Of a stretch of 64,000 nucleotides of DNA, positions 1 through 64,000 are shown one piece after another (the stretch's first letter is position 1; every line of letters begins with the position of its first letter). Below the pieces are notes generated by a model that made no database searches, was not told where the DNA came from, and saw only the letters and a list, made by a program, of their open reading frames with translations. Made by a program: the position numbers and the translations under genes. The stretch comes from an uncultured Roseovarius sp. GTDB taxonomy: Bacteria; Pseudomonadota; Alphaproteobacteria; Rhodobacterales; Rhodobacteraceae. The stretch is taken from the NCBI RefSeq assembly GCF_913057115.1, contig NZ_CAJXNN010000005.1, positions 1 through 64,000 on the forward strand, read 5' to 3'.

Positions 1-1
1 C

Positions 2-520
2 GCGCTGTGGAATCTGCCGGTGATCTACGCCTGTGAAAACAACGGCTATTCCGAATACACCAAGACCGAAGAGATCGCCGCCGGCTCGATCACCGCCCGC
101 GCCGAGGCCTTCGGCATCGAGGCCCATCAAGTGGACGGGCAAGACGTGCTGGCGGTCAACGAACTGACCCAGAAACTCGTGGCCCGCGCCCGCAAGGGCG
201 AAGGCCCCTTCTTTTTGGAACTGATGACCTACCGCTACCACGGCCACCACGTGGGCGACATCAACCGCGAATACTACCGCTCCAAGGACGAAGAGAAGGA
301 TTGGAAGGACAACAAGGACCCGATCATCAAGTTCCGCGGTTGGCTGGTCGAACAGGGCATCGCCAGTGAAGACGAGATCGAAGCCATGAATGCCGAGATC
401 AAGGAGGACGCCGAACAGGCGGTCGCCTATGCCGAAGCGGCCCCCTACCCCGACCAATCCGAGGTCGACATGCACGTTTACACCGACATCAAGCACGCCC
501 TCGCGCGCGACACGGCCTGA
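2..520 (+). CDS. 2-oxoacid dehydrogenase E1 component, alpha subunit (3' part; acetoin/pyruvate type)
   Basis: C-terminal 172 residues of a thiamine-diphosphate E1-alpha subunit; the start lies upstream of the window. The reading frame is open from base 2. The segment ENNGYSEYTKTEE, followed by FFLELMTYRYHGHHVGD and a charged REYYRSKDEEKDW loop, is the C-terminal part of the ThDP-binding fold and the regulatory-loop region of alpha2beta2 E1 enzymes. The E1-beta gene follows after 12 bases, so the two should be co-translated. With E1-beta it would decarboxylate a 2-oxoacid, or cleave acetoin, and pass the acyl unit to lipoyl groups of the downstream E2-like protein. The substrate cannot be fixed from this fragment; acetoin dehydrogenase (AcoA-like) and pyruvate dehydrogenase (PdhA-like) are both possible. 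Confidence 0.9.
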   Translation, partial: ALWNLPVIYACENNGYSEYTKTEEIAAGSITARAEAFGIEAHQVDGQDVLAVNELTQKLVARARKGEGPFFLELMTYRYHGHHVGDINREYYRSKDEEKDWKDNKDPIIKFRGWLVEQGIASEDEIEAMNAEIKEDAEQAVAYAEAAPYPDQSEVDMHVYTDIKHALARDTA

Positions 521-532
521 GGAGGACGACCC

Positions 533-1528
533 ATGCGAAATATTACCCTGTCCCAAGCCGTGAACGAGGCGCTGGCCGAGGAAATGCGCCGGGATGAAAC
601 CGTCTTCATCATCGGCGAGGACGTCGCCGAAGCGGGCACCCCCTTCAAGGTGCTCAGCGGTCTGGTCGAGGAGTTTGGCACCGAGCGCGTTGTCGACACG
701 CCGATTGCCGAGCCGGGCTTCATGGGCCTTGCGGTGGGCGCGGCCTTGACCGGCACCCGGCCGGTCGTCGACCTGATGTTCGGTGACTTCATCTATCTGA
801 TCATGGATCAGCTCTGCAATCAGGCGGCCAAGGCCTATTACATGTCTGGCGGCAAGCTCAATGTGCCGCTGGTCCTGCGCACCAACCTCGGCGCCACCCG
901 GCGCTCCGCCGCGCAGCACAGCCAATCGCTGCACGCGCTGGTGGCGCATATCCCCGGCCTGAAAGTGGCCATGCCCTCCTCGGCCTATGAGGCCAAGGGC
1001 CTGATGAAGACCGCGATCCGCGACAACAACCCGGTTGTCATCTTCGAAGACAAGCTGATGTACAACGACAAGGCCCCGGTGCCCGAAGAGGAGTTTCTCA
1101 TTCCCTTCGGCGAGGCCAATGTGAAACGCGAAGGTTCGGATATCACCCTGATCGGCACCTCGTCGATGGTGCAGGTCTGCGAGGCCGCCGCCGAGATCCT
1201 TGCGAAAGAAGGCATCAAGGCCGAGGTGATCGACCCGCGCACCATCGTCCCGCTGGACGAGGCCGCGCTGCTCAAATCGGCCAAGAAAACCAGCCGCGTG
1301 ATCGTCGTGGACGAAGGTCACCAGAGCTTTGGCATCACCGGCGAAATCGCCAGCCGCATCAATGAAAAGGCCTTCTACCACCTCGACGCCCCGGCGCTGC
1401 GCATGGGGGCGATGGATGTGCCCGTGCCCTTCAGCCCCGCGCTGGAGGACATCACCGTGCCCACCCCCGAAGCCGTCGCCGAGAATGCCCGCAAACTCAT
1501 GTCGGGGGAGATGATCCATGCCGCATGA
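533..1528 (+). CDS. 2-oxoacid dehydrogenase E1 component, beta subunit (acetoin/pyruvate type)
   Basis: A 331-residue transketolase-like E1-beta of normal family length. The N-terminal pyrimidine-binding domain carries GEDVAEAG and the DTPIAEPGF segment with the conserved glutamate that activates ThDP. A His-containing loop (SAAQHSQSLHA) and a C-terminal transketolase-C domain (VIDPRTIVPLDE, VVDEGHQSFG) follow. A GGAGG ribosome site lies just before the ATG. The stop overlaps the start of the next gene by 11 bases, indicating translational coupling. It forms the heterotetrameric E1 with the alpha subunit. Overall it looks closest to AcoB-type subunits, but the substrate is inferred. Confidence 0.93.
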   Translation: MRNITLSQAVNEALAEEMRRDETVFIIGEDVAEAGTPFKVLSGLVEEFGTERVVDTPIAEPGFMGLAVGAALTGTRPVVDLMFGDFIYLIMDQLCNQAAKAYYMSGGKLNVPLVLRTNLGATRRSAAQHSQSLHALVAHIPGLKVAMPSSAYEAKGLMKTAIRDNNPVVIFEDKLMYNDKAPVPEEEFLIPFGEANVKREGSDITLIGTSSMVQVCEAAAEILAKEGIKAEVIDPRTIVPLDEAALLKSAKKTSRVIVVDEGHQSFGITGEIASRINEKAFYHLDAPALRMGAMDVPVPFSPALEDITVPTPEAVAENARKLMSGEMIHAA

Positions 1529-2858
1529 GGTCATCATGCCAGCCCTCGGGATGGCGCAGGATACCGGCTTGATCGTCAGTTGGTTCAAAAGCTCCGGCGA
1601 TGCGGTCAAATCCGGCGATGCGCTCTTCGAGGTGGAAACCGACAAGGCCACGATGGAGGTCGAAGCCCCCGCCGATGGCTACCTGACAGATGTGCAGGCC
1701 GAGGCCGGGGCCGAGGTGCCCGTGGGCAATGTCATCGCGCTGATTTCCGACAGTGCCGAGGACAGCGGAACCCTGGCCAAAGCCGCGCCCGCCGACACCC
1801 CGTCCGACACCCCGGCAGAGGCCCCCGCCCAAGCGACCGCCCTGCCCGAGGGCGCCGGGGTGATCATGCCCGCGCTTGGCATGGCGCAGGATACCGGCCT
1901 GATCGTGGCCTGGCACAAATCACCCGGCGACGCTGTCGCCTCGGGCGATATCCTCTTCGAGGTCGAAACCGACAAATCCACCATGGAGGTCGAAGCCGGC
2001 CAAGACGGTTTTGTCGCGGCGCTTCTGGCCGAAGCGGGCGAAGAGGCTCCGGTGGGCGACGTGATCGCCATCATCTCGGCTGACAAACCCGACGCCCCCG
2101 TGCAGCGCAGCATCGCCGATGCGGCCAGCCCCAAAGCCGCCGCCCCGCAACCGGCTCAGGATGGCGATGCCGAACCCGGCCCCGCCGATACGGCCCCGGC
2201 CAAAGCGGCGGCCCCAAAACCGGCCCCCGCCGCCAAACCGCGTGCCGATGGCCGCATCCTCGCCTCGCCCAAGGCGCGGCGCTTGGCGCTCGAACAGGGG
2301 CTTGACCTGAACCGGCTGGTCGAGGCGGGCCACCCACAGCCCTACCACGCGGCGGATATCGAGGTGCTCAAATCCCTGCCCACGGCCCCTGCCGCGGGCG
2401 CGGCCGCCGCGCAATCGCGCCGCCTGACCGCCGATCTGCCAAGCGATGGCTTTGCCGCCTTCGCCACATGGGCTGCGGACAATGCCGGGCTAGGTGATGC
2501 CGCCGCGCTGCTGGCGGGCCTCGCCGGGGCCAGCCTCGGACAGGATCACGCCATCGTCGCGATTGAGACCTTCGGCCAAACCCGTGCCTTCGCCGTGCCC
2601 GCCGGGCCGCTTGGGGATATCACCGCTGCCGATGAAGGGGCAGCACCCGATCTCACCCTGCGCGACCTGCGCCTGAGCCAGATCAGCACCGTCGCCCTCG
2701 GGGCCGAGGACATGCCCGTTCTCACCCTGACACGCGCGGACGACGGGCTTTCCATCACGCTGGAATGCGCAAGCCATCACCTCACGGCAAGCGAGGCCAC
2801 GGGCCTTCTCTCCGAATTCGCGGGTCGCATGGAGCATCCGCTCCGCCACCTGCTCTAA
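1518..2858 (+). CDS. Di-lipoyl E2-like protein with degenerate acyltransferase core
   Basis: 446 residues. Two lipoyl domains are spaced exactly 110 residues apart, with lipoyl-lysine motifs ETDKATMEVEA (K43) and ETDKSTMEVEA (K153). Both begin with the same MPALGMAQDTGLIV segment. An Ala/Pro-rich linker (about 195-245) leads to a peripheral subunit-binding domain (about 246-285, ILASPKARRLALEQGLDL). The last 150 residues resemble an E2 catalytic core, but the active-site HxxxDG is absent: the aligned segment reads ASHHLTASEA. The protein is therefore probably a lipoyl-swinging-arm carrier and E1/E3-binding scaffold rather than an acyltransferase. A separate lipoyl-less E2 catalytic protein is encoded at 4309-5187 in the same operon. 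Confidence 0.85.
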   Translation: MPHEVIMPALGMAQDTGLIVSWFKSSGDAVKSGDALFEVETDKATMEVEAPADGYLTDVQAEAGAEVPVGNVIALISDSAEDSGTLAKAAPADTPSDTPAEAPAQATALPEGAGVIMPALGMAQDTGLIVAWHKSPGDAVASGDILFEVETDKSTMEVEAGQDGFVAALLAEAGEEAPVGDVIAIISADKPDAPVQRSIADAASPKAAAPQPAQDGDAEPGPADTAPAKAAAPKPAPAAKPRADGRILASPKARRLALEQGLDLNRLVEAGHPQPYHAADIEVLKSLPTAPAAGAAAAQSRRLTADLPSDGFAAFATWAADNAGLGDAAALLAGLAGASLGQDHAIVAIETFGQTRAFAVPAGPLGDITAADEGAAPDLTLRDLRLSQISTVALGAEDMPVLTLTRADDGLSITLECASHHLTASEATGLLSEFAGRMEHPLRHLL

Positions 2859-2873
2859 GACATGGAGTCCAAA

Positions 2874-4298
2874 ATGGAATTCACCGATCTCTATATCAAT
2901 GGCGAATGGCACAAGACATCCGACCGCTTTGACGTCATCAACCCCGCCACCGAAGAGGTTCTGGCCTCCGTCGCCTCCGCCGATATCGCCGATGCCGATG
3001 CCGCCCTCGATGCCGCCGAGGCCGCGATGAAGGATTGGGCCGCCCGCACGCCCCGCGAACGCTCCGAAGTTCTGCGCAGGGCATGGGAGCTGATGACCGC
3101 CCGGCTGGATCACTTCGCCAACCTGATCACGCTGGAAAACGGCAAGGCCGGGGTCGATGCCAAGGGCGAGGCCACCTATGCCGCCGAATTCTTCCGCTGG
3201 TTCGCCGAAGAAGCGGTGCGCGCCGATGGCATGATCACCCACGCGCCCGCCTCGGGCGCGCGCATCATGGTGCAACACAAGCCCGCCGGTCTGGCGGTAT
3301 TGGTCACACCATGGAACTACCCCGCCGCCATGGGCACCCGCAAAATCGCCCCGGCGCTGGCCGCGGGCTGCGGCGTGATCATCAAGCCCGCCTCGGAAAC
3401 CCCGCTGACCATGTTGGCCCTCATGCCGCTTCTCGAAGAAGCGGGCGTGCCCAAGGGGCTGGTCAACGTCCTGCCCTCGCGGCGGACCGGCGCGCTGGTC
3501 GACCATATCATGCACGACCCGCGCGTGCGCGTAGTGAGCTTCACCGGCTCCACCGGCGTTGGTCAGAAACTGTTGAAAGGCGCGGCCGATCAGGTGTTGA
3601 AACCCGCCATGGAACTGGGCGGCAACGCGCCGGTCGTGGTCTTCGACGATGCCGATATGGACGTGGCCATCGAAGGCACCATGCTGGCCAAGATGCGCAA
3701 TCTCGGCGAGGCCTGTACAGCGGCCAACCGCATCTACGTGCATGAAGACATCGCCGAGGCGTTCACCAAGCGCCTCACCGACCGGATGAGCGCGCTCAAG
3801 CTGGGCGACGGCACCGACCCGTCCGTTGATGTCGGGCCTCTGGTCAATGCCGATACGCGCGACAAGGTGGCCGACTTCGTGGCCGATGCCGTGGCCAAAG
3901 GCGCATCGGTAGAATGCGGCGGCACCGTGCCTGAGGGCAAGGGGTTCTACTACCCGCCGACGGTCCTGTCGAATGTCTCGGAAGATGCCGAATGTGTGAA
4001 GGATGAAATCTTCGGCCCGGTCGCGGCCATTCAGACCTTCAAGGACCAAGACGAGGTCATCCGCCGCGCCAATGACACCGAATACGGCCTTGTCGCCTAT
4101 GTCTTCTCCGAAGACATGAAACGCGCGCTGCAAGTCTGCGAGCGGCTCGAATACGGCATGGTCGGCCTCAACCGTGGCTTGGTCAGCGACCCCGCCGCCC
4201 CCTTCGGTGGCGTGAAGCAATCGGGCTTGGGCCGTGAAGGCGGGCATGAAGGCATGCTCGAGTTCATGGAAACCCAATACATCTCGGCCAGCTGGTAA
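2874..4298 (+). CDS. NAD(P)-dependent aldehyde dehydrogenase (succinate-semialdehyde dehydrogenase-like)
   Basis: 474-residue aldehyde dehydrogenase of full length. The Rossmann cofactor region has PWNYP (N148) and FTGSTGVG. The general base E247 lies in MELGGNAP and the catalytic C281 in GEACTAANR. The C-terminal part has the conserved EIFGPV and PFGGVKQSGLGREGG motifs. An ATG at 2862 is in frame, but GGAG at 2864-2867 sits 6 bases before the ATG at 2874, so the later start is preferred. It lies inside the E1-E2-E3 operon, between the two E2-type genes. If the complex cleaves acetoin, this enzyme could oxidise the released acetaldehyde; that is inference. By sequence it looks like the GabD/semialdehyde group. 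Confidence 0.88.
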   Translation: MEFTDLYINGEWHKTSDRFDVINPATEEVLASVASADIADADAALDAAEAAMKDWAARTPRERSEVLRRAWELMTARLDHFANLITLENGKAGVDAKGEATYAAEFFRWFAEEAVRADGMITHAPASGARIMVQHKPAGLAVLVTPWNYPAAMGTRKIAPALAAGCGVIIKPASETPLTMLALMPLLEEAGVPKGLVNVLPSRRTGALVDHIMHDPRVRVVSFTGSTGVGQKLLKGAADQVLKPAMELGGNAPVVVFDDADMDVAIEGTMLAKMRNLGEACTAANRIYVHEDIAEAFTKRLTDRMSALKLGDGTDPSVDVGPLVNADTRDKVADFVADAVAKGASVECGGTVPEGKGFYYPPTVLSNVSEDAECVKDEIFGPVAAIQTFKDQDEVIRRANDTEYGLVAYVFSEDMKRALQVCERLEYGMVGLNRGLVSDPAAPFGGVKQSGLGREGGHEGMLEFMETQYISASW

Positions 4299-4308
4299 GG
4301 GGGCGGAC

Positions 4309-5187
4309 ATGAGCGACATCATCGCACCACCATCGGTTCGTACCCGCGCCCTTGAAAAGGGCATCGACTTGGAAAAGCTGGCCAAGGATCTGGGCCGCAC
4401 GAGCATCGCCCTTGAAGATCTGGAGGGGGGCAAACCCGCCGCTGGCCCTGCTGGCGACACCTCGTACTGGGAAGTGGACCACAGCCAATACGGCCCCGTC
4501 ACCGAGGAGCCGATGAGCCGCTTTGCACAAGTGGCCGCCGCCAACCTCGGCGCGGCCAACGCGCTGATCCCGCAGGTCACACACCACGACCGCGCCGATG
4601 TCACCGCGATCGAGGCGCTGCGCAAGGACCTCAAGCCTGAGGCGCAAGCGCGCGGCGTCAAGCTGACTGCGCTGGCGTTTCAGGCCAAGGCGCTTGCCCG
4701 TGCGCTGCGCGAGTTTCCGCGCTTCAATGCCTCGCTCTCGGCCGATGGCAAAACCCTGATCCTCAAGGATTACGTGCATATCGGCATCGCCGTCGATACG
4801 GCGCACGGGCTGATGGTGCCGGTTCTTCGCGATGTTGACCGCAAGGGCCTGTGGCAGATCGCGGCCGAGATCACCGATCTGGCCACCCGCGCCCAGAGCC
4901 GCAAGATCGCCCTGGATGAGATGGGTGGCGCGTCCATGTCGATCTCCAACCTTGGCGGGATCGGCGGCATAGGCTTCACGCCCATCGTCAATCCGCCCGA
5001 ACTGGCCATCCTCGGCATCACCCGCACCGAAACCCTCACCGTCTGGGAGGGCGATACCCCCCGCCCCGTGCCGATGGTCCCACTGGACCTCAGCTATGAT
5101 CACCGCGTGATCAATGGCGCCGATGCGGCCCGCTTCGTGACCTATCTTGCCGGGCTTATCGCCGATCCGCGCCGGATCATGGTCTGA
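4309..5187 (+). CDS. Dihydrolipoamide acyltransferase (E2) catalytic protein lacking lipoyl domains
   Basis: 292 residues, much shorter than a standard E2 (about 400-640), because no lipoyl domain is present. It starts directly with a peripheral subunit-binding domain (about 6-40, PPSVRTRALEKGIDLEKLAK). The chloramphenicol-acetyltransferase-like catalytic domain then runs to the end. The active-site motif is DHRVINGADAARF, giving H265 and N269. Asn in place of Asp of HxxxDG is known from Azotobacter vinelandii pyruvate dehydrogenase E2. The chosen ATG follows a GGGGGCGG stretch; upstream in-frame ATGs lie inside the aldehyde dehydrogenase. It should take acyl groups from lipoyl arms supplied in trans by the protein at 1518-2858. 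Confidence 0.88.
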   Translation: MSDIIAPPSVRTRALEKGIDLEKLAKDLGRTSIALEDLEGGKPAAGPAGDTSYWEVDHSQYGPVTEEPMSRFAQVAAANLGAANALIPQVTHHDRADVTAIEALRKDLKPEAQARGVKLTALAFQAKALARALREFPRFNASLSADGKTLILKDYVHIGIAVDTAHGLMVPVLRDVDRKGLWQIAAEITDLATRAQSRKIALDEMGGASMSISNLGGIGGIGFTPIVNPPELAILGITRTETLTVWEGDTPRPVPMVPLDLSYDHRVINGADAARFVTYLAGLIADPRRIMV

Positions 5188-5197
5188 GGGGGCATTC

Positions 5198-6577
5198 ATG
5201 TCTGACAATCACGCCGATCTCATCGTTCTGGGTGCCGGACCGGGCGGTTACGCCTGCGCCTTTCGTGCCGCCGATCTGGGGCGCAAAACCGTCATGGTCG
5301 ATCCGCGCGCCACGCTTGGCGGGGTCTGCCTCAACGTGGGCTGCATCCCCTCCAAGACCCTGCTGCACGCCGCCGAAGTGATCCGCGAGGCCCGTCACAT
5401 CAATGACTGGGGCATTTCAACTGGTAAGGTCTCGGTCGATCTGGACAAGCTTCGTGCCAAGAAAGACGGCATTGTCGGGCAACTGACCACAGGCCTTACC
5501 GGTCTGGCCAAACGCCGCAAGGTGCAGACCATTCGTGGCACGGCGCAATTCACAGGCACGGGCAGTCTCGATATCGACGGCGAAAGCTGGACCTTCGATC
5601 AGGCTGTCATCGCCGTCGGTTCCGCCCCCCTGCGCCTGCCAGGCTGGCCCGAAGACGACCGCATCTGGGATTCCTCCGATGCGCTTGAGCTACGCGATAT
5701 CCCAAAGCGCTTGGCCATTGTCGGCGGCGGGATCATCGGGTTGGAAATGGCCACGATCTATGCCGCATTGGGCAGCAATGTGACCGTGATTGAATTCATG
5801 GATCAAGTCGCCCCCGGCGCCGATGCCGAGGCGGTGGCGGTCCTGCACGCCGCGCTTGAGGCCGAAGGCGTCACGATCCACACCGGCACCAAGGTGTCGC
5901 AGGTGAAAGCCACCAAAACCGCCCTGACACTCACCTGCGAAGGTGGGTTCGAGGGCAGCATCAAGGCGGATGCGGCGATTCAGGCCGTGGGCCGTCGTTC
6001 AAACGGCAGCCTCGTCGCGCCGGAAGCCGCAGGCGTCGAGATCGACGACCGGGGCATTATCCACGTCGATGCCTCCTGCCGCACGAATGTCGAGACTATT
6101 TTCGCCATCGGCGATGTCACCGGCAACCCGATGCTCGCGCATCGCGCAACGCATCAAGGGCACATCGCCGCCGAGGTCGCCAGTGGCCACGCCGCCGCCC
6201 TCGATACCGATCTCATCCCGTCGGTCGCCTACACCAACCCCGAGTTGGCTTGGGCCGGCCTCACCGAAGCGCAGGCCAAGGATCAAGGCATCGCCCACAA
6301 AACCGCCAGCTTTCCCTGGGCCGCCAGCGGGCGCAACCTTGCGTCGGGCGGGGGCGACGGGCTGACCAAGCTGGTCTATTGCCCGAACACGCACCGCCTT
6401 TTGGGAGCCTCGATCGTTGGGCGCAATGCGGGGGAATTGCTGGCCGAATGCGTGCTGGCAATGGAAATGGGCGGCCGGCTTGAGGACATCGCTCTGACCG
6501 TCCATGCCCATCCGACATTATCCGAAACCATAGGCTTCTCAGCCGAACGCGCGCTTGGCACGCTGACAGACCTCTGA
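5198..6577 (+). CDS. lpdA: Dihydrolipoyl dehydrogenase (E3)
   Basis: 459-residue flavoprotein disulfide reductase. The FAD-binding GAGPGGYACA motif is near residue 12. The redox-active disulfide is C44/C49 in GGVCLNVGCIPSK. The second dinucleotide site is GGGIIGLEMA, and the C-terminal catalytic His-Glu pair lies in HAHPTLSE. It reoxidises dihydrolipoyl groups of the complex with NAD+. The ATG at 5198 has GAGGGGG just upstream and opens 10 bases after the E2 catalytic gene; the longer in-frame ORF begins inside that gene. It is the last gene of the operon and faces the ClC gene. E3 is usually shared between complexes, but linkage makes this copy dedicated. Confidence 0.95.
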   Translation: MSDNHADLIVLGAGPGGYACAFRAADLGRKTVMVDPRATLGGVCLNVGCIPSKTLLHAAEVIREARHINDWGISTGKVSVDLDKLRAKKDGIVGQLTTGLTGLAKRRKVQTIRGTAQFTGTGSLDIDGESWTFDQAVIAVGSAPLRLPGWPEDDRIWDSSDALELRDIPKRLAIVGGGIIGLEMATIYAALGSNVTVIEFMDQVAPGADAEAVAVLHAALEAEGVTIHTGTKVSQVKATKTALTLTCEGGFEGSIKADAAIQAVGRRSNGSLVAPEAAGVEIDDRGIIHVDASCRTNVETIFAIGDVTGNPMLAHRATHQGHIAAEVASGHAAALDTDLIPSVAYTNPELAWAGLTEAQAKDQGIAHKTASFPWAASGRNLASGGGDGLTKLVYCPNTHRLLGASIVGRNAGELLAECVLAMEMGGRLEDIALTVHAHPTLSETIGFSAERALGTLTDL

Positions 6578-6626
6578 TCATTGCAGACCCCAAGAGTCGA
6601 CCCGCGCCGCGAAACGCTCTTCAAGC

Positions 6627-6652
6627 GTACGAAACGTCCGTACGTTTCGTAC
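6627..6652. repeat. GTACGAAACGT inverted repeat in the lpdA/clc convergent gap
   Basis: GTACGAAACGT (6627-6637) and its exact reverse complement (6642-6652) are separated by 4 bases. The motif shares CGTACGAAACGT with the palindromic module at 28451-28531. It lies 50 bases after the lpdA stop and could form an RNA hairpin, but there is no T-run for a classic terminator. Confidence 0.7.
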
Positions 6653-6698
6653 AAAACGCACCGCGCGCCCTGTTAACCCTGCGGTATGCGGGAAAGAA

Positions 6699-6734
6699 TA
6701 CCGACGCGATACCGACGTTTTACCGACGCGATAC
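6699..6734. repeat. Direct repeats TACCGACGCGATAC x2
   Basis: TACCGACGCGATAC occurs at 6699-6712 and 6721-6734, offset by 22 bases (about two helical turns). A third partial copy, TACCGACG, lies between them. The site is in the convergent gap before the ClC stop codon; function unknown. Confidence 0.7.
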
Positions 6735-6783
6735 AGAATCAGGTTTTCGTTGTTAACCAATACCTTAGCCCCGATTCGCAGGC

Positions 6784-8472
6784 TCAGCTGTGCTCTTCCT
6801 CGGACACCGCCGCCAAGGCCCGGTTGTACGCCTTGAGCGCATCCACATGAAACAGCGCCCCCTGAAGCTCCGGCGGCTCCCCCTCCCCGCGCAGCACGAC
6901 CACCGGAATAAACGGCACCGCCGAGCGGTCGAACAAGGGCATCGCCGCTTCCAGAGTGGCATTCATGCCGATATAAACCCCGTCCTCGATCATCTCCCAA
7001 CAGGCCTCCTCGCTGGCCCCGCGCGGGTGATCGGGCGGGCGCATCAACGGCTCCACCCGGAACATCGCCAGCAAATAGGCCTGTGGCCCGGCGGCCAGTC
7101 GCGTCCCCCGCCGCTCCAATTGTGTCAAGAAAAACGAGCGTTTAACCAGTTTCGCGCCCAAGGCCGTGGACATCGAAACCGCCACCATGACCGCCAATCC
7201 GGTCTGCCAGTCCCCGGTCAGTTCAAAGACAATCAGCGTGGTCGAGATTGGCGCACCCAGCACGGCTGCGGCCACCGCGCCCATCCCTGCCAGCGCGTAT
7301 AGCGTGGGTTTGCCCGACACATCAGGGAAAATCCCCGTCGCGATCAGGCCAAAGGCCAGCCCGGTCAAGGCCCCCACCATGAGCGATGGCGAGAACACCC
7401 CGCCGCCCATGCGCCCACCAATGGTGATCGAGACGGCAACGACCTTTAATACCGCAAAAACAATGGCTTCGTGCAAAACCAATTGCCCGGTCAAGGCCGC
7501 CGAAGTGGTCTCGTACCCCACCCCGATGATATGCGGAAAGCCAATCGCCAAACCGCCCAGCATCGCCCCCGCCACCATGGGCCGCAGCCACCGGGGCACC
7601 CGCGTGCGTTTTTGCACGTAACTGGCCATATCCTCGGCGAAAAAGATCGAATGCATCAGCACCGTCGCCACCACCCCGCAAACCAGTCCAAGCAACAGGA
7701 AAGCAGGCAGTTCGACATAGAATTCCAAGGCGCTCGTGGTGGGCAAGTCAAACTCGGTAATATCCCCGAATTCCAATCGGTTGATGATCGTTCCTGCCAC
7801 GCTGGCAATCACGATGGGGGCAAAGGCATGCAGCGCGAAATGCCGCAAAACCACCTCCAGCGCGAACAAGGCCCCGGCAATCGGCGCATTGAAACTGGCC
7901 GAGACCGCAGCCGCCACGGCACAGCCAAGCAAATCGCGCCCTGTGATCCCGTCGGCATTGATCCGGTCACTTACCCAAGTCGAGATCACACCGGCCATAT
8001 GCACCACTGGCCCCTCGCGCCCCGAGGAGCCGCCGGTGCCCAGCGTGATCATCGACGCCAGAACCGAAGCCACGCCTTCGCGTTTTTCGACCCGTCCATC
8101 GTGCAAGGCGGCGCCCTCGATCACATCCGAGACCGAGCGCACCCGCGCATCATCCGTCATATGATGCAGGATCAACCCCACCACCAAGCCGCCCACAATC
8201 GGCACAATCAAAACCCAGTACCATGGCAGGGTTTCGGCCACCGAATGTATGCGTGACATATCCTCGGTACCGTAAACCAACCCCTGTAACGCCATGATTC
8301 CCTTACGGAAAAATAGCGCGGCGAATCCCGCGGCGATCCCGATAATCAGGGCTATGAACCAAAACTGTATCTGGCTCGGGCCCCGGTCCAGCATGACGTG
8401 CCAACCATTGCGCAGCGCGGCAATCGCCGCCCGCGCCTTTTGCTTGAGGATAGATTGTTCCCCGTCCGTCAT
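6784..8472 (-). CDS. ClC family chloride channel/transporter
   Basis: 562-residue polytopic membrane protein of the voltage-gated chloride channel family. The selectivity-filter motif GGSSGREGPVVHMAG, with the conserved gating glutamate, is near residue 150. SFNAPIAGALFALEVVLRHF, the second family signature, and GGRMGGGVFSPSLMVGA, the third, follow in the right order. The C-terminal about 90 residues (VYIGMNATLEAAMPLFDRSAVPFIPVV) resemble a single CBS-like regulatory segment. It would move Cl-, with or without H+ exchange, across the inner membrane. It stands alone, convergent with lpdA and divergent from the FAD oxidase. No operon partner is visible. Confidence 0.92.
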   Translation of the reverse strand: MTDGEQSILKQKARAAIAALRNGWHVMLDRGPSQIQFWFIALIIGIAAGFAALFFRKGIMALQGLVYGTEDMSRIHSVAETLPWYWVLIVPIVGGLVVGLILHHMTDDARVRSVSDVIEGAALHDGRVEKREGVASVLASMITLGTGGSSGREGPVVHMAGVISTWVSDRINADGITGRDLLGCAVAAAVSASFNAPIAGALFALEVVLRHFALHAFAPIVIASVAGTIINRLEFGDITEFDLPTTSALEFYVELPAFLLLGLVCGVVATVLMHSIFFAEDMASYVQKRTRVPRWLRPMVAGAMLGGLAIGFPHIIGVGYETTSAALTGQLVLHEAIVFAVLKVVAVSITIGGRMGGGVFSPSLMVGALTGLAFGLIATGIFPDVSGKPTLYALAGMGAVAAAVLGAPISTTLIVFELTGDWQTGLAVMVAVSMSTALGAKLVKRSFFLTQLERRGTRLAAGPQAYLLAMFRVEPLMRPPDHPRGASEEACWEMIEDGVYIGMNATLEAAMPLFDRSAVPFIPVVVLRGEGEPPELQGALFHVDALKAYNRALAAVSEEEHS

Positions 8473-8555
8473 GGCCCCTGTACCGTCTGATGCGGCCTTT
8501 TCATGCGCGCGCCCTTGCCCTACCTTGCGCCGAAATTGTTAAGGGGGGCAAGGCC

Positions 8556-9932
8556 ATGGGCCATTCCGCGGCATTCACCGAGATTTCCAACCTTCTAGGC
8601 GAACGGCTGACACAGTCCAAGTCGGATCTCGATTTGCATGGCCGTAGCGAAAGTCACTTCCCTGAAATGCCGCCCGAAGCCGTGGCCTACCCCGAGACCA
8701 CTGAGGAGGTGGCGCAGATCATGCGCATCTGTGCCGCTCATTCCTGCGCCGTTGTCGGCTGGGGAACCGGCACCTCGCTTGAAGGTCAGGCACAGGCGCC
8801 GCATGGCGGGCTTTGCGTGGATTTTTCACGTATGAACAAGGTATTATCGGTGCATCCTGAGGATATGGACGTCACCCTGCAACCCGGCGTCACCCGCGAG
8901 GCGCTCAATACCGAGCTACGCGCCACCGGCCTCTTCTTCCCCGTCGATCCCGGCGCCAATGCCTCGCTTGGCGGCATGGCCTCCACCCGCGCCAGTGGCA
9001 CCACCGCCGTACGATACGGCACGATGCGCGACAATGTCTTGGGGCTTGAGGTGGTCACCGCCACGGGCGAAGTGATCCGCACCGGCACCCGCGCGCGCAA
9101 ATCCTCCTCTGGCTATGACCTCACCGGGCTTTTCACCGGCTCCGAAGGCACCCTCGGCCTGATCACCGAACTCACCCTGCGCCTGCATGGCCAGCCCGAG
9201 GCGATCTCAAGCGCGGTCTGCGCCTTTCCCGATGTGGGCAGCGCTGTGGCCTGCGTGATCGACACCATCCAGATGGGCCTGCCGATGGCCCGGATCGAAT
9301 TGATGGATCCGGCCAGCGTCGCCGCCGTCAATGCCTATGCCGAAATGCAACTGCCTGAAACCACGCACCTTTTGCTGGAATTCCACGGCTCGGATGCAGG
9401 CGTGACCGAGCAGGCAGAAACCTTCGGTGATATTGCTGCCGAACACGGCGCCACCGGCTTTGACTGGGCAACAAAACCCGAGGACCGCAGCCGCCTCTGG
9501 ACCATGCGCCACAATGCTTACCACGCCATCCTCGCCAGCCGACCGGGCAGCCGCGCAGTGGTGACCGACCTCTGCGTGCCGATCTCGAAACTGGCCCAAG
9601 CGATCGAGGAAACGCAGGCCGATCTGACCGAGGCCGCCCTGCCCGGCCCCATTTTGGGCCATGTGGGGGATGGCAATTTCCACGCCATCCTGATGTTCGA
9701 TGAGGGCGACACGGCGGCCACCGAACGCGCCAAAGAGGTACACCACCGCATGGTCAAACGCGCCCTCGCCCTTGGCGGCACGGCCACCGGCGAACACGGC
9801 GTCGGCATCGGCAAACGCCCCTATATGAGCGAAGAGCATGGGGGCGGCTGGGCCGTCATGGGCCAGATAAAACAGGCGCTTGACCCGCAAAACATCCTCA
9901 ACCCCGGGAAACTGGTGCCGCCTAGGAATTGA
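8556..9932 (+). CDS. FAD-binding oxidase, D-lactate/2-hydroxyacid dehydrogenase (cytochrome) type
   Basis: 458 residues. An N-terminal PCMH-type FAD-binding domain carries VGWGTGTSLEGQ and DPGANASLGGMASTRASGT. The C-terminal FAD-linked oxidase domain ends in the typical GEHGVGIGKRPYM and LDPQNILNPGK motifs. This is the GlcD/Dld family, which oxidises D-lactate, glycolate or D-2-hydroxyglutarate and passes electrons to cytochrome c or quinone. The exact substrate is unknown. The ATG at 8556 is preferred because AAGGGGGGCAAGG precedes it; an in-frame start at 8490 lacks such a site. It is divergent from the ClC gene. Confidence 0.9.
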   Translation: MGHSAAFTEISNLLGERLTQSKSDLDLHGRSESHFPEMPPEAVAYPETTEEVAQIMRICAAHSCAVVGWGTGTSLEGQAQAPHGGLCVDFSRMNKVLSVHPEDMDVTLQPGVTREALNTELRATGLFFPVDPGANASLGGMASTRASGTTAVRYGTMRDNVLGLEVVTATGEVIRTGTRARKSSSGYDLTGLFTGSEGTLGLITELTLRLHGQPEAISSAVCAFPDVGSAVACVIDTIQMGLPMARIELMDPASVAAVNAYAEMQLPETTHLLLEFHGSDAGVTEQAETFGDIAAEHGATGFDWATKPEDRSRLWTMRHNAYHAILASRPGSRAVVTDLCVPISKLAQAIEETQADLTEAALPGPILGHVGDGNFHAILMFDEGDTAATERAKEVHHRMVKRALALGGTATGEHGVGIGKRPYMSEEHGGGWAVMGQIKQALDPQNILNPGKLVPPRN

Positions 9933-9994
9933 TGGCGACGGAAGTCCGGCGCTGTGTCGTATACCCCTGACATGCATTCATTTGAGGACTTTCC

Positions 9995-10525
9995 ATGCCC
10001 ACAGTTTCCCGCCCTCTTCAAACCTTCGCCGCCCTCTCCCTGCTGCTCAGTGCGGCGATCTTCGGCTTTTTCTACGCTTGGGTCTGTTCCACCATGTGGG
10101 GGCTTGATGCCATTGATCCGCGCGTCGCCATTACCGCTATGAACGGCATGAACGACAGCGTGCGAAACATCGTCTTTGCCCCGGCCTTTTTCGGCACACC
10201 GCTCGTTCTGGCCATCACCGCTGGCCTGTCTTTCAAAACCGGCCACCAGAGCGCGGCAACATGGTTCAGCTTAGCCGCGCTTCTCTATCTGGTCGGGGCC
10301 TTTTTGGTAACGGTCACCGTCAATGTCCCGATGAACCGCGCCTTGCTGGCCACCACAGTCCCCGAAGACATTGAAACCGCCCGCGACATCTGGCGGGCCT
10401 ATTCCAGCAAATGGCAGGTCTACAACACCCTGCGCACCGTGGTCAGTGCCGGGGTACTCGGCCTTACGGCGATGGGGATTGTACGGCTGGTGCAGGCGCA
10501 GGTACACGCCGCCGCCAAAACATAA
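9995..10525 (+). CDS. DUF1772 family integral membrane protein
   Basis: 176 residues with about four hydrophobic segments (roughly 10-30, 60-80, 92-112 and 150-168). The pattern of an N-terminal helix, a central RNIVFAPAFFGTP segment, VNVPMN and the late NTLRTVVS motif matches the DUF1772 (anthrone oxygenase-like) family. Its function in bacteria is unknown. A GAGGA ribosome site lies upstream of the ATG. The 3' end overlaps the 3' end of the oppositely oriented EamA transporter gene by 62 bases, so the two transcripts would be complementary at their tails. Confidence 0.82.
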   Translation: MPTVSRPLQTFAALSLLLSAAIFGFFYAWVCSTMWGLDAIDPRVAITAMNGMNDSVRNIVFAPAFFGTPLVLAITAGLSFKTGHQSAATWFSLAALLYLVGAFLVTVTVNVPMNRALLATTVPEDIETARDIWRAYSSKWQVYNTLRTVVSAGVLGLTAMGIVRLVQAQVHAAAKT

Positions 10526-11366
10526 TCAGATTGCCCAAAAGCGCCGCCAACACCCCCAAGCCCGCAAGCGGTGTCCACTCATATCCCTCCAGCAGGGTGG
10601 ACATCGCCAAAGCCACCACGGGGAACAAAACCGTGGCATAGCCCGCCTTGGCCGATCCCACGCGCCAGACCAACACCAGATAGGTGGTAAACCCGATGAC
10701 CGAGGCAAAGATAGCCAAGTACAGCAACCCGCCCCAGTAATGCGCGCCTTGCGGCCAGACGAGTGCCTCCGCTTTCAGGGTCAGCATAATTAAAAGGGCC
10801 AAGGCCCCAATGCCCAACCCCCATGCATTGGCCAAAAGCGGCGGCACACCCGAGGCGCTGTTCACCCTTGAGGCCATGTTTCCCAACGAAAAAATCATCG
10901 CTCCAAGCAAGGCCCAACCGATACCTTGCAGGGTCTCAGCCTCACCAAACACGGCCAAATCACGCCAGAACATCAGGCCGACCCCCAAGACCCCCAAGCC
11001 CCCGGCAATCCCGACCTGCGCCGTGATCCGTTCGCCAAAGAAAATCCGCGCATTGACGGCATTGAAAATCGACGCCAGCGAAAAAATCACCGCCACCAAA
11101 CCCGAGGGGATCAGCGCCGTCGCATGGTAAAAGGCCACAAAATTGAAGCTGAAGAGGCAAACCGCCTGCACGATCACGAACCGCCAGCGCGCCGGTCGCT
11201 GCAACCGTCCCGTTACGGCAAGCCCCGCCAACAGGATCAAAGCCGCCAGTGCCATCCGGTAAAACACCGAAACATCCAAGGGCACCGGCCCGATCTGCAA
11301 TTTGATCGCGTACCAACTGGTCCCCCAGATCAGGACCGTGACAATGAAAAGGGCGGATGTGGGCAA
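10464..11366 (-). CDS. EamA/DMT family transporter
   Basis: 300 residues with about ten transmembrane helices in two EamA repeats (first GTSWYAIKLQIGP, second ALLGAMIFSLGNMASR). This is the drug/metabolite transporter superfamily, usually exporting amino acids or other small metabolites. The start is a TTG at 11366, preceded by GGAGGAA with 7-base spacing, which makes this non-ATG start convincing. It is divergent from an AraC-type regulator 122 bases away, which probably controls it. The C-terminal coding end overlaps the DUF1772 gene tail to tail. Confidence 0.88.
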   Translation of the reverse strand: MPTSALFIVTVLIWGTSWYAIKLQIGPVPLDVSVFYRMALAALILLAGLAVTGRLQRPARWRFVIVQAVCLFSFNFVAFYHATALIPSGLVAVIFSLASIFNAVNARIFFGERITAQVGIAGGLGVLGVGLMFWRDLAVFGEAETLQGIGWALLGAMIFSLGNMASRVNSASGVPPLLANAWGLGIGALALLIMLTLKAEALVWPQGAHYWGGLLYLAIFASVIGFTTYLVLVWRVGSAKAGYATVLFPVVALAMSTLLEGYEWTPLAGLGVLAALLGNLIMFWRRRVPAPAPAVQSPSP

Positions 11367-11488
11367 GGCGCGGTTCCTCCATTTGAGGCACCACCCCTAC
11401 CGTCACGCCCTGGATAAAGATTGCACGATCTTGCGGTGAAATGCGCGCCAGCCTTTTGCACAGCACTCGAACAGGCTAAACCATAATC

Positions 11489-12328
11489 ATGCAACAGCGC
11501 GTTCCAGATTTCCTCGCCCAAGCGCCCGATGCCCACCCGATCGCGGGGCTCGATCTGGGCCGTGGGTTCAAGGTGGCGATCTGGGAAAACAGCAGCGGGC
11601 ACATCACCTATGACGGGCCACAGGGCCACACCTTCAGCCTTTATTTGAAGGGCGGGGGCGGCACCAAACGGCTGGATGCCGGGGCCGTTGCGGGCTTTCC
11701 CGGCGCGATCTGCGTGATGCCCGAAGGCCACCGCTCGGAATGGCATATCACCGCGCCCTTCCGCTTCGTGCACCTCTATGCTCCGGATGATCACCTGCGC
11801 GCAGGATTTGCCCGAATGACCCACCGCGACGCCCGCCGCCTTTCGGTGCGGGAAGCCACATTCGTCACCTCCCCCACCCTGGCCGCCCCCTTGCTTCACA
11901 TGGCCCATGCCGCGCAAACCGGCGATATCCTCTTGGCCGATAGCGCGCTGGTTGAGCTTTTGGGACACCTGCCAAATGAAACCGCCCCCCTAAGCGGCGG
12001 CCTTGCCCCGCGCACCCTGCGCCAATGCGACGAATGGATCGCCGCCCACCTTGATCAAACCATCCGGTTGGCCGATCTCGCCCGCGTCGCAGACCTGTCC
12101 GAGTTTCATTTTCACCGGATGTTTCGCCGCACCCGCGGGGTATCCCCGCATAAATGGATCATGTCGCGCCGTGTCGATCACGCCAAGGCGCGGCTTACCG
12201 GCACCGACAGCCTAAGCACAATCGCGCAGGACTGCGGGTTTTCCTGTCAAAGCCATCTGTCGCGGGTGTTCCGTGCAGAAACCGGGCTGACCCCGGGCGC
12301 ATATCGCAAACTTCTACGGCTCGCTTAG
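11489..12328 (+). CDS. AraC family transcriptional regulator
   Basis: 279 residues. The N-terminal about 170 residues form a cupin-like sensory domain. The C-terminal about 100 residues contain two helix-turn-helix motifs of the AraC/XylS type (LADLARVADLSEFHFHRMFRR, then STIAQDCGFSCQSHLSRVFR). The likely target is the divergent EamA transporter gene, giving an efflux pair; this is inferred from position only. The stop overlaps the recN stop by 3 bases in tail-to-tail arrangement. The ribosome site before the ATG is weak. Confidence 0.9.
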   Translation: MQQRVPDFLAQAPDAHPIAGLDLGRGFKVAIWENSSGHITYDGPQGHTFSLYLKGGGGTKRLDAGAVAGFPGAICVMPEGHRSEWHITAPFRFVHLYAPDDHLRAGFARMTHRDARRLSVREATFVTSPTLAAPLLHMAHAAQTGDILLADSALVELLGHLPNETAPLSGGLAPRTLRQCDEWIAAHLDQTIRLADLARVADLSEFHFHRMFRRTRGVSPHKWIMSRRVDHAKARLTGTDSLSTIAQDCGFSCQSHLSRVFRAETGLTPGAYRKLLRLA

Positions 12329-13971
12329 CCCATCAAGGCCTGCGCCGCCGCGCGGGCCTCTTGCGTAATCGTATCCCCCGACAGCATGCGGGCGATTTCA
12401 TCTACCCTATCGCTGTCCGGCAAGGGCGTGACGGTGGAAAGCGTCTGCTCATCCACCACTTTCTTTTCCACCCGCCAGTGATGCGCGCCTTGGGCCGCCA
12501 CCTGCGGCGAATGGGTGACCACCAAGACCTGACCACCTTGGGCCAGTTGCCTGAGTCTGCGGCCCACGGCATCCGCCGTGGCACCGCCAACGCCCCGGTC
12601 AATCTCGTCAAAAATCATCGTCAGCCCGCTGTCGGTGCCCGTCAGGCAGACCTTGAGCGCCAGCAAAAAGCGGCTCAACTCCCCGCCCGAGGCGATCTTG
12701 TTCAAAGGCCCCGCCGGCGCGCCGGGGTTGGTGGCCACGGTAAAGGTCACCGCATCGCGCCCCTCTGGCCCCGACTCTCCCGCCTCGATCACCGTGGAAA
12801 ATACCGCCCGCTCCATCTTGAGCGGCGCAAGCTCGGCCATCACGGCCTTGTCCAAAGACTTGGCCGCCTTGATGCGCTTGGCGCTTAAATCAGCTGCGGC
12901 GGTGTCATATGCGGCTTCTGCCTCGGTCACGGCGCCCTCAAGCGCCTTCAAATCCGCATCGCCCTGATCCAAGGCCGCCAGTTTCCCGCGCAAGCCTTCG
13001 GCAAATTCACCCAGATCATCCGGCGCCACACCATGCTTGCGCGCCATGGCGCGGATGGCAAAAAGCCGCTCTTCGCATTCTTCCAATTCCAGCGGGTTGA
13101 ACGTCAGCCCATCAAGACACCGCGTCACCCCCTGCGCGGCCTCGTCCAGTTCCACCATGGCCCGGCCAATCGCGGCAATCGGCTCGTCCAACTGCCCTTC
13201 GGCCCGGTCAGCCACCCCGTCCAGCCACCGCAGGGCATCGCCCGCCGCGCCTTCGGCCCCCTCAAGGCCAAGCGCGGCTTGCGCGCGGGCAATATCTTCG
13301 CGGATCTTCTCGGCCTGCTGCATCAACCGGCGGCGGGCATCAAGCGCCTCGTCCTCACCCGGTTGCGGATCAAGCGCGTCCAACTCTCCCACCGCATGGC
13401 GCAGGAACTCTTCCTCGGCGCGCACCTCTTCCAATGCCGCCTGTGCCGCCTCCAACGCCTTGCGCGCCTCGGCCATGGCCCGCCACGCGGCGCGCACCTT
13501 GGTGCGTTGCGGCTCCAACCCGCCATAGGCATCCAGCAAATCACGATGCCCACGCGGGTTCAAAAGCCCCCGGTCATCGTGCTGGCCGTGCAATTCCACC
13601 AAAGTATCCGACAACTGCCGCAACACCTCGCCCGAACAGCGCCGGTCATTGACCCAAGCGGTCTTGCGCCCGTCGCGTGTATTCACACGCCGCAGGATCA
13701 ACTCATCCCCGGCAGGCAGGCCCGCCTCCTCCAAAACCGCCCGCGCCGGGTGCCCTTCGGGCAGGTCGAACTCGGCCACAACCTCGCCCTGATCGGCCCC
13801 TTGGCGCACCAATTCCGCGCGCCCCCGCCAACCCAGAACAAACCCCAGACTGTCCAGCAAAATGGATTTCCCCGCGCCGGTTTCCCCGGTCAGCACATTC
13901 AACCCCGGCTGAAACCCCAACTCAAGGTGATCAATGATCAGGATGTCCCGAATATCCAGCGCGCGCAGCAT
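12325..13971 (-). CDS. recN: DNA repair protein RecN
   Basis: 548-residue SMC-like ATPase of normal RecN length. The Walker A motif GETGAGKS lies at about 31-38, with a long coiled-coil middle. The signature IASGGELSRFLLALK and Walker B MIFDEIDRGVGG are near the C-terminus. It acts in double-strand break repair on nucleoid DNA with RecA. It is the last gene of the minus-strand run lpxC-bamD-recN, 40 bases after bamD. No SOS box was evident by eye in the short gap upstream. Confidence 0.96.
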   Translation of the reverse strand: MLRALDIRDILIIDHLELGFQPGLNVLTGETGAGKSILLDSLGFVLGWRGRAELVRQGADQGEVVAEFDLPEGHPARAVLEEAGLPAGDELILRRVNTRDGRKTAWVNDRRCSGEVLRQLSDTLVELHGQHDDRGLLNPRGHRDLLDAYGGLEPQRTKVRAAWRAMAEARKALEAAQAALEEVRAEEEFLRHAVGELDALDPQPGEDEALDARRRLMQQAEKIREDIARAQAALGLEGAEGAAGDALRWLDGVADRAEGQLDEPIAAIGRAMVELDEAAQGVTRCLDGLTFNPLELEECEERLFAIRAMARKHGVAPDDLGEFAEGLRGKLAALDQGDADLKALEGAVTEAEAAYDTAAADLSAKRIKAAKSLDKAVMAELAPLKMERAVFSTVIEAGESGPEGRDAVTFTVATNPGAPAGPLNKIASGGELSRFLLALKVCLTGTDSGLTMIFDEIDRGVGGATADAVGRRLRQLAQGGQVLVVTHSPQVAAQGAHHWRVEKKVVDEQTLSTVTPLPDSDRVDEIARMLSGDTITQEARAAAQALMG

Positions 13972-14011
13972 CAGTGAAACCCGTCAGGCGGGGTGTCGCC
14001 CCGCCCTGCCC

Positions 14012-14875
14012 TTACAGCCAACGGCCCTGAATCATCTGACGGTACACTTGCCGCAACCAGTTGTCGCCCGCCGCCTCCAGCGTCAGGCCCTGCCCGGTCA
14101 GCATCTTGTAGCTGTCCTCGTACCATTCAGTGCCACGGAAGTTATAACCAAGGATCGCCCCGGCGGTCCGCGCCTCGTCCGTCAGCCCTAGCGACAGGTA
14201 GGCTTCCACCAAACGGTGCAGCGCCTCGGCCGTATGGGTGGTGGTTTGGAAGTCTTCCACAACCACGCGGAACCGGTTGATAGCCGCCGTGAAATGATCG
14301 CGCTTCAGGTAATAGCGACCGATTTCCATTTCCTTGGCCGCCAAATGGTTGAAGGCCAGATCGAATTTCAGGATCGAAGAGCGCGCGTATTCGCTATCAG
14401 GATAGTTCTCGATCACCTGACGCAACGACTGCAAGGCTTGGAAGGTCAGCCCTTGATCGCGGCCAACTTCGTCGATCTGATCATAATAGCTGAGTGCCAG
14501 AAGATACTGAGCATAGGCGGCATCTTCATCCGTAGGATAGAAATCAATGAACCGCTGCGCGGCGGCGCGGCTGTTCTCGTAATCTTTGTCTTGGTGATAG
14601 GAATATGCCTGCATGATCAAGGCACGTTTGGCCCATTCGGAATAGGGGTAAAGCCGCTCTACCTCGCCAAAAACCTGCGCCGCCAGATCAGGATCGTTGC
14701 GGGCCAAATCGAATTCACCGCGCTCGAAGATCTGTTTTGCGGTATAGTTCTCATAGTCGAGCTCACCGCGCTTGATGTCACCGTCCAGTCCGCCGCATGC
14801 GGACACCATCAGGCCCATTGCGACCACAAAAACCAGCTTTGCCTGGGACTTGCGCAACGTCATGCTCGAACTCAC
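14012..14875 (-). CDS. bamD: Outer membrane assembly lipoprotein BamD
   Basis: 287 residues. The signal peptide has lipobox VSAC, so a lipidated Cys near residue 27 follows a hydrophobic h-region. Tetratricopeptide repeats follow (for example YPYSEWAKRALIMQAYSYHQ and YPTDEDAAYAQYLLALSYY), the family pattern of BamD/ComL. It is an essential subunit of the BAM beta-barrel assembly complex, facing the periplasm. It sits between lpxC and recN on the minus strand, the usual Rhodobacterales order, which links outer-membrane biogenesis to the adjacent cell-wall cluster. Confidence 0.95.
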   Translation of the reverse strand: MSSSMTLRKSQAKLVFVVAMGLMVSACGGLDGDIKRGELDYENYTAKQIFERGEFDLARNDPDLAAQVFGEVERLYPYSEWAKRALIMQAYSYHQDKDYENSRAAAQRFIDFYPTDEDAAYAQYLLALSYYDQIDEVGRDQGLTFQALQSLRQVIENYPDSEYARSSILKFDLAFNHLAAKEMEIGRYYLKRDHFTAAINRFRVVVEDFQTTTHTAEALHRLVEAYLSLGLTDEARTAGAILGYNFRGTEWYEDSYKMLTGQGLTLEAAGDNWLRQVYRQMIQGRWL

Positions 14876-14971
14876 CTTCTTCTCGACATGAAAGGGCCAT
14901 GACCCCCAACTTGGAATGGTCCTAGCACATAAATTTCCGGTGCAAAATGACTTTGCGCAATTCTTGCCGGG

Positions 14972-15892
14972 TCAGGCCACTTCGGGAATTTCGCCCCAGT
15001 GCACACCTGCTCCGGGGAGGCGCTGCGCCATCTCGGCGTCGCACTCCACCCATTCGTAATTCGCGGGGTCGGCAAACAGAGCGTGCAACAAGTCATTGGT
15101 CAGGGCATGCCCGGCCCGCATACCTTGGTAGTGGCCAAGAATCGGCGCCCCGGCCAAAGCCAGATCACCTAGCGCATCCAGCATCTTGTGGCGTACGGCC
15201 TCGTCCGCGTGGCGCAAACCACCGGGGCTGAGAACCTCGGCACCATCCACGACCACAGCGTTCTCCAGCGTTCCACCAAGTGCCAAACCGTTGGCACGCA
15301 TGGTATCGACGTCTGCTTTGCGGCAGAATGTGCGGCTATTGCTCAATTCACGCACAAAGCTGCCGTTCGACATGTTCAGGGTCTTCTTTTGAACTCCGAT
15401 CGCTGCATCCTCGAACTCGATGCTGAATTCGATCAAGAGCGTCTCGTGCGGCGTCAAACGTGCCCAGGCCTCGCCGCGGGCCACTGAAACGGGCCGCAGG
15501 ATACGTAGGGCCTTGACCGGGTGGTTCAATGACCGGATGCCGCGTGAAAGAATGCCGCGGACAAAAGCGGCGGAACTGCCATCCAAGATCGGGACCTCGG
15601 GGCCATCCACCTCGATCAAGGCATTGTGGATGCCGCAGCCCATCAATGCCGCCATGATATGTTCAATCGTCGAAAGAGAAACGCCGTCGTCGTTTTCAAG
15701 GCGAGTGCAAAGCGGAGATTGATGCACGCCCTCATACCATGCAGGCAAGTCAGACGCCTTGCCAATAATGTCCACGCGCCGGAAAACGATACCGTGATCA
15801 GCATCCGCAGGGCGAATCGTCAGACGCGCGGGAAGGCCGCTATGCAGGCCGACGCCTTGAAACGATACCGATGACTGAATGCTCGTCTGCAC
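14972..15892 (-). CDS. lpxC: UDP-3-O-acyl-N-acetylglucosamine deacetylase LpxC
   Basis: 306 residues, normal length. The zinc ligands and catalytic residues are visible in STIEHIMAALMGCGI and in RHKMLDALGDLAL (HKxxD). The late ILGHYQGMRAGH segment carries the general-acid histidine. It catalyses the committed step of lipid A synthesis in the cytoplasm. The N-terminus MQTSIQSSVSFQGVGLHSG is typical of the family. It lies 261 bases downstream of ftsZ, with a terminator between them, so it probably has its own promoter. bamD follows. Confidence 0.97.
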   Translation of the reverse strand: MQTSIQSSVSFQGVGLHSGLPARLTIRPADADHGIVFRRVDIIGKASDLPAWYEGVHQSPLCTRLENDDGVSLSTIEHIMAALMGCGIHNALIEVDGPEVPILDGSSAAFVRGILSRGIRSLNHPVKALRILRPVSVARGEAWARLTPHETLLIEFSIEFEDAAIGVQKKTLNMSNGSFVRELSNSRTFCRKADVDTMRANGLALGGTLENAVVVDGAEVLSPGGLRHADEAVRHKMLDALGDLALAGAPILGHYQGMRAGHALTNDLLHALFADPANYEWVECDAEMAQRLPGAGVHWGEIPEVA

Positions 15893-16106
15893 GGATGCCC
15901 TCGAATGCTTGTTTATCCTAACGCGGGGCTCTCCGTTGTGACTTACGGGTCACGGCCCACGCCCTGTTAAGGTTAGCAAAGGGTTTAGATGTCAGGTCAC
16001 TCCGGCTCAACTCAATCTTTGCAACGATATGAAACATGCATCCCTGGCGGGTTGGCGGTTTTCCGCCCAGCCTTTACGCGCAGATGATAAGCCTTTGATT
16101 TACAAT

Positions 16107-16134
16107 AAAAAAGGCCGCCCCTTGGCGGCCTTTT
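16107..16134 (-). terminator. Rho-independent terminator after ftsZ
   Basis: GGCCGCC (16113-16119) and GGCGGCC (16124-16130) form a 7-bp stem with a CCTT loop. It is flanked by A6 and T4, so it can work in both directions. It lies 20 bases after the ftsZ stop and separates ftsZ from lpxC. Confidence 0.9.
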
Positions 16135-16153
16135 ATCGCTAGGTAAGCTCGCG

Positions 16154-17782
16154 TTAGTTCGCTTGCCGACGCAAGAATGCCGGGATTTCGATCTGTTCGT
16201 CTTCCTCGTCCTGCGCCGTTTGTTGCGGCTGCGGAGCCTGCATGGTGGGTTGCTGGCGTGCCGGACGCGGCGCGGATTCGGCTTCGTGACTGTGTCCCGT
16301 CATACGGTTGATCAGCGAGTTAATTCCGAAACGCGAGCGCTCCTGCTGCGCGCCTTCGCCTGTTTGTTCCGGTTGCGTCGCCGGCTGTGCCTGAGCAGGT
16401 CGTTGGCCCGGCGCTTTGCTCACTGCGTGCTGCAGGCGTGCCATGGCTTCGGGCGACGGGGTGCCAGGTGCAGGGGCCTTAGGGGCAACGAAGGCATCGA
16501 GTTGCGCGTCGTTGTCCTCTGCCGCTTCCGCGCGTGCGGCGGGGTCGAATTGCTCAACGCTCGGCGTATATGCCGGAGGCGGCAGGTCGTCTTGCGCCTC
16601 TACCCCGGGGGCCTCTTCAAAGATGTCTTCCATCTGGTCTTCGGCCGCAGCGCGCTGTGCATCCAAGTCATTGAACATGCTGGGCTGTTCCTCGACAGCA
16701 CTGGCCGCCACTTGGGCCGGTGCCTCTTCCTCAACCGGTGCCTCTTCCTGCACTTCGGACGGCTTGAGCGGCTCTGCCAGGCTGCGGCGTGGAACCGGGA
16801 TATCGTGACTCATGTCGCTGGCGTCGATGCCGGTGGCAACAACGCTGACCCGCATGGTGCCCTCCATCGAGGTGTCCAGTGTCGAGCCCACGATGATATT
16901 GGCATCGGCGTCCACTTCTTCGCGAATACGGTTCGCGGCCTCGTCCAATTCGAACAAGGTGAGATCGTGACCGCCGGTGATGTTGATCAGCACGCCTTTG
17001 GCGCCTTTCAGGCTGATCTCGTCCAGCAATGGGTTGGCGATGGCCTTTTCGGCGGCCTGGATCGCACGATCCTCGCCCGCATCCTCGCCGGTGCCCATCA
17101 TGGCCTTGCCCATTTCGTCCATCACGGCGCGAACATCGGCAAAGTCGAGGTTGATCAGGCCCGGACGCACCATCAGGTCCGTCACACCCTTCACACCTTG
17201 GTACAGCACGTCGTCTGCCATGCTGAAGGCTTCGGTGAAGGTGGTCTTTTCATTGGCAAGGCGGAACAGGTTCTGGTTGGGAATGATGATCAGGGTATCG
17301 ACCATCTTCTGCAGCGCCTCAACACCGTCTTCGGCCTGACGCATCCGCTTGCCGCCTTCGAATTGGAACGGCTTGGTCACGACACCCACGGTCAGAACAC
17401 CCAGTTCACGCGCCGCCTGTGCGATGATCGGCGCGGCGCCTGTCCCGGTGCCACCGCCCATACCCGCGGTGATAAAGCACATATGCGCCCCGGCCAGATG
17501 ATCGACGATCTGTTCGATGCTTTCCTCGGCGGCGGCCGCGCCAATGGTCGCCTTCGCCCCCGCGCCCAGACCTTCGGTTACTTTCACGCCCAGTTGCACG
17601 CGATGCTCCGCGTTGCTCTGGGAAAGGGCCTGTGCATCCGTATTCGCCACGACAAAATCAACACCTTCGAGGTTCTTCTCGATCATGTTGTTGACGGCAT
17701 TGCCACCCGCGCCGCCCACACCGAAAACGGTGATCCGGGGCTTGAGTTCGTCATGTCCGGGCATCGTGAGGTTCAATGTCAT
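16154..17782 (-). CDS. ftsZ: Cell division protein FtsZ
   Basis: 542 residues. The tubulin-like GTPase domain occupies about 1-320, with [13 protein letters not shown] at the N-terminus, the signature [11 protein letters not shown] near 110 and the T7 loop region [12 protein letters not shown] long Ala/Pro/Glu/Gln-rich disordered linker (about 325-525) follows, much longer than in E. coli (383 residues in total) but usual in alphaproteobacteria. The C-terminal peptide [12 protein letters not shown] is the partner-binding tail for FtsA and others. It polymerises into the Z-ring. The 188-base gap to ftsA probably holds its own promoter, and a terminator follows the gene. Confidence 0.98.
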
Positions 17783-17970
17783 TGCTCTGTCCGCCTGCTG
17801 TTGTACCTGTTGCGCCTGTTGTCCCGACAGGCCGTAAATTCCGCTTATATTGGTCTATTCTTACCGATCGTTAACCCGCGCGTCACCTAAAAAACACCAT
17901 AAAACCACAAAATATGGCAAGGTTTTTGCGCTAACACGCGGGATTTTGCCGAAATCACCATATCTTGCGG

Positions 17971-19305
17971 CTACCAGTTGTCCTTAAACCATTTAACCGC
18001 CCGCTTCAGGGACCGCGCCGGGTACCTGTCGACGGGAATCTCGAAATCCCACCATTCATCTTGAGGATTCGCCGCAAAAAGGCACATCCCCACCGCACTG
18101 GCAAAGCCCGGACCCGTGGCTGCCTGCGGAAGGCCATGCACCCGCAAGGGCCGCCCAAGCCGCACCTGTTGTCCCAGAATCTTGCTCGCCAATCCGTCGA
18201 GGCCCGGGATCTGGCTCCCGCCACCCGTCAGCACAATCTGCTGGCTCGGCAGATGGTCAAACCCGGCCGCATCCAGCCGCGCCCGCACCTCTTCCAGAAT
18301 TTCCTCGACCCGCGGGCGCATGATGCCGATCAGTTCAGCACGGCTCACGGTGCGCCGGTCATGTTCCCAATCGCCGGTTTCGCCACCGATCTCGATCATT
18401 TCGCGGTCATCCATGCCGGTGGCCACAACACCGCCATAAAAGGTCTTGATCCTCTCGGCGGTAGCTTGCGGCACCTGAAGCCCCATGGAAATGTCACCCG
18501 TCACATGGTCCCCCCCCATGCGCAAGCTGTCGGCATAAATCATGTGTTTCTTCATGAAGATCGAAATACCCGCACTGCCACCGCCAAGGTCGATACAGGC
18601 CGCGCCAAGCTCCTGTTCGTCCTCGACCAAGGCCGAAACTCCGCTGACGTAGGCCGAACTCGCCAAACCGGCCAATTCCAGGTCACAGCGCTTCACGCAA
18701 TGCACCAGATTCTGGATTGCCGCACCGTCGACGGTCAGCATATGCATATCGGTCGAAAGCTCCTGGCCCATCTGCCCGCGCGGATCATTCAGCCCCGTGC
18801 GATGATCCAAGGCGAAATTCACCGGCTGGGCATGCAGCACCTCGCGCCCCTCGCCGTAATCAGGCACCTCGCAAGCGCTCAACACCCGGCTGATGTCCTG
18901 CTCGCTCACGGTATGGCCTTCAAGCTCTACCTGACCTGCCAATCCATAGGATCGCGGGCTCGCCCCCGAAAAACAGACGATCACGTGGTCGACACGGATA
19001 TTGGCCATCTTCTGCGCCGCCTGCACCGCGGTGCGAATGGCGCGCTCTGTCTCGGTCATGGTGTCGATCTCACCAAAGCGCACCCCGCGCGAGCGTGTGG
19101 TCGCCGCCCCGATCACCCGGAACCCGGCCTGCCCTGCCATCGCGCCAATACCATCGGCCTCGCGCAACCGCTCGGTGCCGTCAAAGCGAAGCACCAGACA
19201 GGCGATCTTCGAGGTGCCCACATCCAGAACCGCCACAACACCGCGCTGCATCGCCGCCTTGCGCATATTGCGCATCGCACGTTGGGATTCATAAAGCTCG
19301 ATCAT
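17971..19305 (-). CDS. ftsA: Cell division protein FtsA
   Basis: 444-residue actin-like ATPase. The phosphate-1 motif VLDVGTSKIACLVL is near residue 25. The 1C (SHS2-type) subdomain, the phosphate-2 motif CIDLGGGSAGISIF and the adenosine motif IVLTGGGSQIPGL follow in order. A C-terminal amphipathic helix (SLKRAVKWFKDNW) would tether it to the membrane. It anchors FtsZ filaments at the division site. The ATG lies 4 bases after the ftsQ stop, so the two genes are coupled. Confidence 0.97.
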   Translation of the reverse strand: MIELYESQRAMRNMRKAAMQRGVVAVLDVGTSKIACLVLRFDGTERLREADGIGAMAGQAGFRVIGAATTRSRGVRFGEIDTMTETERAIRTAVQAAQKMANIRVDHVIVCFSGASPRSYGLAGQVELEGHTVSEQDISRVLSACEVPDYGEGREVLHAQPVNFALDHRTGLNDPRGQMGQELSTDMHMLTVDGAAIQNLVHCVKRCDLELAGLASSAYVSGVSALVEDEQELGAACIDLGGGSAGISIFMKKHMIYADSLRMGGDHVTGDISMGLQVPQATAERIKTFYGGVVATGMDDREMIEIGGETGDWEHDRRTVSRAELIGIMRPRVEEILEEVRARLDAAGFDHLPSQQIVLTGGGSQIPGLDGLASKILGQQVRLGRPLRVHGLPQAATGPGFASAVGMCLFAANPQDEWWDFEIPVDRYPARSLKRAVKWFKDNW

Positions 19306-19309
19306 GTTT

Positions 19310-20176
19310 TTATTCTGCCCCTGAGCTTATCTTTGTTATCCGCCACCATTCCTCGGTGGCTGCCTCGTTCATTCTTATGGTGGGCCGCGACGCTAGCCGC
19401 ATGTCCACCGCCACCAGATCACGCGCCAGCATGTCCTGCACGTCGTTCAGCACGATCACCCGCTCCAAAGCGCGCACCGGCTCCGCCTCGGGCAGCATGA
19501 TGCGCTGCCCGCGCTGCATCACCACATCCCAACGCCGCTCGCCCATGCGCACAAGCCCGCGCATCTCGTCAGCCAAGGGCGCCGCCGCGCGCAAAATCTC
19601 CAAGGCTTGCGGAACCGCCCTATCGGCCCCCTCGCCCGCGATCACCGGCAAATCCGCCCGCTCCGAGCGATGCGAAAGGTCCGCCACGCTGACGCCCTCG
19701 GCATCGACCACGGCCAAACCATCGCGCGTGCGCCACACCGCCACCGGCTGACGCTCGATCACTTCGGCCACCAAGACACCGCCCTGCCGCAACCGCACAT
19801 CGGCATCGGCCACCGCTGGCAGTCCAACGATCATCTCGCGCACCTGCTCCAACTCCAGATCAAAGGAGCTTACCGGCAGGTCGAACGGGAAAATCTCGCG
19901 AATATCCTCTTCCACCCCGGTGCTGGCCCCTTCAACGGCCAATAGCTGCACCATGAATTCAGGGCGGGTCTCGATCTCCTGCCGGATCTCGGCCACCTTC
20001 AGCACCAAGGCATCGCGCCGCGCTTCATCGGACAAATAAATCGTCCCGGCGGCGAAACTCAGACAGAAGGGCACGCCGACCCGCAACAGCTTGCGGAAAA
20101 GCGGCGTCAGCATCAGCCGCTCAAAACGATAAGCCCAGCGCGAGGGCGCGGGATCAGGCCGGCTTACCTGTTGCAC
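19310..20176 (-). CDS. ftsQ: Cell division protein FtsQ
   Basis: About 288 residues. A short basic cytoplasmic tail ([14 protein letters not shown]) precedes one transmembrane helix (about 33-52, [18 protein letters not shown]), a POTRA domain ([21 protein letters not shown]) and the FtsQ/DivIB beta domain. It links early and late divisome proteins in the periplasm. An ATG start at 20197 is possible. However, the GTG at 20176 has GGAGG 7 bases upstream inside the end of ddl and gives the usual short N-terminus, so I prefer it (13-base overlap with ddl). Confidence 0.92.
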
Positions 20177-21096
20177 GAGGCATCCTCCACCATCCATGCG
20201 CAGAGCTCCGGGAAGGACATGCCCACCGCCTGCGCCTGCTCGGGCGTCAGCGACGTCGGCGTCATCCCGGGCTGCGTATTGGTCTCCAAAAGCACCAGAC
20301 CATCAAGGCCCAGCGCCTCGTCCCAGCGAAAATCCGTCCGGCTCACGCCGCGACAGCCCAGCACCTCATGCGCCCGTTTGGCATAGTCCATACAGGCGTC
20401 GAAAATCTCTTGCGGGATATCCGCAGGCACCACATGGCGCGACCCGCCCTCTTTGTATTTGGCGTCATAGTCATACCAGCCATCGGTCAGAATATCTGTC
20501 ACGGTCAGCGCCCGGTCACCAACCACCGTCGTGGTCAACTCGCGCCCCGGCGCGAAGGCCTCGACCATCACCACCTCGGGCATCTCATCGGATAGTTGCG
20601 GCGGCCCGTTGGCCTCCTCATTGACAAGGTACACCCCAACCGAAGAGCCCTCGTTATAAGGCTTCACCACGTAAGGCGGCGCCATGACATGCCCCGCGCG
20701 CGCTGTCTCACGCGGCACCAGAACGCTATCAACCACTGGCAATCCCTCGGCCCGGTACGCATCCTTCGTCCGCTCCTTGTCCATGGCCAAGGCCGAGGCC
20801 AGAACCCCGGAATGGGTATAGGGCAAGCCCATCCATTCCAACAAACCCTGCACACAGCCATCTTCACCCCAGCGACCATGCAGGGCGTTGAAAACAACAT
20901 CGGGAGACATATCGGCAAGCCGCACGGCAAGGTCGCGGCCTGCATCGACCTCGACCACTTCGTACCCTGCTTCCCGCAATGCGGCGGCGCATTCACGTCC
21001 TGATGACAGCGACACCTCACGCTCAGCCGAGGGGCCACCCATAATCACCGCCACTGTCGGGGATTTTCTGCTCGAAAGTCCCAACTCGTGCCTCAA
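20164..21096 (-). CDS. ddl: D-alanine--D-alanine ligase
   Basis: 310 residues with an ATP-grasp fold. The N-terminal [17 protein letters not shown] and the central [12 protein letters not shown] (ATP/substrate-binding Ser) are visible. The C-terminal [13 protein letters not shown] provides the metal and D-Ala binding residues. It makes the D-Ala-D-Ala dipeptide for MurF. The start is uncertain: TTG at 21096, or TTG at 21084 with GAGG 6 bases upstream; there is no ATG before the first conserved motif. It is coupled to ftsQ by overlap, as usual in alphaproteobacterial dcw clusters. Confidence 0.95.
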
Positions 21097-21147
21097 TGTC
21101 CAGAACCGTTAACCGGCTCACTTTTATTAAAATCGCCTGCCTTGGCG

Positions 21148-22071
21148 TTACGGAGCCGGTTCGCCGACCCTCATGATCTCCCAGTGTAACTCTATTCCAC
21201 TGTTTTGGAAAACCTTTTTTCTAACCTCTTCGCCCAAACCTTCCAGATCCGCCGCCGTGGCATCCCCGGTATTGATCAGGAAGTTGGAATGCTTCTCGCT
21301 CATCTGCGCGCCACCCCTGCGCGCCCCGCGCATACCGGCGTCATCAATCACCTTCCACGCCTTCAGATCATGGACATCATCGGCCCGGCCCGTGCTGGAA
21401 AACCCCGCCGGGTTGCGAAAGGTGCTGCCGGCAGTGCGGTCCTTGGTGGGCTGTGTCTCGTCCCGCTTTTTAAGCTGCGCCGCCATATGCGCGGCCAAGG
21501 CCTCAGGGTCACCGGGTTCCCCCTCGAACACCGCCTCGACAATCACCCATCCCTCGGGCAGATCGCTCCGACGATAGCGAAAGTTCAACTGCTCAGGGGT
21601 CAGCGTGACAACTTCCCCCTCACGGGTCACCGCCCGCGCTTCCACCAGATGATCCGCCACATAAGACCCATAACAGCCCGCGTTCATTCTCACCGCGCCA
21701 CCAATCGCCCCCGGAATGGTGCGCAGGAACGTCAGGTCCACCCCGGCCTCCGCCGCCTTTTTCGCCACATGCGCATCCAGCGCCGCCGCGCCTGCCGTCA
21801 CCCGGTTGCCCTCAATGGAAATGCCATTGAAGCCACGCCCCATGCGGATCACCACGGCGCGCAAACCGCCATCACGTACAATCAGGTTGCTGCCAACCCC
21901 CATGGGAAAGACCGGCACATCACCGGGCAGCGCCCGCAAAAACGCCGCCAGATCCTCAATATCCGCAGGCTGGAACAACCAATCCGCCGGGCCGCCCACA
22001 CGCAACCACGTCAAATCGGCCAGCAACCGATCTTGCGTCAATTTCCCGCGAACTTCAGGCATCTCAATCAT
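21148..22071 (-). CDS. murB: UDP-N-acetylenolpyruvoylglucosamine reductase MurB
   Basis: 307-residue type-I-like MurB flavoenzyme. FAD-binding motifs include [24 protein letters not shown] and [18 protein letters not shown]. The catalytic region has STFRNPAG and the late [15 protein letters not shown] with the proton-donating serine. It reduces enolpyruvyl-UDP-GlcNAc with NADPH to UDP-MurNAc in the cytoplasm. It is separated from DUF2484 by 99 bases, part of which is a hairpin-type repeat, and followed by ddl. Confidence 0.97.
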
Positions 22072-22117
22072 AGGCGCGGATTAGTCCCCCCGCTGAAAAA
22101 GCGCAAGCGCGCCCGCT

Positions 22118-22147
22118 TCTTCTTGGAAAAAAACTCCCGCCGGAGGC
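22118..22147. repeat. TTCTTyTTG...CCGCCGGAGG intergenic repeat (copy 1)
   Basis: An A-rich stretch followed by a CTCC-GGAG mini-hairpin. It resembles 27641-27668, with the shared order TTCTTyTTGrAAA...CCGCCGGAGG. It lies between DUF2484 and murB. Similarity was judged by eye. Confidence 0.4.
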
Positions 22148-22170
22148 GCCCAATAGCACCACGCGCGCCG

Positions 22171-22419
22171 TCACAATCCCACGCGCGCACGCAGCCACCG
22201 GCCCAGATACACCACCGGCCAGCGCAAAACACTCATTGCCGCAATCAAAAAGGCCAGTCCCCACCACGGGCCATTCTGGTAGATGACAAACACCAAAAGC
22301 GGAATGCCAAGCGCAATCAGCATATAGGCCCGCCGCCAGTGGTTGTCCCGGCTCGGGATCATTCCCAGAATATTGGCCAGAATGATCCACAAACAGGCCA
22401 AGACAACCGATAGGGTCAT
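22171..22419 (-). CDS. DUF2484 family small membrane protein
   Basis: 82 residues with about three hydrophobic segments (4-20, 32-50, 53-72) and a basic tail (GRWLRARVGL). It matches the DUF2484 family, found next to murB/murC in Rhodobacterales. Function unknown; the context suggests a role in envelope biogenesis. The ATG overlaps the stop of the upstream permease gene as ATGA, so translation is coupled to the permease. A longer ORF in this frame is only the shadow of the permease gene. Confidence 0.85.
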   Translation of the reverse strand: MTLSVVLACLWIILANILGMIPSRDNHWRRAYMLIALGIPLLVFVIYQNGPWWGLAFLIAAMSVLRWPVVYLGRWLRARVGL

Positions 22420-23603
22420 GTCCCCACCCCCATACTCAAAACCAAAGCGACAAGTGCTGCCAAAAGCCCCACGACCGGAACAAGCATAGGCACGGTGAAT
22501 GGCGCAGCAGGCGCGCGCCTCTTCATGGCGATGAGCGCCGCGTTGACCAGAACGAAAACCGACAACAAGATCACCGAGGTCACCTCGGCCAATTGCGCCA
22601 CCGGCAACAAAAGCGCCCCGGTCAAGACCCCGACCCCGATCACCAAGGTCGCCAGAACCGGTGTGCCAAAGCGCGGGCTGGCATGGTAAAAGACCGACAG
22701 GCTGCCATGCCGCCGGCCCAAACCGAACAAGACCCGCGCCGCCATCACCACCTGCGCCAAAACCCCGTTCAGCGCGGCGGCCACCGCGATCAGCGATAAA
22801 AACCCGGCGCTCCCACCCCGCGCCTCTGACCAGACCAAAGCCAAGGGCTGCTCGCTTCCCGCCAGCTGCTCCAAGGGTACCGCCCGCACGGCGGCCCAAC
22901 TGACCAAGCCGTAGAGCAGGCTGGTCAATAAAAGCGAAAGCAAAATGGCACGCGGCAATGTGCGCTCGGGGTTGCGCACCTCTTCGGCCATGTTGACGAT
23001 ATCCTCGAACCCGATGAAGGCGAAAAAGGCCAGAACGGCGGCGGCCACCACGCCCGACCAGACAATCTCGGGCGGGGCGCTATAGTCGGCCACAGGCTCC
23101 GCCCCGGCCCCGGCCCAGACGACAAGGCCCAGGCCAAGCACCTCAACGGCGGTGAACACCGCCGCCATGCTCAGGCTTTCCAAGACACCGACAATGGCCA
23201 CCCCCACCAAAAACAGCCCCATGATGACAATCACCCATTGATCGGGCCAGCCGGTGATCGAGGTGAGGTATCCCGCGCCCCCGCGCAAGACCGCCCCCGC
23301 CGACACCGTGCCAGCCGCCACGATCGCCAAGCCGACAACCACGCCCAACAGGCTTGAGTTAAGCCCCTTTTCCACGAAAACCGCCTCGCCCGCCGCTTCC
23401 GGCAGACGGGTGGTAAACTCGGCATAGGACAGCGCCGTTGGCGCTGCGATCAAACCTGCGATCAAGAAGGAAAGCGGCGCCCAAACCCCGGCCTGCGCGG
23501 CCACCGCACCCACCAGCACATAGATGCCCGCCCCCACCATGACGCCCACACCATAGGCGGTCAAAAGGCCAAACCCGATCCGGCGTTTGAGATGTTCGGT
23601 CAT
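22416..23603 (-). CDS. APC family amino acid permease
   Basis: 395 residues with about ten to twelve transmembrane helices. The N-terminal GFGLLTAYGVGVMVGAGIYVLVG is the family helix-1 motif with the substrate-binding GAGIY. FAFIGFEDIVNMAEEVRNPERTLPRAI is the conserved loop of APC transporters, so it probably imports amino acids or amines. The start at 23603 (MTEHLKRRIGFG) is preferred; the longer frame runs into palindromic intergenic DNA. It lies inside the dcw cluster between murC and DUF2484/murB, an unusual place for a permease, and is coupled to DUF2484 by a 4-base overlap. Confidence 0.9.
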   Translation of the reverse strand: MTEHLKRRIGFGLLTAYGVGVMVGAGIYVLVGAVAAQAGVWAPLSFLIAGLIAAPTALSYAEFTTRLPEAAGEAVFVEKGLNSSLLGVVVGLAIVAAGTVSAGAVLRGGAGYLTSITGWPDQWVIVIMGLFLVGVAIVGVLESLSMAAVFTAVEVLGLGLVVWAGAGAEPVADYSAPPEIVWSGVVAAAVLAFFAFIGFEDIVNMAEEVRNPERTLPRAILLSLLLTSLLYGLVSWAAVRAVPLEQLAGSEQPLALVWSEARGGSAGFLSLIAVAAALNGVLAQVVMAARVLFGLGRRHGSLSVFYHASPRFGTPVLATLVIGVGVLTGALLLPVAQLAEVTSVILLSVFVLVNAALIAMKRRAPAAPFTVPMLVPVVGLLAALVALVLSMGVGT

Positions 23604-23634
23604 GCGCGCCCTCTTGCCTCCTTCTGAGACTGGC

Positions 23635-23679
23635 CCGGAAAATTCAAATTTTCCGGCTCGGAATTCTTGCAAAATTCCG
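23635..23679. repeat. Pair of tandem palindromes between murC and the permease gene
   Basis: A 22-base palindrome (23635-23656) has 10-base arms CCGGAAAATT/AATTTTCCGG around CA. A 21-base near-palindrome (23659-23679, arms CGGAATT/AATTCCG) follows after 2 bases. The 10-base-arm, 2-base-centre layout is the same as the first palindrome at 43801-43822. Confidence 0.8.
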
Positions 23680-23697
23680 CCCGCGCGTCACGCATGT

Positions 23698-25098
23698 TTA
23701 GGCCCGGCGCAACCGCTCCGGCAGGCCATTGGCCCATGTGCTGATCGTGCCCGCGCCCAGACAAACAACCATATCCCCCGGTTTCGCCTGCTCGCGCACC
23801 AGCCGTTCCAGATCGTCTTCGTCCTGAATGGCGCGCGCATGGCGGTGGCCCGCGCGGATAAGCCCGGCGACCAAATCATCGCGCGTGGCCCCTTCGATGG
23901 GGTCTTCGCCTGCGGCGTAAACCTCGGCGATGGCCACCACGTCAGCCTCGTTGAAACAGGCACAGAAGTCATCGAAATGGTGATGCAGGCGGGTATACCG
24001 GTGCGGCTGATGCACGGCGATCACCCGCCCCTCACAGGCCTGCCGCGCGGCTTTCAGCACGGCGGCAATCTCGGTCGGGTGGTGGCCGTAATCGTCGATG
24101 ATTGCAACGCCATTCACCTCGCCCACGCGGGTAAAGCGGCGGTTCACCCCGCCGAAACTCGCCAAAGCCTCGCGAATCTCATCGCGCGTCATGCCCAGAT
24201 GCCGCGCCACGGCCACAGCACTCAGCGCATTGCTGACATTGTGATCCCCCGGCATCGGCAACTGGCAACCCTCAATGACCTTGCCCTCGGCCTGAAGCGC
24301 CACGTCGAAATGCGCCACGCCTTTTTCATAGCGCAGGTTGGTGGCGCGAATATCGGCTTGAGTGTTGAAGCCATAGGTCACCACCCGCCGGTCAGTCAGC
24401 TTGCCCACCAAGGCCTGCACATCCGCATCATCGGTGCAGCAGACGGCCAGACCATAGAAAGGAATGTTGCTGACAAAGTCGTAAAAGCCCCGGTGCAGGT
24501 TCTCCTCGGTGCCCCAATGCTCCATATGCTCGGGGTCGATATTGGTGACGATGGCAATCGTGGCGGGCAGGCGGTTGAAGGTGCCGTCGCTTTCGTCGGC
24601 CTCCACCACCATCCATTCGCCCTGCCCCACCCGCGCATTCGAGCCATAGGCGTGGATGATCCCGCCATTGATCACCGTGGGGTCGTATTTGCCATGATCC
24701 AGAAGGGCGGCGACCATGGTGGTCGTCGTGGTCTTGCCATGGGTGCCCGCCACGGCCACGTTGGATTTCAGGCGCATCAACTCGGCCAGCATCTCGGCCC
24801 GGCGCACCACCGGCAGGCCCTTGGTTCGCGCCTCGTCCAACTCCGGGTTGCCCGGTTTGATGGCGCTTGAGATGACGACCACCTCGGCATCTTCAAGGTT
24901 TTCGGCCCGCTGGCCTTGGAAAATATGCGCGCCCATGGCTTCAAGCCGCTGGGTGATCGGCGTTGATTTCAAATCGCTGCCCTGCACCACATAGCCATGG
25001 TTCAGCAAAACCTCGGCGATCCCCGACATGCCGATACCGCCAATGCCCACGAAATGAATGGGGCCCACGTCCCCCGGCAGTTTGGTTGCGGCATTCAT
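23698..25098 (-). CDS. murC: UDP-N-acetylmuramate--L-alanine ligase MurC
   Basis: 466 residues. The N-terminal Rossmann motif [21 protein letters not shown] is typical of MurC. The ATP P-loop is [17 protein letters not shown], followed by the Mur ligase central and C-terminal domains ([14 protein letters not shown]). It adds L-Ala to UDP-MurNAc in the cytoplasm. In-frame ATGs at 25140 and 25131 exist, but [16 protein letters not shown] at 25098 matches the usual N-terminus and has GAGGGGAAG upstream. It is followed by a palindrome-containing gap and a permease rather than directly by DUF2484/murB. Confidence 0.96.
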
Positions 25099-25136
25099 CA
25101 CGACTTCCCCTCTGATCGCCAGATCCTTCATGTCCC

Positions 25137-26231
25137 TCACCCTTTCGCCAGCTCTTCCACCATATCGGCCAAATGTACCGGCGCGTCGGGCAATCCTTGC
25201 CCAAGCGCCGCTTGGGCCATCTGCGTGGCCCCCTGCGGATGGGTCAGAACGCTGGCTATCTGCTCTGAAACCACCTCGACCGCAAGTTTTCTTTCCGGAA
25301 TGACAATTGCCCCGCCCGCCTGTGACAATCCCTTGGCATTGGCGGTCTGATGATCCCCCGCCGCCGCGGCATAGGGGATCAGGATGCTGGGCCGCCCGAT
25401 CACGCTGATATCCGCGATGGAGGAGGCCCCGGCGCGGCTGATCACCAATTGCGCCTCGCTCATCCGGCGCGGCACATCGCGGAAAAACGGCTCCACCTCG
25501 GCGTCGATGCCATGCTCGGCATAAAACTGCGCCACGCGCTGGCCATCCTCATCGCGGGCCTGATGGGCCACGCGAATGTTGCGCCGCAGATCATCTGACA
25601 GGCTGGCAATCGCGCTCGGGATCACATCCGACAGGATGCGCGCCCCCTGACTTCCACCAATCACCAGAACCGACATCGGATAGTCGCCGGGCGGGATATA
25701 GCCCGCGCCCGCCCGCTCCAGAACACTGGCGCGCACCGGGTTGCCCACATGCACCCCCTCAATGCCCGCAGGCAGGTCGGTGGGCCATGTGCCACAAGCC
25801 ACGCGGTCGACCCGCTTGGCAAAAATCTTGTTCACCCGGCCAAGAATACCGTTCTGCTCATGGATCATTCGCGGCCTGCGCAACAGCCACGCCGCGCCAA
25901 GGGCGGGAATCGTCGGATAACCACCAAAACCCACCACCACGTCGGGGGTGTCACGCATCATGCCAAAGGCCGCGCCGATGACACCGCCCAGAATACGAAA
26001 CGGCACTATCGCCTTGGCCAACAGACCGCCGCGCGCGAATGTGGCGCTCGACACTTGGGAAATCTCAACTGAATGCGGGAACCCACCGGTATACCGCGCG
26101 CCGCGCGCATCGGTGGAAAGCTTCACCCTCCAGCCCCGGCGCAACATCACCTCGGCCAGCGATTGGGCTGGAAACATATGCCCGCCAGTGCCCCCGGCGG
26201 CGATCACAAGTAATGGCTGTCTTTCGCTCAC
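25137..26231 (-). CDS. murG: Undecaprenyldiphospho-muramoylpentapeptide beta-N-acetylglucosaminyltransferase MurG
   Basis: 364-residue GT28 glycosyltransferase. The N-terminal [20 protein letters not shown] binds the lipid phosphate. The C-terminal UDP-GlcNAc site has [13 protein letters not shown] and [23 protein letters not shown]. It converts lipid I to lipid II on the inner face of the membrane. It lies 58 bases after ftsW and just before murC, the standard order. Confidence 0.97.
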
Positions 26232-26289
26232 AGCACCACCTCATTGCCTGAATTGCGCCGTCATGGCGCAACCCGGCGCAAATGACCAG

Positions 26290-27456
26290 TCACCGCACCC
26301 GCCCACGCAGGATATCGCCGATCTCGCCTTGGGGCCGCGACCGCGTGAAGGCAAAGAGCATTCCCACCGCAATACCCCCGGCAATCAAAGACGACCCCCC
26401 GTAGCTGACAAAGGGCAAGGTCATGCCCTTGGCGGGCAACAGGCGCACGGCCACGCCCATGTTTATCATCGCCTGCACGGCGAACATCGCCACAAGCCCG
26501 GTCCCGGCCAGCCGAATGAAGGGGTCACGCTCGCGCATCAAACGCGCCAGCGAGCGCACCAGCACGGTGGCATAAAGCAAGATGATACAAAGCACGAGGA
26601 TAAGCCCATATTCCTCGGCCGCCACGGCGATGATGAAGTCAGTATGCGCATCCGGCAGGCTCCACTTCACCTCGCCCTCCCCTACGCCTACACCGAAAAA
26701 CCCGCCCTCGCGGATGGCATTGGTGGCAAAACCCAACTGCGTGTTGGGGTCCACATCTGGGCTCAGAAAGCCATCAATCCGGCGCGCGAAATGTTCGGAA
26801 TTGGAATAGGCCACGCTGCCCGCCGCGATCACGCAAACCGCCATCGCCAGCAAAAGCAAGATCGGCGCACCGGCCACGAAATACATCACGCCCCAGCCGA
26901 AAAGCACCAAACAGGCCTGCCCGAAATCCGGCTGCATGGCCAGAAACGCAACGATCACGATGGCCAGCAGGAAAGACCAGGTCAATCCCGGCGGCCCGTT
27001 GATGTCCTGGCTCGCCGCCATCATCCAAGCGGCCACGACAACGAAACCCGGCTTGAGAAATTCAGATGGTTGCACACTTGCAAACCCAAGGCTGTACCAC
27101 CGCACGGCCCCTTTGCCGAAATCGGTGCCGAAAACCGGCAGAAGGATCAAAGCCACGAAAGCCGCCAGAAACCCGATCACCGCCAGACGACGTACCAAAC
27201 TCGGGCTCATCATCGAGGTCAGGAACATCGCGCTCAAGGCCATTGCGCCAAACAGGGTTTGTCGCTGAACATAATGGAAGGGCGCGAAGCCGTTCTTTTC
27301 GGCCAAGGGCGGGGACGCGGCCAAACCAAGCAAAAGGCCGATACCGAACAGGATCAGCACACATGAGATCGACCACTTGTCGATCGTTCGCCACCACTTG
27401 GGAAGGACCGGCTCCGCATCCCGTACCGGGACCGCGCCATAAACCATCTCTGTCAT
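26290..27456 (-). CDS. ftsW: Peptidoglycan glycosyltransferase FtsW (SEDS family)
   Basis: 388 residues and about ten transmembrane helices. SEDS motifs are present: RWYSLGFASVQPSEFLKPGFV, and near the C-terminus LPFVSYGGSSLIAGGIAVGML. It polymerises lipid II at the septum with its partner PBP3 (FtsI). The start at 27456 (MTEMVYGAVPVRD) is chosen; ATG 27447 is an alternative. The longer frame upstream reads through hairpin-rich noncoding DNA. It is the first dcw gene on this strand within the window and probably begins a transcript from the 306-base gap upstream. Confidence 0.95.
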   Translation of the reverse strand: MTEMVYGAVPVRDAEPVLPKWWRTIDKWSISCVLILFGIGLLLGLAASPPLAEKNGFAPFHYVQRQTLFGAMALSAMFLTSMMSPSLVRRLAVIGFLAAFVALILLPVFGTDFGKGAVRWYSLGFASVQPSEFLKPGFVVVAAWMMAASQDINGPPGLTWSFLLAIVIVAFLAMQPDFGQACLVLFGWGVMYFVAGAPILLLLAMAVCVIAAGSVAYSNSEHFARRIDGFLSPDVDPNTQLGFATNAIREGGFFGVGVGEGEVKWSLPDAHTDFIIAVAAEEYGLILVLCIILLYATVLVRSLARLMRERDPFIRLAGTGLVAMFAVQAMINMGVAVRLLPAKGMTLPFVSYGGSSLIAGGIAVGMLFAFTRSRPQGEIGDILRGRVR

Positions 27457-27562
27457 CTGAACCGCCGAAACTGCCTCGAACACGCCCCGTTTTCGGGGTC
27501 TATCGCAAGAGTGTAGCAGGTCGCACGCGTTGTGGAAAGAGTCTTGCGTCAAAGGGCGTTTG

Positions 27563-27622
27563 GGGGGCGCTGCCCCCGCCGCCCTGCGGGCGACTCCCCC
27601 GGGATATTTATGAACAGAAGAA
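27563..27622 (+). repeat. Composite hairpin repeat, copy 1 (GGATATTT-N5-CAGAAGAA type)
   Basis: It consists of hairpin GGGGGC-gct-GCCCCC (27563-27577), then hairpin CGCCC-tgc-GGGCG, then CTCCCCCGGGATATTT and, five bases later, CAGAAGAA. The inverted copy at 62092-62157 has the same order of parts. It appears to be a dispersed intergenic element. Confidence 0.7.
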
Positions 27623-27640
27623 GACCGGGCCGACCCCTTT

Positions 27641-27668
27641 TTCTTTTTGAAAACAACCCCGCCGGAGG
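27641..27668. repeat. TTCTTyTTG...CCGCCGGAGG intergenic repeat (copy 2)
   Basis: It resembles 22118-22147 in sequence and order. It lies 18 bases after the composite hairpin repeat. Judged by eye only. Confidence 0.4.
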
Positions 27669-27762
27669 TCTCCATCAGCCAAGGGCGCACGGTTCAAACA
27701 AGGGCCTGCCCGTTCAAGTGGTTGCGGGTGCGTGGGCGGGGCCGCCGCCTATAGGCGCAGGA

Positions 27763-28395
27763 TCAACTGCCACCCTGCGGATATGAGATGACCGACAGAT
27801 AACGGATTGGCAGCTTTATCAACTCATCAGGGCCATGCGGCGCGTCGGCGTCGAAAAACAGGCTGTCGCCGGGCCGAAGGTGAAAGCTCTGGTCGCCATG
27901 TCGATAACCGACCTCGCCCTCCAGAATGTAGAGCAATTCGATCCCATCATGTTGGAACGTGGGGAACACATCTGAAGCCTCATTGAGCGTAATCAGGTAA
28001 GGCTCCACCACCACACCGCTGTTATTCGCGCCCAGATGGCCAAGAAGGTTGTACTGATGTCCGGCCCGCGTGCCGGCGCGCTCCATCTCCAGCGCCTCCC
28101 CAGCTTTCACATGAACGGCCTCACGCCGCTCCTCGAAGCGGCGGAAAAAACCTGTGACCGGTACGCTCAGAGCAGCGGAAAGGGTTTGCAACGTGGTCAA
28201 GGATGGCGAGGTAACACCGTTTTCGATCTTCGACAGCATCCCCACCGACAACCCCGTGGCCTCAGCCAAGTCGGCCACTGTCATACCCCGCGCACGGCGC
28301 ACCTCGCGCACTTCCCGCCCGATGGCGGTCTCAAGATTTTTCTCACGGGTCTCGCGAATCTTATGGGGGTCTTGGCGAAGATTTTGATCGGCCAT
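27763..28395 (-). CDS. XRE family transcriptional regulator with C-terminal cupin domain
   Basis: 210 residues. The helix-turn-helix of the Cro/C1 type lies at about 29-85 (REVRRARGMTVADLAEATGLSVGMLSKIENG). A linker and a cupin_2 beta-barrel follow (about 125-205, HDGIELLYILEGEVGYRHGDQ and LRPGDSLFFDADAPHGP). Such proteins are one-component metabolite sensors. It is divergent from a zinc alcohol dehydrogenase. The shared 158-base promoter region carries CGTACG palindromes that are candidate operators for this protein (inference). The start at 28395 is used because the longer frame runs through those palindromes. Confidence 0.92.
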   Translation of the reverse strand: MADQNLRQDPHKIRETREKNLETAIGREVREVRRARGMTVADLAEATGLSVGMLSKIENGVTSPSLTTLQTLSAALSVPVTGFFRRFEERREAVHVKAGEALEMERAGTRAGHQYNLLGHLGANNSGVVVEPYLITLNEASDVFPTFQHDGIELLYILEGEVGYRHGDQSFHLRPGDSLFFDADAPHGPDELIKLPIRYLSVISYPQGGS

Positions 28396-28450
28396 GTTCG
28401 GTCCTTTTCGGCGGCGCTCAACCATGAAAAATCCGGGCCGGAAATGCAAG

Positions 28451-28531
28451 TTTCGTACGAGTCGTACGAAACGTGATGCAGACGGCTCGATTTTCGTACG
28501 AAACTCGGGTCTAACTCGTACGACTCGTACG
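28451..28531 (+). promoter_or_regulatory. Three-palindrome CGTACG module, copy 1 (XRE/alcohol dehydrogenase divergent promoter)
   Basis: Palindrome A centres on 28461 (two CGTACG cores around an AGT). Palindrome B is TTTCGTACGAAA at 28492-28503, centre 28497.5. Palindrome C is CGTACGACTCGTACG at 28517-28531, centre 28524. Centre distances are 36.5 and 26.5 bases, the same as in the inverted copy at 43680-43760. It lies 56 bases upstream of the XRE start and ends 22 bases before the dehydrogenase ATG. Confidence 0.75.
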
Positions 28532-28553
28532 CCAGACCCAACTCGAGGTTCGC

Positions 28554-29603
28554 ATGAAAGCCGCCCTTCTCACCGCCTTCGATACCACGCCCGAAATCAC
28601 CGAGGTTCCCGATCCCGAATGCCCGCGTGACGGGGTCATCGTTGCGGTGCGTGCATGTGGCGTCTGTCGATCCGATCATCACGCATGGAAAGGCGCGGAC
28701 CCAGATGTTGCGTTGCCGCATGTGATGGGCCACGAATTCTCGGGTGACGTCATCGCAGTTGGGCCCGAATGCCATGGGTTTTCGGTAGGCGACCGGGTGA
28801 CTGCCCCTTTCATTCTGGGCTGTGGGGCCTGTCCTGATTGCCGTGGGGGAGAACCCACGATCTGCAACCACCAGCATGTCATCGGCTTCACCGGCTGGGG
28901 CGCCTTCGCCGAACAAATCGCGATACCACGCGCCGATTTTAACCTTGTGGTCCTGCCCGAGGGGGTTGGCTATGCGGCGGCGGCGGGCATGGGCTGCCGG
29001 GTGACGACCGCCTTTCGCGGAGTGGTGGACCGGGCAAAAATCCAACCGGGTGAATGGCTTGCCGTTCATGGCTGTGGTGGTGTGGGCCTATCTGCCATCA
29101 TGATCGGGGCGGCGCTTGGCGCCCGGATTGTTGCTGTTGATGTTAACCATTCCGCGCTTGATACGGCCCGCGCAATGGGAGCTAATCTGACACTCAATGC
29201 AGTCGAACATGACGATCTGGGCGAGGCCATACGCGGCGCCACAGGGGGCGGCACGCATGTCTCGGTCGATGCGCTTGGGATCACGCAAACCTTCCATAAC
29301 TCGCTAAAATCGCTTCGCAAAATGGGACGCCACGTGCAAATCGGCATGCCGCTTGGCCAACATGCTAATCCACCCATTCCCCTCTTGGATATGATCTATT
29401 CTCGCCAGATCACCCTGCACGGCACGCGCGGAATAGGGGCGCACCGTTTTGCCTCACTCTTCGAGATGATCGCGGCAGGACGTATGGACCCATCCCGCCT
29501 CATTACCAAGGAAATCGCTTTAAGCGGCGTCGCCAAGGCTTTGGAAGACATGAATGAATTCACCGGTCATGGCGTCACGGTCATTACCGACATGGCAAGT
29601 TAG
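28554..29603 (+). CDS. Zinc-dependent alcohol dehydrogenase (MDR superfamily)
   Basis: 349-residue medium-chain dehydrogenase. The catalytic zinc site has C38 (GVCRSDHH), the GHE motif (H60, E61) and a later ligand. The structural zinc has four cysteines, C90, C93, C96 and C104 (CGACPDCRGGEPTIC). The nucleotide fold motif VHGCGGVGLSAIMIGAALGA and the acidic end VDVN suggest NAD+ use. It oxidises an unknown alcohol in the cytoplasm. It is divergent from the XRE-cupin regulator, which probably controls it through the palindromic promoter. Confidence 0.92.
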   Translation: MKAALLTAFDTTPEITEVPDPECPRDGVIVAVRACGVCRSDHHAWKGADPDVALPHVMGHEFSGDVIAVGPECHGFSVGDRVTAPFILGCGACPDCRGGEPTICNHQHVIGFTGWGAFAEQIAIPRADFNLVVLPEGVGYAAAAGMGCRVTTAFRGVVDRAKIQPGEWLAVHGCGGVGLSAIMIGAALGARIVAVDVNHSALDTARAMGANLTLNAVEHDDLGEAIRGATGGGTHVSVDALGITQTFHNSLKSLRKMGRHVQIGMPLGQHANPPIPLLDMIYSRQITLHGTRGIGAHRFASLFEMIAAGRMDPSRLITKEIALSGVAKALEDMNEFTGHGVTVITDMAS

Positions 29604-29656
29604 AGCCGCCACATTTCCGCCCCATTTACACTGTATCCTGAGCTGATAATCAGGCG

Positions 29657-29679
29657 CCAGCCGGGCGCCGTCCGGCTGG
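29657..29679 (+). terminator. Hairpin after the alcohol dehydrogenase gene
   Basis: An 8-base stem, CCAGCCGG/CCGGCTGG, with a 7-base loop followed by TTT. It lies 54 bases after the dehydrogenase stop and 28 bases before a short ORF. The T-run is short, so termination is only a suggestion. Confidence 0.4.
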
Positions 29680-29707
29680 TTTGCCATCCAAGAACAGGAG
29701 CAGACCG

Positions 29708-29842
29708 ATGGCCAGTACACCCCCACCCAAACCACCAAAGCCAGGGACCCAACCGAAGAAACCGCTCGGTGGATCATCTCAGCAGCCATCGGCATCGCAA
29801 GGTGACCCACGCAAGGTCTTCAACGACTTCGCCAGCATCTGA
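29708..29842 (+). CDS. Small proline/lysine-rich hypothetical protein (44 residues)
   Basis: An ORF of 44 codons with ATG at 29708 and a strong AGGAG site at 29696-29700, 7 bases upstream. The first half is a run of Pro, Lys and Gly (STPPPKPPKPGTQPKKP); the end is DPRKVFNDFASI. No membrane segment or known domain. It lies between the alcohol dehydrogenase and the convergent ndk gene. The ribosome site and lack of frame interruption argue for translation, but its short length leaves doubt. Function unknown. Confidence 0.5.
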   Translation: MASTPPPKPPKPGTQPKKPLGGSSQQPSASQGDPRKVFNDFASI

Positions 29843-29847
29843 AGCAT

Positions 29848-29878
29848 AAAAAAGGCCGCGCCCCCTAAGGGCACGACC
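29848..29878 (-). terminator. Rho-independent terminator of ndk
   Basis: Read on the minus strand, a 10-base stem with two G-U pairs (29869-29878 with 29854-29863) is followed by T6 (29853-29848). It lies 30 bases after the ndk stop. Confidence 0.85.
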
Positions 29879-29907
29879 CAAGTATTTTCCGGTCAAAGCG
29901 GTGTGGC

Positions 29908-30330
29908 TTAGCCCACCAGCTCCAGACCCGAGAAGAAATACGCGATCTCGACCGCCGCCGTTTCCGGCGCGTCCGACCCGTGGACCGAGTTCTCGCCAAC
30001 CGACTCGGCGAATTCGGCACGGATCGTACCCGGTGCCGCATCGGCGGGATTGGTGGCGCCCATGACTTCGCGGTTCTTGGCAATCGCGCCTTCGCCTTCC
30101 AGCACCTGCACGACAACCGGCTCGGAGGCCATGAATTCGCACAGCTCGCCGTAGAACGGGCGCTCTTTATGCACGGCGTAGAATTCACCGGCCTGTGCGG
30201 GGGTCAGTTGAATACGCTTTTGTGCCACGATGCGCAGGCCCGCGTCTTCGAACTTGGCGTTGATTTTACCGGTCAGGTTGCGTTTGGTGGCATCGGGTTT
30301 GATGATGCTCAGGGTGCGTTCCACAGCCAT
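29908..30330 (-). CDS. ndk: Nucleoside diphosphate kinase
   Basis: 140 residues, normal length. It begins [15 protein letters not shown], the conserved Kpn-loop start. The catalytic histidine H118 is in [14 protein letters not shown], and [18 protein letters not shown] precedes it. It transfers phosphate between nucleoside di- and triphosphates. It is monocistronic, with its own terminator downstream, and divergent from the ABC-F gene (132-base gap). Confidence 0.98.
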
Positions 30331-30462
30331 GTCAGCCTCTTTCCTTGATGAATGGGGCGCGGAAGCCTCCCGCGCGTGTTTGATCGCGGCTCCGATAGCA
30401 TGGGGTCAGCGCTTTGAAAAGCCGCGATTGACGCCTGCCCGGGATTGCGTCACACCCCTGCC

Positions 30463-32319
30463 ATGCTGCGACTTGACGATATTTCCTACTCGGTGGCGGG
30501 CCGCCCCCTGATCGACCATGCCTCGGCCACCATCCCGGATGGCCACAAGGTGGGTTTGGTGGGCCGTAATGGCACTGGCAAGACCACGCTTTTCCGCCTG
30601 ATCCGGGGGGAATTGGCCTTGGAAACCGGCGAGATATCCCTGCCCACCCGCGCCCGCATCGGCGGCGTGGCCCAAGAGGTGCCCGGCAACGAGGTGTCGC
30701 TGATTGACACCGTTCTGGCCGCCGATACAGAACGCGCCGAACTGATGGCCGAATCTGAGACGTCAAGCGACGGCGCGCGGATCGCCGAGATTCAAACCCG
30801 CCTTGCCGATATCGACGCATGGTCGGCCGAGGCCCGCGCCGCCAGTATCCTCAAGGGGCTTGGCTTCACCGATGCCGAGCAACTAATGCCATGCAGCGCC
30901 TTTTCCGGCGGCTGGCGCATGCGCGTGGCGCTTGCCGCCGTGCTGTTTGCGCAGCCCGATCTGCTGCTTTTGGACGAGCCGACGAACTACCTTGACCTCG
31001 AAGGCGCGCTTTGGCTGGAAAGCTATCTGGCGCGCTATCCGCATACCGTTTTGGTGGTCAGCCACGACCGTGGCCTGCTCAACCGCGCGGTCGGCTCGAT
31101 CCTGCATCTCGAAGACCGCAAGCTGACGCTCTATCAAGGCGGATATGATACCTTTGCCAAGACCCGCGCCGCGCGTCTGGCGGCGGCACAATCCGAGGCC
31201 AAGAAACAAGAAGCCCGCCGCGCGCATCTGCAATCCTATGTCGACAGGTTCCGCTACAAGGCCGATAAGGCGAAACAAGCACAGGCCCGGATCAAGGCCC
31301 TTGCCCGGATGGAGCCGATCACCCAACCGCAAGAGGCCGCGCTGCGCCGCTTTACCTTTCCTGAACCCGAGGAGCTTTCGCCGCCCATCCTGCGACTAGA
31401 AGGAGCCGCCGTAGGTTATGATGGGCAAGCCGTGCTAAGCCGACTGGACCTGCGGATTGATCAGGATGACCGCATCGCCCTTCTGGGCCGCAACGGTGAG
31501 GGAAAATCCACGCTTTCCAAGCTTTTAGCGGGCAAACTTCAGGCGATGGATGGACGCGTGCACAGCGCCTCGAAACTGCGCGTTGGTTATTTCGCGCAGC
31601 ATCAGGTGGAAGAGTTGCACCTTGATGAAACACCCATCGACCATATCCGCCGTCTTCGCCCGGACGAGCCCCCCGCCAAACTGCGCGCGCGGCTTGGAGG
31701 CTTCGGCATCGGGGCAGACCAAGCCGAAACCCTTGTCAAAGGCCTTTCGGGCGGGCAGAAGGCGCGGCTGTCGCTGATGCTGGCCACGCTGGATGCGCCA
31801 CACCTGCTGATCCTTGACGAGCCAACCAACCACCTTGATATCGAAAGCCGTGAGGCCTTGGTCGAGGCGCTGACCGCCTATAGCGGTGCGGTGATCTTGG
31901 TCAGCCACGACATGCACTTGCTTGAGCTGGTGGCCGACCGGCTTTGGCTGGTCAAGGGCGGGCGCGTTGCGCCTTATGAGGGCGATCTGTCGGCCTACCG
32001 CGATATGCTGCTCTCGGGCGACAAAGCGGACAAACCCGCGCCCAAGCCGAAACCTGAAAAGCCCAAGCGCCCGTCGCGCGATGCCATCCTCGCCCTGCGC
32101 CAAGAGGTGCGCAAATGCGAAGCGCGGGTTGAGAAGCTGACCGATATGCACGAGCGTATCTCGGCCAAACTGGCCGATCCGGGCATGTATGACGAGGCGC
32201 GCGTGAACGAGGCTGCCGAATGGCAAAAGAAATTCGCCGAGGTCGAAGACGGTCTGGCCCGGGCCGAGACCCTGTGGATGGCCGCCCTTGAACGGCTGGA
32301 GGAGGCCGAGCACCCATGA
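30463..32319 (+). CDS. ABC-F family ATP-binding protein
   Basis: 618 residues with two ABC cassettes in tandem and no membrane domain. Walker A motifs are GRNGTGKTT and GRNGEGKST. Signature motifs are FSGGWRMRVAL and LSGGQKARLSL. Walker B motifs are LLLLDEPTNYLD and LLILDEPTNHLD. A Lys/Pro-rich linker and a C-terminal coiled coil (RQEVRKCEARVEKLTDMHERI) resemble Uup/YheS. ABC-F proteins act on ribosomes or in DNA transactions; the exact subgroup is not settled here. The ATG at 30463 is preferred over an in-frame TTG at 30445. The stop overlaps the marC start by 4 bases. Confidence 0.93.
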   Translation: MLRLDDISYSVAGRPLIDHASATIPDGHKVGLVGRNGTGKTTLFRLIRGELALETGEISLPTRARIGGVAQEVPGNEVSLIDTVLAADTERAELMAESETSSDGARIAEIQTRLADIDAWSAEARAASILKGLGFTDAEQLMPCSAFSGGWRMRVALAAVLFAQPDLLLLDEPTNYLDLEGALWLESYLARYPHTVLVVSHDRGLLNRAVGSILHLEDRKLTLYQGGYDTFAKTRAARLAAAQSEAKKQEARRAHLQSYVDRFRYKADKAKQAQARIKALARMEPITQPQEAALRRFTFPEPEELSPPILRLEGAAVGYDGQAVLSRLDLRIDQDDRIALLGRNGEGKSTLSKLLAGKLQAMDGRVHSASKLRVGYFAQHQVEELHLDETPIDHIRRLRPDEPPAKLRARLGGFGIGADQAETLVKGLSGGQKARLSLMLATLDAPHLLILDEPTNHLDIESREALVEALTAYSGAVILVSHDMHLLELVADRLWLVKGGRVAPYEGDLSAYRDMLLSGDKADKPAPKPKPEKPKRPSRDAILALRQEVRKCEARVEKLTDMHERISAKLADPGMYDEARVNEAAEWQKKFAEVEDGLARAETLWMAALERLEEAEHP

Positions 32320-32951
32320 TCGTCGATACTGCCTTCCTGATCACCGCTTTCGTGACCCTCTTCGTCATTATCGACCCCATCGGCATGACCCCCCTTTTCG
32401 TGGCCATGACCCAAGGCATGAGCGCCGCGAAGCGCCGGGCCATCGCCCTGCGCGCCTGTATCACGGCGGCGTTGATCCTTATTGTCTTTGCCAGTTTCGG
32501 CGAGGCGGTACTTGGCTTCATCGGCATTTCCATGCCCGCCTTCCGCATCGCGGGCGGGATATTGTTGTTTCTGACGGCCCTCGACATGCTTTTCGAGCGG
32601 CGCAGCAAACGGCGCAAATCCCAAGCCGATGAGGCCGAGGAGGAGGACGATAGCGATGATCCTTCAATCTTCCCGTTGGCCATTCCCCTTATTGGAGGGC
32701 CGGGGTCGATCACCACGGTGATCCTGCTGGCAGGGCAAAAGCCGGGAATCGAGGGTCTGGCATGGGTGGTTGGCGTGATGCTCTGCGTGGTCAGTATGGT
32801 CTTCGTACTGTTCTTGACCTCGGGCATATTGGAGCGCGCTTTGGGCAGGACGGGTATCAACGTGGTGACCCGCCTTTTGGGCATGCTGTTGGCGGCCTTG
32901 GCGGTCCAATTCGTGCTTGATGGGCTGCGCGGTTTCGGGCTCGCGGCATGA
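32316..32951 (+). CDS. MarC family integral membrane protein
   Basis: 211 residues with six predicted membrane helices in two triplets separated by a charged loop (ERRSKRRKSQADEAEEEDDSDD). The family motifs FVIIDPIGMTPLFVAMTQGMS and PLAIPLIGGPGSITTVI are present. The MarC/YhgN family has no established role; MarC itself was once thought to affect antibiotic resistance. It is translationally coupled to the ABC-F gene (ATGA). Confidence 0.92.
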   Translation: MIVDTAFLITAFVTLFVIIDPIGMTPLFVAMTQGMSAAKRRAIALRACITAALILIVFASFGEAVLGFIGISMPAFRIAGGILLFLTALDMLFERRSKRRKSQADEAEEEDDSDDPSIFPLAIPLIGGPGSITTVILLAGQKPGIEGLAWVVGVMLCVVSMVFVLFLTSGILERALGRTGINVVTRLLGMLLAALAVQFVLDGLRGFGLAA

Positions 32952-32988
32952 CCTTTCAAAAGCGTTGACGCCGTCCTATATCCTACCC

Positions 32989-33567
32989 ATGCAAAACGAT
33001 CCTGCCAGTCTGGTTTATCTTGTCATACTCGGGTCGGCCATCGGCCTGTGGTTCTTCGCTCAAAACCGCCAATCTCTTGGCAAACTTGCGCAGCAAGCCG
33101 CAGCTTGGGGGCTTATTTTTCTCGGGGCTATCGCGGTTGTGGGCCTCTGGGGCGACATCCGGCAAAGCGTGGCCCCCGCACAGACGGTGGTGGCGCAATC
33201 GGGCCAAATCGAACTGCCCCGCGCGCCCGATGGGCATTATTACCTGACCGCAGATGTGAACGGCGAACCGGTGCGCTTTGTCGTCGATACCGGGGCCACG
33301 CAAATCGTTCTGACAAAATCCGATGCTCGCCGTGTCGGCCTGAATGTCGATGAGCTTGTTTATCTAGGCCGCGCCTATACCGCCAATGGCGAGGTGCGCA
33401 CCGCGCCTGTCCGGCTTGACAGTTTCACGGTCGGGCCGATTCAAGACAGCGACGTGCGCGCCGTGGTGAATGACGGCGCCATGCAAGGGTCTTTGCTTGG
33501 GATGGACTATCTACAGCGATTTTCCAGTGTCGAAATCGGCGGCGGGAAACTGATCCTGACGCGGTGA
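32989..33567 (+). CDS. Retropepsin-like aspartic protease (TIGR02281 type), membrane-anchored
   Basis: 192 residues. Two N-terminal hydrophobic segments (about 8-24 and 38-55) precede a retropepsin fold. The active-site motif is VVDTGATQIVL with D100. The flap and C-terminal region has GSLLGMDYLQRFSSVEI. TIGR02281-type proteins are single-domain clan AA proteases that probably dimerise, here with the catalytic domain in the periplasm. The substrate is unknown. It lies 37 bases after marC on the same strand. Confidence 0.88.
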   Translation: MQNDPASLVYLVILGSAIGLWFFAQNRQSLGKLAQQAAAWGLIFLGAIAVVGLWGDIRQSVAPAQTVVAQSGQIELPRAPDGHYYLTADVNGEPVRFVVDTGATQIVLTKSDARRVGLNVDELVYLGRAYTANGEVRTAPVRLDSFTVGPIQDSDVRAVVNDGAMQGSLLGMDYLQRFSSVEIGGGKLILTR

Positions 33568-34002
33568 TCAGTAACCCATGATCATGCCTTCAAGGGCATC
33601 TTTCTCCATCGACAATTCCTGAAGCCGCGCCTTGACCACGTCACCGATGGTCACGATTCCCACCAGTTTGCCGTCTTCGACCACGGGCATGTGGCGGAAC
33701 CGGCCATCGGTCATCCGCGACAGAACCGCGTCCGAGCTATCCTGACGCGAACAGCACACCGGGTTGGTGGTCATCATCTCGTCGATTGTTTCCGACAGGC
33801 ACTTGGCACCGCGCACTCCCAACGAGCGGACGATGTCCCGCTCCGAGATGATCCCGTCCACTTTAACGCCGTCTCGCGAAACGATCAGAACACCAATCCG
33901 ACGCTCTGCAAGCGTTTGTGCTGCATCCGAAACAAGCGTTCCGGGCTTCACCGTGACAACTTTATGGTCCCCTTTGGATGAAAGGATTTGTTGCACGAGC
34001 AT
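33568..34002 (-). CDS. CBS domain pair protein
   Basis: 144 residues consisting almost entirely of two CBS motifs (VKPGTLVSDAAQTLAERRIGVLIV... and SSDAVLSRMTDGRFRHMPVVEDGKLVGIVTIGDV). CBS pairs bind adenine nucleotides or related ligands and act as sensors. No catalytic domain is attached. The ATG at 34002 has GGAGGG upstream, so it is preferred over a longer frame. It is convergent with the retropepsin gene (stops abut) and 61 bases after the LysR gene. Confidence 0.9.
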   Translation of the reverse strand: MLVQQILSSKGDHKVVTVKPGTLVSDAAQTLAERRIGVLIVSRDGVKVDGIISERDIVRSLGVRGAKCLSETIDEMMTTNPVCCSRQDSSDAVLSRMTDGRFRHMPVVEDGKLVGIVTIGDVVKARLQELSMEKDALEGMIMGY

Positions 34003-34063
34003 GGTGAGGCCCTCCGTTATCTTTCTTGCGTGCATACCACGGTTTACGATAATAAAGTTTCTG

Positions 34064-34954
34064 TCAAGCGAGGCTTTCCAAACGGGCCACTTCTTGGCGC
34101 ATTCCGTCCACTAAAGCAGCGGCAAAGCGGTTTTGCCGCTCGAGTCGCCGGTCATCGGCGTGACGAACAAGGTAAAAGCTCCGCGTTAGGCTCAGCGCCC
34201 CCGGCAAGACCTTCACCACATCCGGCACCGCCGGGATCGAAAAGTCATGCAAGATGCCGATTCCCGCCCCGTGCCGCACCCAGTTGAGCTGCACTGCGAC
34301 AGAGTTCGAGGCCAGATTCACCGTGTCCACCCCCGCCTCGCGCAGATAATCCAGCTCTTTGTCGAAAATCATGTCCTGAATATAGCCCACGACGCGATGC
34401 CCCTTGAGGTCTTCGAGCCTTTCTATCGGATCCACCTGCCGAAGATAGCGTTTCGAGGCCGCCAGATGCAGGCGGTAATCGGCAATCTTTTGCACGCTTA
34501 ACCGCCCCGCCGTGGGCGGGCTCACGGCAATCACCATATCCGCCTCGCGGCGGGTCAGGTTAAAGACGCGCGGCAGCGCCACGATCTGCACCTCAAGGTC
34601 GGGGTTTTCTTCGGCGATCTTGGCGCAGACTTGTGGCAACAGGTAATTCGCAGCGCCATCCGGCGCGCCGATCCTGATCTGCCCGGTCAAGCCCCCGGAT
34701 TGGCCCGCCAGTTCCTCAACCGCGCCTTCCACGGCCTGTTCCACCCGCACCGCGTGGCTCATCAACCGCTGTCCCGCGTCGGTCAGGGCATAGCCGGTGG
34801 GCGATTTGGCAAAAAGCGGCGCGCCCACATCGGCCTCCAACCGCGCCACCCGGCGGCCCACGGTGGCCGGATCCACCTTCAACATCCGCCCGGCGCGCGA
34901 CAGGCTTTCGCTCCGCGCCACGGCCAAAAAGGTTTTCAGGTCATCCCACTGCAT
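34064..34954 (-). CDS. LysR family transcriptional regulator
   Basis: 296 residues. The N-terminal winged helix-turn-helix (MQWDDLKTFLAVARSESLSRAGRMLKVDPATVGRRVARLE, about 1-60) is followed by a periplasmic-binding-like effector domain. It is divergent from mmsA, 104 bases away. The intervening DNA carries an inverted repeat, TTTGCA-N4-TGCAAA, suited to a LysR dimer. Control of mmsA and its own gene is likely but inferred from position. Confidence 0.93.
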   Translation of the reverse strand: MQWDDLKTFLAVARSESLSRAGRMLKVDPATVGRRVARLEADVGAPLFAKSPTGYALTDAGQRLMSHAVRVEQAVEGAVEELAGQSGGLTGQIRIGAPDGAANYLLPQVCAKIAEENPDLEVQIVALPRVFNLTRREADMVIAVSPPTAGRLSVQKIADYRLHLAASKRYLRQVDPIERLEDLKGHRVVGYIQDMIFDKELDYLREAGVDTVNLASNSVAVQLNWVRHGAGIGILHDFSIPAVPDVVKVLPGALSLTRSFYLVRHADDRRLERQNRFAAALVDGMRQEVARLESLA

Positions 34955-34963
34955 CACGTACCA

Positions 34964-34979
34964 TTTGCATTTTTGCAAA
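34964..34979. promoter_or_regulatory. Candidate LysR operator
   Basis: A perfect inverted repeat, TTTGCA-tttt-TGCAAA, in the LysR/mmsA divergent region, 9 bases upstream of the LysR start. The dyad is LysR-like in size, but binding is not shown. Confidence 0.5.
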
Positions 34980-35058
34980 ACACTTTTGGAGTATTGCCTC
35001 TTTTACGGGGATCACTGCAAGACTAAGCTACGCGCAAATCTCGGATTGGGAGGATTCC

Positions 35059-36558
35059 ATGAAAGAACTGACGCATTATATCGACGGCACCCATGTCAAC
35101 GGCACATCGGGCCGCTTTTCGGATGTCTTCAACCCCGCCACCGGCGAGGTGCAGGCCAAATGCCCGCTTGGCAGCAACGAGGAACTGAACAAGGCGGTCG
35201 AAATCGCCGCCGCCGCGCAACCCGCATGGGGTGCCACCAACCCACAGCGCCGCGCACGGGTGATGATGAAATTCGTCGAGCTGCTGAACCGCGACATGGA
35301 CAAGCTGGCCGAGGCGCTGTCGTCCGAGCACGGCAAAACCTTCCCCGACGCCAAGGGCGACGTGCAGCGTGGCCTTGAAGTGGTGGAATACTGCATCGGC
35401 GCGCCGCAACTCCTTAAGGGTGAATTCACCGATAGCGCCGGCCCCGGCATCGACATGTATTCGATGAAACAGCCGCTTGGCGTGACAGCGGGCATCACCC
35501 CCTTCAACTTCCCCGCGATGATCCCGATGTGGATGTTTGCCCCGGCGCTGGCCTGCGGCAACGCCTTCATCCTCAAACCATCCGAGCGTGACCCCTCGGT
35601 GCCCTTGATGCTGGCCGAACTGATGGAAGAGGCGGGCCTGCCCAAAGGCCTGCTGCAAGTGGTCAACGGCGACAAGGAAGCGGTTGACGCGATCCTTGAT
35701 CACCCGGTCATTCAATCGGTGGGATTCGTCGGCTCCACCCCGATTGCCGAGTACATCTATTCGCGTGGCTGCGCGAACGGCAAACGGGTGCAGTGCTTTG
35801 GCGGTGCGAAAAACCACATGATCGTCATGCCCGACGCCGATATGGACCAAGCCGCCGACGCCCTGATCGGCGCAGGCTACGGCGCGGCGGGCGAACGCTG
35901 CATGGCGATTTCGGTTGCCGTGCCGGTGGGCGATGAAACCGCCGACAAGCTGATCGAAAAGCTGGTGCCGCGTATCGAGAAGCTCAAAGTCGGCCCCTAC
36001 ACCGCAGGCGACGACGTGGACTACGGCCCTGTAGTGACAGGTGCCGCCAAGGAAAAAATCCTCGGCCTCGTGCAATCGGGCATCGACCAGGGTGCAGACC
36101 TCGTTGTCGATGGCCGTGACTTCCAACTGCAAGGCTATGAAGACGGCTTCTTTGTCGGTCCGCACCTTTTTGACAAGGTGACGCCCGATATGGACATCTA
36201 CAAACAGGAAATCTTCGGCCCGGTCCTCAGCACGGTGCGCGCCGCCTCCTATGAAGAGGCGATCGGACTTGCCATGGATCACGAGATGGGCAATGGCACG
36301 GCGATCTTCACCCGCGATGGTGACGCCGCTCGCGATTTCGCCAACCGCATCAACATCGGTATGGTCGGTGTCAATGTGCCGATCCCCGTGCCGCTGGCCT
36401 ATCACACCTTTGGCGGCTGGAAGAAATCCATGTTCGGCGACCTGAACCAGCACGGCCCCGACGCCTTCAAGTTCTACACCCGCACTAAAACCGTGACCTC
36501 CCGCTGGCCCTCGGGCATCAAGGAAGGCGGCGAGTTCAACTTCAAGGCCATGGACTAA
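35059..36558 (+). CDS. mmsA: CoA-acylating methylmalonate-semialdehyde dehydrogenase
   Basis: 499-residue aldehyde dehydrogenase of the MMSDH subgroup. The catalytic cysteine is in [13 protein letters not shown]. Where ordinary aldehyde dehydrogenases have the general-base Glu, this protein has Asn ([15 protein letters not shown]), a mark of the CoA-dependent MMSDH enzymes. It converts methylmalonate semialdehyde to propionyl-CoA and malonate semialdehyde to acetyl-CoA in valine, inositol and beta-alanine catabolism. A GGAGGA site precedes the ATG and a strong terminator follows. It is probably controlled by the divergent LysR protein. Confidence 0.95.
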
Positions 36559-36576
36559 CCCTGAGCCGAACCAACG

Positions 36577-36605
36577 AAAACGCCCGCCCCTTCGGCGGGC
36601 GTTTT
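36577..36605 (+). terminator. Rho-independent terminator after mmsA
   Basis: Stem CGCCCGCC/GGCGGGCG (36581-36588 and 36594-36601) with a 5-base loop, flanked by A4 and T4. It lies 18 bases after the mmsA stop. Confidence 0.92.
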
Positions 36606-36667
36606 GCATTGCGCGTCCCTGCCTGCCCGTGCTGATATGGTGCGATAACATGGCAAAGGGGGTGCCC

Positions 36668-37801
36668 ATGGCCCTGATCCATCCCGAATTCACCATCGGT
36701 ATCGAGGAAGAATACCTGCTGGTTGATCGTGACAGCATGGCCTTGGCCGAGGCCCCCGAAGCCCTTATGGACGAGTGCAAGGCGCAGCTTGAGGATCAGG
36801 TCAGCCCCGAGTTCCTCAATTGCCAGATCGAGATTGGCACCAAGGTCTGCCGTAACGTGGCCGAGGCGCGCGAAGATCTCAAGCGATTGCGCAGCACCGT
36901 GTCGGCCTGCGCGGCCAAGCATAACCTTGCCCCGATTGCCGCCTCCTGCCATCCCTTCGCCGATTGGCGCGACCAGAAACACACCGACAAGGAACGCTAT
37001 AACCACCTTGCCGGGGATTTGGCGGGTGTGGTGCGGCGCATGCTGATCTGCGGGATGCACGTGCATGTGGGCATTGACCCGCCAGATCGGCGCGTGGACC
37101 TGATGAACCAGCTTAGCTATTTCCTGCCGCATCTTCTGGCGCTGTCGTGTTCCTCGCCCTTCTGGCAGGGGCAGGACACCGGGCTAAGCTGTTATCGCCT
37201 GACGGTCTTTGACAACCTGCCGCGCACCGGTCTGCCACCCCGCATGGAAAGTTTCGGCGAATTCGAGCGTTCGGTTCAGGCGCTCGTCGATCTCGACGTG
37301 ATCGAGGACAGCTCGAAAATCTGGTGGGATCTGCGGCCCTCGCATCAATTTCCCACGCTGGAAACACGTATCTGCGACGTACAGCCCCGGCTCGAAGATG
37401 CCCTGACCCTTGCCGCCATCATCCAAGCGATTGCGCGAATGTTATGGCGCTTGGCCGTGAAAAACCAACGCTGGCGGATCTACGACCGCTTCCTCATTGC
37501 CGAGAACCGTTGGCGGGCGCAACGCTATGGCGTGCGCGAGGGACTCATCGATTTCGGCTTGGCGGAGATTATTCCCATGGGCGACCTCGTCGAGGAATTG
37601 ATCGAGATACTGCAAGAAGACGCACGCTTCTTCGAATCCACGTCAGAACTGGAAAACGCTCGCGAAATGCTACGCACCGGGTCATCCGCGGGCCGCCAAC
37701 GGCAGGCATATTCGGATGCTTTGCATGCCGAGGACGACCAAGATCACGCGATGCGCGCCGTCGTGCGCCACTTGATCGAAGAGTTCCACGCGGACCTGTG
37801 A
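36668..37801 (+). CDS. Carboxylate-amine ligase, YbdK/GCS2 family
   Basis: 377 residues. The N-terminal [17 protein letters not shown] is the metal/glutamate-binding motif of the GCS2 glutamate-cysteine ligase group. [35 protein letters not shown] and NRWRAQRYG are further family motifs. E. coli YbdK has weak glutamate-cysteine ligase activity; the true substrate is unknown. The ATG at 36668 has a GGGGG run upstream and begins just before the first conserved motif; an earlier frame start at 36629 lacks a site. Confidence 0.9.
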
Positions 37802-37859
37802 TGTATTGCATTCGGCCCTTCCGCCCACGAACCGCTGAAGGTGTGCCTGAGGGGCCTTT

Positions 37860-38309
37860 ATGTTGAAATTCGCCAATCTCGCGCTTTTGGTGCTCTTCCC
37901 TATCGCATGGTTTGCCCCATTAATGCGCGCCGGGCTGCTGCCCCTGTTCGGCCTGTCAGAAATCAGCGTCATCACCGGCCTTCAATCCTTGTGGGAAAGC
38001 GATGTATTTCTCGCCCTGCTCGTGACCGCATTTGCGCTCTTTGCCCCTTACCTGAAAACCATCGGCCTTGCCCTCATTCACTTCGGCTTATTGCGCAGAA
38101 AAGTGCTCCCGGTTTTGCAAATCCTGGGCAAGCTCGCCATGGCCGATGTCTTCCTGATCGCGTTGTACATCACATTGTCCAAGGGCGTTGGAGTCGGCCG
38201 GATTGAGGTTGCTTGGGGCCTGTATCTCTTTACCGGATGTATCCTTGCATCAATCCTCATTGGCCATTTCACTGAGAAACCACCACGCAATGACCGGATT
38301 GTTTCCTGA
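37860..38309 (+). CDS. Paraquat-inducible protein A-like membrane protein
   Basis: 149 residues with four membrane helices. The segment MRAGLLPLFGLSEISVITGLQSLWESDVFLAL, then FAPYLKTIGL, and the later LGKLAMADVFLIALYI match the single-copy PqiA family (PF04403-like). E. coli PqiA is part of an envelope lipid-transport system with MCE proteins; no MCE gene is adjacent here. It follows the YbdK-type gene by 58 bases, so it may share its transcript. Confidence 0.82.
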   Translation: MLKFANLALLVLFPIAWFAPLMRAGLLPLFGLSEISVITGLQSLWESDVFLALLVTAFALFAPYLKTIGLALIHFGLLRRKVLPVLQILGKLAMADVFLIALYITLSKGVGVGRIEVAWGLYLFTGCILASILIGHFTEKPPRNDRIVS

Positions 38310-38448
38310 TAAGAAACATTAGGCGCCACTCATTGCGGGTTTTCCTGACTTTGACACAATTCTGCACAATTTCCCCTTGGGGATTTCGGGGTCATCGGCA
38401 TAAACTTGCCTATGCTTTAAGGTAAGATCGCTTTCTGGGGGGAAAGTC

Positions 38449-39213
38449 ATGTCGAACCACTTAACTTCATTTTTTCTTTTGATCCAGTTCTTGATGCAGC
38501 GCTTGGCGGTAGGTGCTTTCGTTTTTGCCGCGATTATCCTGTCAACCGTGACCGGCATGGCCGCGTTGGGAGTTATGCCATGGCTACAGTTCAGCGCCGA
38601 CTTCAATGGTATCCACTATGACAACGCTGGCCAGATCGCGCAGATCACACTTACGGCTGCCGTCATTTTGATGTGTTTTCTCATCCCGATGAACGGCCGG
38701 ATCATGCGGCTTGAGAACTCCCACCGACGCTTCGAAATTGGCATGCAGGATATCGCGCGTGCCTACGCAATCGCACATTCCGCTGATCGCGCAGGTCTTT
38801 TTCAACTAAGCTCGGAATTCGATGCCGTGCGCGAACGCCTTGCCTATCTGCGGGATCATCCAGACCTTGGCGACCTTGAACCTTCGCTTCTGGAAGTGGC
38901 CGCGCAGATGTCGTTCATCAGCAAGGAATTGGCCGATGTCTACTCCGAGGAAAAAGTCAGCCGCGCCCGTGCCTTCTTGAGCCAAAGACAACAAGAGGTC
39001 GAGACCTTCAACAGCCGCATCGAAAAAGCCAAACAGGTCTGCCAGGAATTGCGTCATTGGGCGCATGAGGTGGAACTGGAGGAAAGCGTGGCGGCAAGTC
39101 AACTCCAGCGCTTGCGCGACGACCTGCGCGATATCCTGCCCGAATTGGGCCACGAAGATATGGCGCGCCAAGATGGCACAATCGTCCCGCTGACCGAGAA
39201 AGCCGCAGAATAG
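38449..39213 (+). CDS. Conserved membrane protein with cytoplasmic coiled coil
   Basis: 254 residues. Two N-terminal transmembrane helices (about 18-42 and 62-80) are followed by a long helical region rich in Glu, Arg and Gln (about 85-235) that should form coiled coils (SRARAFLSQRQQEVETFNSRIEKAKQVCQELRHW). No catalytic motif recognised. It lies 39 bases upstream of radA on the same strand and may be co-transcribed with it. A GGGGGGAAAG site precedes the ATG. Proteins of this layout occur next to radA in relatives, but I cannot assign a function. Confidence 0.75.
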   Translation: MSNHLTSFFLLIQFLMQRLAVGAFVFAAIILSTVTGMAALGVMPWLQFSADFNGIHYDNAGQIAQITLTAAVILMCFLIPMNGRIMRLENSHRRFEIGMQDIARAYAIAHSADRAGLFQLSSEFDAVRERLAYLRDHPDLGDLEPSLLEVAAQMSFISKELADVYSEEKVSRARAFLSQRQQEVETFNSRIEKAKQVCQELRHWAHEVELEESVAASQLQRLRDDLRDILPELGHEDMARQDGTIVPLTEKAAE

Positions 39214-39252
39214 AGTTTGACCGCCCCTGCCCCGATGGGGCAATAGCGGCTT

Positions 39253-40617
39253 ATGGCCAAATCAGCATCCTTTTCCTGCACCGCCTGTGGAGCGGTTTAT
39301 TCAAAATGGTCCGGTCGCTGCGATGCCTGCGGCGAATGGAATACGATTGTCGAAGATACCCCCTTGTCGACCGGCCCCGGATCGAAATCGCTCGGGGCCA
39401 AACGCGGCACCAGCCTTACCCTGACAGATCTTTCCGCCGAGGAAACTCCGCCCCCCCGCACCCAATCGGGCATTACTGAGCTGGACCGCGTACTTGGCGG
39501 CGGCATGGTCCCGGCCAGTGCCATTCTGGTGGGTGGCGATCCGGGCATCGGCAAATCCACCCTGCTTTTGCAAGCCGCCGCGCGCTTCTCGGGCGCGGGC
39601 CTTAAAACGATTTATGTCTCAGGCGAGGAAGCCAGCGCACAAGTCCGCATGCGCGCTCAACGCCTTGGGCTGGGGGACGCGCCGGTGAAACTGGCCGCCG
39701 CCACCTCGCTGCGCGATATTCTCACAACCCTAGAGGCTGAAAAACCCGACCTCGTTGTGATCGACTCGATTCAGACCGTCTGGGCCGACAATGTCGACAG
39801 CGCACCCGGAAGCGTCAGCCAAGTCCGTGCCGCCGCCCATGAGCTGACCAGCTTTGCCAAGCGCAAGGGGGCCAGCGTCATCTTGGTGGGCCATGTCACC
39901 AAAGAAGGTCAAATCGCAGGCCCCCGCGTCGTCGAGCACATGGTCGACACAGTGCTCTATTTCGAAGGTGAGCGCGGCCACCAGTTTCGCATCCTGCGCA
40001 GCGTCAAGAACCGCTTTGGCCCCGCCGATGAAATCGGCGTGTTTGAGATGACGGGCGGCGGATTGGCCGAGGTCTCGAATCCCTCCGAGTTGTTCCTGTC
40101 CGGACGCGGCGACCCCGCCCCCGGGTCGGTCGTTTTTGCAGGCATCGAAGGCACGCGCCCCGTGTTGGTGGAAATGCAGGCGCTTGTCGCGCCCACGCCC
40201 CACAGCCAACCGCGCCGCGCGGTCGTAGGCTGGGATGGCGCGCGCCTTGCCATGATATTGGCCGTGCTTGAAGCGCGCTGCGGCATCCCTTTTGCGGGGC
40301 TCGATGTCTACCTCAATGTCGCGGGCGGCATCAAAATCTCGGAACCCGCCGCCGATCTGGCCGTCGCCGCCGCCCTTCTCAGCGCGCGTGAAGACAGCAG
40401 CCTGCCCGCCGAAACCGTGGTTTTCGGGGAAATAAGCCTTTCTGGCGCGCTTCGCCCAGTCGGTCAGACCGAAAACAGGTTGAAAGAAGCGCAAAAACTT
40501 GGTTTCACGTCCGCAATTGTGCCAGCGGGCGGGAAACCCGGGGGCAAATCGGGCCTCACGTTGACCCAACTGGGCGATCTGACGGCATTCGTAGGTGACA
40601 TTTTCGGCGCAGGGTAA
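39253..40617 (+). CDS. radA: DNA repair protein RadA
   Basis: 454 residues. The N-terminal zinc finger has CTACGAVYSKWSGRCDACGEW (two CxxC pairs). The RecA-like ATPase has Walker A GGDPGIGKST and the RadA-specific KNRFG motif (SVKNRFGPADEIGVFEM). The C-terminal Lon-protease-like domain carries ARCGIPFAGLDVYLNVAGG and FGEISLSGALRPV. It is a DnaB-type helicase involved in branch migration during recombination. A cvpA gene follows, the common order in alphaproteobacteria. Confidence 0.97.
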   Translation: MAKSASFSCTACGAVYSKWSGRCDACGEWNTIVEDTPLSTGPGSKSLGAKRGTSLTLTDLSAEETPPPRTQSGITELDRVLGGGMVPASAILVGGDPGIGKSTLLLQAAARFSGAGLKTIYVSGEEASAQVRMRAQRLGLGDAPVKLAAATSLRDILTTLEAEKPDLVVIDSIQTVWADNVDSAPGSVSQVRAAAHELTSFAKRKGASVILVGHVTKEGQIAGPRVVEHMVDTVLYFEGERGHQFRILRSVKNRFGPADEIGVFEMTGGGLAEVSNPSELFLSGRGDPAPGSVVFAGIEGTRPVLVEMQALVAPTPHSQPRRAVVGWDGARLAMILAVLEARCGIPFAGLDVYLNVAGGIKISEPAADLAVAAALLSAREDSSLPAETVVFGEISLSGALRPVGQTENRLKEAQKLGFTSAIVPAGGKPGGKSGLTLTQLGDLTAFVGDIFGAG

Positions 40618-40644
40618 GGCGCCGCGCGAAATAGGGACAGGACC

Positions 40645-41205
40645 ATGGAAGGTTTCACCATCATCGACGGCGTTGTCGCGCTGATTATCGTCTTGTCGGC
40701 GCTGCTGGCCTATTCGCGCGGTTTTGTACGCGAGGCCCTCGCAATCGCTGGCTGGATCGTGGCGGGCCTTCTGGCCTTCATCTTCGCCCCGCAGGTCGAA
40801 CCGCTGGTCAAGGAAGTGCCGGTTGTTGGCGACTTCATCGCCGACAGTTGTGAACTCAGCATGATCGCCGCCTTCACCGTCGTTTTCGCCGTGGCGCTGA
40901 TCGTGGCCTCGTTTATCACACCGCTTTTTTCATCCCTCGTGCAACGCTCGGCCCTTGGCGGGCTGGACCAGGGGCTTGGCTTCATCTTCGGCGTGGCGCG
41001 CGGCATCCTCTTGGTGGCCATCGCCTACTTCGTCTACGAAACCGTAATCACCAGCCAGAACATCCAGGTTATCGACGACAGCCGCTCGGCCCGCGTCTTC
41101 AGCCGCCTCACCGACAAGGTCGAAGACGGCAACCCTGAACAGGCACTTGGCTGGATCACCCAGCAATACGAACAACTTGTCGGCGCCTGCGACGCCCCGC
41201 AGTAA
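40645..41205 (+). CDS. cvpA: CvpA family membrane protein
   Basis: 186 residues with four membrane helices in the first 135. The N-terminus TIIDGVVALIIVLSALLAYSRGFVREALAIAGW is the CvpA family motif. CvpA was named for colicin V production and later tied to envelope stress and division; its exact activity is unknown. It lies between radA and purF, the same neighbourhood as in many proteobacteria (cvpA-purF). An AGGACAGGACC stretch precedes the ATG. Confidence 0.92.
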   Translation: MEGFTIIDGVVALIIVLSALLAYSRGFVREALAIAGWIVAGLLAFIFAPQVEPLVKEVPVVGDFIADSCELSMIAAFTVVFAVALIVASFITPLFSSLVQRSALGGLDQGLGFIFGVARGILLVAIAYFVYETVITSQNIQVIDDSRSARVFSRLTDKVEDGNPEQALGWITQQYEQLVGACDAPQ

Positions 41206-41217
41206 GGACACGACCGA

Positions 41218-41664
41218 ATGTCGAGCACCTATGTCATGGCCTTGGGGCTCGCCGCCGCAGCAGGCGTTGCGATATCCTTGCAAAACCCTATCAACGCGGG
41301 TCTTGCCCGTCATATCGGTAGCAGCCTTGGGGCGACCACCATTTGTTTCGCCGTGGGCCTCATCGCACTGGTGATCGCCACAACGCTCTTTGGCCAATGG
41401 CCCGAGGTGATGCAGTCGCCGCAGGCGCCATTGATCCTGCTCTCTGGCGGGCTTATGGGGGCATTTCTTGTTTGGGCCGCCCTTTACAGCGTGCCTATCT
41501 TGGGCGTGCTGACACTTGTCGCCGTCCTGATCCTCGGCCAGATCGTGGCCGCGCTCGTCATTGATCACTTTGGCCTCTTCGGTCTTGAGGCACAGGCGAT
41601 ATCCCTGAATCGCGTACTTGCGGCCGCTCTTGTCCTGGCCGGGGTCATCCTGTCGCGCTTTTGA
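41218..41664 (+). CDS. Small DMT superfamily transporter (DUF606/YdcZ type)
   Basis: 148 residues with five membrane helices. This is the length and pattern of the half-size DUF606 (DMT_YdcZ) proteins (SSTYVMALGLAAAAGVAISLQNPINAGLARHIGSSLGATTICF). Such half-size members usually work as dimers. Substrate unknown. It starts 12 bases after cvpA, so it is in the same transcript unless a promoter intervenes. Confidence 0.85.
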   Translation: MSSTYVMALGLAAAAGVAISLQNPINAGLARHIGSSLGATTICFAVGLIALVIATTLFGQWPEVMQSPQAPLILLSGGLMGAFLVWAALYSVPILGVLTLVAVLILGQIVAALVIDHFGLFGLEAQAISLNRVLAAALVLAGVILSRF

Positions 41665-41783
41665 CGCAACGTCAGACGACCTGTAGAAATCAGGCACGAA
41701 GTTTCATGTGATAGTTTCGTGACATATGCCCTCACAGCCCTTATCTAGGGGGCAATCGCGAGACCGGGATTCGGAGCTGCCCC

Positions 41784-43250
41784 TTGCCCAAGCATATGCC
41801 CCCCGCACACCCTTTTGATGATGACAAACTTAAGGAAGAATGCGGCGTTTTCGGCGTGATCGGCGTGACCGATGCGGCGAATTTCGTGGCCCTAGGCCTT
41901 CATGCCCTGCAACACCGTGGCCAAGAGGCCGGCGGCATCGTCTGCCACCATCCCGACCACGGGTTCAACAGCGCCCGCCGCTTCGGCTATGTGCGCGACA
42001 ATTTCACCAAGCAATCGCTGATGGAAACCCTGCCCGGGCCGCTGGCCATCGGGCACGTGCGCTATTCCACTGCCGGGTCGAAAGGCCAAACCGCGATCCG
42101 CGATGTGCAGCCCTTCTTTGGCGAATTCGCCATGGGCGGGGCGGCGATTGCCCATAACGGCAACATCACCAACGCCGAGGCCCTGCGCAAAGAACTGATC
42201 GAACGCGGCTCGATCTTTCAGTCCACGTCGGACAGTGAATGCATCATTCACCTGATGGCCCGCTCCCTGCAACGCACCATCCCCGAACGCATGGAAGATG
42301 CCCTGCGCCGGGTCGAAGGGGCGTTTTCGGTCGTGGCCATGACCCGCACCAAGCTCATCGGTGTGCGCGATCCGCTTGGCGTTCGCCCGCTGGTTCTGGG
42401 TCAAGTGGCTGATGGCTGGGTGCTCAGCTCGGAAACCTGCGCTTTGGACATCATCGGCGCGCGCTTCGTGCGCGAGGTTGAGCCGGGCGAAATGGTTGTT
42501 ATCACTGACAAAGGTGTGGAAAGCCATTACCCTTTCCGCCGCCAGAAATCGCGCTTTTGCATCTTCGAACACGTCTATTTCTCGCGCCCGGACTCGATCA
42601 TCGGGGGCAAGTCGGTCTATGAAACCCGCCGCCAGATCGGCGTGGAACTGGCAAAGGAAAGCCATGTGGACGCCGACCTTGTCTGCCCCGTACCCGATAG
42701 CGGTACACCGGCGGCGATCGGCTTTAGTCAGCAATCGGGCATCCCCTATGCCATGGGGATCATCCGTAACCAATACATGGGCCGGACCTTTATCGAACCC
42801 ACCGAGCAGATCCGCAACATGGGGGTTCGCCTCAAGCTCAATGTCAACCGCGCGCTGATCGAAGGCAAGCGGGTGATCTTGGTCGATGACAGCGTCGTGC
42901 GCGGCACAACATCACGCAAAATCAAGGAGATGATCCTTGATGCCGGCGCCAAGGAGGTACACTTCCGCATCGCCTCCCCGCCCACGGCATGGCCTTGTTT
43001 TTACGGGGTGGATACACCGCAGCGCGAAAAACTTCTGGCCGCGACCATGAGCGAGGATGAAATGCGTGAGCATCTCGCGGTGGACAGCCTCAAGTTCATC
43101 TCGCTGGATGGCCTCTACCGCGCCGTGGGCGAGACCGAGGGTCGCAAGAACGACTGCCCGCAATACTGCGATGCCTGCTTCTCGGGAGAATACCCGGTGG
43201 TGCCCTCGGACATGGTCGAAAAAGGCTTTGAGATCAAAGCGGCGGAGTGA
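41784..43250 (+). CDS. purF: Amidophosphoribosyltransferase
   Basis: 488 residues. A short propeptide ends before the N-terminal nucleophile Cys in KEECGVFGVIGV, followed by the class II glutamine amidotransferase domain (HALQHRGQEAGGIV, HNGNITN). The C-terminal phosphoribosyltransferase domain has the PRPP motif VILVDDSVVRGTTSRKI. It makes phosphoribosylamine, the first step of purine synthesis. The TTG at 41784 has GGAG 7 bases upstream; the in-frame ATG at 41796 has no such site, so TTG is chosen with some doubt. The stop abuts the DUF1284 start. Confidence 0.96.
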   Translation: MPKHMPPAHPFDDDKLKEECGVFGVIGVTDAANFVALGLHALQHRGQEAGGIVCHHPDHGFNSARRFGYVRDNFTKQSLMETLPGPLAIGHVRYSTAGSKGQTAIRDVQPFFGEFAMGGAAIAHNGNITNAEALRKELIERGSIFQSTSDSECIIHLMARSLQRTIPERMEDALRRVEGAFSVVAMTRTKLIGVRDPLGVRPLVLGQVADGWVLSSETCALDIIGARFVREVEPGEMVVITDKGVESHYPFRRQKSRFCIFEHVYFSRPDSIIGGKSVYETRRQIGVELAKESHVDADLVCPVPDSGTPAAIGFSQQSGIPYAMGIIRNQYMGRTFIEPTEQIRNMGVRLKLNVNRALIEGKRVILVDDSVVRGTTSRKIKEMILDAGAKEVHFRIASPPTAWPCFYGVDTPQREKLLAATMSEDEMREHLAVDSLKFISLDGLYRAVGETEGRKNDCPQYCDACFSGEYPVVPSDMVEKGFEIKAAE

Positions 43251-43666
43251 TGCCGCCACTACGCTTCAGGCCACATCATTTCCTTTGTTCTCAAGGATTT
43301 AAGGGGAAAGGCTATTCCGAGGCCTTTACCCAAAACATGGCGCGGATCGTGGTGGACACCCTGCGCGCGCCGACAGGCGACGCCACAGAAATCGAGGTGG
43401 TGGGCAGCTTGGACGACATCTGCGCCCCCTGCCCCAAGCGGCGCGGAAACCTTTGCCAATCCCAGGAAAAGATTGAAGAAATCGACACACGCCATGCCAA
43501 GGCCCTCTCGCTCCGCCCCGGGGATCGGCTGACCTGGGGACAGGCCAAGGCACGGATGAAAAGCAGCGTGAAACCCGGTGACCTGAGCCAGCTTTGCAAG
43601 GGCTGCCAGTGGTTGGACCTAGGGCTGTGCGAGGCCGCGCTCAGAGATTTGCTGCAAGAGGATTAG
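43250..43666 (+). CDS. DUF1284 family cysteine-rich protein
   Basis: 138 residues. RFRPHHFLCSQGFKGKGYS at the N-terminus and four further cysteines in CAPCPKRRGNLC and LCKGCQWLDLGLC match the DUF1284 family. The spaced Cys pairs suggest metal or Fe-S binding, but no activity is known. Its ATG overlaps the last base of the purF stop (TGATG), so it is translationally coupled to purF. Confidence 0.85.
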   Translation: MPPLRFRPHHFLCSQGFKGKGYSEAFTQNMARIVVDTLRAPTGDATEIEVVGSLDDICAPCPKRRGNLCQSQEKIEEIDTRHAKALSLRPGDRLTWGQAKARMKSSVKPGDLSQLCKGCQWLDLGLCEAALRDLLQED

Positions 43667-43679
43667 CAGGCCGCACTGT

Positions 43680-43760
43680 CGTACGAGTCGTACGCTCATG
43701 GGGGTGTTTTCGTACGAAAATCGGGAGGCTGGCAAAGCTGTTCGTACGACTCGTACGAAA
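43680..43760 (-). promoter_or_regulatory. Three-palindrome CGTACG module, copy 2 (inverted)
   Basis: CGTACGAGTCGTACG (43680-43694, centre 43687), TTTTCGTACGAAAA (43707-43720, centre 43713.5) and TTCGTACGACTCGTACGAA (43741-43759, centre 43750). Centre distances are 26.5 and 36.5, the mirror image of copy 1 at 28451-28531. Most spacer bases differ between the copies. Confidence 0.75.
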
Positions 43761-43800
43761 CAGAGTGCTTGCGTTCCCCAATAGCCACCGGCAGAGCCGC

Positions 43801-43896
43801 CAATGCTTTTTGAAAAGCATTGAGCCACGCAAATTCGAATTTGCGTAGCAAGCGCTTTCGAAAGCGCTTGCGGGAAGGCCTTTCGAAAGGCCTTCC
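43801..43896. repeat. Four back-to-back palindromes
   Basis: P1 43801-43822 (arms CAATGCTTTT/AAAAGCATTG around TG). P2 43827-43846 (20-base perfect palindrome with ATTCGAAT core). P3 43848-43871 (24 bases, arms GCAAGCGCTTTC/GAAAGCGCTTGC). P4 43873-43896 (24 bases, arms GGAAGGCCTTTC/GAAAGGCCTTCC). P2 to P4 share a TTCGAA centre and are almost contiguous. Confidence 0.9.
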
Positions 43897-44012
43897 ACGG
43901 AAGATGCCCCGGCCTCACTGTGCACTCCTGCACAGCGCCTAGGACAATGCCGCCCTTTGCCAATCGCGCTGGACACCCCATTTTCAGTGCGAACCAAGCA
44001 TGGAGACTTCAC

Positions 44013-44921
44013 ATGACCTTCAGGCCAGTCACCGCCACAAGCACCGCGCAACCCACCATGGAAGGCGCAGGCGTTCACCTGCACCGCGTCTTCGGCTTCG
44101 AGGACCCGTCACTGACCGATCCGTTCCTGATGATGGATGATTTCCGCAATGACGACCCGCGGCTTTATTCCAAGGGTTTCCCGTGGCATCCGCATCGCGG
44201 GATCGAGACCATCACCTATGTTCTGGAGGGTGAGGTCGAGCATGCGGATTCGCTGGGTAATCGCGGCCTGCTTGGGCCGGGAAGCGTGCAGTGGATGACC
44301 GCGGGGTCAGGCATCGTGCATCAGGAGATGCCCTCGGGCGACGCGCAGGGCCGGATGCATGGCTTTCAGCTTTGGGCGAACCTGCCCAAGTCTTTGAAAA
44401 TGACCGACCCGCGCTATCAGGACATCACCAATGGCGATATTCCCATCGAGGGCGACGAGGATGGCACCACCGTCAAGGTGATCATCGGTTCGTTCTGGGG
44501 CAAGACCGGCCCGGTGGATGGCATTGCCGCCAACCCGATGCTTCTGGATATTTCCATCCCGGCGGGGCGGCGCAAGACCTTCCCGGTGGACACCCGCGCC
44601 AATGCCTTGGCCTATGTCTTTGCAGGCTCGGGCCGGTTCCGGGATGCCAGTGCGCCGATGGGGATCAAGGTGGAAAAGGAGTATCGCGGCGAGGAGTTGA
44701 ACATCCGCGACCTGAGCGGCAACCGCACCCTCATTCGCTTTGGCGAAGGCGATGAGATTACCGTGGAAGCCGGGGATGAGGGGCTGCGGTTCTTGCTGAT
44801 GACGGGCCGCCCGATACAGGAGCCTGTGGCGTGGCACGGCCCGATCGTGATGAACACCCAAGAAGAGCTGCAACAGGCCTTCCGCGAGTTGCGCAACGGG
44901 ACGTTTATCAAGGCGGGCTAA
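44013..44921 (+). CDS. Pirin family protein
   Basis: 302 residues with a bicupin fold. The N-terminal cupin has the metal-binding motif FPWHPHRGIETITYVLEGEVEHADSLGN and then GSVQWMTAGSGIVHQEMP, both conserved in pirins. Bacterial pirins bind Fe and some have quercetinase activity or modulate metabolic enzymes; the role here is unknown. The start at 44013 is chosen because GGAG lies 7 bases upstream and the frame before it has no family similarity. It is preceded by a palindrome-rich 346-base gap and followed by a strong terminator. Confidence 0.92.
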   Translation: MTFRPVTATSTAQPTMEGAGVHLHRVFGFEDPSLTDPFLMMDDFRNDDPRLYSKGFPWHPHRGIETITYVLEGEVEHADSLGNRGLLGPGSVQWMTAGSGIVHQEMPSGDAQGRMHGFQLWANLPKSLKMTDPRYQDITNGDIPIEGDEDGTTVKVIIGSFWGKTGPVDGIAANPMLLDISIPAGRRKTFPVDTRANALAYVFAGSGRFRDASAPMGIKVEKEYRGEELNIRDLSGNRTLIRFGEGDEITVEAGDEGLRFLLMTGRPIQEPVAWHGPIVMNTQEELQQAFRELRNGTFIKAG

Positions 44922-44939
44922 GCGCCTTGGCAAAAGAAA

Positions 44940-44973
44940 AACGCCGCCTTGCAATAAGGCGGCGTTCCTTTTT
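44940..44973. terminator. Bidirectional terminator between pirin and bioY
   Basis: An 11-base stem, AACGCCGCCTT/AAGGCGGCGTT (44940-44950 and 44956-44966), with a 5-base loop, preceded by an A-rich run and followed by CCTTTTT. It serves both convergent genes. Confidence 0.9.
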
Positions 44974-44991
44974 CGAAGGCTTGCGGGCGGT

Positions 44992-45558
44992 TTAGCCGCG
45001 GCGTGCCTCAAGCGCTTTCCAGCCGCCCCAGACGACCATCGCCGCCAGAACCGCCTTCAGGGCATCGCCCATCAGGAAGGGCGCCATCCAGTATGTCCAA
45101 AGCTCGGGCATGGATTTGCCCAGAACGGCAGCGGGCCACGCCAGACCGGGGATATAGAGTGCGGCCGAGATCACCATGCCGACCAGCGCGGTCGACACGA
45201 TGCCACGGGCAAGGCCCTTTTCCACGGCGAGGCCAGCCAAGAAGGCCATGCCGACAAAACCGTAAAGGAAGCCCGCGGTCGGGCCGACAAGGGCCAGCGT
45301 GCTTGCGCCATTGGCAAAAACCGGCAGGCCTGCCGCACCTTGCGCCAGATAGGCCACGAGCGTCACCGCGCCAAGGCGCGAGCCGAAGGTCAGGCCCACG
45401 GTGAGGATCGCCAGAGTTTGCAGCGAAATCGGCACTGGCCAGCCAAAGCTGACTTGCGCGGCCATGGCGATGAAAAGCGAACCGCCCATCACGAGGGCCG
45501 CTTGCTTGAGAAGGGTTTCCTGACCGATCACGGCCCGGCTGAGAACTGTATCGCGCAT
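44992..45558 (-). CDS. bioY: Biotin transporter BioY
   Basis: 188 residues with six membrane helices. Family motifs include PVPISLQTLAILTVGLTFGSRLGAVTLVAYLAQGAAGLPVFA and GPTAGFLYGFVGMAFLAG. BioY is the S-component of an ECF biotin transporter. No bioM/bioN genes are adjacent, so it may act alone or with an ECF module elsewhere. The ATG at 45558 has AAGGA upstream. I saw no BioR-like palindrome in the short gap to the divergent SDR gene. Confidence 0.93.
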   Translation of the reverse strand: MRDTVLSRAVIGQETLLKQAALVMGGSLFIAMAAQVSFGWPVPISLQTLAILTVGLTFGSRLGAVTLVAYLAQGAAGLPVFANGASTLALVGPTAGFLYGFVGMAFLAGLAVEKGLARGIVSTALVGMVISAALYIPGLAWPAAVLGKSMPELWTYWMAPFLMGDALKAVLAAMVVWGGWKALEARRG

Positions 45559-45673
45559 GGTATCGCGTCCTTTCCGTGGTTTTCCTGTATCCAGCACGAC
45601 TTTTTCGCTGCGCCACGGCAAAAGTCAAGCGAATGGCCTTGATTTATACCCCGTCTGGTGGGATTTGCCAAAC

Positions 45674-46339
45674 ATGACCGATACACCGACCCCCAAGATT
45701 GCCCCCCAGATCGCCCTTGTCACCGGTGCCTCGCGCGGATTGGGCGCGGCGCTGGCCGAATTGCTGTGCGAAACCCATCATGTTGTTGCCGTGGCGCGGA
45801 CCACCGGCGCGCTTGAGGAACTGGATGATCGCATTCAGGCCAAGGGCGGGCAGGCCACGCTGGCCCCTATGGATATCACCAATGCCGATGCCATGGCGCA
45901 TCTGTGCCGGTCGATCTATGACCGCTGGGGTGGGATTGACCTTTGGGCGCATACGGCCGTGCATGCCGCCCCCCTTTCGCCCGCCAGCCACATGGACCCC
46001 AAGGATTGGGAGAAATCCGTGGCGATGAATGTCACCGCCACGGGGCGGCTTATTCCTTTCATCACGCCGCTGTTGGGCGATACGGGCCGGGCCCTCTTTT
46101 TCGATGACCCCAAGGCGGGCGAGAAGTTCTTTGGCAGCTATGGCGCCACAAAGGCCGCACAGATCGCATTGGCCCGCAGCTGGCAGGCCGAAACCGAGAA
46201 AACCGGGCCGCGGGTGCATATCCTTGAACCCAAACCGATGCCTACGGCAACACGCGCGCGCTTTCACCCCGGTGAAGATCGCAGCGGCTTGGCCGATGCG
46301 CGGGACGAGGCGCGCCGGCTTTTGGATCAACTCACCTGA
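45674..46339 (+). CDS. SDR family oxidoreductase with atypical active site
   Basis: 221 residues with a Rossmann fold. The N-terminal nucleotide motif is VTGASRGLGAALAE. The catalytic Tyr and Lys are present in SYGATKAAQ. The serine normally found at the end of strand beta-5 is not visible: the segment reads ALFFDDPKAGEKFFG. The enzyme may therefore be altered in activity. Substrate unknown. It starts 115 bases from the divergent bioY and precedes surE by 85 bases on the same strand. Confidence 0.85.
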   Translation: MTDTPTPKIAPQIALVTGASRGLGAALAELLCETHHVVAVARTTGALEELDDRIQAKGGQATLAPMDITNADAMAHLCRSIYDRWGGIDLWAHTAVHAAPLSPASHMDPKDWEKSVAMNVTATGRLIPFITPLLGDTGRALFFDDPKAGEKFFGSYGATKAAQIALARSWQAETEKTGPRVHILEPKPMPTATRARFHPGEDRSGLADARDEARRLLDQLT

Positions 46340-46424
46340 GCGCGCTACGCGGCCCTTTCCCTTGTCGCAAAGGGGCCGCGCGGCTACACATCGTGATCAA
46401 GACTGACAGGAAAAGGGCGGACAT

Positions 46425-47207
46425 TTGCGTATTCTCATCACCAATGACGACGGGATCAACGCCCCCGGCCTGAGCGTTCTACGCGAGATCGCCGAGGATC
46501 TGGCAGGCCCGGATGGCGAGGTCTGGACCGTGGCCCCGGCCTTTGAGCAATCGGGCGTGGCCCATTGCATTTCTTTCACCCGGCCGATGATGGTCTCTAA
46601 GATGTCCGAGCGCACCTATGCCGCCGAGGGCAGCCCGGCGGACTGTGTCTTGGCGGCCTTGCATGACATCATGAAGGATGCGCGCCCTGATCTGGTGCTG
46701 TCGGGCGTGAACCGGGGCAATAACTCGGCCGAGAACGCGCTATATTCCGGCACGTTGGGCGCCGCGATGGAGGCCGCCCTGCAAGGTGTGCGCGCCGTGG
46801 CGTTAAGCCAATATTACGGGCCTGCCAACAAGGATCTCGATGATCAGTTCGAGGCGGCGCGCGGCCATGGCCTTGCCACGATGCGCACCCTTCTGGAGCG
46901 TGGCGTCTGGACCGAGGATGACTACGGTATCTTCTACAACATCAACTTCCCACCCGTGCCATCGGCGGAGGTGAAGGGGATCAAGGCCGCGCGGCAGGGC
47001 TTCCGCCGCGACATGGGCTTTGGCGTGCAACCCGTCAGCTCGCCCTCGGGGCGGCAGTTCTTGTGGGTCACCGGCGCACCGCAGCAGCAGCCCACCTCGC
47101 CCGGGTCGGACGCGGATGTGAACCTGCAGGGCTATATCTCGGTCACGCCGATGCGGGCGGACCTGACGGCGCATGATGTGATGGAGGCCCTCAAGGCAAT
47201 CGAATGA
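46425..47207 (+). CDS. surE: 5'/3'-nucleotidase SurE
   Basis: 260 residues. It begins [15 protein letters not shown], the SurE metal site with paired Asp residues. [27 protein letters not shown] is the second family motif. It dephosphorylates nucleoside monophosphates in the cytoplasm. The start is a TTG at 46425, fixed by the conserved first residues and a GGAAAAGGGCGG stretch before it. It overlaps pcm by 4 bases, the usual surE-pcm-nlpD order. Confidence 0.96.
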
Positions 47208-47860
47208 GCGAACGGGCCGAGGATAGCGCGGAACGCAAGATGCAGTTCCTTTTCGCCCTGCGATCGAAGGGCGTGACGGATGCCCGCGTGCTGACGGCGA
47301 TGGAAAAGATCGACCGTGGCCCGTTCATTCGCGGCTATTTCGCCGAACGCGCCTACGAGGACATGCCGCTGCCCATCGCCTGCGGGCAGACGATTTCGCA
47401 GCCTTCTGTGGTCGGCCTGATGAGCCAAGCGTTGAAGGTCAGCCCGCGCGACAAGGTGTTGGAGGTCGGCACTGGCTCGGGCTATCAGGCGGCGATTCTC
47501 AGCCAGCTGGCCCGCCGGGTTTACACCGTGGACCGGCACAAGCGATTGGTGCGCGAAGCAGGCGAGATTTTCCGCGCCATGGACCTGACCAATATCACAG
47601 CCGTCACCGCCGACGGCAGTTTCGGCCTGCCCGATCAGGCGCCTTTTGACCGAATCCTTGTGACCGCCGCCGCCGAAGACCCACCCGGCCCCCTATTGGC
47701 GCAATTGAAAATCGGCGGTATCATGGTGGTGCCGGTGGGGCAGTCGGACGCCGTGCAAAGCCTGATCCGTGTCACACGACACGAAGATGGATTTGACTAT
47801 GACGAATTGCGCCCCGTTCGGTTCGTGCCGCTGGTCGAAGGACTTGGGCGCGATAGCTGA
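47204..47860 (+). CDS. pcm: Protein-L-isoaspartate O-methyltransferase
   Basis: 218 residues with a class I SAM methyltransferase fold. Motif I is [42 protein letters not shown] is the substrate-side family motif and [19 protein letters not shown] is the late conserved segment. It repairs isoaspartyl residues in aged proteins. It is translationally coupled to surE (ATGA) and followed by a LysM/M23 lipoprotein. Confidence 0.96.
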
Positions 47861-47921
47861 GCGACAGAAACGTTTGAAAAGCCCCGGCCAACAAGGGGCA
47901 TGTGATGAGGACCAGATCGAG

Positions 47922-49097
47922 ATGACCCTTTCCTTTCGCCCCGTTCCGATTCTGGCCGGCACCGCCGCCTGCCTGCTGCTGACGGCCTGCGACGAGCCAC
48001 TTGACCTTGACCTGCGCGGCGGGATTGGCGGGCGTCTGGACACCGCCGATGCGGCGCGTACCGCCACCGCCGACCGCCCCGCCGCCGACCAACGCGGGAT
48101 TATTTCCTACCCCGGCTACCAAGTGGCCGTCGCCCGGCGCGGCGATACCGTGGCCAGCCTTGCCGCCCGGATCGGCGGCAACGCCGAGGAAATCGCCCGC
48201 TTTAACGGCATCCAGACCGGCGACCGCCTGCGCAAGGGCGAGATCGTCGCCCTGCCCTCGCGCGTCGCCGAACCCGCAGGCGGCCCAATCCAACCGCCCG
48301 AGGGCGTCGATATCACCTCGCTGGCCGGCAATGCCATCGAGGAGGCCGATTCACAGCGTGTCGAAAGCAGCACCCTGCCCCCCGCGCAAACCGGGGTAGA
48401 GCCGATCCGCCACAAGGTCGAGCGCGGCGAGACCGCCTATACCATAGCACGGCTTTACGATGTCTCGGTCCGCAGCCTTGCGGAATGGAACGGCCTTGGC
48501 AGCGATTTCGCGGTCCGCGAGGGACAGTTCCTGCTGATCCCCGTCGCCCTTCCGGGGGAGACGACCGAGGGCTTCGAAGAGGGGCAGAACGCCGCCGTCA
48601 CGGCACCGGGCACAGGTTCGCCCACGCCCGAACCGCCCAGTGCGTCACAACCATTGCCCAAAGAGGACACCGCGCCAGCCGCCGAACCGGTCGAGACCAC
48701 CGCCGCGCCTGATCTGGGGGCAAGCCAATCTCAATCCGCCTCCAGCAATGCCCGCATGAGCATGCCGGTTCAGGGCGATATCATTCGTGAATATGCAAAG
48801 GGCAAGAACGACGGCATCGACATCGCCGCCAGCCCCGGCACATCGGTCAAGGCCGCTGCCTCGGGCGTCGTGGCGGCGATCACCGAGGATACCAACGGCA
48901 TCCCGATCATCGTGGTCAAACACCCCGATAACTTGCTGACGGTCTATTCCAACGTCGCCAACGTGGCGGTGAAGAAAGGCGACAGCGTGAGCCGCGGCGA
49001 TAAGCTGGCCGAGATCCGCCGCGATGGCACCGCCGCGCTGCACTTCGAAGTGCGCGAAGGCTTCGACTCCGTCGACCCCACCCCGTATTTGGGGTGA
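47922..49097 (+). CDS. nlpD: LysM and M23 peptidase domain lipoprotein (NlpD-like)
   Basis: 391 residues. A signal peptide with lipobox LTAC (Cys near residue 24) marks it as a lipoprotein. Two LysM motifs follow (YQVAVARRGDTVASLAARIG at about 65-110, and KVERGETAYTIARLYDVS at about 165-210). A disordered Pro/Glu/Thr-rich linker leads to a C-terminal LytM/M23 domain (NDGIDIAASPGTSVKAAASG, ALHFEVREG). The HxH-type zinc site is incomplete (GIDIAA lacks the usual His), which suggests a non-enzymatic amidase activator as in E. coli NlpD. It follows surE and pcm. Confidence 0.9.
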   Translation: MTLSFRPVPILAGTAACLLLTACDEPLDLDLRGGIGGRLDTADAARTATADRPAADQRGIISYPGYQVAVARRGDTVASLAARIGGNAEEIARFNGIQTGDRLRKGEIVALPSRVAEPAGGPIQPPEGVDITSLAGNAIEEADSQRVESSTLPPAQTGVEPIRHKVERGETAYTIARLYDVSVRSLAEWNGLGSDFAVREGQFLLIPVALPGETTEGFEEGQNAAVTAPGTGSPTPEPPSASQPLPKEDTAPAAEPVETTAAPDLGASQSQSASSNARMSMPVQGDIIREYAKGKNDGIDIAASPGTSVKAAASGVVAAITEDTNGIPIIVVKHPDNLLTVYSNVANVAVKKGDSVSRGDKLAEIRRDGTAALHFEVREGFDSVDPTPYLG

Positions 49098-49389
49098 GGC
49101 CCGTCTTGGAAACGCTCCGGGGGAGCGTTTCAGGGCCGAACGGGCGGAGCCCCGGGGGAAGCCGCGGTCCGGGCGAAGTCCGGCAAAGGCTCCGGGGGGA
49201 GCGTTTGAGCCGTGAACGGGCGGAGCCGAGGGAAAAGCCGCGGTCCGAGGCGAAGCCGCGGCGCCAAGCAGGACCTTGGGCCGCCTGCGTCACAACAGGC
49301 CGGGATGGCCCCCGGTTGCCATGGCTGCGCCCCTTACGAACGGCGGCGGGTCGCCGACTCTAACCTCGGAAAATTCAGGTCTCGGCGAT
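49098..49389. other. Noncoding repeat-bearing region after the LysM/M23 gene
   Basis: About 290 bases with no convincing gene. It holds two copies of a GC-rich 75-base direct repeat (49114-49263) and then non-repeated DNA running up to the left inverted repeat of the element at 49390. Confidence 0.7.
49114..49263. repeat. Two tandem 75-base direct repeats with hairpins
   Basis: Copies begin GCTCCGGGG at 49114 and 49189. They share GAGCGTTT, GAACGGGCGGAGCC and AGCCGCGGTCCG-rich segments with small indels. Copy 1 is preceded by GAAAC so that GAAACGCTCC/GGAGCGTTTC forms a 10-base stem (49109-49131). ORFs through it are repeat-derived. Confidence 0.8.
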
Positions 49390-49612
49390 CCAGCCCTTTG
49401 CAATAAATGATGCAGCACGGCGCGCAGAGCCGCCCAGGGCAACACGATGACAAAGATCCGGCTCCCGAAGATTTCTTCGGGAGTTGGACGCGATGAATGT
49501 TGGCTGTGTGGGACGAAGCGCCATTTCGCTGCGCATGCACCAACGGCTGCTTCGGGCAATACTACGACGGGGCGCGCTGGGAATATGGCGGGTTGAGACG
49601 ACCTTGGCTGTT

Positions 49613-50083
49613 TTATTGTGCCAGACATTTGGCAAAATGGCTGCGCTCGAAACGGGTCCGTAAGTCGTTCATGGCTTCTGAACGCATGGTGTCGCCCGCC
49701 TTAGCATAATCAGCTTCGCGATTGCCCATTGAGGAATAGACCATCCGGCAAAAGTATTTTCTTGGCGGATCGGTTTTAAATGACGCACCAGACACGAGAG
49801 AAGCGACAAAACGGACCACAAGGAAAACCGCAATGCCAGCGAAGCCAATATAATACCATGAAACACCTGCCAGCAGCAGTGTGGCAAGCCAGTTGATTAT
49901 TCGGAAGTTTGTCGATGAGGGCGGTGTTATCGCATCCTGAAAGCCGGTGGTGCCTTCCGAGGCATCCGACAATTCAGTGCCGATCTTGAGGCATGTATCA
50001 GCCAGCGCGCCGTAGTAGGCACCGTGAATTCCGAGAACTACTGCTGCGAAACTTACGCCGGTCCATATTTGTGTGGGTTCCAT
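49613..50083 (-). CDS. Hypothetical membrane protein inside the transposon-like element
   Basis: 156 residues. Three hydrophobic segments (about 8-28, 60-77 and 79-97) are followed by a charged C-terminal tail ending RTRFERSHFAKCLAQ. No family recognised. An AAAGGA ribosome site lies 6 bases before the ATG at 50083. Base composition looks lower in GC than the neighbouring genes, in keeping with transfer. It is the only plausible gene between the inverted repeats at 49390 and 50283, so it may be cargo. Confidence 0.6.
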   Translation of the reverse strand: MEPTQIWTGVSFAAVVLGIHGAYYGALADTCLKIGTELSDASEGTTGFQDAITPPSSTNFRIINWLATLLLAGVSWYYIGFAGIAVFLVVRFVASLVSGASFKTDPPRKYFCRMVYSSMGNREADYAKAGDTMRSEAMNDLRTRFERSHFAKCLAQ

Positions 50084-50099
50084 ATGCTGTCCTTTGGAT

Positions 50100-50124
50100 A
50101 AAAAGCGCTACTTAGCGGCGCTTT
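50100..50124 (-). terminator. Terminator-like hairpin just upstream of the element's gene
   Basis: On the minus strand AAAGCGC and GCGCTTT (50118-50124 and 50102-50108) form a stem followed by T5. It lies 17 bases before the ATG at 50083, so it may end an upstream transcript or act as an attenuator. Confidence 0.6.
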
Positions 50125-50301
50125 ATGATTTCATGAAGGCTGCCTCAACCTGCAAGACGCAGTCATCACACATAGGCCGACATTCGTGCAACATGCAGCA
50201 GCGGTCAAAGTGGGCCCGGAGCGGTCATTGCGCTCTGAGCCCGCTGCGGGTTCTCACCTGCATCATTTACTGCAAGGGGCTGGCTCGGCTATCCGAAGCA
50301 T

Positions 50302-50667
50302 TCAAAAGCCGTAAAGCCGTTTCGCCCACTGAAGTCCGATGAACACGCCTTTCACGCGCGGCAGGATAAACAGCGCCAGCACCGTTGCCAGCGCCATCAT
50401 CGACAGGGCCACCAGAAGCGGTTCAGGTTCGAAAAAGCCATAAATCAAAGCAAACATTGGAAAAATCATCGCCACGACGACCAATAGGGTAAAATAGGCG
50501 GGCCCGTCATCGACGCTCGCGTGATGAAGTTCCTGCCCGCAACAGCCGCATTCGTCTTTGACCTTCAGGTATCCAGAGAGGACCTTGCCCTTGCCGCAGG
50601 ACGGGCATTTCAGCATGAACCCCCTGAACATTGCATTCCGCGTATCACGATCGTCTTCTGGCTGCAC
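50302..50667 (-). CDS. DUF983 family protein
   Basis: 121 residues. A zinc-ribbon-like CPSCGKGKVLSGYLKVKDECGCCGQELHHASVDDGPAYF is followed by two membrane helices (about 52-72 and 78-98), the DUF983 layout. Function unknown; relatives often lie near cytochrome oxidase or signal-peptidase genes. The GTG at 50667 has AAGGAGA upstream with good spacing and is preferred to an internal ATG; longer frames extend into the penicillin acylase gene. It starts about 100 bases after that gene on the same strand. Confidence 0.82.
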   Translation of the reverse strand: MQPEDDRDTRNAMFRGFMLKCPSCGKGKVLSGYLKVKDECGCCGQELHHASVDDGPAYFTLLVVVAMIFPMFALIYGFFEPEPLLVALSMMALATVLALFILPRVKGVFIGLQWAKRLYGF

Positions 50668-50765
50668 CGGACTCTCCTTCCAAATCTGTCGGTACGGGGA
50701 AACCTGCACCCCGAACCCATGTTTGACAAGCGCGCCACTTCCCCGCAAAGCCGCGCGCCTTCGCC

Positions 50766-53237
50766 CTACTCCACCGGCTCCAGAACCGTCACCCCCACGG
50801 AGGCCGCACGCGCAAGTTCGGGGTCGAGCGACATGGGGATATACTCCCCCCGCCGCCAAAGCTGTGCCATGTCATCGTAATGCCGTGACAGGAAATGCCC
50901 CGATTGCCCGGTCGAGGTGATGAACACGCTGCTGTCGGGATCGGCGAAATCATAGACCCCGCGATACCCCGCGCCATGCACGTTCTGGAATGGATCGGGG
51001 TCCCGCCCACTGGTTCGGCCCCGCATCAAGGTGTTGTCACCACCCGAGGTGCTTTGCCGGATATTGACGAAATAGCGCAGCACGGGCACATCGCCCAGCA
51101 CCTGATGGTCATGGGTGGCTTGGTGTGCATCGCCCCAGCGCAGCGATTCCAGCGCCGTGCCATAGTTTTCACTGATCCAGACAAGCGCATCGTCGAGCGC
51201 CATGCGCGCGATATCGGTGCAGGTCTCGGTGGGTGAGGATTGCTTGACATCGCACCACGCTTCGGCCCCGTCCTTCCGCCGGTAGACCCGTTCGATGAAA
51301 AGCGGGTTGGGGTGGTTGAACTCATCGGCCAGGGGCCCGAGATCGTCGCGGATCAACCGCTCCTGCAAGGCGCGCAACCATGCGGCATAGATCAGCGGCT
51401 CGGGCAGGTGTTCGTTCATCTCGCCGTTCCACTCCGACAACAGTTCAAGCGCGCGCTGGCGCTGTCGTTCCGGGGTGCCTTCGGGCGCGGCTTCGCCGGT
51501 GAACCACAGGTCGGCCCCGATCAGCGGCAGCAGCGACCGGGCCGTGAAGCTGACCGTATCAAGCTGTGCCTCGATGAAACTGTCGCGGGTGTGCACCTCG
51601 CGGTTTTGCATCAGCCGCCGCCAGCGATAGACCCGCTGCGTGTCGCCCCAAAGATAGCTGACATGCAGCGGGAAGGGGCGGTCGACCGTCTTGTTGTTGG
51701 TATTGCCCAGAAGGCCGCCCGCCGGATCGCGGAATTCTGGATTGGCGGAAAACGGGCTGACGCCCTGCCAGCGGTTGTCGCTGACCCAGCCGCGCGAGGG
51801 CATACGCCCCCGGCTTTCGTGGTCGGCATGGCGTCGCGGCATGGCGCCAATCGTCTTGAGCGCCACCCGCTCATCGTCCACCAAGGTCAGGTTCTGCGAC
51901 GGCGCAACGTAAAGCCTGGCGGCCTCCAGCGCCTCGTCGATCGTGGCCGCATTCATCAAGGCAATGGCCGAGGACATGGTCGTGTCGCGCGGCGAAAGCG
52001 CGGTCCAGGCCAATGAGGCGACATGCCCAGGCGGTGTGACCTCGGCCAGATCGTAGTGCGAGCCGGGCAGGACGGGGCCGTTTTCCGTCCAGCGCAGGGT
52101 CATCGTCACCGGATCGGCATCCTTGATCCGAATGATCGACCGTTCGGTACGGAAGGGCTTGTACCCCTCTGGTGTCAGGTATTCCTGCGGGTTTTCCGGG
52201 TTCAGCTTCTCGATATAGAGGTCCTGGTCGTCCATGTAGGACGAGGTGACCCCCCAGCCCAGGTTGGCCGACCGTCCTGCCATGATGGCCGGGATACCCG
52301 GGATCGTGCCGCCGATCACGCCCCCGGCTTCCAGCTCCAGGCGCGCCAGATACCAAATCGCGGGCGCCGAAAACCCAAGGTGCGGGTCATTGGCCAGAAG
52401 TGTGCCGCCCGAGGCCGACCGCGTGGGGGCAGCGGCCCATGCGTTCGATGCCCCCGCGAAGGCACGCTTCTTGAAGGGCGACAGCGGGTGATCGGTGATG
52501 TCCGAGGCCCGCGCCATCCGCATGCCGCCCGCGCCGGGAAAGAGCTGCGCATATTCGGGAAGCGCGGCGATGCCACTGCCCGGTGCGACCGGCATGATAT
52601 CATCCAGCCGGTCGGGCGTATCGAGCGCCAGGGAGGCGCGGGCAAACAGCACCTCGTTGCTCAGATGCGCCGAAAGCTGCACCGCCATGAGCTTGATTAT
52701 GGCAATCGAATCGGCCGGCTGCCACGGGGCCACGGGGGCGTTGAAGATGAACATCTCGGGCGCGCCGCGGCCCAGGGCCTCGGTATTGATCTCCTGCAGG
52801 CGGGCGTTGACACCCGCGGCATAGGCGTCGAGCGCGGCGCGTGTCGGATCGTCCTGGGCGGCCACCGACTCGCGCGCCAGACGATACAGACCAAAGCGGC
52901 GCAAGGTCTTGTCGATCTGGAGGGTGCGCGGGCCAAAGACCTCGGACAGGCGCCCCTGCACCGTGCGGCGCAGCATGACCATCTGCCACAGACGGTCCTG
53001 CGCATGGGCGTAGCCAAGGCCATAAAAACTGTCGGCATCGCTCTGGCCGAAAATATGCGGCACATTGGCGTTGTCGCGGACGATCTCGACCGGCGCGCCG
53101 ATGCCTGTCACCGAAAGCGTCTTGTCGTAATCCGGCAAGGACCGCGACAGCAGGAAATAGAGCACCAGAACGGTCGCGACCCCCAAAAGGATCAATCCGC
53201 CCGTGATCCGCACCAACCACCGAAAAAGACCAGCCAT
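50766..53237 (-). CDS. Penicillin acylase family protein (Ntn hydrolase)
   Basis: 823 residues. An N-terminal membrane anchor or signal (LVRITGGLILLGVATVLVLYF) precedes the alpha chain (VPHIFGQSDADSFYGLGYAHAQDRLWQM). The self-cleavage site is AGASNAWA, where Ser becomes the N-terminal nucleophile of the beta chain (SNAWAAAPTRSASGGTLLANDPHL). NTNNKTVDRPFP and GNL-like beta-chain motifs follow. Members hydrolyse penicillins, acyl-homoserine lactones or other amides in the periplasm; the substrate here is unknown. The start at 53237 has AAGGG 7 bases upstream; ATG 53243 is possible. It is divergent from the HIBADH-type gene. Confidence 0.92.
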   Translation of the reverse strand: MAGLFRWLVRITGGLILLGVATVLVLYFLLSRSLPDYDKTLSVTGIGAPVEIVRDNANVPHIFGQSDADSFYGLGYAHAQDRLWQMVMLRRTVQGRLSEVFGPRTLQIDKTLRRFGLYRLARESVAAQDDPTRAALDAYAAGVNARLQEINTEALGRGAPEMFIFNAPVAPWQPADSIAIIKLMAVQLSAHLSNEVLFARASLALDTPDRLDDIMPVAPGSGIAALPEYAQLFPGAGGMRMARASDITDHPLSPFKKRAFAGASNAWAAAPTRSASGGTLLANDPHLGFSAPAIWYLARLELEAGGVIGGTIPGIPAIMAGRSANLGWGVTSSYMDDQDLYIEKLNPENPQEYLTPEGYKPFRTERSIIRIKDADPVTMTLRWTENGPVLPGSHYDLAEVTPPGHVASLAWTALSPRDTTMSSAIALMNAATIDEALEAARLYVAPSQNLTLVDDERVALKTIGAMPRRHADHESRGRMPSRGWVSDNRWQGVSPFSANPEFRDPAGGLLGNTNNKTVDRPFPLHVSYLWGDTQRVYRWRRLMQNREVHTRDSFIEAQLDTVSFTARSLLPLIGADLWFTGEAAPEGTPERQRQRALELLSEWNGEMNEHLPEPLIYAAWLRALQERLIRDDLGPLADEFNHPNPLFIERVYRRKDGAEAWCDVKQSSPTETCTDIARMALDDALVWISENYGTALESLRWGDAHQATHDHQVLGDVPVLRYFVNIRQSTSGGDNTLMRGRTSGRDPDPFQNVHGAGYRGVYDFADPDSSVFITSTGQSGHFLSRHYDDMAQLWRRGEYIPMSLDPELARAASVGVTVLEPVE

Positions 53238-53317
53238 TCGCATGCCCTTGATTTGCCTTGCATCCTTCCGTGGGATAGTCAGAAATCCGAGGCGAGACAA
53301 TGAAAAGGGGAGAGACA

Positions 53318-54190
53318 ATGACGAAACTGGCATTCCTTGGCCTTGGTGTGATGGGCTATCCGATGGCAGGCCACCTGCAAGCGGCAGGCCACGACGTCTG
53401 TGTCTACAACCGTACGGCGTCCAAGGCCGAGGCCTGGGTATCACAGCATGGCGGGCGCATGGCCCCGACCCCGCGAGAGGCCGCCGAGGGCGCGGATTTC
53501 GTGATGACCTGCGTGGGCAATGACGATGACCTGCGCAGCGTGTGCACGGGCGATGACGGGGCCTTTGGCGGGATGAGCAAGGGCGCCGTGCTGGTCGATC
53601 ACACCACGGTTTCGGCCAAGGTCACCGAAGAAATGTATATTGCCGCCAAGGAGGCGGGGCTGAATTTTGTCGATGCGCCCATCTCGGGCGGTCAGGCGGG
53701 GGCCGAAAACGGTCATCTTTCGATCATGTGTGGCGGCGACCAGCAGGCGTTCGACGCCGCCCTTCCGATCATGGAGGTCTATGCCAAGCTCTGCCGCCGG
53801 ATCGGCGAGTCGGGCGCGGGACAAATGACCAAGATGTGCAACCAGATTGCCATTGCCGGGCTGGTCCAAGGCCTGTCCGAGGCGCTGCACTTCGCGGAAA
53901 AATCGGGGCTGGATGGCCGCGCCGTGGTCGAGGTGATCAGCCAAGGCGCCGCCGGAAGCTGGCAAATGGCCAACCGCTATGAGACCATGCTGGACGATGA
54001 ATTCGAGCATGGCTTCGCGGTGGACTGGATGCGCAAGGATCTGGGAATTTGCCTTGCCACGGCGAATGAAAACGGCGCCTCCCTGCCGGTTACGGCGCTG
54101 GTCGACCAGTACTACAAAGACGTGCAGAAAATGGGCGGCGGTCGCTGGGACACCTCAAGCCTGTTCAAGCGGTTGCGCAAACTGGGCTGA
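53318..54190 (+). CDS. NAD(P)-dependent beta-hydroxyacid dehydrogenase (HIBADH family)
   Basis: 290 residues. The N-terminal Rossmann motif is LAFLGLGVMGYPMAGHL. The substrate motif is DAPISGGQAGAENGHLSIMCGG. The catalytic lysine is in GAGQMTKMCNQIAIAG. This is the 3-hydroxyisobutyrate/tartronate-semialdehyde reductase family. The substrate is not certain; 3-hydroxyisobutyrate would fit valine catabolism together with mmsA, but the genes are about 17 kb apart. GGGGAGAG lies before the ATG. A hairpin-rich gap follows. Confidence 0.92.
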   Translation: MTKLAFLGLGVMGYPMAGHLQAAGHDVCVYNRTASKAEAWVSQHGGRMAPTPREAAEGADFVMTCVGNDDDLRSVCTGDDGAFGGMSKGAVLVDHTTVSAKVTEEMYIAAKEAGLNFVDAPISGGQAGAENGHLSIMCGGDQQAFDAALPIMEVYAKLCRRIGESGAGQMTKMCNQIAIAGLVQGLSEALHFAEKSGLDGRAVVEVISQGAAGSWQMANRYETMLDDEFEHGFAVDWMRKDLGICLATANENGASLPVTALVDQYYKDVQKMGGGRWDTSSLFKRLRKLG

Positions 54191-54198
54191 CGCTTATC

Positions 54199-54275
54199 AG
54201 GCCTTGCGGCCTTCTTCGCGATGAAAGCCCGTCTAGGGCTTGAAGAGCGCGCGGTACGTATCTGATACCGCGCGC
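54199..54275. repeat. Hairpins after the HIBADH-type gene
   Basis: AGGCC-ttgc-GGCCT at 54199-54212 and a 10-base stem GCGCGCGGTA/TACCGCGCGC at 54247-54275 lie in the convergent gap. They may help end transcripts of both genes, although T-runs are absent. Confidence 0.5.
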
Positions 54276-54298
54276 CTAATCCACGAGGGGCGGGAGCG

Positions 54299-55108
54299 CT
54301 AAAGGTTCTGCGTCAAGGCCCCCAAGAGCGCCGCAGGCGCGTCTTCGTGCACCATATGCGCCGCGTCAGGGATGGGGGTAAAACTTTCAGCTTTCAGCCG
54401 TTTCTTCACCGCACGTCCTTGGTGTTCGGGGATAAAGGTATCGCGCAGGCCCCATATCAGATGCACATCGAAATCGGGCTTTGCATATAGCTTTTCCACC
54501 TCTTCGATATTGCCAAGGTCGGCTTGGGCAATCTGCCGGTAAAAACCCGCCTTGCCCGTTTCATCCGCCCATGGGGCAAAGTAGGTCTGGATCGCCTCTT
54601 CGCGCAGCGGGTAATGCGCCGCAGCTTGGATATAGGCCCGAAAGAGGGCTTCATGCGCATAGTCGGGCAAGCCCGCGAAGGCGGCTTCGTGATGCCTGAC
54701 ATGGGCATAGAACGGTGACCCCGAGGGCAGCACCGCCACCGCGTTGACCAAGTGCAGCTTGCCATAGTCGATGCCATTTACGAAATGCCCGCGCAGGGCG
54801 CAAAGCCCGCCGAAATCATGGCCGACAACCTGTGGCCGCGTCAGGCCCCAGTGGCCGATCAACGCTTCGAGAAGGTCACTCTGCACGCTTTCCGTCACCT
54901 TTTGCCCTTCGCCTTTTTCCGAAAGGCCCGTGCCCAGCATATCAAAGTAATGGACCTTGTGTGTTTTAGCGAGCCAGGGCGCAATATTGCGCCACGCCTG
55001 GGAAGACCATGGAAAGCCATGGATCAAAACAATCGGCGCGCCCTCACCGATCGCACCCCAAGCCACGGATTGGCCCCGAAAGGAAAACCGTTCGTTCAAG
55101 TCAAGCAT
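54299..55108 (-). CDS. Alpha/beta hydrolase, dehalogenase/epoxide-hydrolase-like
   Basis: 269 residues. The oxyanion motif is HGFPWSSQAW. The nucleophile elbow is VGHDFGG, so the nucleophile is Asp, as in haloalkane dehalogenases, fluoroacetate dehalogenases and epoxide hydrolases rather than Ser esterases. The late acid and His are in WGLRDTFIPEHQ and DAAHMVHEDAP. The substrate is unknown. The start at 55108 gives MLDLNERFSFRGQ; the longer frame overlaps the divergent ArsR gene. The two starts are only 37 bases apart and probably share a regulated promoter. Confidence 0.9.
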   Translation of the reverse strand: MLDLNERFSFRGQSVAWGAIGEGAPIVLIHGFPWSSQAWRNIAPWLAKTHKVHYFDMLGTGLSEKGEGQKVTESVQSDLLEALIGHWGLTRPQVVGHDFGGLCALRGHFVNGIDYGKLHLVNAVAVLPSGSPFYAHVRHHEAAFAGLPDYAHEALFRAYIQAAAHYPLREEAIQTYFAPWADETGKAGFYRQIAQADLGNIEEVEKLYAKPDFDVHLIWGLRDTFIPEHQGRAVKKRLKAESFTPIPDAAHMVHEDAPAALLGALTQNL

Positions 55109-55144
55109 GGCGAATCTCCAATTGACAATTAGCATATTTGCTAT
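55109..55144. promoter_or_regulatory. Compact divergent promoter with TAGCA-N4-TGCTA dyad
   Basis: 36 bases separate the hydrolase and ArsR starts. They contain TTGACA and, overlapping the likely -10 region, an inverted repeat, TAGCATATTTGCTA. A dyad of this kind would suit an ArsR dimer repressing both genes. Confidence 0.55.
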
Positions 55145-55477
55145 ATGTCTATATTCATGTCGATCAGAGAAGACCAAGTCAAGGCACTTGCCAATGAAAC
55201 CCGGATTGAGGTGCTGCGCGTGCTGACCGATCCGGCCAGATATTTCTCGGCACAAGAATCCGCCGACCCTGTAAAGTTTGGCGTTTGCGTTCACCTTTTG
55301 GCGGCGCATTTCGAGGTGAGCCAACCCACCATGAGCCGACATATCGAGCTTTTGAAAAGGGCCGGCTTCATTCAGGCCAAGCGGCAACAGAAATGGACCT
55401 ATTGCTCGCGCAACGAGGCCGCATTGACCGACTATGCGAACTGGCTGAAGGCGTCACTAAGCATCCAAGATGCCTAA
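55145..55477 (+). CDS. ArsR family transcriptional regulator
   Basis: 110 residues with a winged helix-turn-helix. VKALANETRIEVLRVLTDP is the conserved first helix pair and HFEVSQPTMSRHIELLKRAGFIQAKRQQKWTYCSRN is the recognition helix and wing. The usual metal-binding ELCVC box is absent, so it probably senses something other than arsenite. An in-frame ATG at 55157 may be the real start, since neither has a strong ribosome site. It is divergent from the Asp-nucleophile hydrolase, its likely target. Confidence 0.9.
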   Translation: MSIFMSIREDQVKALANETRIEVLRVLTDPARYFSAQESADPVKFGVCVHLLAAHFEVSQPTMSRHIELLKRAGFIQAKRQQKWTYCSRNEAALTDYANWLKASLSIQDA

Positions 55478-55487
55478 AGCGCCGTGA

Positions 55488-56153
55488 TTACAAACCCAGC
55501 TTGTCGCGCATGAAGGCCAGCGCCACTTGCAGCCCATCGGGGGCGATGCCGTGGGCGGTGCCTTTCATCACATGGGCGTAAACATCCTGCCAGCCTGCGG
55601 CTTGCAGGGCCTCGGCAGCTTCGGGCAGGGATTGCGGCGGCACCACGTCATCGGCATCGCCATGCACCAGCAAGACCGGCGGGCGGCATTGCACCTCGTC
55701 TTTCAGCAATTCGGGCCGCAACAGCCGCCCGGAAAAGGCCACGATCCCGGCCACCTCATCCTCGCGGCGCGGGGCCACGTGCAGGGCCATCATGGTGCCT
55801 TGGGAAAAGCCGAACAGAACGACCTGTTCGGGCAGCACATCCTCGTCCACCATCAGCGCATCGAGATAGGCATTGAGGTCATCCACCGCGGCCATCATCC
55901 CGCGTTCGGATTCTTCCTCGCTTGAGCCGTCGATCCACGGGATCGGGAACCATTGATAGCCACCCGGCATCATCGGAATTTCCTCAGGCGCGTCGGGGGC
56001 CACGAACAGCGTATCGGGCAGGTGTTCGCCCAGCACATCGGCCAGCCCCAGAAGGTCGGCCCCATTGGCCCCGTATCCGTGAAGGAACACCACCACCGAG
56101 CGGGTCTCGCCGGAATGCGGGCCTTTGCGCCCTGAGTTGAGTACGCGTGTCAT
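55488..56153 (-). CDS. Carboxylesterase/phospholipase family serine hydrolase
   Basis: 221 residues, compact alpha/beta hydrolase. HGYGANGADLLGLA is the oxyanion region, GFSQGTMM holds the nucleophile Ser, LLVHGDADDVVPP the Asp and GTAHGIAPDG the His. This is the bacterial carboxylesterase/acyl-protein-thioesterase group (YpfH-like). The substrate is unknown. Its ATG overlaps the stop of the DNA glycosylase gene by 4 bases, so it is co-translated with it. It is convergent with arsR (10-base gap). Confidence 0.92.
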   Translation of the reverse strand: MTRVLNSGRKGPHSGETRSVVVFLHGYGANGADLLGLADVLGEHLPDTLFVAPDAPEEIPMMPGGYQWFPIPWIDGSSEEESERGMMAAVDDLNAYLDALMVDEDVLPEQVVLFGFSQGTMMALHVAPRREDEVAGIVAFSGRLLRPELLKDEVQCRPPVLLVHGDADDVVPPQSLPEAAEALQAAGWQDVYAHVMKGTAHGIAPDGLQVALAFMRDKLGL

Positions 56154-56779
56154 CTGATCCCTTCCCTGTCCTTTGCCACATGGTAGTAGGCCCAGAGCTG
56201 CCGGGCCGCAACCGCTCTCCAGGGGCTCCACGCTGCGGCCATGTCGCGCAAGTGACGTTCCTTGGGGCGCTCGGGCAAGTCATAGAGCAGGCGCGCGGCC
56301 TCCTGCAGGGCCAGATCGCCGGGCGCGAAGACATCGGCGCGGCCAAGGCTGAACATGGCGTAAATCTCGGCGGTCCAGACGCCGATCCCCGGCACTTGGG
56401 TCAAGGTTTTCACCACCTCCTCGGTGGGGGCATCGCGCAGGGCCTTGTAGTCAATGCGCGCCTCGGCCAGCGCCTTGGCATAGCGCAGCTTTTGGCGGCT
56501 GAGACCGGCGGCGCGCAGCTCCTCCTCGCTGGCCCAAAGCACCTTGCGCGGACCGGTCAGGCGGGCAGCCTGCATCTTGGCCCAAATCGCGCGGGCAGCG
56601 GCGACGCTGACCTGCTGGCTGACGATTGCGCTGAGGAGTTGCGAGAAGCCGTCGGGGCGGCGACGCAGGGGGAGCGGTCCGGTCAGGCTCTGCGCGTAGG
56701 CCATGCGCGGGCATGTTGAGGTAATATGTGAAAGTCCTTCCGTAACATCCTGATCAGTCGTTATAATTCTTTCTGTCAT
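56150..56779 (-). CDS. DNA-3-methyladenine glycosylase II (AlkA/HhH-GPD family)
   Basis: 209 residues. FSQLLSAIVSQQVSVAAARAIW starts the HhH-GPD domain. The helix-hairpin-helix is LTQVPGIGVWTAEIYAMFSLG, and the catalytic Asp lies in DVFAPGDLALQEA. It excises alkylated bases in base excision repair. The start at 56779 overlaps the cobK stop by 4 bases; a longer frame exists only inside cobK. Position in a cobK-glycosylase-esterase run suggests co-transcription without functional link. Confidence 0.92.
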   Translation of the reverse strand: MTERIITTDQDVTEGLSHITSTCPRMAYAQSLTGPLPLRRRPDGFSQLLSAIVSQQVSVAAARAIWAKMQAARLTGPRKVLWASEEELRAAGLSRQKLRYAKALAEARIDYKALRDAPTEEVVKTLTQVPGIGVWTAEIYAMFSLGRADVFAPGDLALQEAARLLYDLPERPKERHLRDMAAAWSPWRAVAARQLWAYYHVAKDREGIR

Positions 56780-57504
56780 AACGCCTCTATCCAAGCCAAT
56801 GCCTCGGCCACTGTCGCCACCTTGGGCGCCGGGGGCTGAGGCGGGCGGTTGATCACCGCGACCTTGATCCCCAGTTCGCGCGCCGCAATCAGTTTTGAGC
56901 GGGGTGCCTCTCCGCCAGCGTTTTTCACAACCACCCAATCAACGCCCAGTCTTTTGAATAGTTCTCTTTCCTCGGAGATCGAGAACGGCGGACGCCCCAC
57001 CAGAAACTCACCATTGGGAAAGGGGAAAGGCCGATCCGGCGGGTCGATCTGGCGACAGATCAGGCGGCAGTTCGACAGATTGGCAAAGCGGTCAAGCGTT
57101 TGCCGCCCCGTGGCCAGAAACACGGTGGAACCGGGTGCAATGTGCTTGGCGGCCTCGTCCTCGCGGTTCAAAAAGGTCCAATCATCACCCGCCTCGGCTA
57201 TCCATTCTGGCCGGAGCAATTGACAATAGGGAATATTCTGCTCGGCGCAGATATCTGCGGTCCGATTGGAAATCCGATGCGCAAATGGGTGCGTGGCGTC
57301 CAAAACCGCCGATATGCCCTCCGTCCGAAGGTAGGCGCGAAAGCCATCGGCCCCGCCAAAGCCGCCGGTGCGCGTGTTCAGCCCCGTGGCGCGCGGCGCG
57401 CGTGTCGCCCCGGCAAGCGAGGCCACGGCAGGAAAGCCCCTGTCGGACAGGGCCTTGGCGATCTGCTGCGCCTCTGTCGTTCCGGCCAGCAACAAAAGCG
57501 TCAT
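56776..57504 (-). CDS. cobK: Precorrin-6A reductase (CobK/CbiJ)
   Basis: 242 residues. The N-terminal MTLLLLAGTTEAQQIAKALSDRG is the family NADPH-binding start. DATHPFAHRISNRTADIC and VVVKNAGGEAPRSKLIAARELGI are the conserved segments. It reduces (cobalt-)precorrin-6A in corrin ring synthesis. It overlaps the cbiD stop by 4 bases and forms a minus-strand operon cbiD-cobK-glycosylase-esterase. Confidence 0.94.
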   Translation of the reverse strand: MTLLLLAGTTEAQQIAKALSDRGFPAVASLAGATRAPRATGLNTRTGGFGGADGFRAYLRTEGISAVLDATHPFAHRISNRTADICAEQNIPYCQLLRPEWIAEAGDDWTFLNREDEAAKHIAPGSTVFLATGRQTLDRFANLSNCRLICRQIDPPDRPFPFPNGEFLVGRPPFSISEERELFKRLGVDWVVVKNAGGEAPRSKLIAARELGIKVAVINRPPQPPAPKVATVAEALAWIEAL

Positions 57505-58547
57505 ACGCCCGCCCTCGCGATGATCTTGCCCTCGCGGTCAATGACCACCGTATCGGCCTTGACGCTGTCAGGCAGCATGGCGCGGACGTTTTCAAGCGCG
57601 TGATTGGCCACCCATGTCGCCATATCTTCCCCAATTTTTTCATAGGCTTGCAGGGCGGTATTCATGTATTTCAACTCGTCCTCACCCAATGCTTTGGCAA
57701 GTGCGTCAAAATCCACCTGACTGCGGCCCGAATGCAAATCCCGCGCCCCCTGGGCCAGTTTGGTCATCTTGCCGATGCCCCCGCCGATTGTAATGCGCGG
57801 CACCGGGTGCTTGGCCAGATACTTGAGCAACCCGCCCGCAAAATCCCCCATGTCCAGCATGGCATGATCCGGCAGATCATAAAGCGCCTGCACGGTCTTT
57901 TCGCTGGTCGCACCCGTACAGCCCGCCACATGCGGCAGGCCTTGGGCACAGGCCACGTCGATCCCGCGGTGAATCGAGGCGATCCAAGCCGCACAGGAAA
58001 AGGGCCGCACAATCCCGGTGGTCCCCAAGATCGACAAGCCCCCTTTGACACCAAGGCGCGGGTTCCACGTTTGCCGGGCCAGTTCCGCGCCATTGGGAAT
58101 CGAAATCTCAATCACCACATCAGGCACCTGACCAAGCTCCTGCGCCAGATCGTGGACCACGCCCTTCATCATCTGGCGTGGCACCGGGTTGATCGCCGGT
58201 TCCCCCGGCGGAATGGGCAGCCCCGGCATGGTCACCTGCCCCACACCAACGCCTGCCTTGAACCGCACGCCACTGTCCGAGGGCGAAACCCGCGCAATCA
58301 CCAGTGCGCCGTGGGTGACATCCGGGTCGTCACCCGCATCCTTGATGATCCCGGCCTCGCACCAGCCCGGCCCTTCGTCCCAATGGGCCACCTCGAACAC
58401 GGGCGTTTCCCCCTTCGGCAAGGTGATCTGCACCTCGTCGAGCTTGCCCTGCCCCCACAGCCCCAGAAGCGCCGCGCGCGTGGCAGCGGTGGCGCAGGCA
58501 CCCGTGGTCCAGCCACGGCGCAGGGGGGTGTCGGGTTTGCGGGCCAT
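57501..58547 (-). CDS. cbiD: Cobalt-precorrin-5B (C1)-methyltransferase CbiD
   Basis: 348 residues. LRRGWTTGACATAATRAALLGL at the N-terminus, then PNGAELARQTWNPRLGVKGGLSILGTTGIVRPFS and RITIGGGIGKMTKLAQGARDLHSGRS, are the CbiD signature segments. It methylates C1 of the corrin ring with SAM and is coupled to cobK. The start at 58547 precedes the first conserved motif by 10 residues. The 151-base gap to cobA probably holds divergent promoters; I saw no cobalamin riboswitch core there. Confidence 0.95.
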   Translation of the reverse strand: MARKPDTPLRRGWTTGACATAATRAALLGLWGQGKLDEVQITLPKGETPVFEVAHWDEGPGWCEAGIIKDAGDDPDVTHGALVIARVSPSDSGVRFKAGVGVGQVTMPGLPIPPGEPAINPVPRQMMKGVVHDLAQELGQVPDVVIEISIPNGAELARQTWNPRLGVKGGLSILGTTGIVRPFSCAAWIASIHRGIDVACAQGLPHVAGCTGATSEKTVQALYDLPDHAMLDMGDFAGGLLKYLAKHPVPRITIGGGIGKMTKLAQGARDLHSGRSQVDFDALAKALGEDELKYMNTALQAYEKIGEDMATWVANHALENVRAMLPDSVKADTVVIDREGKIIARAGV

Positions 58548-58698
58548 GTGGGGCCGGACTATAGGCGCGACAGGTCTCAAGACAATCGCCAAATTGCGCC
58601 ACCTCACGCCCAAAGGCAGCGCGCAAATGCCGCAAAAGCCGGGCAAATGTGTCGCCCCGGGCCTTTCCCCGCGCCCGCGCAGGCGGCATAAGAGGGGC

Positions 58699-59550
58699 AT
58701 GGACGACTCACTTCCCCTTCCCACGGGCCATTGGCCCCAGATGCAGCCCGGCTGGGTCTGGCTCTGCGGTGCGGGCCCCGGTGACCCGGGGCTTCTGACC
58801 CTGCATGCGGTCAATGCCCTGCGGCAGGCGGATGTAGTGATCTATGACGCGCTGGTGCAGGAGGCGATCTTGGACTGGGCCCCGCAGGCCGAGCATATCT
58901 ATGCTGGCAAACGCGGCGGCAAGCCTTCGGCCAAACAGCGCGATATTTCCCTTCGGCTGGTCGATCTGGCCCGCGCGGGCAAACGGGTTTTGCGCCTTAA
59001 AGGCGGCGACCCTTTCGTCTTTGGCCGTGGCGGGGAAGAGGCGCAGACACTGGTACAGCATTCCGTACCCGTCCGCATCATCCCCGGCATCAGCGCCGGG
59101 ATCGGCGGGCTGGCCTATGCCGGTATCCCGGTCACCCATCGCGACGTGAACCAATCGGTGACCTTCGTCACCGGCCACGACCAATCGGGGCAAACGCCCT
59201 CCTCGCTGGACTGGGCCTCGATTGCCAAGGGCAGTCAGGTCATCGTGATCTACATGGGCATGAAGCATGTGGAGCGGATTTCCGGCGCGCTGATGGAGGC
59301 CGGTCGCCCCGCCTCCGAGCCCTGTGCCGTGGTCTGTTCGGCCACCACCGGCGAACAGCAGGTACTGGAAACCACCCTTGGAACCATGACCGAGGATATC
59401 GCCCAAAGCGGGCTGGAGCCGCCCGCGATCCTCTGTGTTGGCCGCTCGGTCCTGATGCGGCAGGTGCTGGATTGGCAAGGCATGCTCGCGGGCGAGGCAC
59501 CGCGCAACCTTGATCCGCTCGGCCGGGGGCGCCCCGCGGAAAGCGCCTAG
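58699..59550 (+). CDS. cobA: Uroporphyrinogen-III C-methyltransferase
   Basis: 283 residues. VWLCGAGPGDPGLLTLHAVNALRQADVVIYDALV is the SUMT N-terminal motif. KRVLRLKGGDPFVFGRGGEEA and ISAGIGGLAYAGIPVTHRD are the SAM-binding and catalytic motifs. It makes precorrin-2, the branch to cobalamin (and siroheme). GAGGGG lies just before the ATG. It lacks the CysG dehydrogenase/ferrochelatase part. The stop is 3 bases before cobB in the same frame. Confidence 0.96.
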   Translation: MDDSLPLPTGHWPQMQPGWVWLCGAGPGDPGLLTLHAVNALRQADVVIYDALVQEAILDWAPQAEHIYAGKRGGKPSAKQRDISLRLVDLARAGKRVLRLKGGDPFVFGRGGEEAQTLVQHSVPVRIIPGISAGIGGLAYAGIPVTHRDVNQSVTFVTGHDQSGQTPSSLDWASIAKGSQVIVIYMGMKHVERISGALMEAGRPASEPCAVVCSATTGEQQVLETTLGTMTEDIAQSGLEPPAILCVGRSVLMRQVLDWQGMLAGEAPRNLDPLGRGRPAESA

Positions 59551-59553
59551 GCC

Positions 59554-60825
59554 TTGGGCGGGCTGATCTTTGCCGCCCCGGCCTCGGGCAGCGGGAAAAC
59601 CACCGTCACGCTTGGATTTTTGCGCGCCACCGCGCGGCAAGGCGTGCCGATCCGGTCCGCCAAATCCGGGCCTGATTACATCGACCCCCGGTTTCATGCT
59701 GCCGCCTCCGGGCGGGAGTGTGTAAACCTTGATGCTTGGGCGATGACGCCCGACCGCCTCCGCCACCTTGCGGCGCATTCCCCCGGTGAAACCCTGCTCA
59801 TCGAAGGGGCCATGGGGCTTTTCGATGGCGCGCCACCCGATGGCAAAGGCTCCTCCGCCGACCTGGCGCGTCTGCTTGGCCTGCCCGTGGTGCTGATCAT
59901 CGATTGTGCGCGCATGGCAGGCTCCGTCGCCGCTATCGCCCATGGCTTTGCCACGCTCGACCCGCAGGTTCAGGTAGCAGGCGTGATCCTCAACAACATC
60001 GGCTCCCCCCGGCATGAAGAAATGCTGCGCCGTGCCCTGCCCGAGACCCCGTTGTTCGGCGCGGTGCCGCGCAACAGCGCCCTGTCGCAGCCCTCGCGGC
60101 ACTTGGGTCTGGAACAGGCCGAGGAACGCCCCGACCTTGACCAATTCCTTGATACCGCCGCCGATATCATGGCCGAAAACTTAGATATTGAGGCTCTGCT
60201 AGAGCTTGCCGCGCAACATGACGTGCCAAAAGGCACCGCAACGCCCCTGCCGCCCCCGGCGCAACGCATCGCCGTGGCCCAGGATCGCGCCTTTGGCTTT
60301 TCCTATCCGCATATGCTGACCGATTGGCGCGCGGCGGGCGCGGAGCTGGCTTTCTTCTCACCGCTGGGTGACGATCCGGTGCCGCAGGCCGATTTCATCT
60401 TCCTGCCCGGCGGCTACCCGGAGCTTCACGCCGGACAACTTTCCGCAACGCAAAACTTCCTGCCGTCGCTGCGTAAGGCCGCGCAAACCACGCCTATCTA
60501 CGGCGAATGTGGCGGCTACATGGTGCTGGGCGATGGGTTGATCGACGCCGAGGGCACAGGCCACGAAATGGCGGGGCTTCTCAGGCTGGAGACCAGCTTT
60601 GCACAGCGCAAACTCCACCTTGGCTACCGCACGCTCTGCGCCCTGCGCGGCCCCTTCCCCGGCAGCTACACGGGCCATGAGTTCCACTATGCCTCCACCC
60701 TGCGCGCCGAGGGCGACAGCCTCTTTTATGCCGAGGATGCCATGGGAACACAGCTTGGCCCCACGGGCCTCACCCAAGGCCATGTGCACGGCTCTTTCGC
60801 GCATATCATCGACCGGGCGACATGA
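59554..60825 (+). CDS. cobB: Cobyrinic acid a,c-diamide synthase CobB
   Basis: 423 residues. The N-terminal P-loop is FAAPASGSGKTTVTLGFLRA, followed by SAKSGPDYIDPRFHAAASGR and the DAWAM motif. The C-terminal class I glutamine amidotransferase domain has its nucleophile in YGECGGYMVLG and a late histidine in GHVHGSFAH. It amidates carboxylates a and c of (hydrogeno)cobyrinate. The start must be the TTG at 59554, because the in-frame cobA stop TAG lies one codon upstream; the ribosome site is weak. Confidence 0.95.
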   Translation: MGGLIFAAPASGSGKTTVTLGFLRATARQGVPIRSAKSGPDYIDPRFHAAASGRECVNLDAWAMTPDRLRHLAAHSPGETLLIEGAMGLFDGAPPDGKGSSADLARLLGLPVVLIIDCARMAGSVAAIAHGFATLDPQVQVAGVILNNIGSPRHEEMLRRALPETPLFGAVPRNSALSQPSRHLGLEQAEERPDLDQFLDTAADIMAENLDIEALLELAAQHDVPKGTATPLPPPAQRIAVAQDRAFGFSYPHMLTDWRAAGAELAFFSPLGDDPVPQADFIFLPGGYPELHAGQLSATQNFLPSLRKAAQTTPIYGECGGYMVLGDGLIDAEGTGHEMAGLLRLETSFAQRKLHLGYRTLCALRGPFPGSYTGHEFHYASTLRAEGDSLFYAEDAMGTQLGPTGLTQGHVHGSFAHIIDRAT

Positions 60826-60867
60826 TCCATCTGGACCATTCGGTTCAGCAGGAGTAAGCCTGCCCCC

Positions 60868-62085
60868 ATGACAGACACAGCCGCCCTCCCCGACGACAGC
60901 CGCGCCAAGCGCAATGTCACCGTCCTGACCCTTGCGCAGGCCTTTCTTGGCGCGCAAATGGCGATGATTTTCGTGGTGGGCGGGCTGGCCGGTCAAACGC
61001 TGGCCTCCAACATCTGCTTTGCCACGCTGCCGATTTCGCTGATCGTTCTGGGCTCCATGCTGGCGGCCAATCCGCTGTCGTGGTTCATGCAGCGCGCAGG
61101 CCGCAAGGCGGGGTTCTTCGTTGGTGCCGGTGCCGGGGCTTTGGGCGCGGCCATCGGGGCCTACGGGCTTTACCTCGCCTCCTTCCCGGTCTTCCTACTG
61201 GGCAGCCTGATCACCGGCATCTACATGTCGGCGCAAGGCTTCTACCGCTTCGCCGCCGCCGATACCGCCTCGGATACCTTTCGCCCCAAGGCGATTTCCT
61301 ATGTCATGGCGGGCGGGCTGGCCAGCGCGGTGCTGGGCCCGCAACTGGTCAAGGTCACGTCACAGGCCATGGTGATCCCCTTCATGGGCACCTACCTTGC
61401 CGTGGTGGTGCTCAACCTCATCGGCGCGCTGCTCTTTTTGTTCCTCGACATCCCCAAACCGCCCGTGCCATCCGAGGACGCGCCCAAGGGCCGCTCCCGG
61501 TGGGAACTTCTGACCACCCCGCGCATCGCCGTGGCGGTGATCTGCGCCATGGTCTCCTACGCGTTGATGAACCTCGTGATGACCTCGACACCGCTGGCGG
61601 TGGTGGGCTGTGGGTTCACCGAAGGCAACGCCGCCGATATCGTCACCGGCCATGTGCTCGCGATGTTCGCGCCCTCGTTCTTCACCGGCCACCTCATCGC
61701 CCGCTTCGGCGTGGAAAAGATCGTCGGCACCGGCCTCGTGATCCTCGCCGCCGCAGGGGCCGTGGCCCTGCAAGGGGTCGCCATTGAAAACTTCTTCATC
61801 GCCCTCATCCTTCTGGGCCTCGGCTGGAACTTCGGCTTCATCGGCGCCACAACCATGCTCGCGGGCGCGCATGAACCACACGAACGCGGCCGCATGCAGG
61901 GCCTCAACGACCTGCTGGTCTTCGGCGGTGTCACCCTCGCCTCCCTGGCCTCGGGCGGGTTGATGAACTGCTCGGGCGGCAACGCGCAGGATGGCTGGAT
62001 GTCGGTCAACCTCGCCATGGTCCCCTTCCTCGCCCTCGCAGGCGGCGCACTCCTCTGGCTCATGCTCCGGCCCGATGACGCCTGA
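60868..62085 (+). CDS. Major facilitator superfamily transporter
   Basis: 405 residues with twelve hydrophobic segments. LTLAQAFLGAQMAMIFVVGGLAG starts helix 1. SWFMQRAGRKAGFFVGAGAGALGA holds the loop 2-3 basic motif of MFS proteins. GHLIARFGVEKIVGTGLVI is the corresponding loop in the second half. Substrate unknown. It follows cobB by 42 bases, so transport related to cobalamin is conceivable but not shown. AGGAG lies 13 bases before the ATG, a rather long spacing. Confidence 0.9.
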   Translation: MTDTAALPDDSRAKRNVTVLTLAQAFLGAQMAMIFVVGGLAGQTLASNICFATLPISLIVLGSMLAANPLSWFMQRAGRKAGFFVGAGAGALGAAIGAYGLYLASFPVFLLGSLITGIYMSAQGFYRFAAADTASDTFRPKAISYVMAGGLASAVLGPQLVKVTSQAMVIPFMGTYLAVVVLNLIGALLFLFLDIPKPPVPSEDAPKGRSRWELLTTPRIAVAVICAMVSYALMNLVMTSTPLAVVGCGFTEGNAADIVTGHVLAMFAPSFFTGHLIARFGVEKIVGTGLVILAAAGAVALQGVAIENFFIALILLGLGWNFGFIGATTMLAGAHEPHERGRMQGLNDLLVFGGVTLASLASGGLMNCSGGNAQDGWMSVNLAMVPFLALAGGALLWLMLRPDDA

Positions 62086-62091
62086 CGCCTT

Positions 62092-62157
62092 TTCTTCTGG
62101 CTCGAAATATCCTGGGGGACGTTGAAAATCCCATTTTCAACGGGGGGCAAAGCCCCC
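62092..62157 (-). repeat. Composite hairpin repeat, copy 2 (GGATATTT-N5-CAGAAGAA type)
   Basis: Read on the minus strand: hairpin GGGGGC-ttt-GCCCCC, hairpin CGTTGAAAAT-ggg-ATTTTCAACG, then TCCCCCAGGATATTT and, after five bases, CAGAAGAA. It has the same order of parts as 27563-27622. It lies in the convergent gap after the MFS gene. Confidence 0.7.
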
Positions 62158-62162
62158 TAACC

Positions 62163-62206
62163 GGCGCGCGATAGCGCGCTCATCCTGCCGCGCCGCAAGG
62201 CGCGTC
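62163..62206. repeat. Two further GC-rich hairpins in the same gap
   Basis: GCGCGC-gata-GCGCGC and CGCGCC-gcaa-GGCGCG follow the composite repeat and end just before the stop of the phytoene-synthase-like gene. Confidence 0.6.
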
Positions 62207-62209
62207 CGC

Positions 62210-62989
62210 TTACCAACGACCCAAAACTGCCGCGCGGCTTAGTGCCCAACGCCGCGCAATCGGTGCCGGATCAAGCGCCCCCTCAGCCACCCGCCCCGGC
62301 ACCGCCATAGCCCTGCGCAAAACCGCCTCGGCCTGCGCCACCGGCAAACACGCCGGGCGCGCCGCTTTGGGTATATCCCCGCGCCCGCGCCGCGCCTCGG
62401 CCAAGGCCTCCAGCCCCTCTTGCGCAAGTGATCGCAGCGCCTCCTGCGTGCCTTCCACAAGCGGAATCCGCCCCGCCGCCTCCAGCGCCGGAACCGCTCG
62501 CAACCAATTGGCCAGCCCCAGGGCATAGCCTGCCTGCTCCAAAACCTCCGCAGGCGCGGCACGGTCCAGAACCTGCCCCGCCACCACCAGCAATCCACCC
62601 GATGTATCGCGAATATGCGCGCGAAATGCCGCCATATCCTCGAAGGGTTCGCGCCCGATATCCCAACGCCGCGCCAAGATCAGATCATCCAGCCGCTCGG
62701 TATCTTCCGGGCTCAGGATATGCGCCAAGGGTGTCACCACCTCATGCCGCCGAACGATCCCGCGCTCGCGGATTTCCTCCAAGGCATCGCGCCACCATTG
62801 CAGGCGCATCTCGGCGATCATCGGTTCCTGCGTCACCCAAGGGGCGCGCGAGACCTCGATATTGAAGGCATAAAGCGGGAAAAGCTTGGCCCGTGCGGCC
62901 ACGGGCGCGGCCATCACGGCGGCAAAGCGTTCAGCATCGCCCGCTTCCACAAGCGCCGCACAGGCGGTCAGATCGGCATCAAACTCCAT
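62210..62989 (-). CDS. Squalene/phytoene synthase family protein (NDUFAF6-like)
   Basis: 259 residues, all-alpha isoprenoid synthase fold. KLFPLYAFNIEVSRAPWVTQEPMIAEMRLQWWRDALEEI is the conserved core, but the two DxxxD diphosphate-binding motifs of true phytoene synthases are not evident. This matches the divergent group related to mitochondrial complex I assembly factor NDUFAF6. A catalytic role is therefore doubtful. It lies 5 bases after the methyltransferase gene on the same strand. Confidence 0.82.
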   Translation of the reverse strand: MEFDADLTACAALVEAGDAERFAAVMAAPVAARAKLFPLYAFNIEVSRAPWVTQEPMIAEMRLQWWRDALEEIRERGIVRRHEVVTPLAHILSPEDTERLDDLILARRWDIGREPFEDMAAFRAHIRDTSGGLLVVAGQVLDRAAPAEVLEQAGYALGLANWLRAVPALEAAGRIPLVEGTQEALRSLAQEGLEALAEARRGRGDIPKAARPACLPVAQAEAVLRRAMAVPGRVAEGALDPAPIARRWALSRAAVLGRW

Positions 62990-62994
62990 GCGGC

Positions 62995-63720
62995 TCAGCT
63001 AGGCCCCGTGCCGGGCCGGACCAGCATCAATTCATAGCGCACATGGTCGGGCGCCGCCCGCCAGAGCGTAATCTCACGCTCCGCCTCGGCCAAAACCGGC
63101 TCCAACGCCGCATCGGCCCCGGCGCGCAAGCGCGCCACCCGTGCCGCCAGCGGCATGTAATAGGCCGCCCATGCGGCGGTGCTCAACGGACGGTGATCCA
63201 CCACCTCGAACCCGGCCGCCTCGACCCGGGCCTGCAACCCGCCATAATCGGTGATCTGCGGATACTCGGCCCAGAAATCCTTGGCCGCTTGCGGCGCATC
63301 CGCCTCCAATACCGGCTCACTAAAGGCAATCGCCCCGCCCAGCGCCAGAGATTGCCGCCAGAGCTGCAACCCCTCGGTCACGCCGAGAAAGTAAATCGCC
63401 CCCGCCGACCAGATGAAATCGTAAAACCCCGACAAAGCGGCCATGTCGCCGGTCACCACCTCGACATTGGTGAAATGCCGCAACCGCTCGCGCGCCTCAT
63501 CGGCCAGATGCGGGATCTGCTCGATCCCTTCAATCCGCGCCATGGGCCGCGCCTCGGCCAGCGTTTCCAGATCGGCCCCCGGCCCGCAACCCGCATCCAA
63601 TATGCGCGCCTCGCGCCCCACCTCCAGCACATCCAAGGCCCAGTGCACGTCCTCAGGCAAACCCGGCCCCTGCCGCGGGATATCGGCGTGCAGCGTGAGG
63701 AAGGCCTCTTCCTCGGTCAT
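62995..63720 (-). CDS. Class I SAM-dependent methyltransferase
   Basis: 241 residues. The SAM motif I is ARILDAGCGPGADLETLAEA, followed by the acidic IEGIEQ end of strand 2 and VVTGDMAAL (motif II region). The target is unknown; the middle and C-terminal parts resemble small-molecule methyltransferases. The start at 63720 overlaps the stop of the cimA-like gene by 4 bases (ATGA). A longer frame extends into that gene and is rejected. Confidence 0.9.
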   Translation of the reverse strand: MTEEEAFLTLHADIPRQGPGLPEDVHWALDVLEVGREARILDAGCGPGADLETLAEARPMARIEGIEQIPHLADEARERLRHFTNVEVVTGDMAALSGFYDFIWSAGAIYFLGVTEGLQLWRQSLALGGAIAFSEPVLEADAPQAAKDFWAEYPQITDYGGLQARVEAAGFEVVDHRPLSTAAWAAYYMPLAARVARLRAGADAALEPVLAEAEREITLWRAAPDHVRYELMLVRPGTGPS

Positions 63721-64000
63721 ATCTGCCCCCCGTCGCGCGCGAGCTTCCAGGTGATCGCGTCCAGCAAAGCCTCGAAACTGGCGTCGACTATGTTGGCGCT
63801 GACGCCCACGGTCGACCACCGCCGCCCCTGCCCGTCCTCACTGTCGATGATCACCCGCGTCACCGCCTCGGTCCCGCCCTGGGTGATCCGCACCTTGAAG
63901 TCCACCAGCCGCATATCGTCAATCGCCGCCTGATAGCGGCCCAAGTCCTTGGCCAGCGCCTTGGCCAGCGCGTTCACCGGGCCACGGTCATTGCCCGCCT
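63717..64000 (-). CDS. cimA: Citramalate synthase (3' end)
   Basis: C-terminal about 94 residues of a CimA/2-isopropylmalate synthase-family protein; the rest lies beyond the window. NDRGPVNALAKALAKDLG, VDFKVRITQGGTEAVTRVIIDSEDGQGRRWSTVGVS and ANIVDASFEALLDAITWKL form the C-terminal regulatory (LeuA dimer) domain as found in CimA. It condenses pyruvate and acetyl-CoA to citramalate for isoleucine synthesis. The reading frame is open to the window edge, so the GTG inside it is not the start. Confidence 0.88.
   Translation of the reverse strand, partial: AGNDRGPVNALAKALAKDLGRYQAAIDDMRLVDFKVRITQGGTEAVTRVIIDSEDGQGRRWSTVGVSANIVDASFEALLDAITWKLARDGGQI

What the first reader, a model, noticed from the sequence alone, without database searches (positions are those of the whole stretch)
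28451..28531. 81-base module of three CGTACG palindromes with exactly conserved spacing, copy 1
Palindromes A, B and C contain five CGTACG hexamers in 81 bases. Centre distances are 36.5 and 26.5 bases, and an inverted copy at 43680-43760 has the same distances although most of the spacer bases differ. Conservation of palindromes and phase but not spacers points to a protein or structure that reads all three sites together. This copy lies in the divergent promoter of an XRE-cupin regulator and an alcohol dehydrogenase, so the regulator is a candidate reader.
Basis: partly seen in the sequence, partly recalled or inferred. Interest (0 to 1): 0.75.

Follow-up and report, generated by a model that had tools for sequence, protein, structure and literature searches.

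The report
Dispersed one-way chromosome marker sites
A roughly 84-base DNA signpost, repeated about sixty times around the chromosomes of some marine Roseovarius bacteria, marks at most copies a one-way change in how the two DNA strands are composed, which hints at an undescribed directional process acting on bacterial chromosomes.

Summary
The window's genome (Roseovarius) holds 58 copies in exact phase. Against congener G301, 44 of 62 copies align at the same place; GTAC cores differ at 1.5% of positions, spacers at 23-35%. Copies avoid divergent promoters and favour convergent 3' ends, so they do not look like operators of the XRE regulator. The architecture, with species-specific letters, is found in 24 of 83 genomes of the genus, own included.

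Unexpectedly, the sites are polar. Orientation predicts local GC skew. Residual skew, with gene strand and codon position removed, steps in the same sense at 55 of 59 copies in G301 and 44 of 53 in the own genome. A contiguous 400 kb shows a sawtooth, and one isolated module shows a gradient of tens of kb that reverses the replichore's skew.

Best reading: a selected multi-box protein-binding site from which a unidirectional, strand-asymmetric process runs outward from the A end. Whether that is DNA synthesis, recombination or a guided translocase is inferred; the reader protein is unknown. It may underlie the unexplained 'GC skew peaks' of Rhodobacterales (PMC9836097, passages).

The parts
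28451..28468 (+). Copy 1, element A: outer TTT plus two CGTACG hexamers 9 bp apart
   Evidence: column profile of own-genome copies
28492..28503 (+). Copy 1, element B: TTTCGTACGAAA
28517..28531 (+). Copy 1, element C: two CGTACG hexamers 9 bp apart (the outer AAA of the consensus is not kept in this copy)
43743..43760 (-). Copy 2, element A (module runs on the minus strand), with outer TTT on that strand
43708..43719 (-). Copy 2, element B
43680..43694 (-). Copy 2, element C
6001..28450 (.). Stretch upstream of copy 1 with negative GC skew on the module's strand (raw -0.05 to -0.21 in 2-kb bins), about -0.01 at 30-34 kb. Genes here run mostly on the minus strand, so part of the raw value is gene direction. 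Gene-corrected values at copy 1: -0.080 upstream, -0.038 downstream; at copy 2: +0.026 and +0.069 in its own frame
   Evidence: raw 2-kb table; corrected values

Best explanation
The module is one of about sixty dispersed, polar nucleoprotein sites. SHOWN: fixed architecture of NGTACN boxes at offsets 0, 9, 41, (54), 63, 72; conservation of boxes and phase against diverged spacers; mostly orthologous positions, nearly all intergenic and often at 3' ends; at most copies a step in strand composition whose sign follows site orientation. INFERRED: a protein or complex binds all boxes in one phase and starts, at or within about 1.5 kb of the site, a one-way process that travels outward from the A end for tens of kb (by eye about 25 kb at one isolated site). 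That process treats the two strands differently, which over evolutionary time leaves the module strand C/A-rich and its complement G/T-rich. The sign fits a replication fork or strand-displacement synthesis moving away from A. My first guess is recombination- or restart-type DNA synthesis launched at the site; a loaded translocase guided by polar oligomers is second. Probability about 0.95 that this is a selected dispersed site family, 0.9 that it is polar for strand composition, 0.4 for one-way DNA synthesis. I lowered the last from 0.45 on re-reading: the only near-significant substitution bias runs against it.
For: 58 copies, 0 in the reversed control. Core 13/880 versus spacers 217/616 and 101/440 changes at 44 shared copies. 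Context. Raw skew within 2 kb negative on the module strand in 87% of 62 own and 94% of 67 G301 modules, while gene direction is near 50/50. Asymmetric oriented profile: about -0.07 to -0.11 from at least -4.5 kb to +1.5 kb, about -0.015 beyond +2.25 kb. Third-codon-position shift of -0.13 to -0.15 for genes on BOTH strands. Step test: 44/53 and 55/59 negative; control positions mean +0.017, sd 0.049, n=203. Sawtooth in 400 kb, where 11 of 12 modules have a negative step; 0 of 2000 circular shifts come near the fit. Isolated '+' module at G301:C1:2559522: residual skew about +0.1 at 60-80 kb away, -0.09 beside it. Natural comparison at G301 +590437: third-position skew of orthologs at 580-585 kb is -0.28 in G301 but -0.005, -0.04 and -0.11 in G350, G356 and G297 (n=5 genes each), which have no recognised module there. 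G356 steps at both of its own diverged modules. Loci of about 21 other species: raw upstream skew negative in 22 of 24. 4-mer asymmetry spectrum correlates 0.72 with a replichore spectrum, arms split by me at 1.75 Mb.
Against: No protein identified; no binding or replication data. The effect seems to add to replichore skew, which plain extra forks do not predict. Upstream genes are not biased to run with the supposed fork. The three-species substitution count shows no strand bias of the needed kind: C>G versus G>C ln ratio -0.04+-0.05, and the only ratio near 2 s.e., C>T over G>A (+0.09+-0.04), would erode the skew (parsimony is biased towards losses of the common base). Steps are not universal: 9 of 53 own and 4 of 59 G301 modules have none or the wrong sign, and 4 and 7 more are weaker than 0.02. 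Random re-orientation of the 12 modules in the 400-kb stretch reaches the fit in 32 of 2000. CTC/GAG asymmetry is stronger than in the replichore spectrum (0.58 versus 0.15). Skew steps also occur without a recognised module: in G350, where 160 kb held none (profile of 120 kb), and near 50 kb in the G356 stretch. Markers may have diverged there, or modules are not the only cause.
Confidence: 0.4

Rival explanations
1. Polar loading or address site for a DNA translocase or SMC-type motor, with the strand skew being selected guidance oligomers (KOPS/AIMS-like, recalled) that point away from each module.
For: Some oligomers are far more asymmetric than their base make-up: CTCTCG 120 to 8 upstream in G301 and 84 to 33 in own. 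Upstream DNA has lower substitution rates than downstream. No current strand-biased substitution of the needed kind was seen.
Against: The asymmetry is spread over very many C-rich words and the synonymous families tabulated and over intergenic DNA; no single sharp motif shared by own and G301 stood out.
Confidence: 0.27
2. Polar replication-fork barrier (Tus/RTP-like); pausing or restart leaves strand-biased change on one side.
For: Polar and composite; Ter sites are polar, and B. subtilis ter is two imperfect inverted repeats (PMC13220808 passages).
Against: 57 merged sites spread over a 2.9-Mb contig in both orientations, unlike the 9-10 ter sites in part of the chromosome described there. 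A pause alone does not reverse fork direction, yet the skew sign is reversed at 2559522.
Confidence: 0.13
3. Operators of a regulon, for instance of the XRE-cupin protein.
For: Palindromic boxes; copy 1 lies between divergent XRE and ADH genes; a module sits beside the XRE gene in 6 of 13 module-bearing relatives with the gene.
Against: Divergent regions depleted, convergent enriched; unrelated neighbours; a strand effect over tens of kb is not expected of an operator.
Confidence: 0.05
4. Mobile repeat (REP/BIME/MITE-like) whose conserved palindromes are needed for transposition.
For: Dispersed, intergenic, some tandem copies 63 or 81-82 bp apart; a half module without A exists (L149).
Against: 44 of 62 copies align at the same place in G301; sequences differ coherently by species; spacers have diverged while cores have not; no match in the phage or plasmid collections at E<=1 nor of the exact pattern in IMG/VR.
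Confidence: 0.06
5. The skew step is a by-product: modules sit at borders between old core blocks and younger variable DNA, or at inversion breakpoints.
For: Upstream has higher GC3 and fewer substitutions than downstream; core genes are enriched in skew peaks in Rhodobacterales (PMC9836097 passages).
Against: Gene order is kept across modules 541490 and 590437 in G356, G350 and G297. The aligned fraction in G301 is lower upstream (0.79) than far downstream (0.94), not higher. The profile is a gradient of tens of kb ending near the module, not two plateaus.
Confidence: 0.09

Closest known systems
parS / Noc-binding sites (ParB/Noc family)
   Same: B reads TTTC-GTAC-GAAA; parS TTTC-ACGT-GAAA and NBS TTTC-CCGG-GAAA share the outer TTTC/GAAA (site sequences from PMC7383237 passages); NBS are dispersed around a chromosome (recalled).
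   Different: Rigid multi-box module with conserved phase; polar strand effect. The own genome has one ParB beside a ParA-like gene and one other ParB_N match that is a DNA methylase, so no Noc-like paralogue was found in the 98.7%-complete assembly.
SlmA-binding sites (GTGAGTACTCAC, recalled; the letters occur in PMC3116907, search listing only)
   Same: Dispersed palindromes with a central GTAC.
   Different: Single palindromes, no phased triple module, no known skew polarity (recalled); SlmA was not searched for here.
Ter sites of Tus (E. coli) and RTP (B. subtilis)
   Same: Polar, composite sites dispersed on a chromosome (PMC13220808 passages).
   Different: 9-10 sites in part of the chromosome there; here about 60, chromosome-wide and in both orientations.
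Replication origins (skew switch at oriC; multi-origin archaeal or eukaryotic skew domains, recalled)
   Same: Step in strand composition at a defined site followed by a gradient.
   Different: One-sided, apparently additive to the replichore, about sixty per chromosome; oriC features such as DnaA boxes were not tested for.
'GC skew peaks' of Rhodobacterales (PMC9836097)
   Same: Local extreme skew with special codon use in the same order of bacteria.
   Different: In the abstract and passages read, that paper reports no marker sequence or polarity; the modules supply a candidate cause.

Membership tests
Transcription-factor operators (regulon) | Sites lie in promoters, enriched in divergent or 5' regions | tested here: not met
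   Divergent depleted (OR 0.27, p 0.003 own; OR 0.19, p 8e-5 G301), convergent enriched (OR 4.2 and 5.3)
Transcription-factor operators (regulon) | A regulator binds the sites | not testable with these tools
   No binding data; XRE ortholog distribution does not follow modules
Mobile repeats (REP/BIME/MITE) | Positions change between close relatives, with empty sites | tested here: inconclusive
   44 of 62 copies aligned at the same place in G301, against mobility; the other 18 were not inspected for clean empty sites
parS/NBS (ParB/Noc) | A chromosomal ParB-family paralogue beyond ParB itself | tested here: not met
   PF02195 search of the own genome (98.7% complete): ParB plus a DNA methylase with a weak ParB_N domain
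parS/NBS (ParB/Noc) | Outer TTTC...GAAA half-sites | tested here: inconclusive
   Met by B in the own genome, lost in R. litorisediminis (GCGTACGAAA) and in TGTACA-type modules
Tus/RTP Ter sites | Confined to the terminus region and oriented to trap forks | tested here: not met
   Sites over all of G301 C1 and C2 in both orientations
Tus/RTP Ter sites | Polar fork arrest | not testable with these tools
   Needs replication assays
Local replication origin | Strand-composition switch at the site | tested here: met
   not at every copy
Local replication origin | Replication starts there | not testable with these tools
   No marker-frequency or nascent-strand data
Structured RNA or terminator | Known RNA family, or covarying stem | tested here: not met
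   Rfam: 0 matches at gathering score in the window; arm pairing equals the shuffled-partner null (3.675 versus 3.681)

The most novel reading that the evidence does not exclude
Roseovarius (and perhaps other Rhodobacteraceae) chromosomes carry tens of one-way start sites for DNA synthesis or strand displacement, each reading tens of kb outward from an evolving, protein-defined signpost, on top of normal oriC replication.
Probability: 0.25. Interest if true: 0.97.

Novelty: categorically new. Interest (0 to 1): 0.86.

Why it matters
No site family that I know of sets local strand asymmetry around a bacterial chromosome. If the polarity is causal, about sixty mapped, oriented sites make an unexplained feature of Rhodobacterales genomes (extreme GC-skew regions with special codon usage, PMC9836097) directly testable. 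It would also change how skew is used to infer origins, inversions and misassembly in this group. The coherent change of dozens of sites between species is an unusual case of site-protein co-evolution at chromosome scale.

Tried and rejected
Rejected: hairpin/cruciform or RNA reading (no arm covariation; no Rfam family at gathering score). ParB/Noc paralogue as reader. Phage or plasmid origin (no match). Gene-direction artefact (corrected for codon position and strand). Inversion breakpoints (order kept across two modules in three congeners). Replichore artefact (the step is a left-right difference).

Led nowhere or weak: gene neighbours of odd or half modules (L147-L153) gave no obvious reader. 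The k-mer search for one guidance motif gave CTC/GAG-rich words but no clear shared motif; part of this follows gene direction, because GAG is a Glu codon, and CTC/GAG is also strongly skewed 60-80 kb from any recognised module (19 to 124 at 2480-2485 kb). In one search the shift null used a narrower grid than the observed fit, the best decay length was the longest offered (50 kb), and random re-orientation reached the fit in 32 of 2000. Spacing is only weakly more even than random (gaps under 10 kb: 4 versus 10.0 expected, 68 of 5000 as low; CV 0.83 versus 0.98, 483 of 5000 as low). The polarised substitution count did not show the expected strand bias. The gap-free alignment is partly by construction, since most members were picked with a fixed-offset GTAC pattern (the two G356 ones by a score at the same offsets). 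Gene calls came from a home-made codon-usage caller. The 44-of-62 figure counts only modules fully inside one BLAST alignment; some of the other 18 have a module just outside it (e.g. window copy 2 and G301 -647357). Three own modules near contig or stretch ends were dropped from the context count (59 of 62), and 5 own and 3 G301 modules without enough flank from the step test (53 of 58, 59 of 62). One search, a first run of the step test, timed out and was repeated.

Full report
1. Observation. Both copies are exactly as described. The spaced pattern of five CGTACG hexamers occurs 58 times in the 3.44-Mb genome (26 forward, 32 reverse; 42 exact), and never in the reversed control. The consensus module is TTT-CGTACGA(C/G)TCGTACG - N26 - CGTACG (B, inside TTTTCGTACGAAA) - N16 - CGTACGA(C/G)TCGTACG-AAA. 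Outside about 84 bp, column information is near background (that profile's 69 rows also hold reverse-strand readings of modules among the 11 rows with 4 mismatches, which blur it slightly). Between B and C, 126 distinct own and G301 modules carry a G-run (61), a further GTAC box at offset 54 (27), a C-run (7) or none of these (31).

2. Taxonomy and relatives. The genome-contig scan found the exact pattern in 45 stretches, only in Roseovarius sp. MMSF_3281 (38) and R. litorisediminis (7); records of the own genome may be left out of that scan. In the genome search the CGTACG form is absent (<=3 mismatches) from 294 other genomes of the family, one of them congeneric. With GTAC cores only (<=1 mismatch), 9 of 84 genomes of the genus match, own included. 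The third, G221, has ten copies of a longer element (about 250 bp) containing the B-54-63-72 part. Letters differ coherently by species: TCGTACGA boxes here, GCGTACGAAATCCACGTACG in R. litorisediminis, TTTGTAC and GGTAC boxes in G356. A TGTACA subfamily coexists in G301.

3. Selection and stability. In G301, 44 of 62 own modules lie inside an alignment of the same place. GTAC cores changed at 13 of 880 positions, hexamer edges 36 of 440, A-B spacer 217 of 616, B-C spacer 101 of 440, outer flanks 240 of 964. Arm complementarity around B beyond the box is no better than with shuffled partners (3.675 versus 3.681). This is what a protein-binding site looks like, not a hairpin.

4. Context. 58 of 59 own and 66 of 67 G301 modules do not lie inside a gene call. 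The one exception in the own genome is in a fused IspD-IspF ORF; G301 has one at the matching box pattern, and MMSF_3281 shows that pattern too. Compared with intergenic regions of at least 90 bp without modules in the same stretches, convergent ones are enriched (odds 4.2 and 5.3) and divergent ones depleted (0.27 and 0.19). The window's neighbours are an HTH_3/Cupin_2 regulator and a zinc alcohol dehydrogenase for copy 1, and DUF1284 and pirin for copy 2. Copy 1 is therefore an atypical member in lying at a divergent promoter.

5. Polarity. On the module's own strand, raw GC skew within 2 kb is negative in 87% of 62 own and 94% of 67 G301 modules, whereas gene direction is balanced. The oriented raw profile is about -0.07 to -0.11 from at least -4.5 kb up to about +1.5 kb, then about -0.015 from +2.25 kb. 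At third codon positions the shift is -0.13 to -0.15 for genes on either strand, and -0.04 to -0.08 in intergenic DNA. With codon position and gene strand removed, upstream minus downstream is -0.074+-0.009 (44 of 53 negative) and -0.068+-0.007 (55 of 59). The 9 and 4 exceptions, and 4 and 7 further steps weaker than 0.02, are listed. The two genomes share many orthologous modules, so these are not independent tests. Both window copies step in the expected sense, by about 0.04. In the 400-kb contiguous stretch a sawtooth is visible: 11 of its 12 modules have a negative step, 774488 does not, 416423 and 497375 are below 0.02. A one-sided decay model explains 25% of 500-bp variance there, and 0 of 2000 circular shifts exceed 4.1%. 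At G301:C1:2559522, with no other recognised module in the 80 kb read upstream, skew goes from about +0.1 (60-80 kb away) to -0.09 beside the module.

6. Other species. At G301 +590437, orthologous genes at 580-585 kb have third-position skew -0.28 in G301 but -0.005, -0.04 and -0.11 in G350, G356 and G297 (5 genes each), where no module is recognised. At G301 +541490 the step (-0.30 to +0.04) recurs in G356 (-0.28 to -0.03), which has a diverged module at the same place, and in G297 (-0.31 to -0.14, then +0.09), which has a partial one; it is weaker in G350 (-0.19 to -0.12, then -0.01), which has none (2 and 4 genes per bin). G356 steps at both of its modules in a corrected profile, but also near 50 kb without one. 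Among loci of about 21 other species, raw upstream skew (1.4 kb) is negative in 22 of 24 and downstream in 19 of 24. In G221 it is negative upstream in 9 of 10 and downstream in 10 of 10, after re-orienting L342 by its model match; one upstream flank is only 182 bp, and the downstream genes all run on the minus strand, which by itself makes raw skew negative.

7. What it most likely is. The site is selected, phased and oriented, and the strand effect is one-sided and decays with distance. The simplest account is a nucleoprotein complex that starts a one-way DNA transaction running out from the A end. The strand left C/A-rich is the one that would be the lagging-type strand of a fork moving that way. 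Against plain extra replication stand the apparent additivity with the replichore, the lack of gene co-orientation and the substitution count, in which the only near-significant strand bias (C>T over G>A, ln ratio 0.09+-0.04) would erode the skew. I keep DNA synthesis first (0.4) and a guided translocase second (0.27).

8. Literature. PMC9836097 (abstract and passages) reports extreme GC-skew regions in Rhodobacterales that accumulate core genes and special codons and speaks of a distinct evolutionary process; the passages name no marker. Nine searches listed no paper on this module; only the listed rows were seen, the library holds open-licence papers only, and sequences printed as images are invisible. 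So 'not in print' is not claimed beyond that.

9. Limits. Gene calls came from a simple codon-usage caller. G301 data come from stretches around modules plus 400 kb and 80 kb contiguous. 59 of 83 genomes of the genus show no match to the profile; G350 is one of them and still has skew steps, so diverged markers or another cause remain open. The reader protein was not found.

Noticed in passing
window 43802-43896: Four perfect or near-perfect palindromes in a row between the DUF1284 and pirin genes (three with TTCGAA cores, e.g. GGAAGGCCTTTCGAAAGGCCTTCC); CTTTCGAAAG was found 4 times in the 634 kb of own sequence examined.
   Followed up: partly
L152:4033-4110 (G000:C17): A module with 2 hexamer mismatches lies inside a fused IspD-IspF ORF (Pfam), with a counterpart inside a gene call in G301; a near-identical box pattern is listed for G339/MMSF_3281.
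   Followed up: partly
L149:2629-2668 (G000:C26): Half module (B, 54, 63, 72 boxes, no A) about 17 kb from the parB gene at C26:19232.
   Followed up: no
L327, L330, L332, L334, L336, L338, L340, L342, L344, L346 (G221): About 250-bp repeated element in another genus: GTTAAC boxes, TTGAC, the GTAC-box cluster, a TGTGCAATTTGCACA palindrome followed by a T-rich stretch, and GTTAAC...TGACGTTGCGTC; in all ten loci a minus-strand gene ends 151-260 bp to the right of model position 1.
   Followed up: partly
L131, L219, L252, L255: Tandem modules 63 or 81-83 bp apart, with one CGTACG type and one TGTACA-like type.
   Followed up: no
G350 L277-L282; G356 L285 near 51 kb of the joined stretch: Skew steps without a recognisable module, so other marker sequences may exist.
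   Followed up: partly
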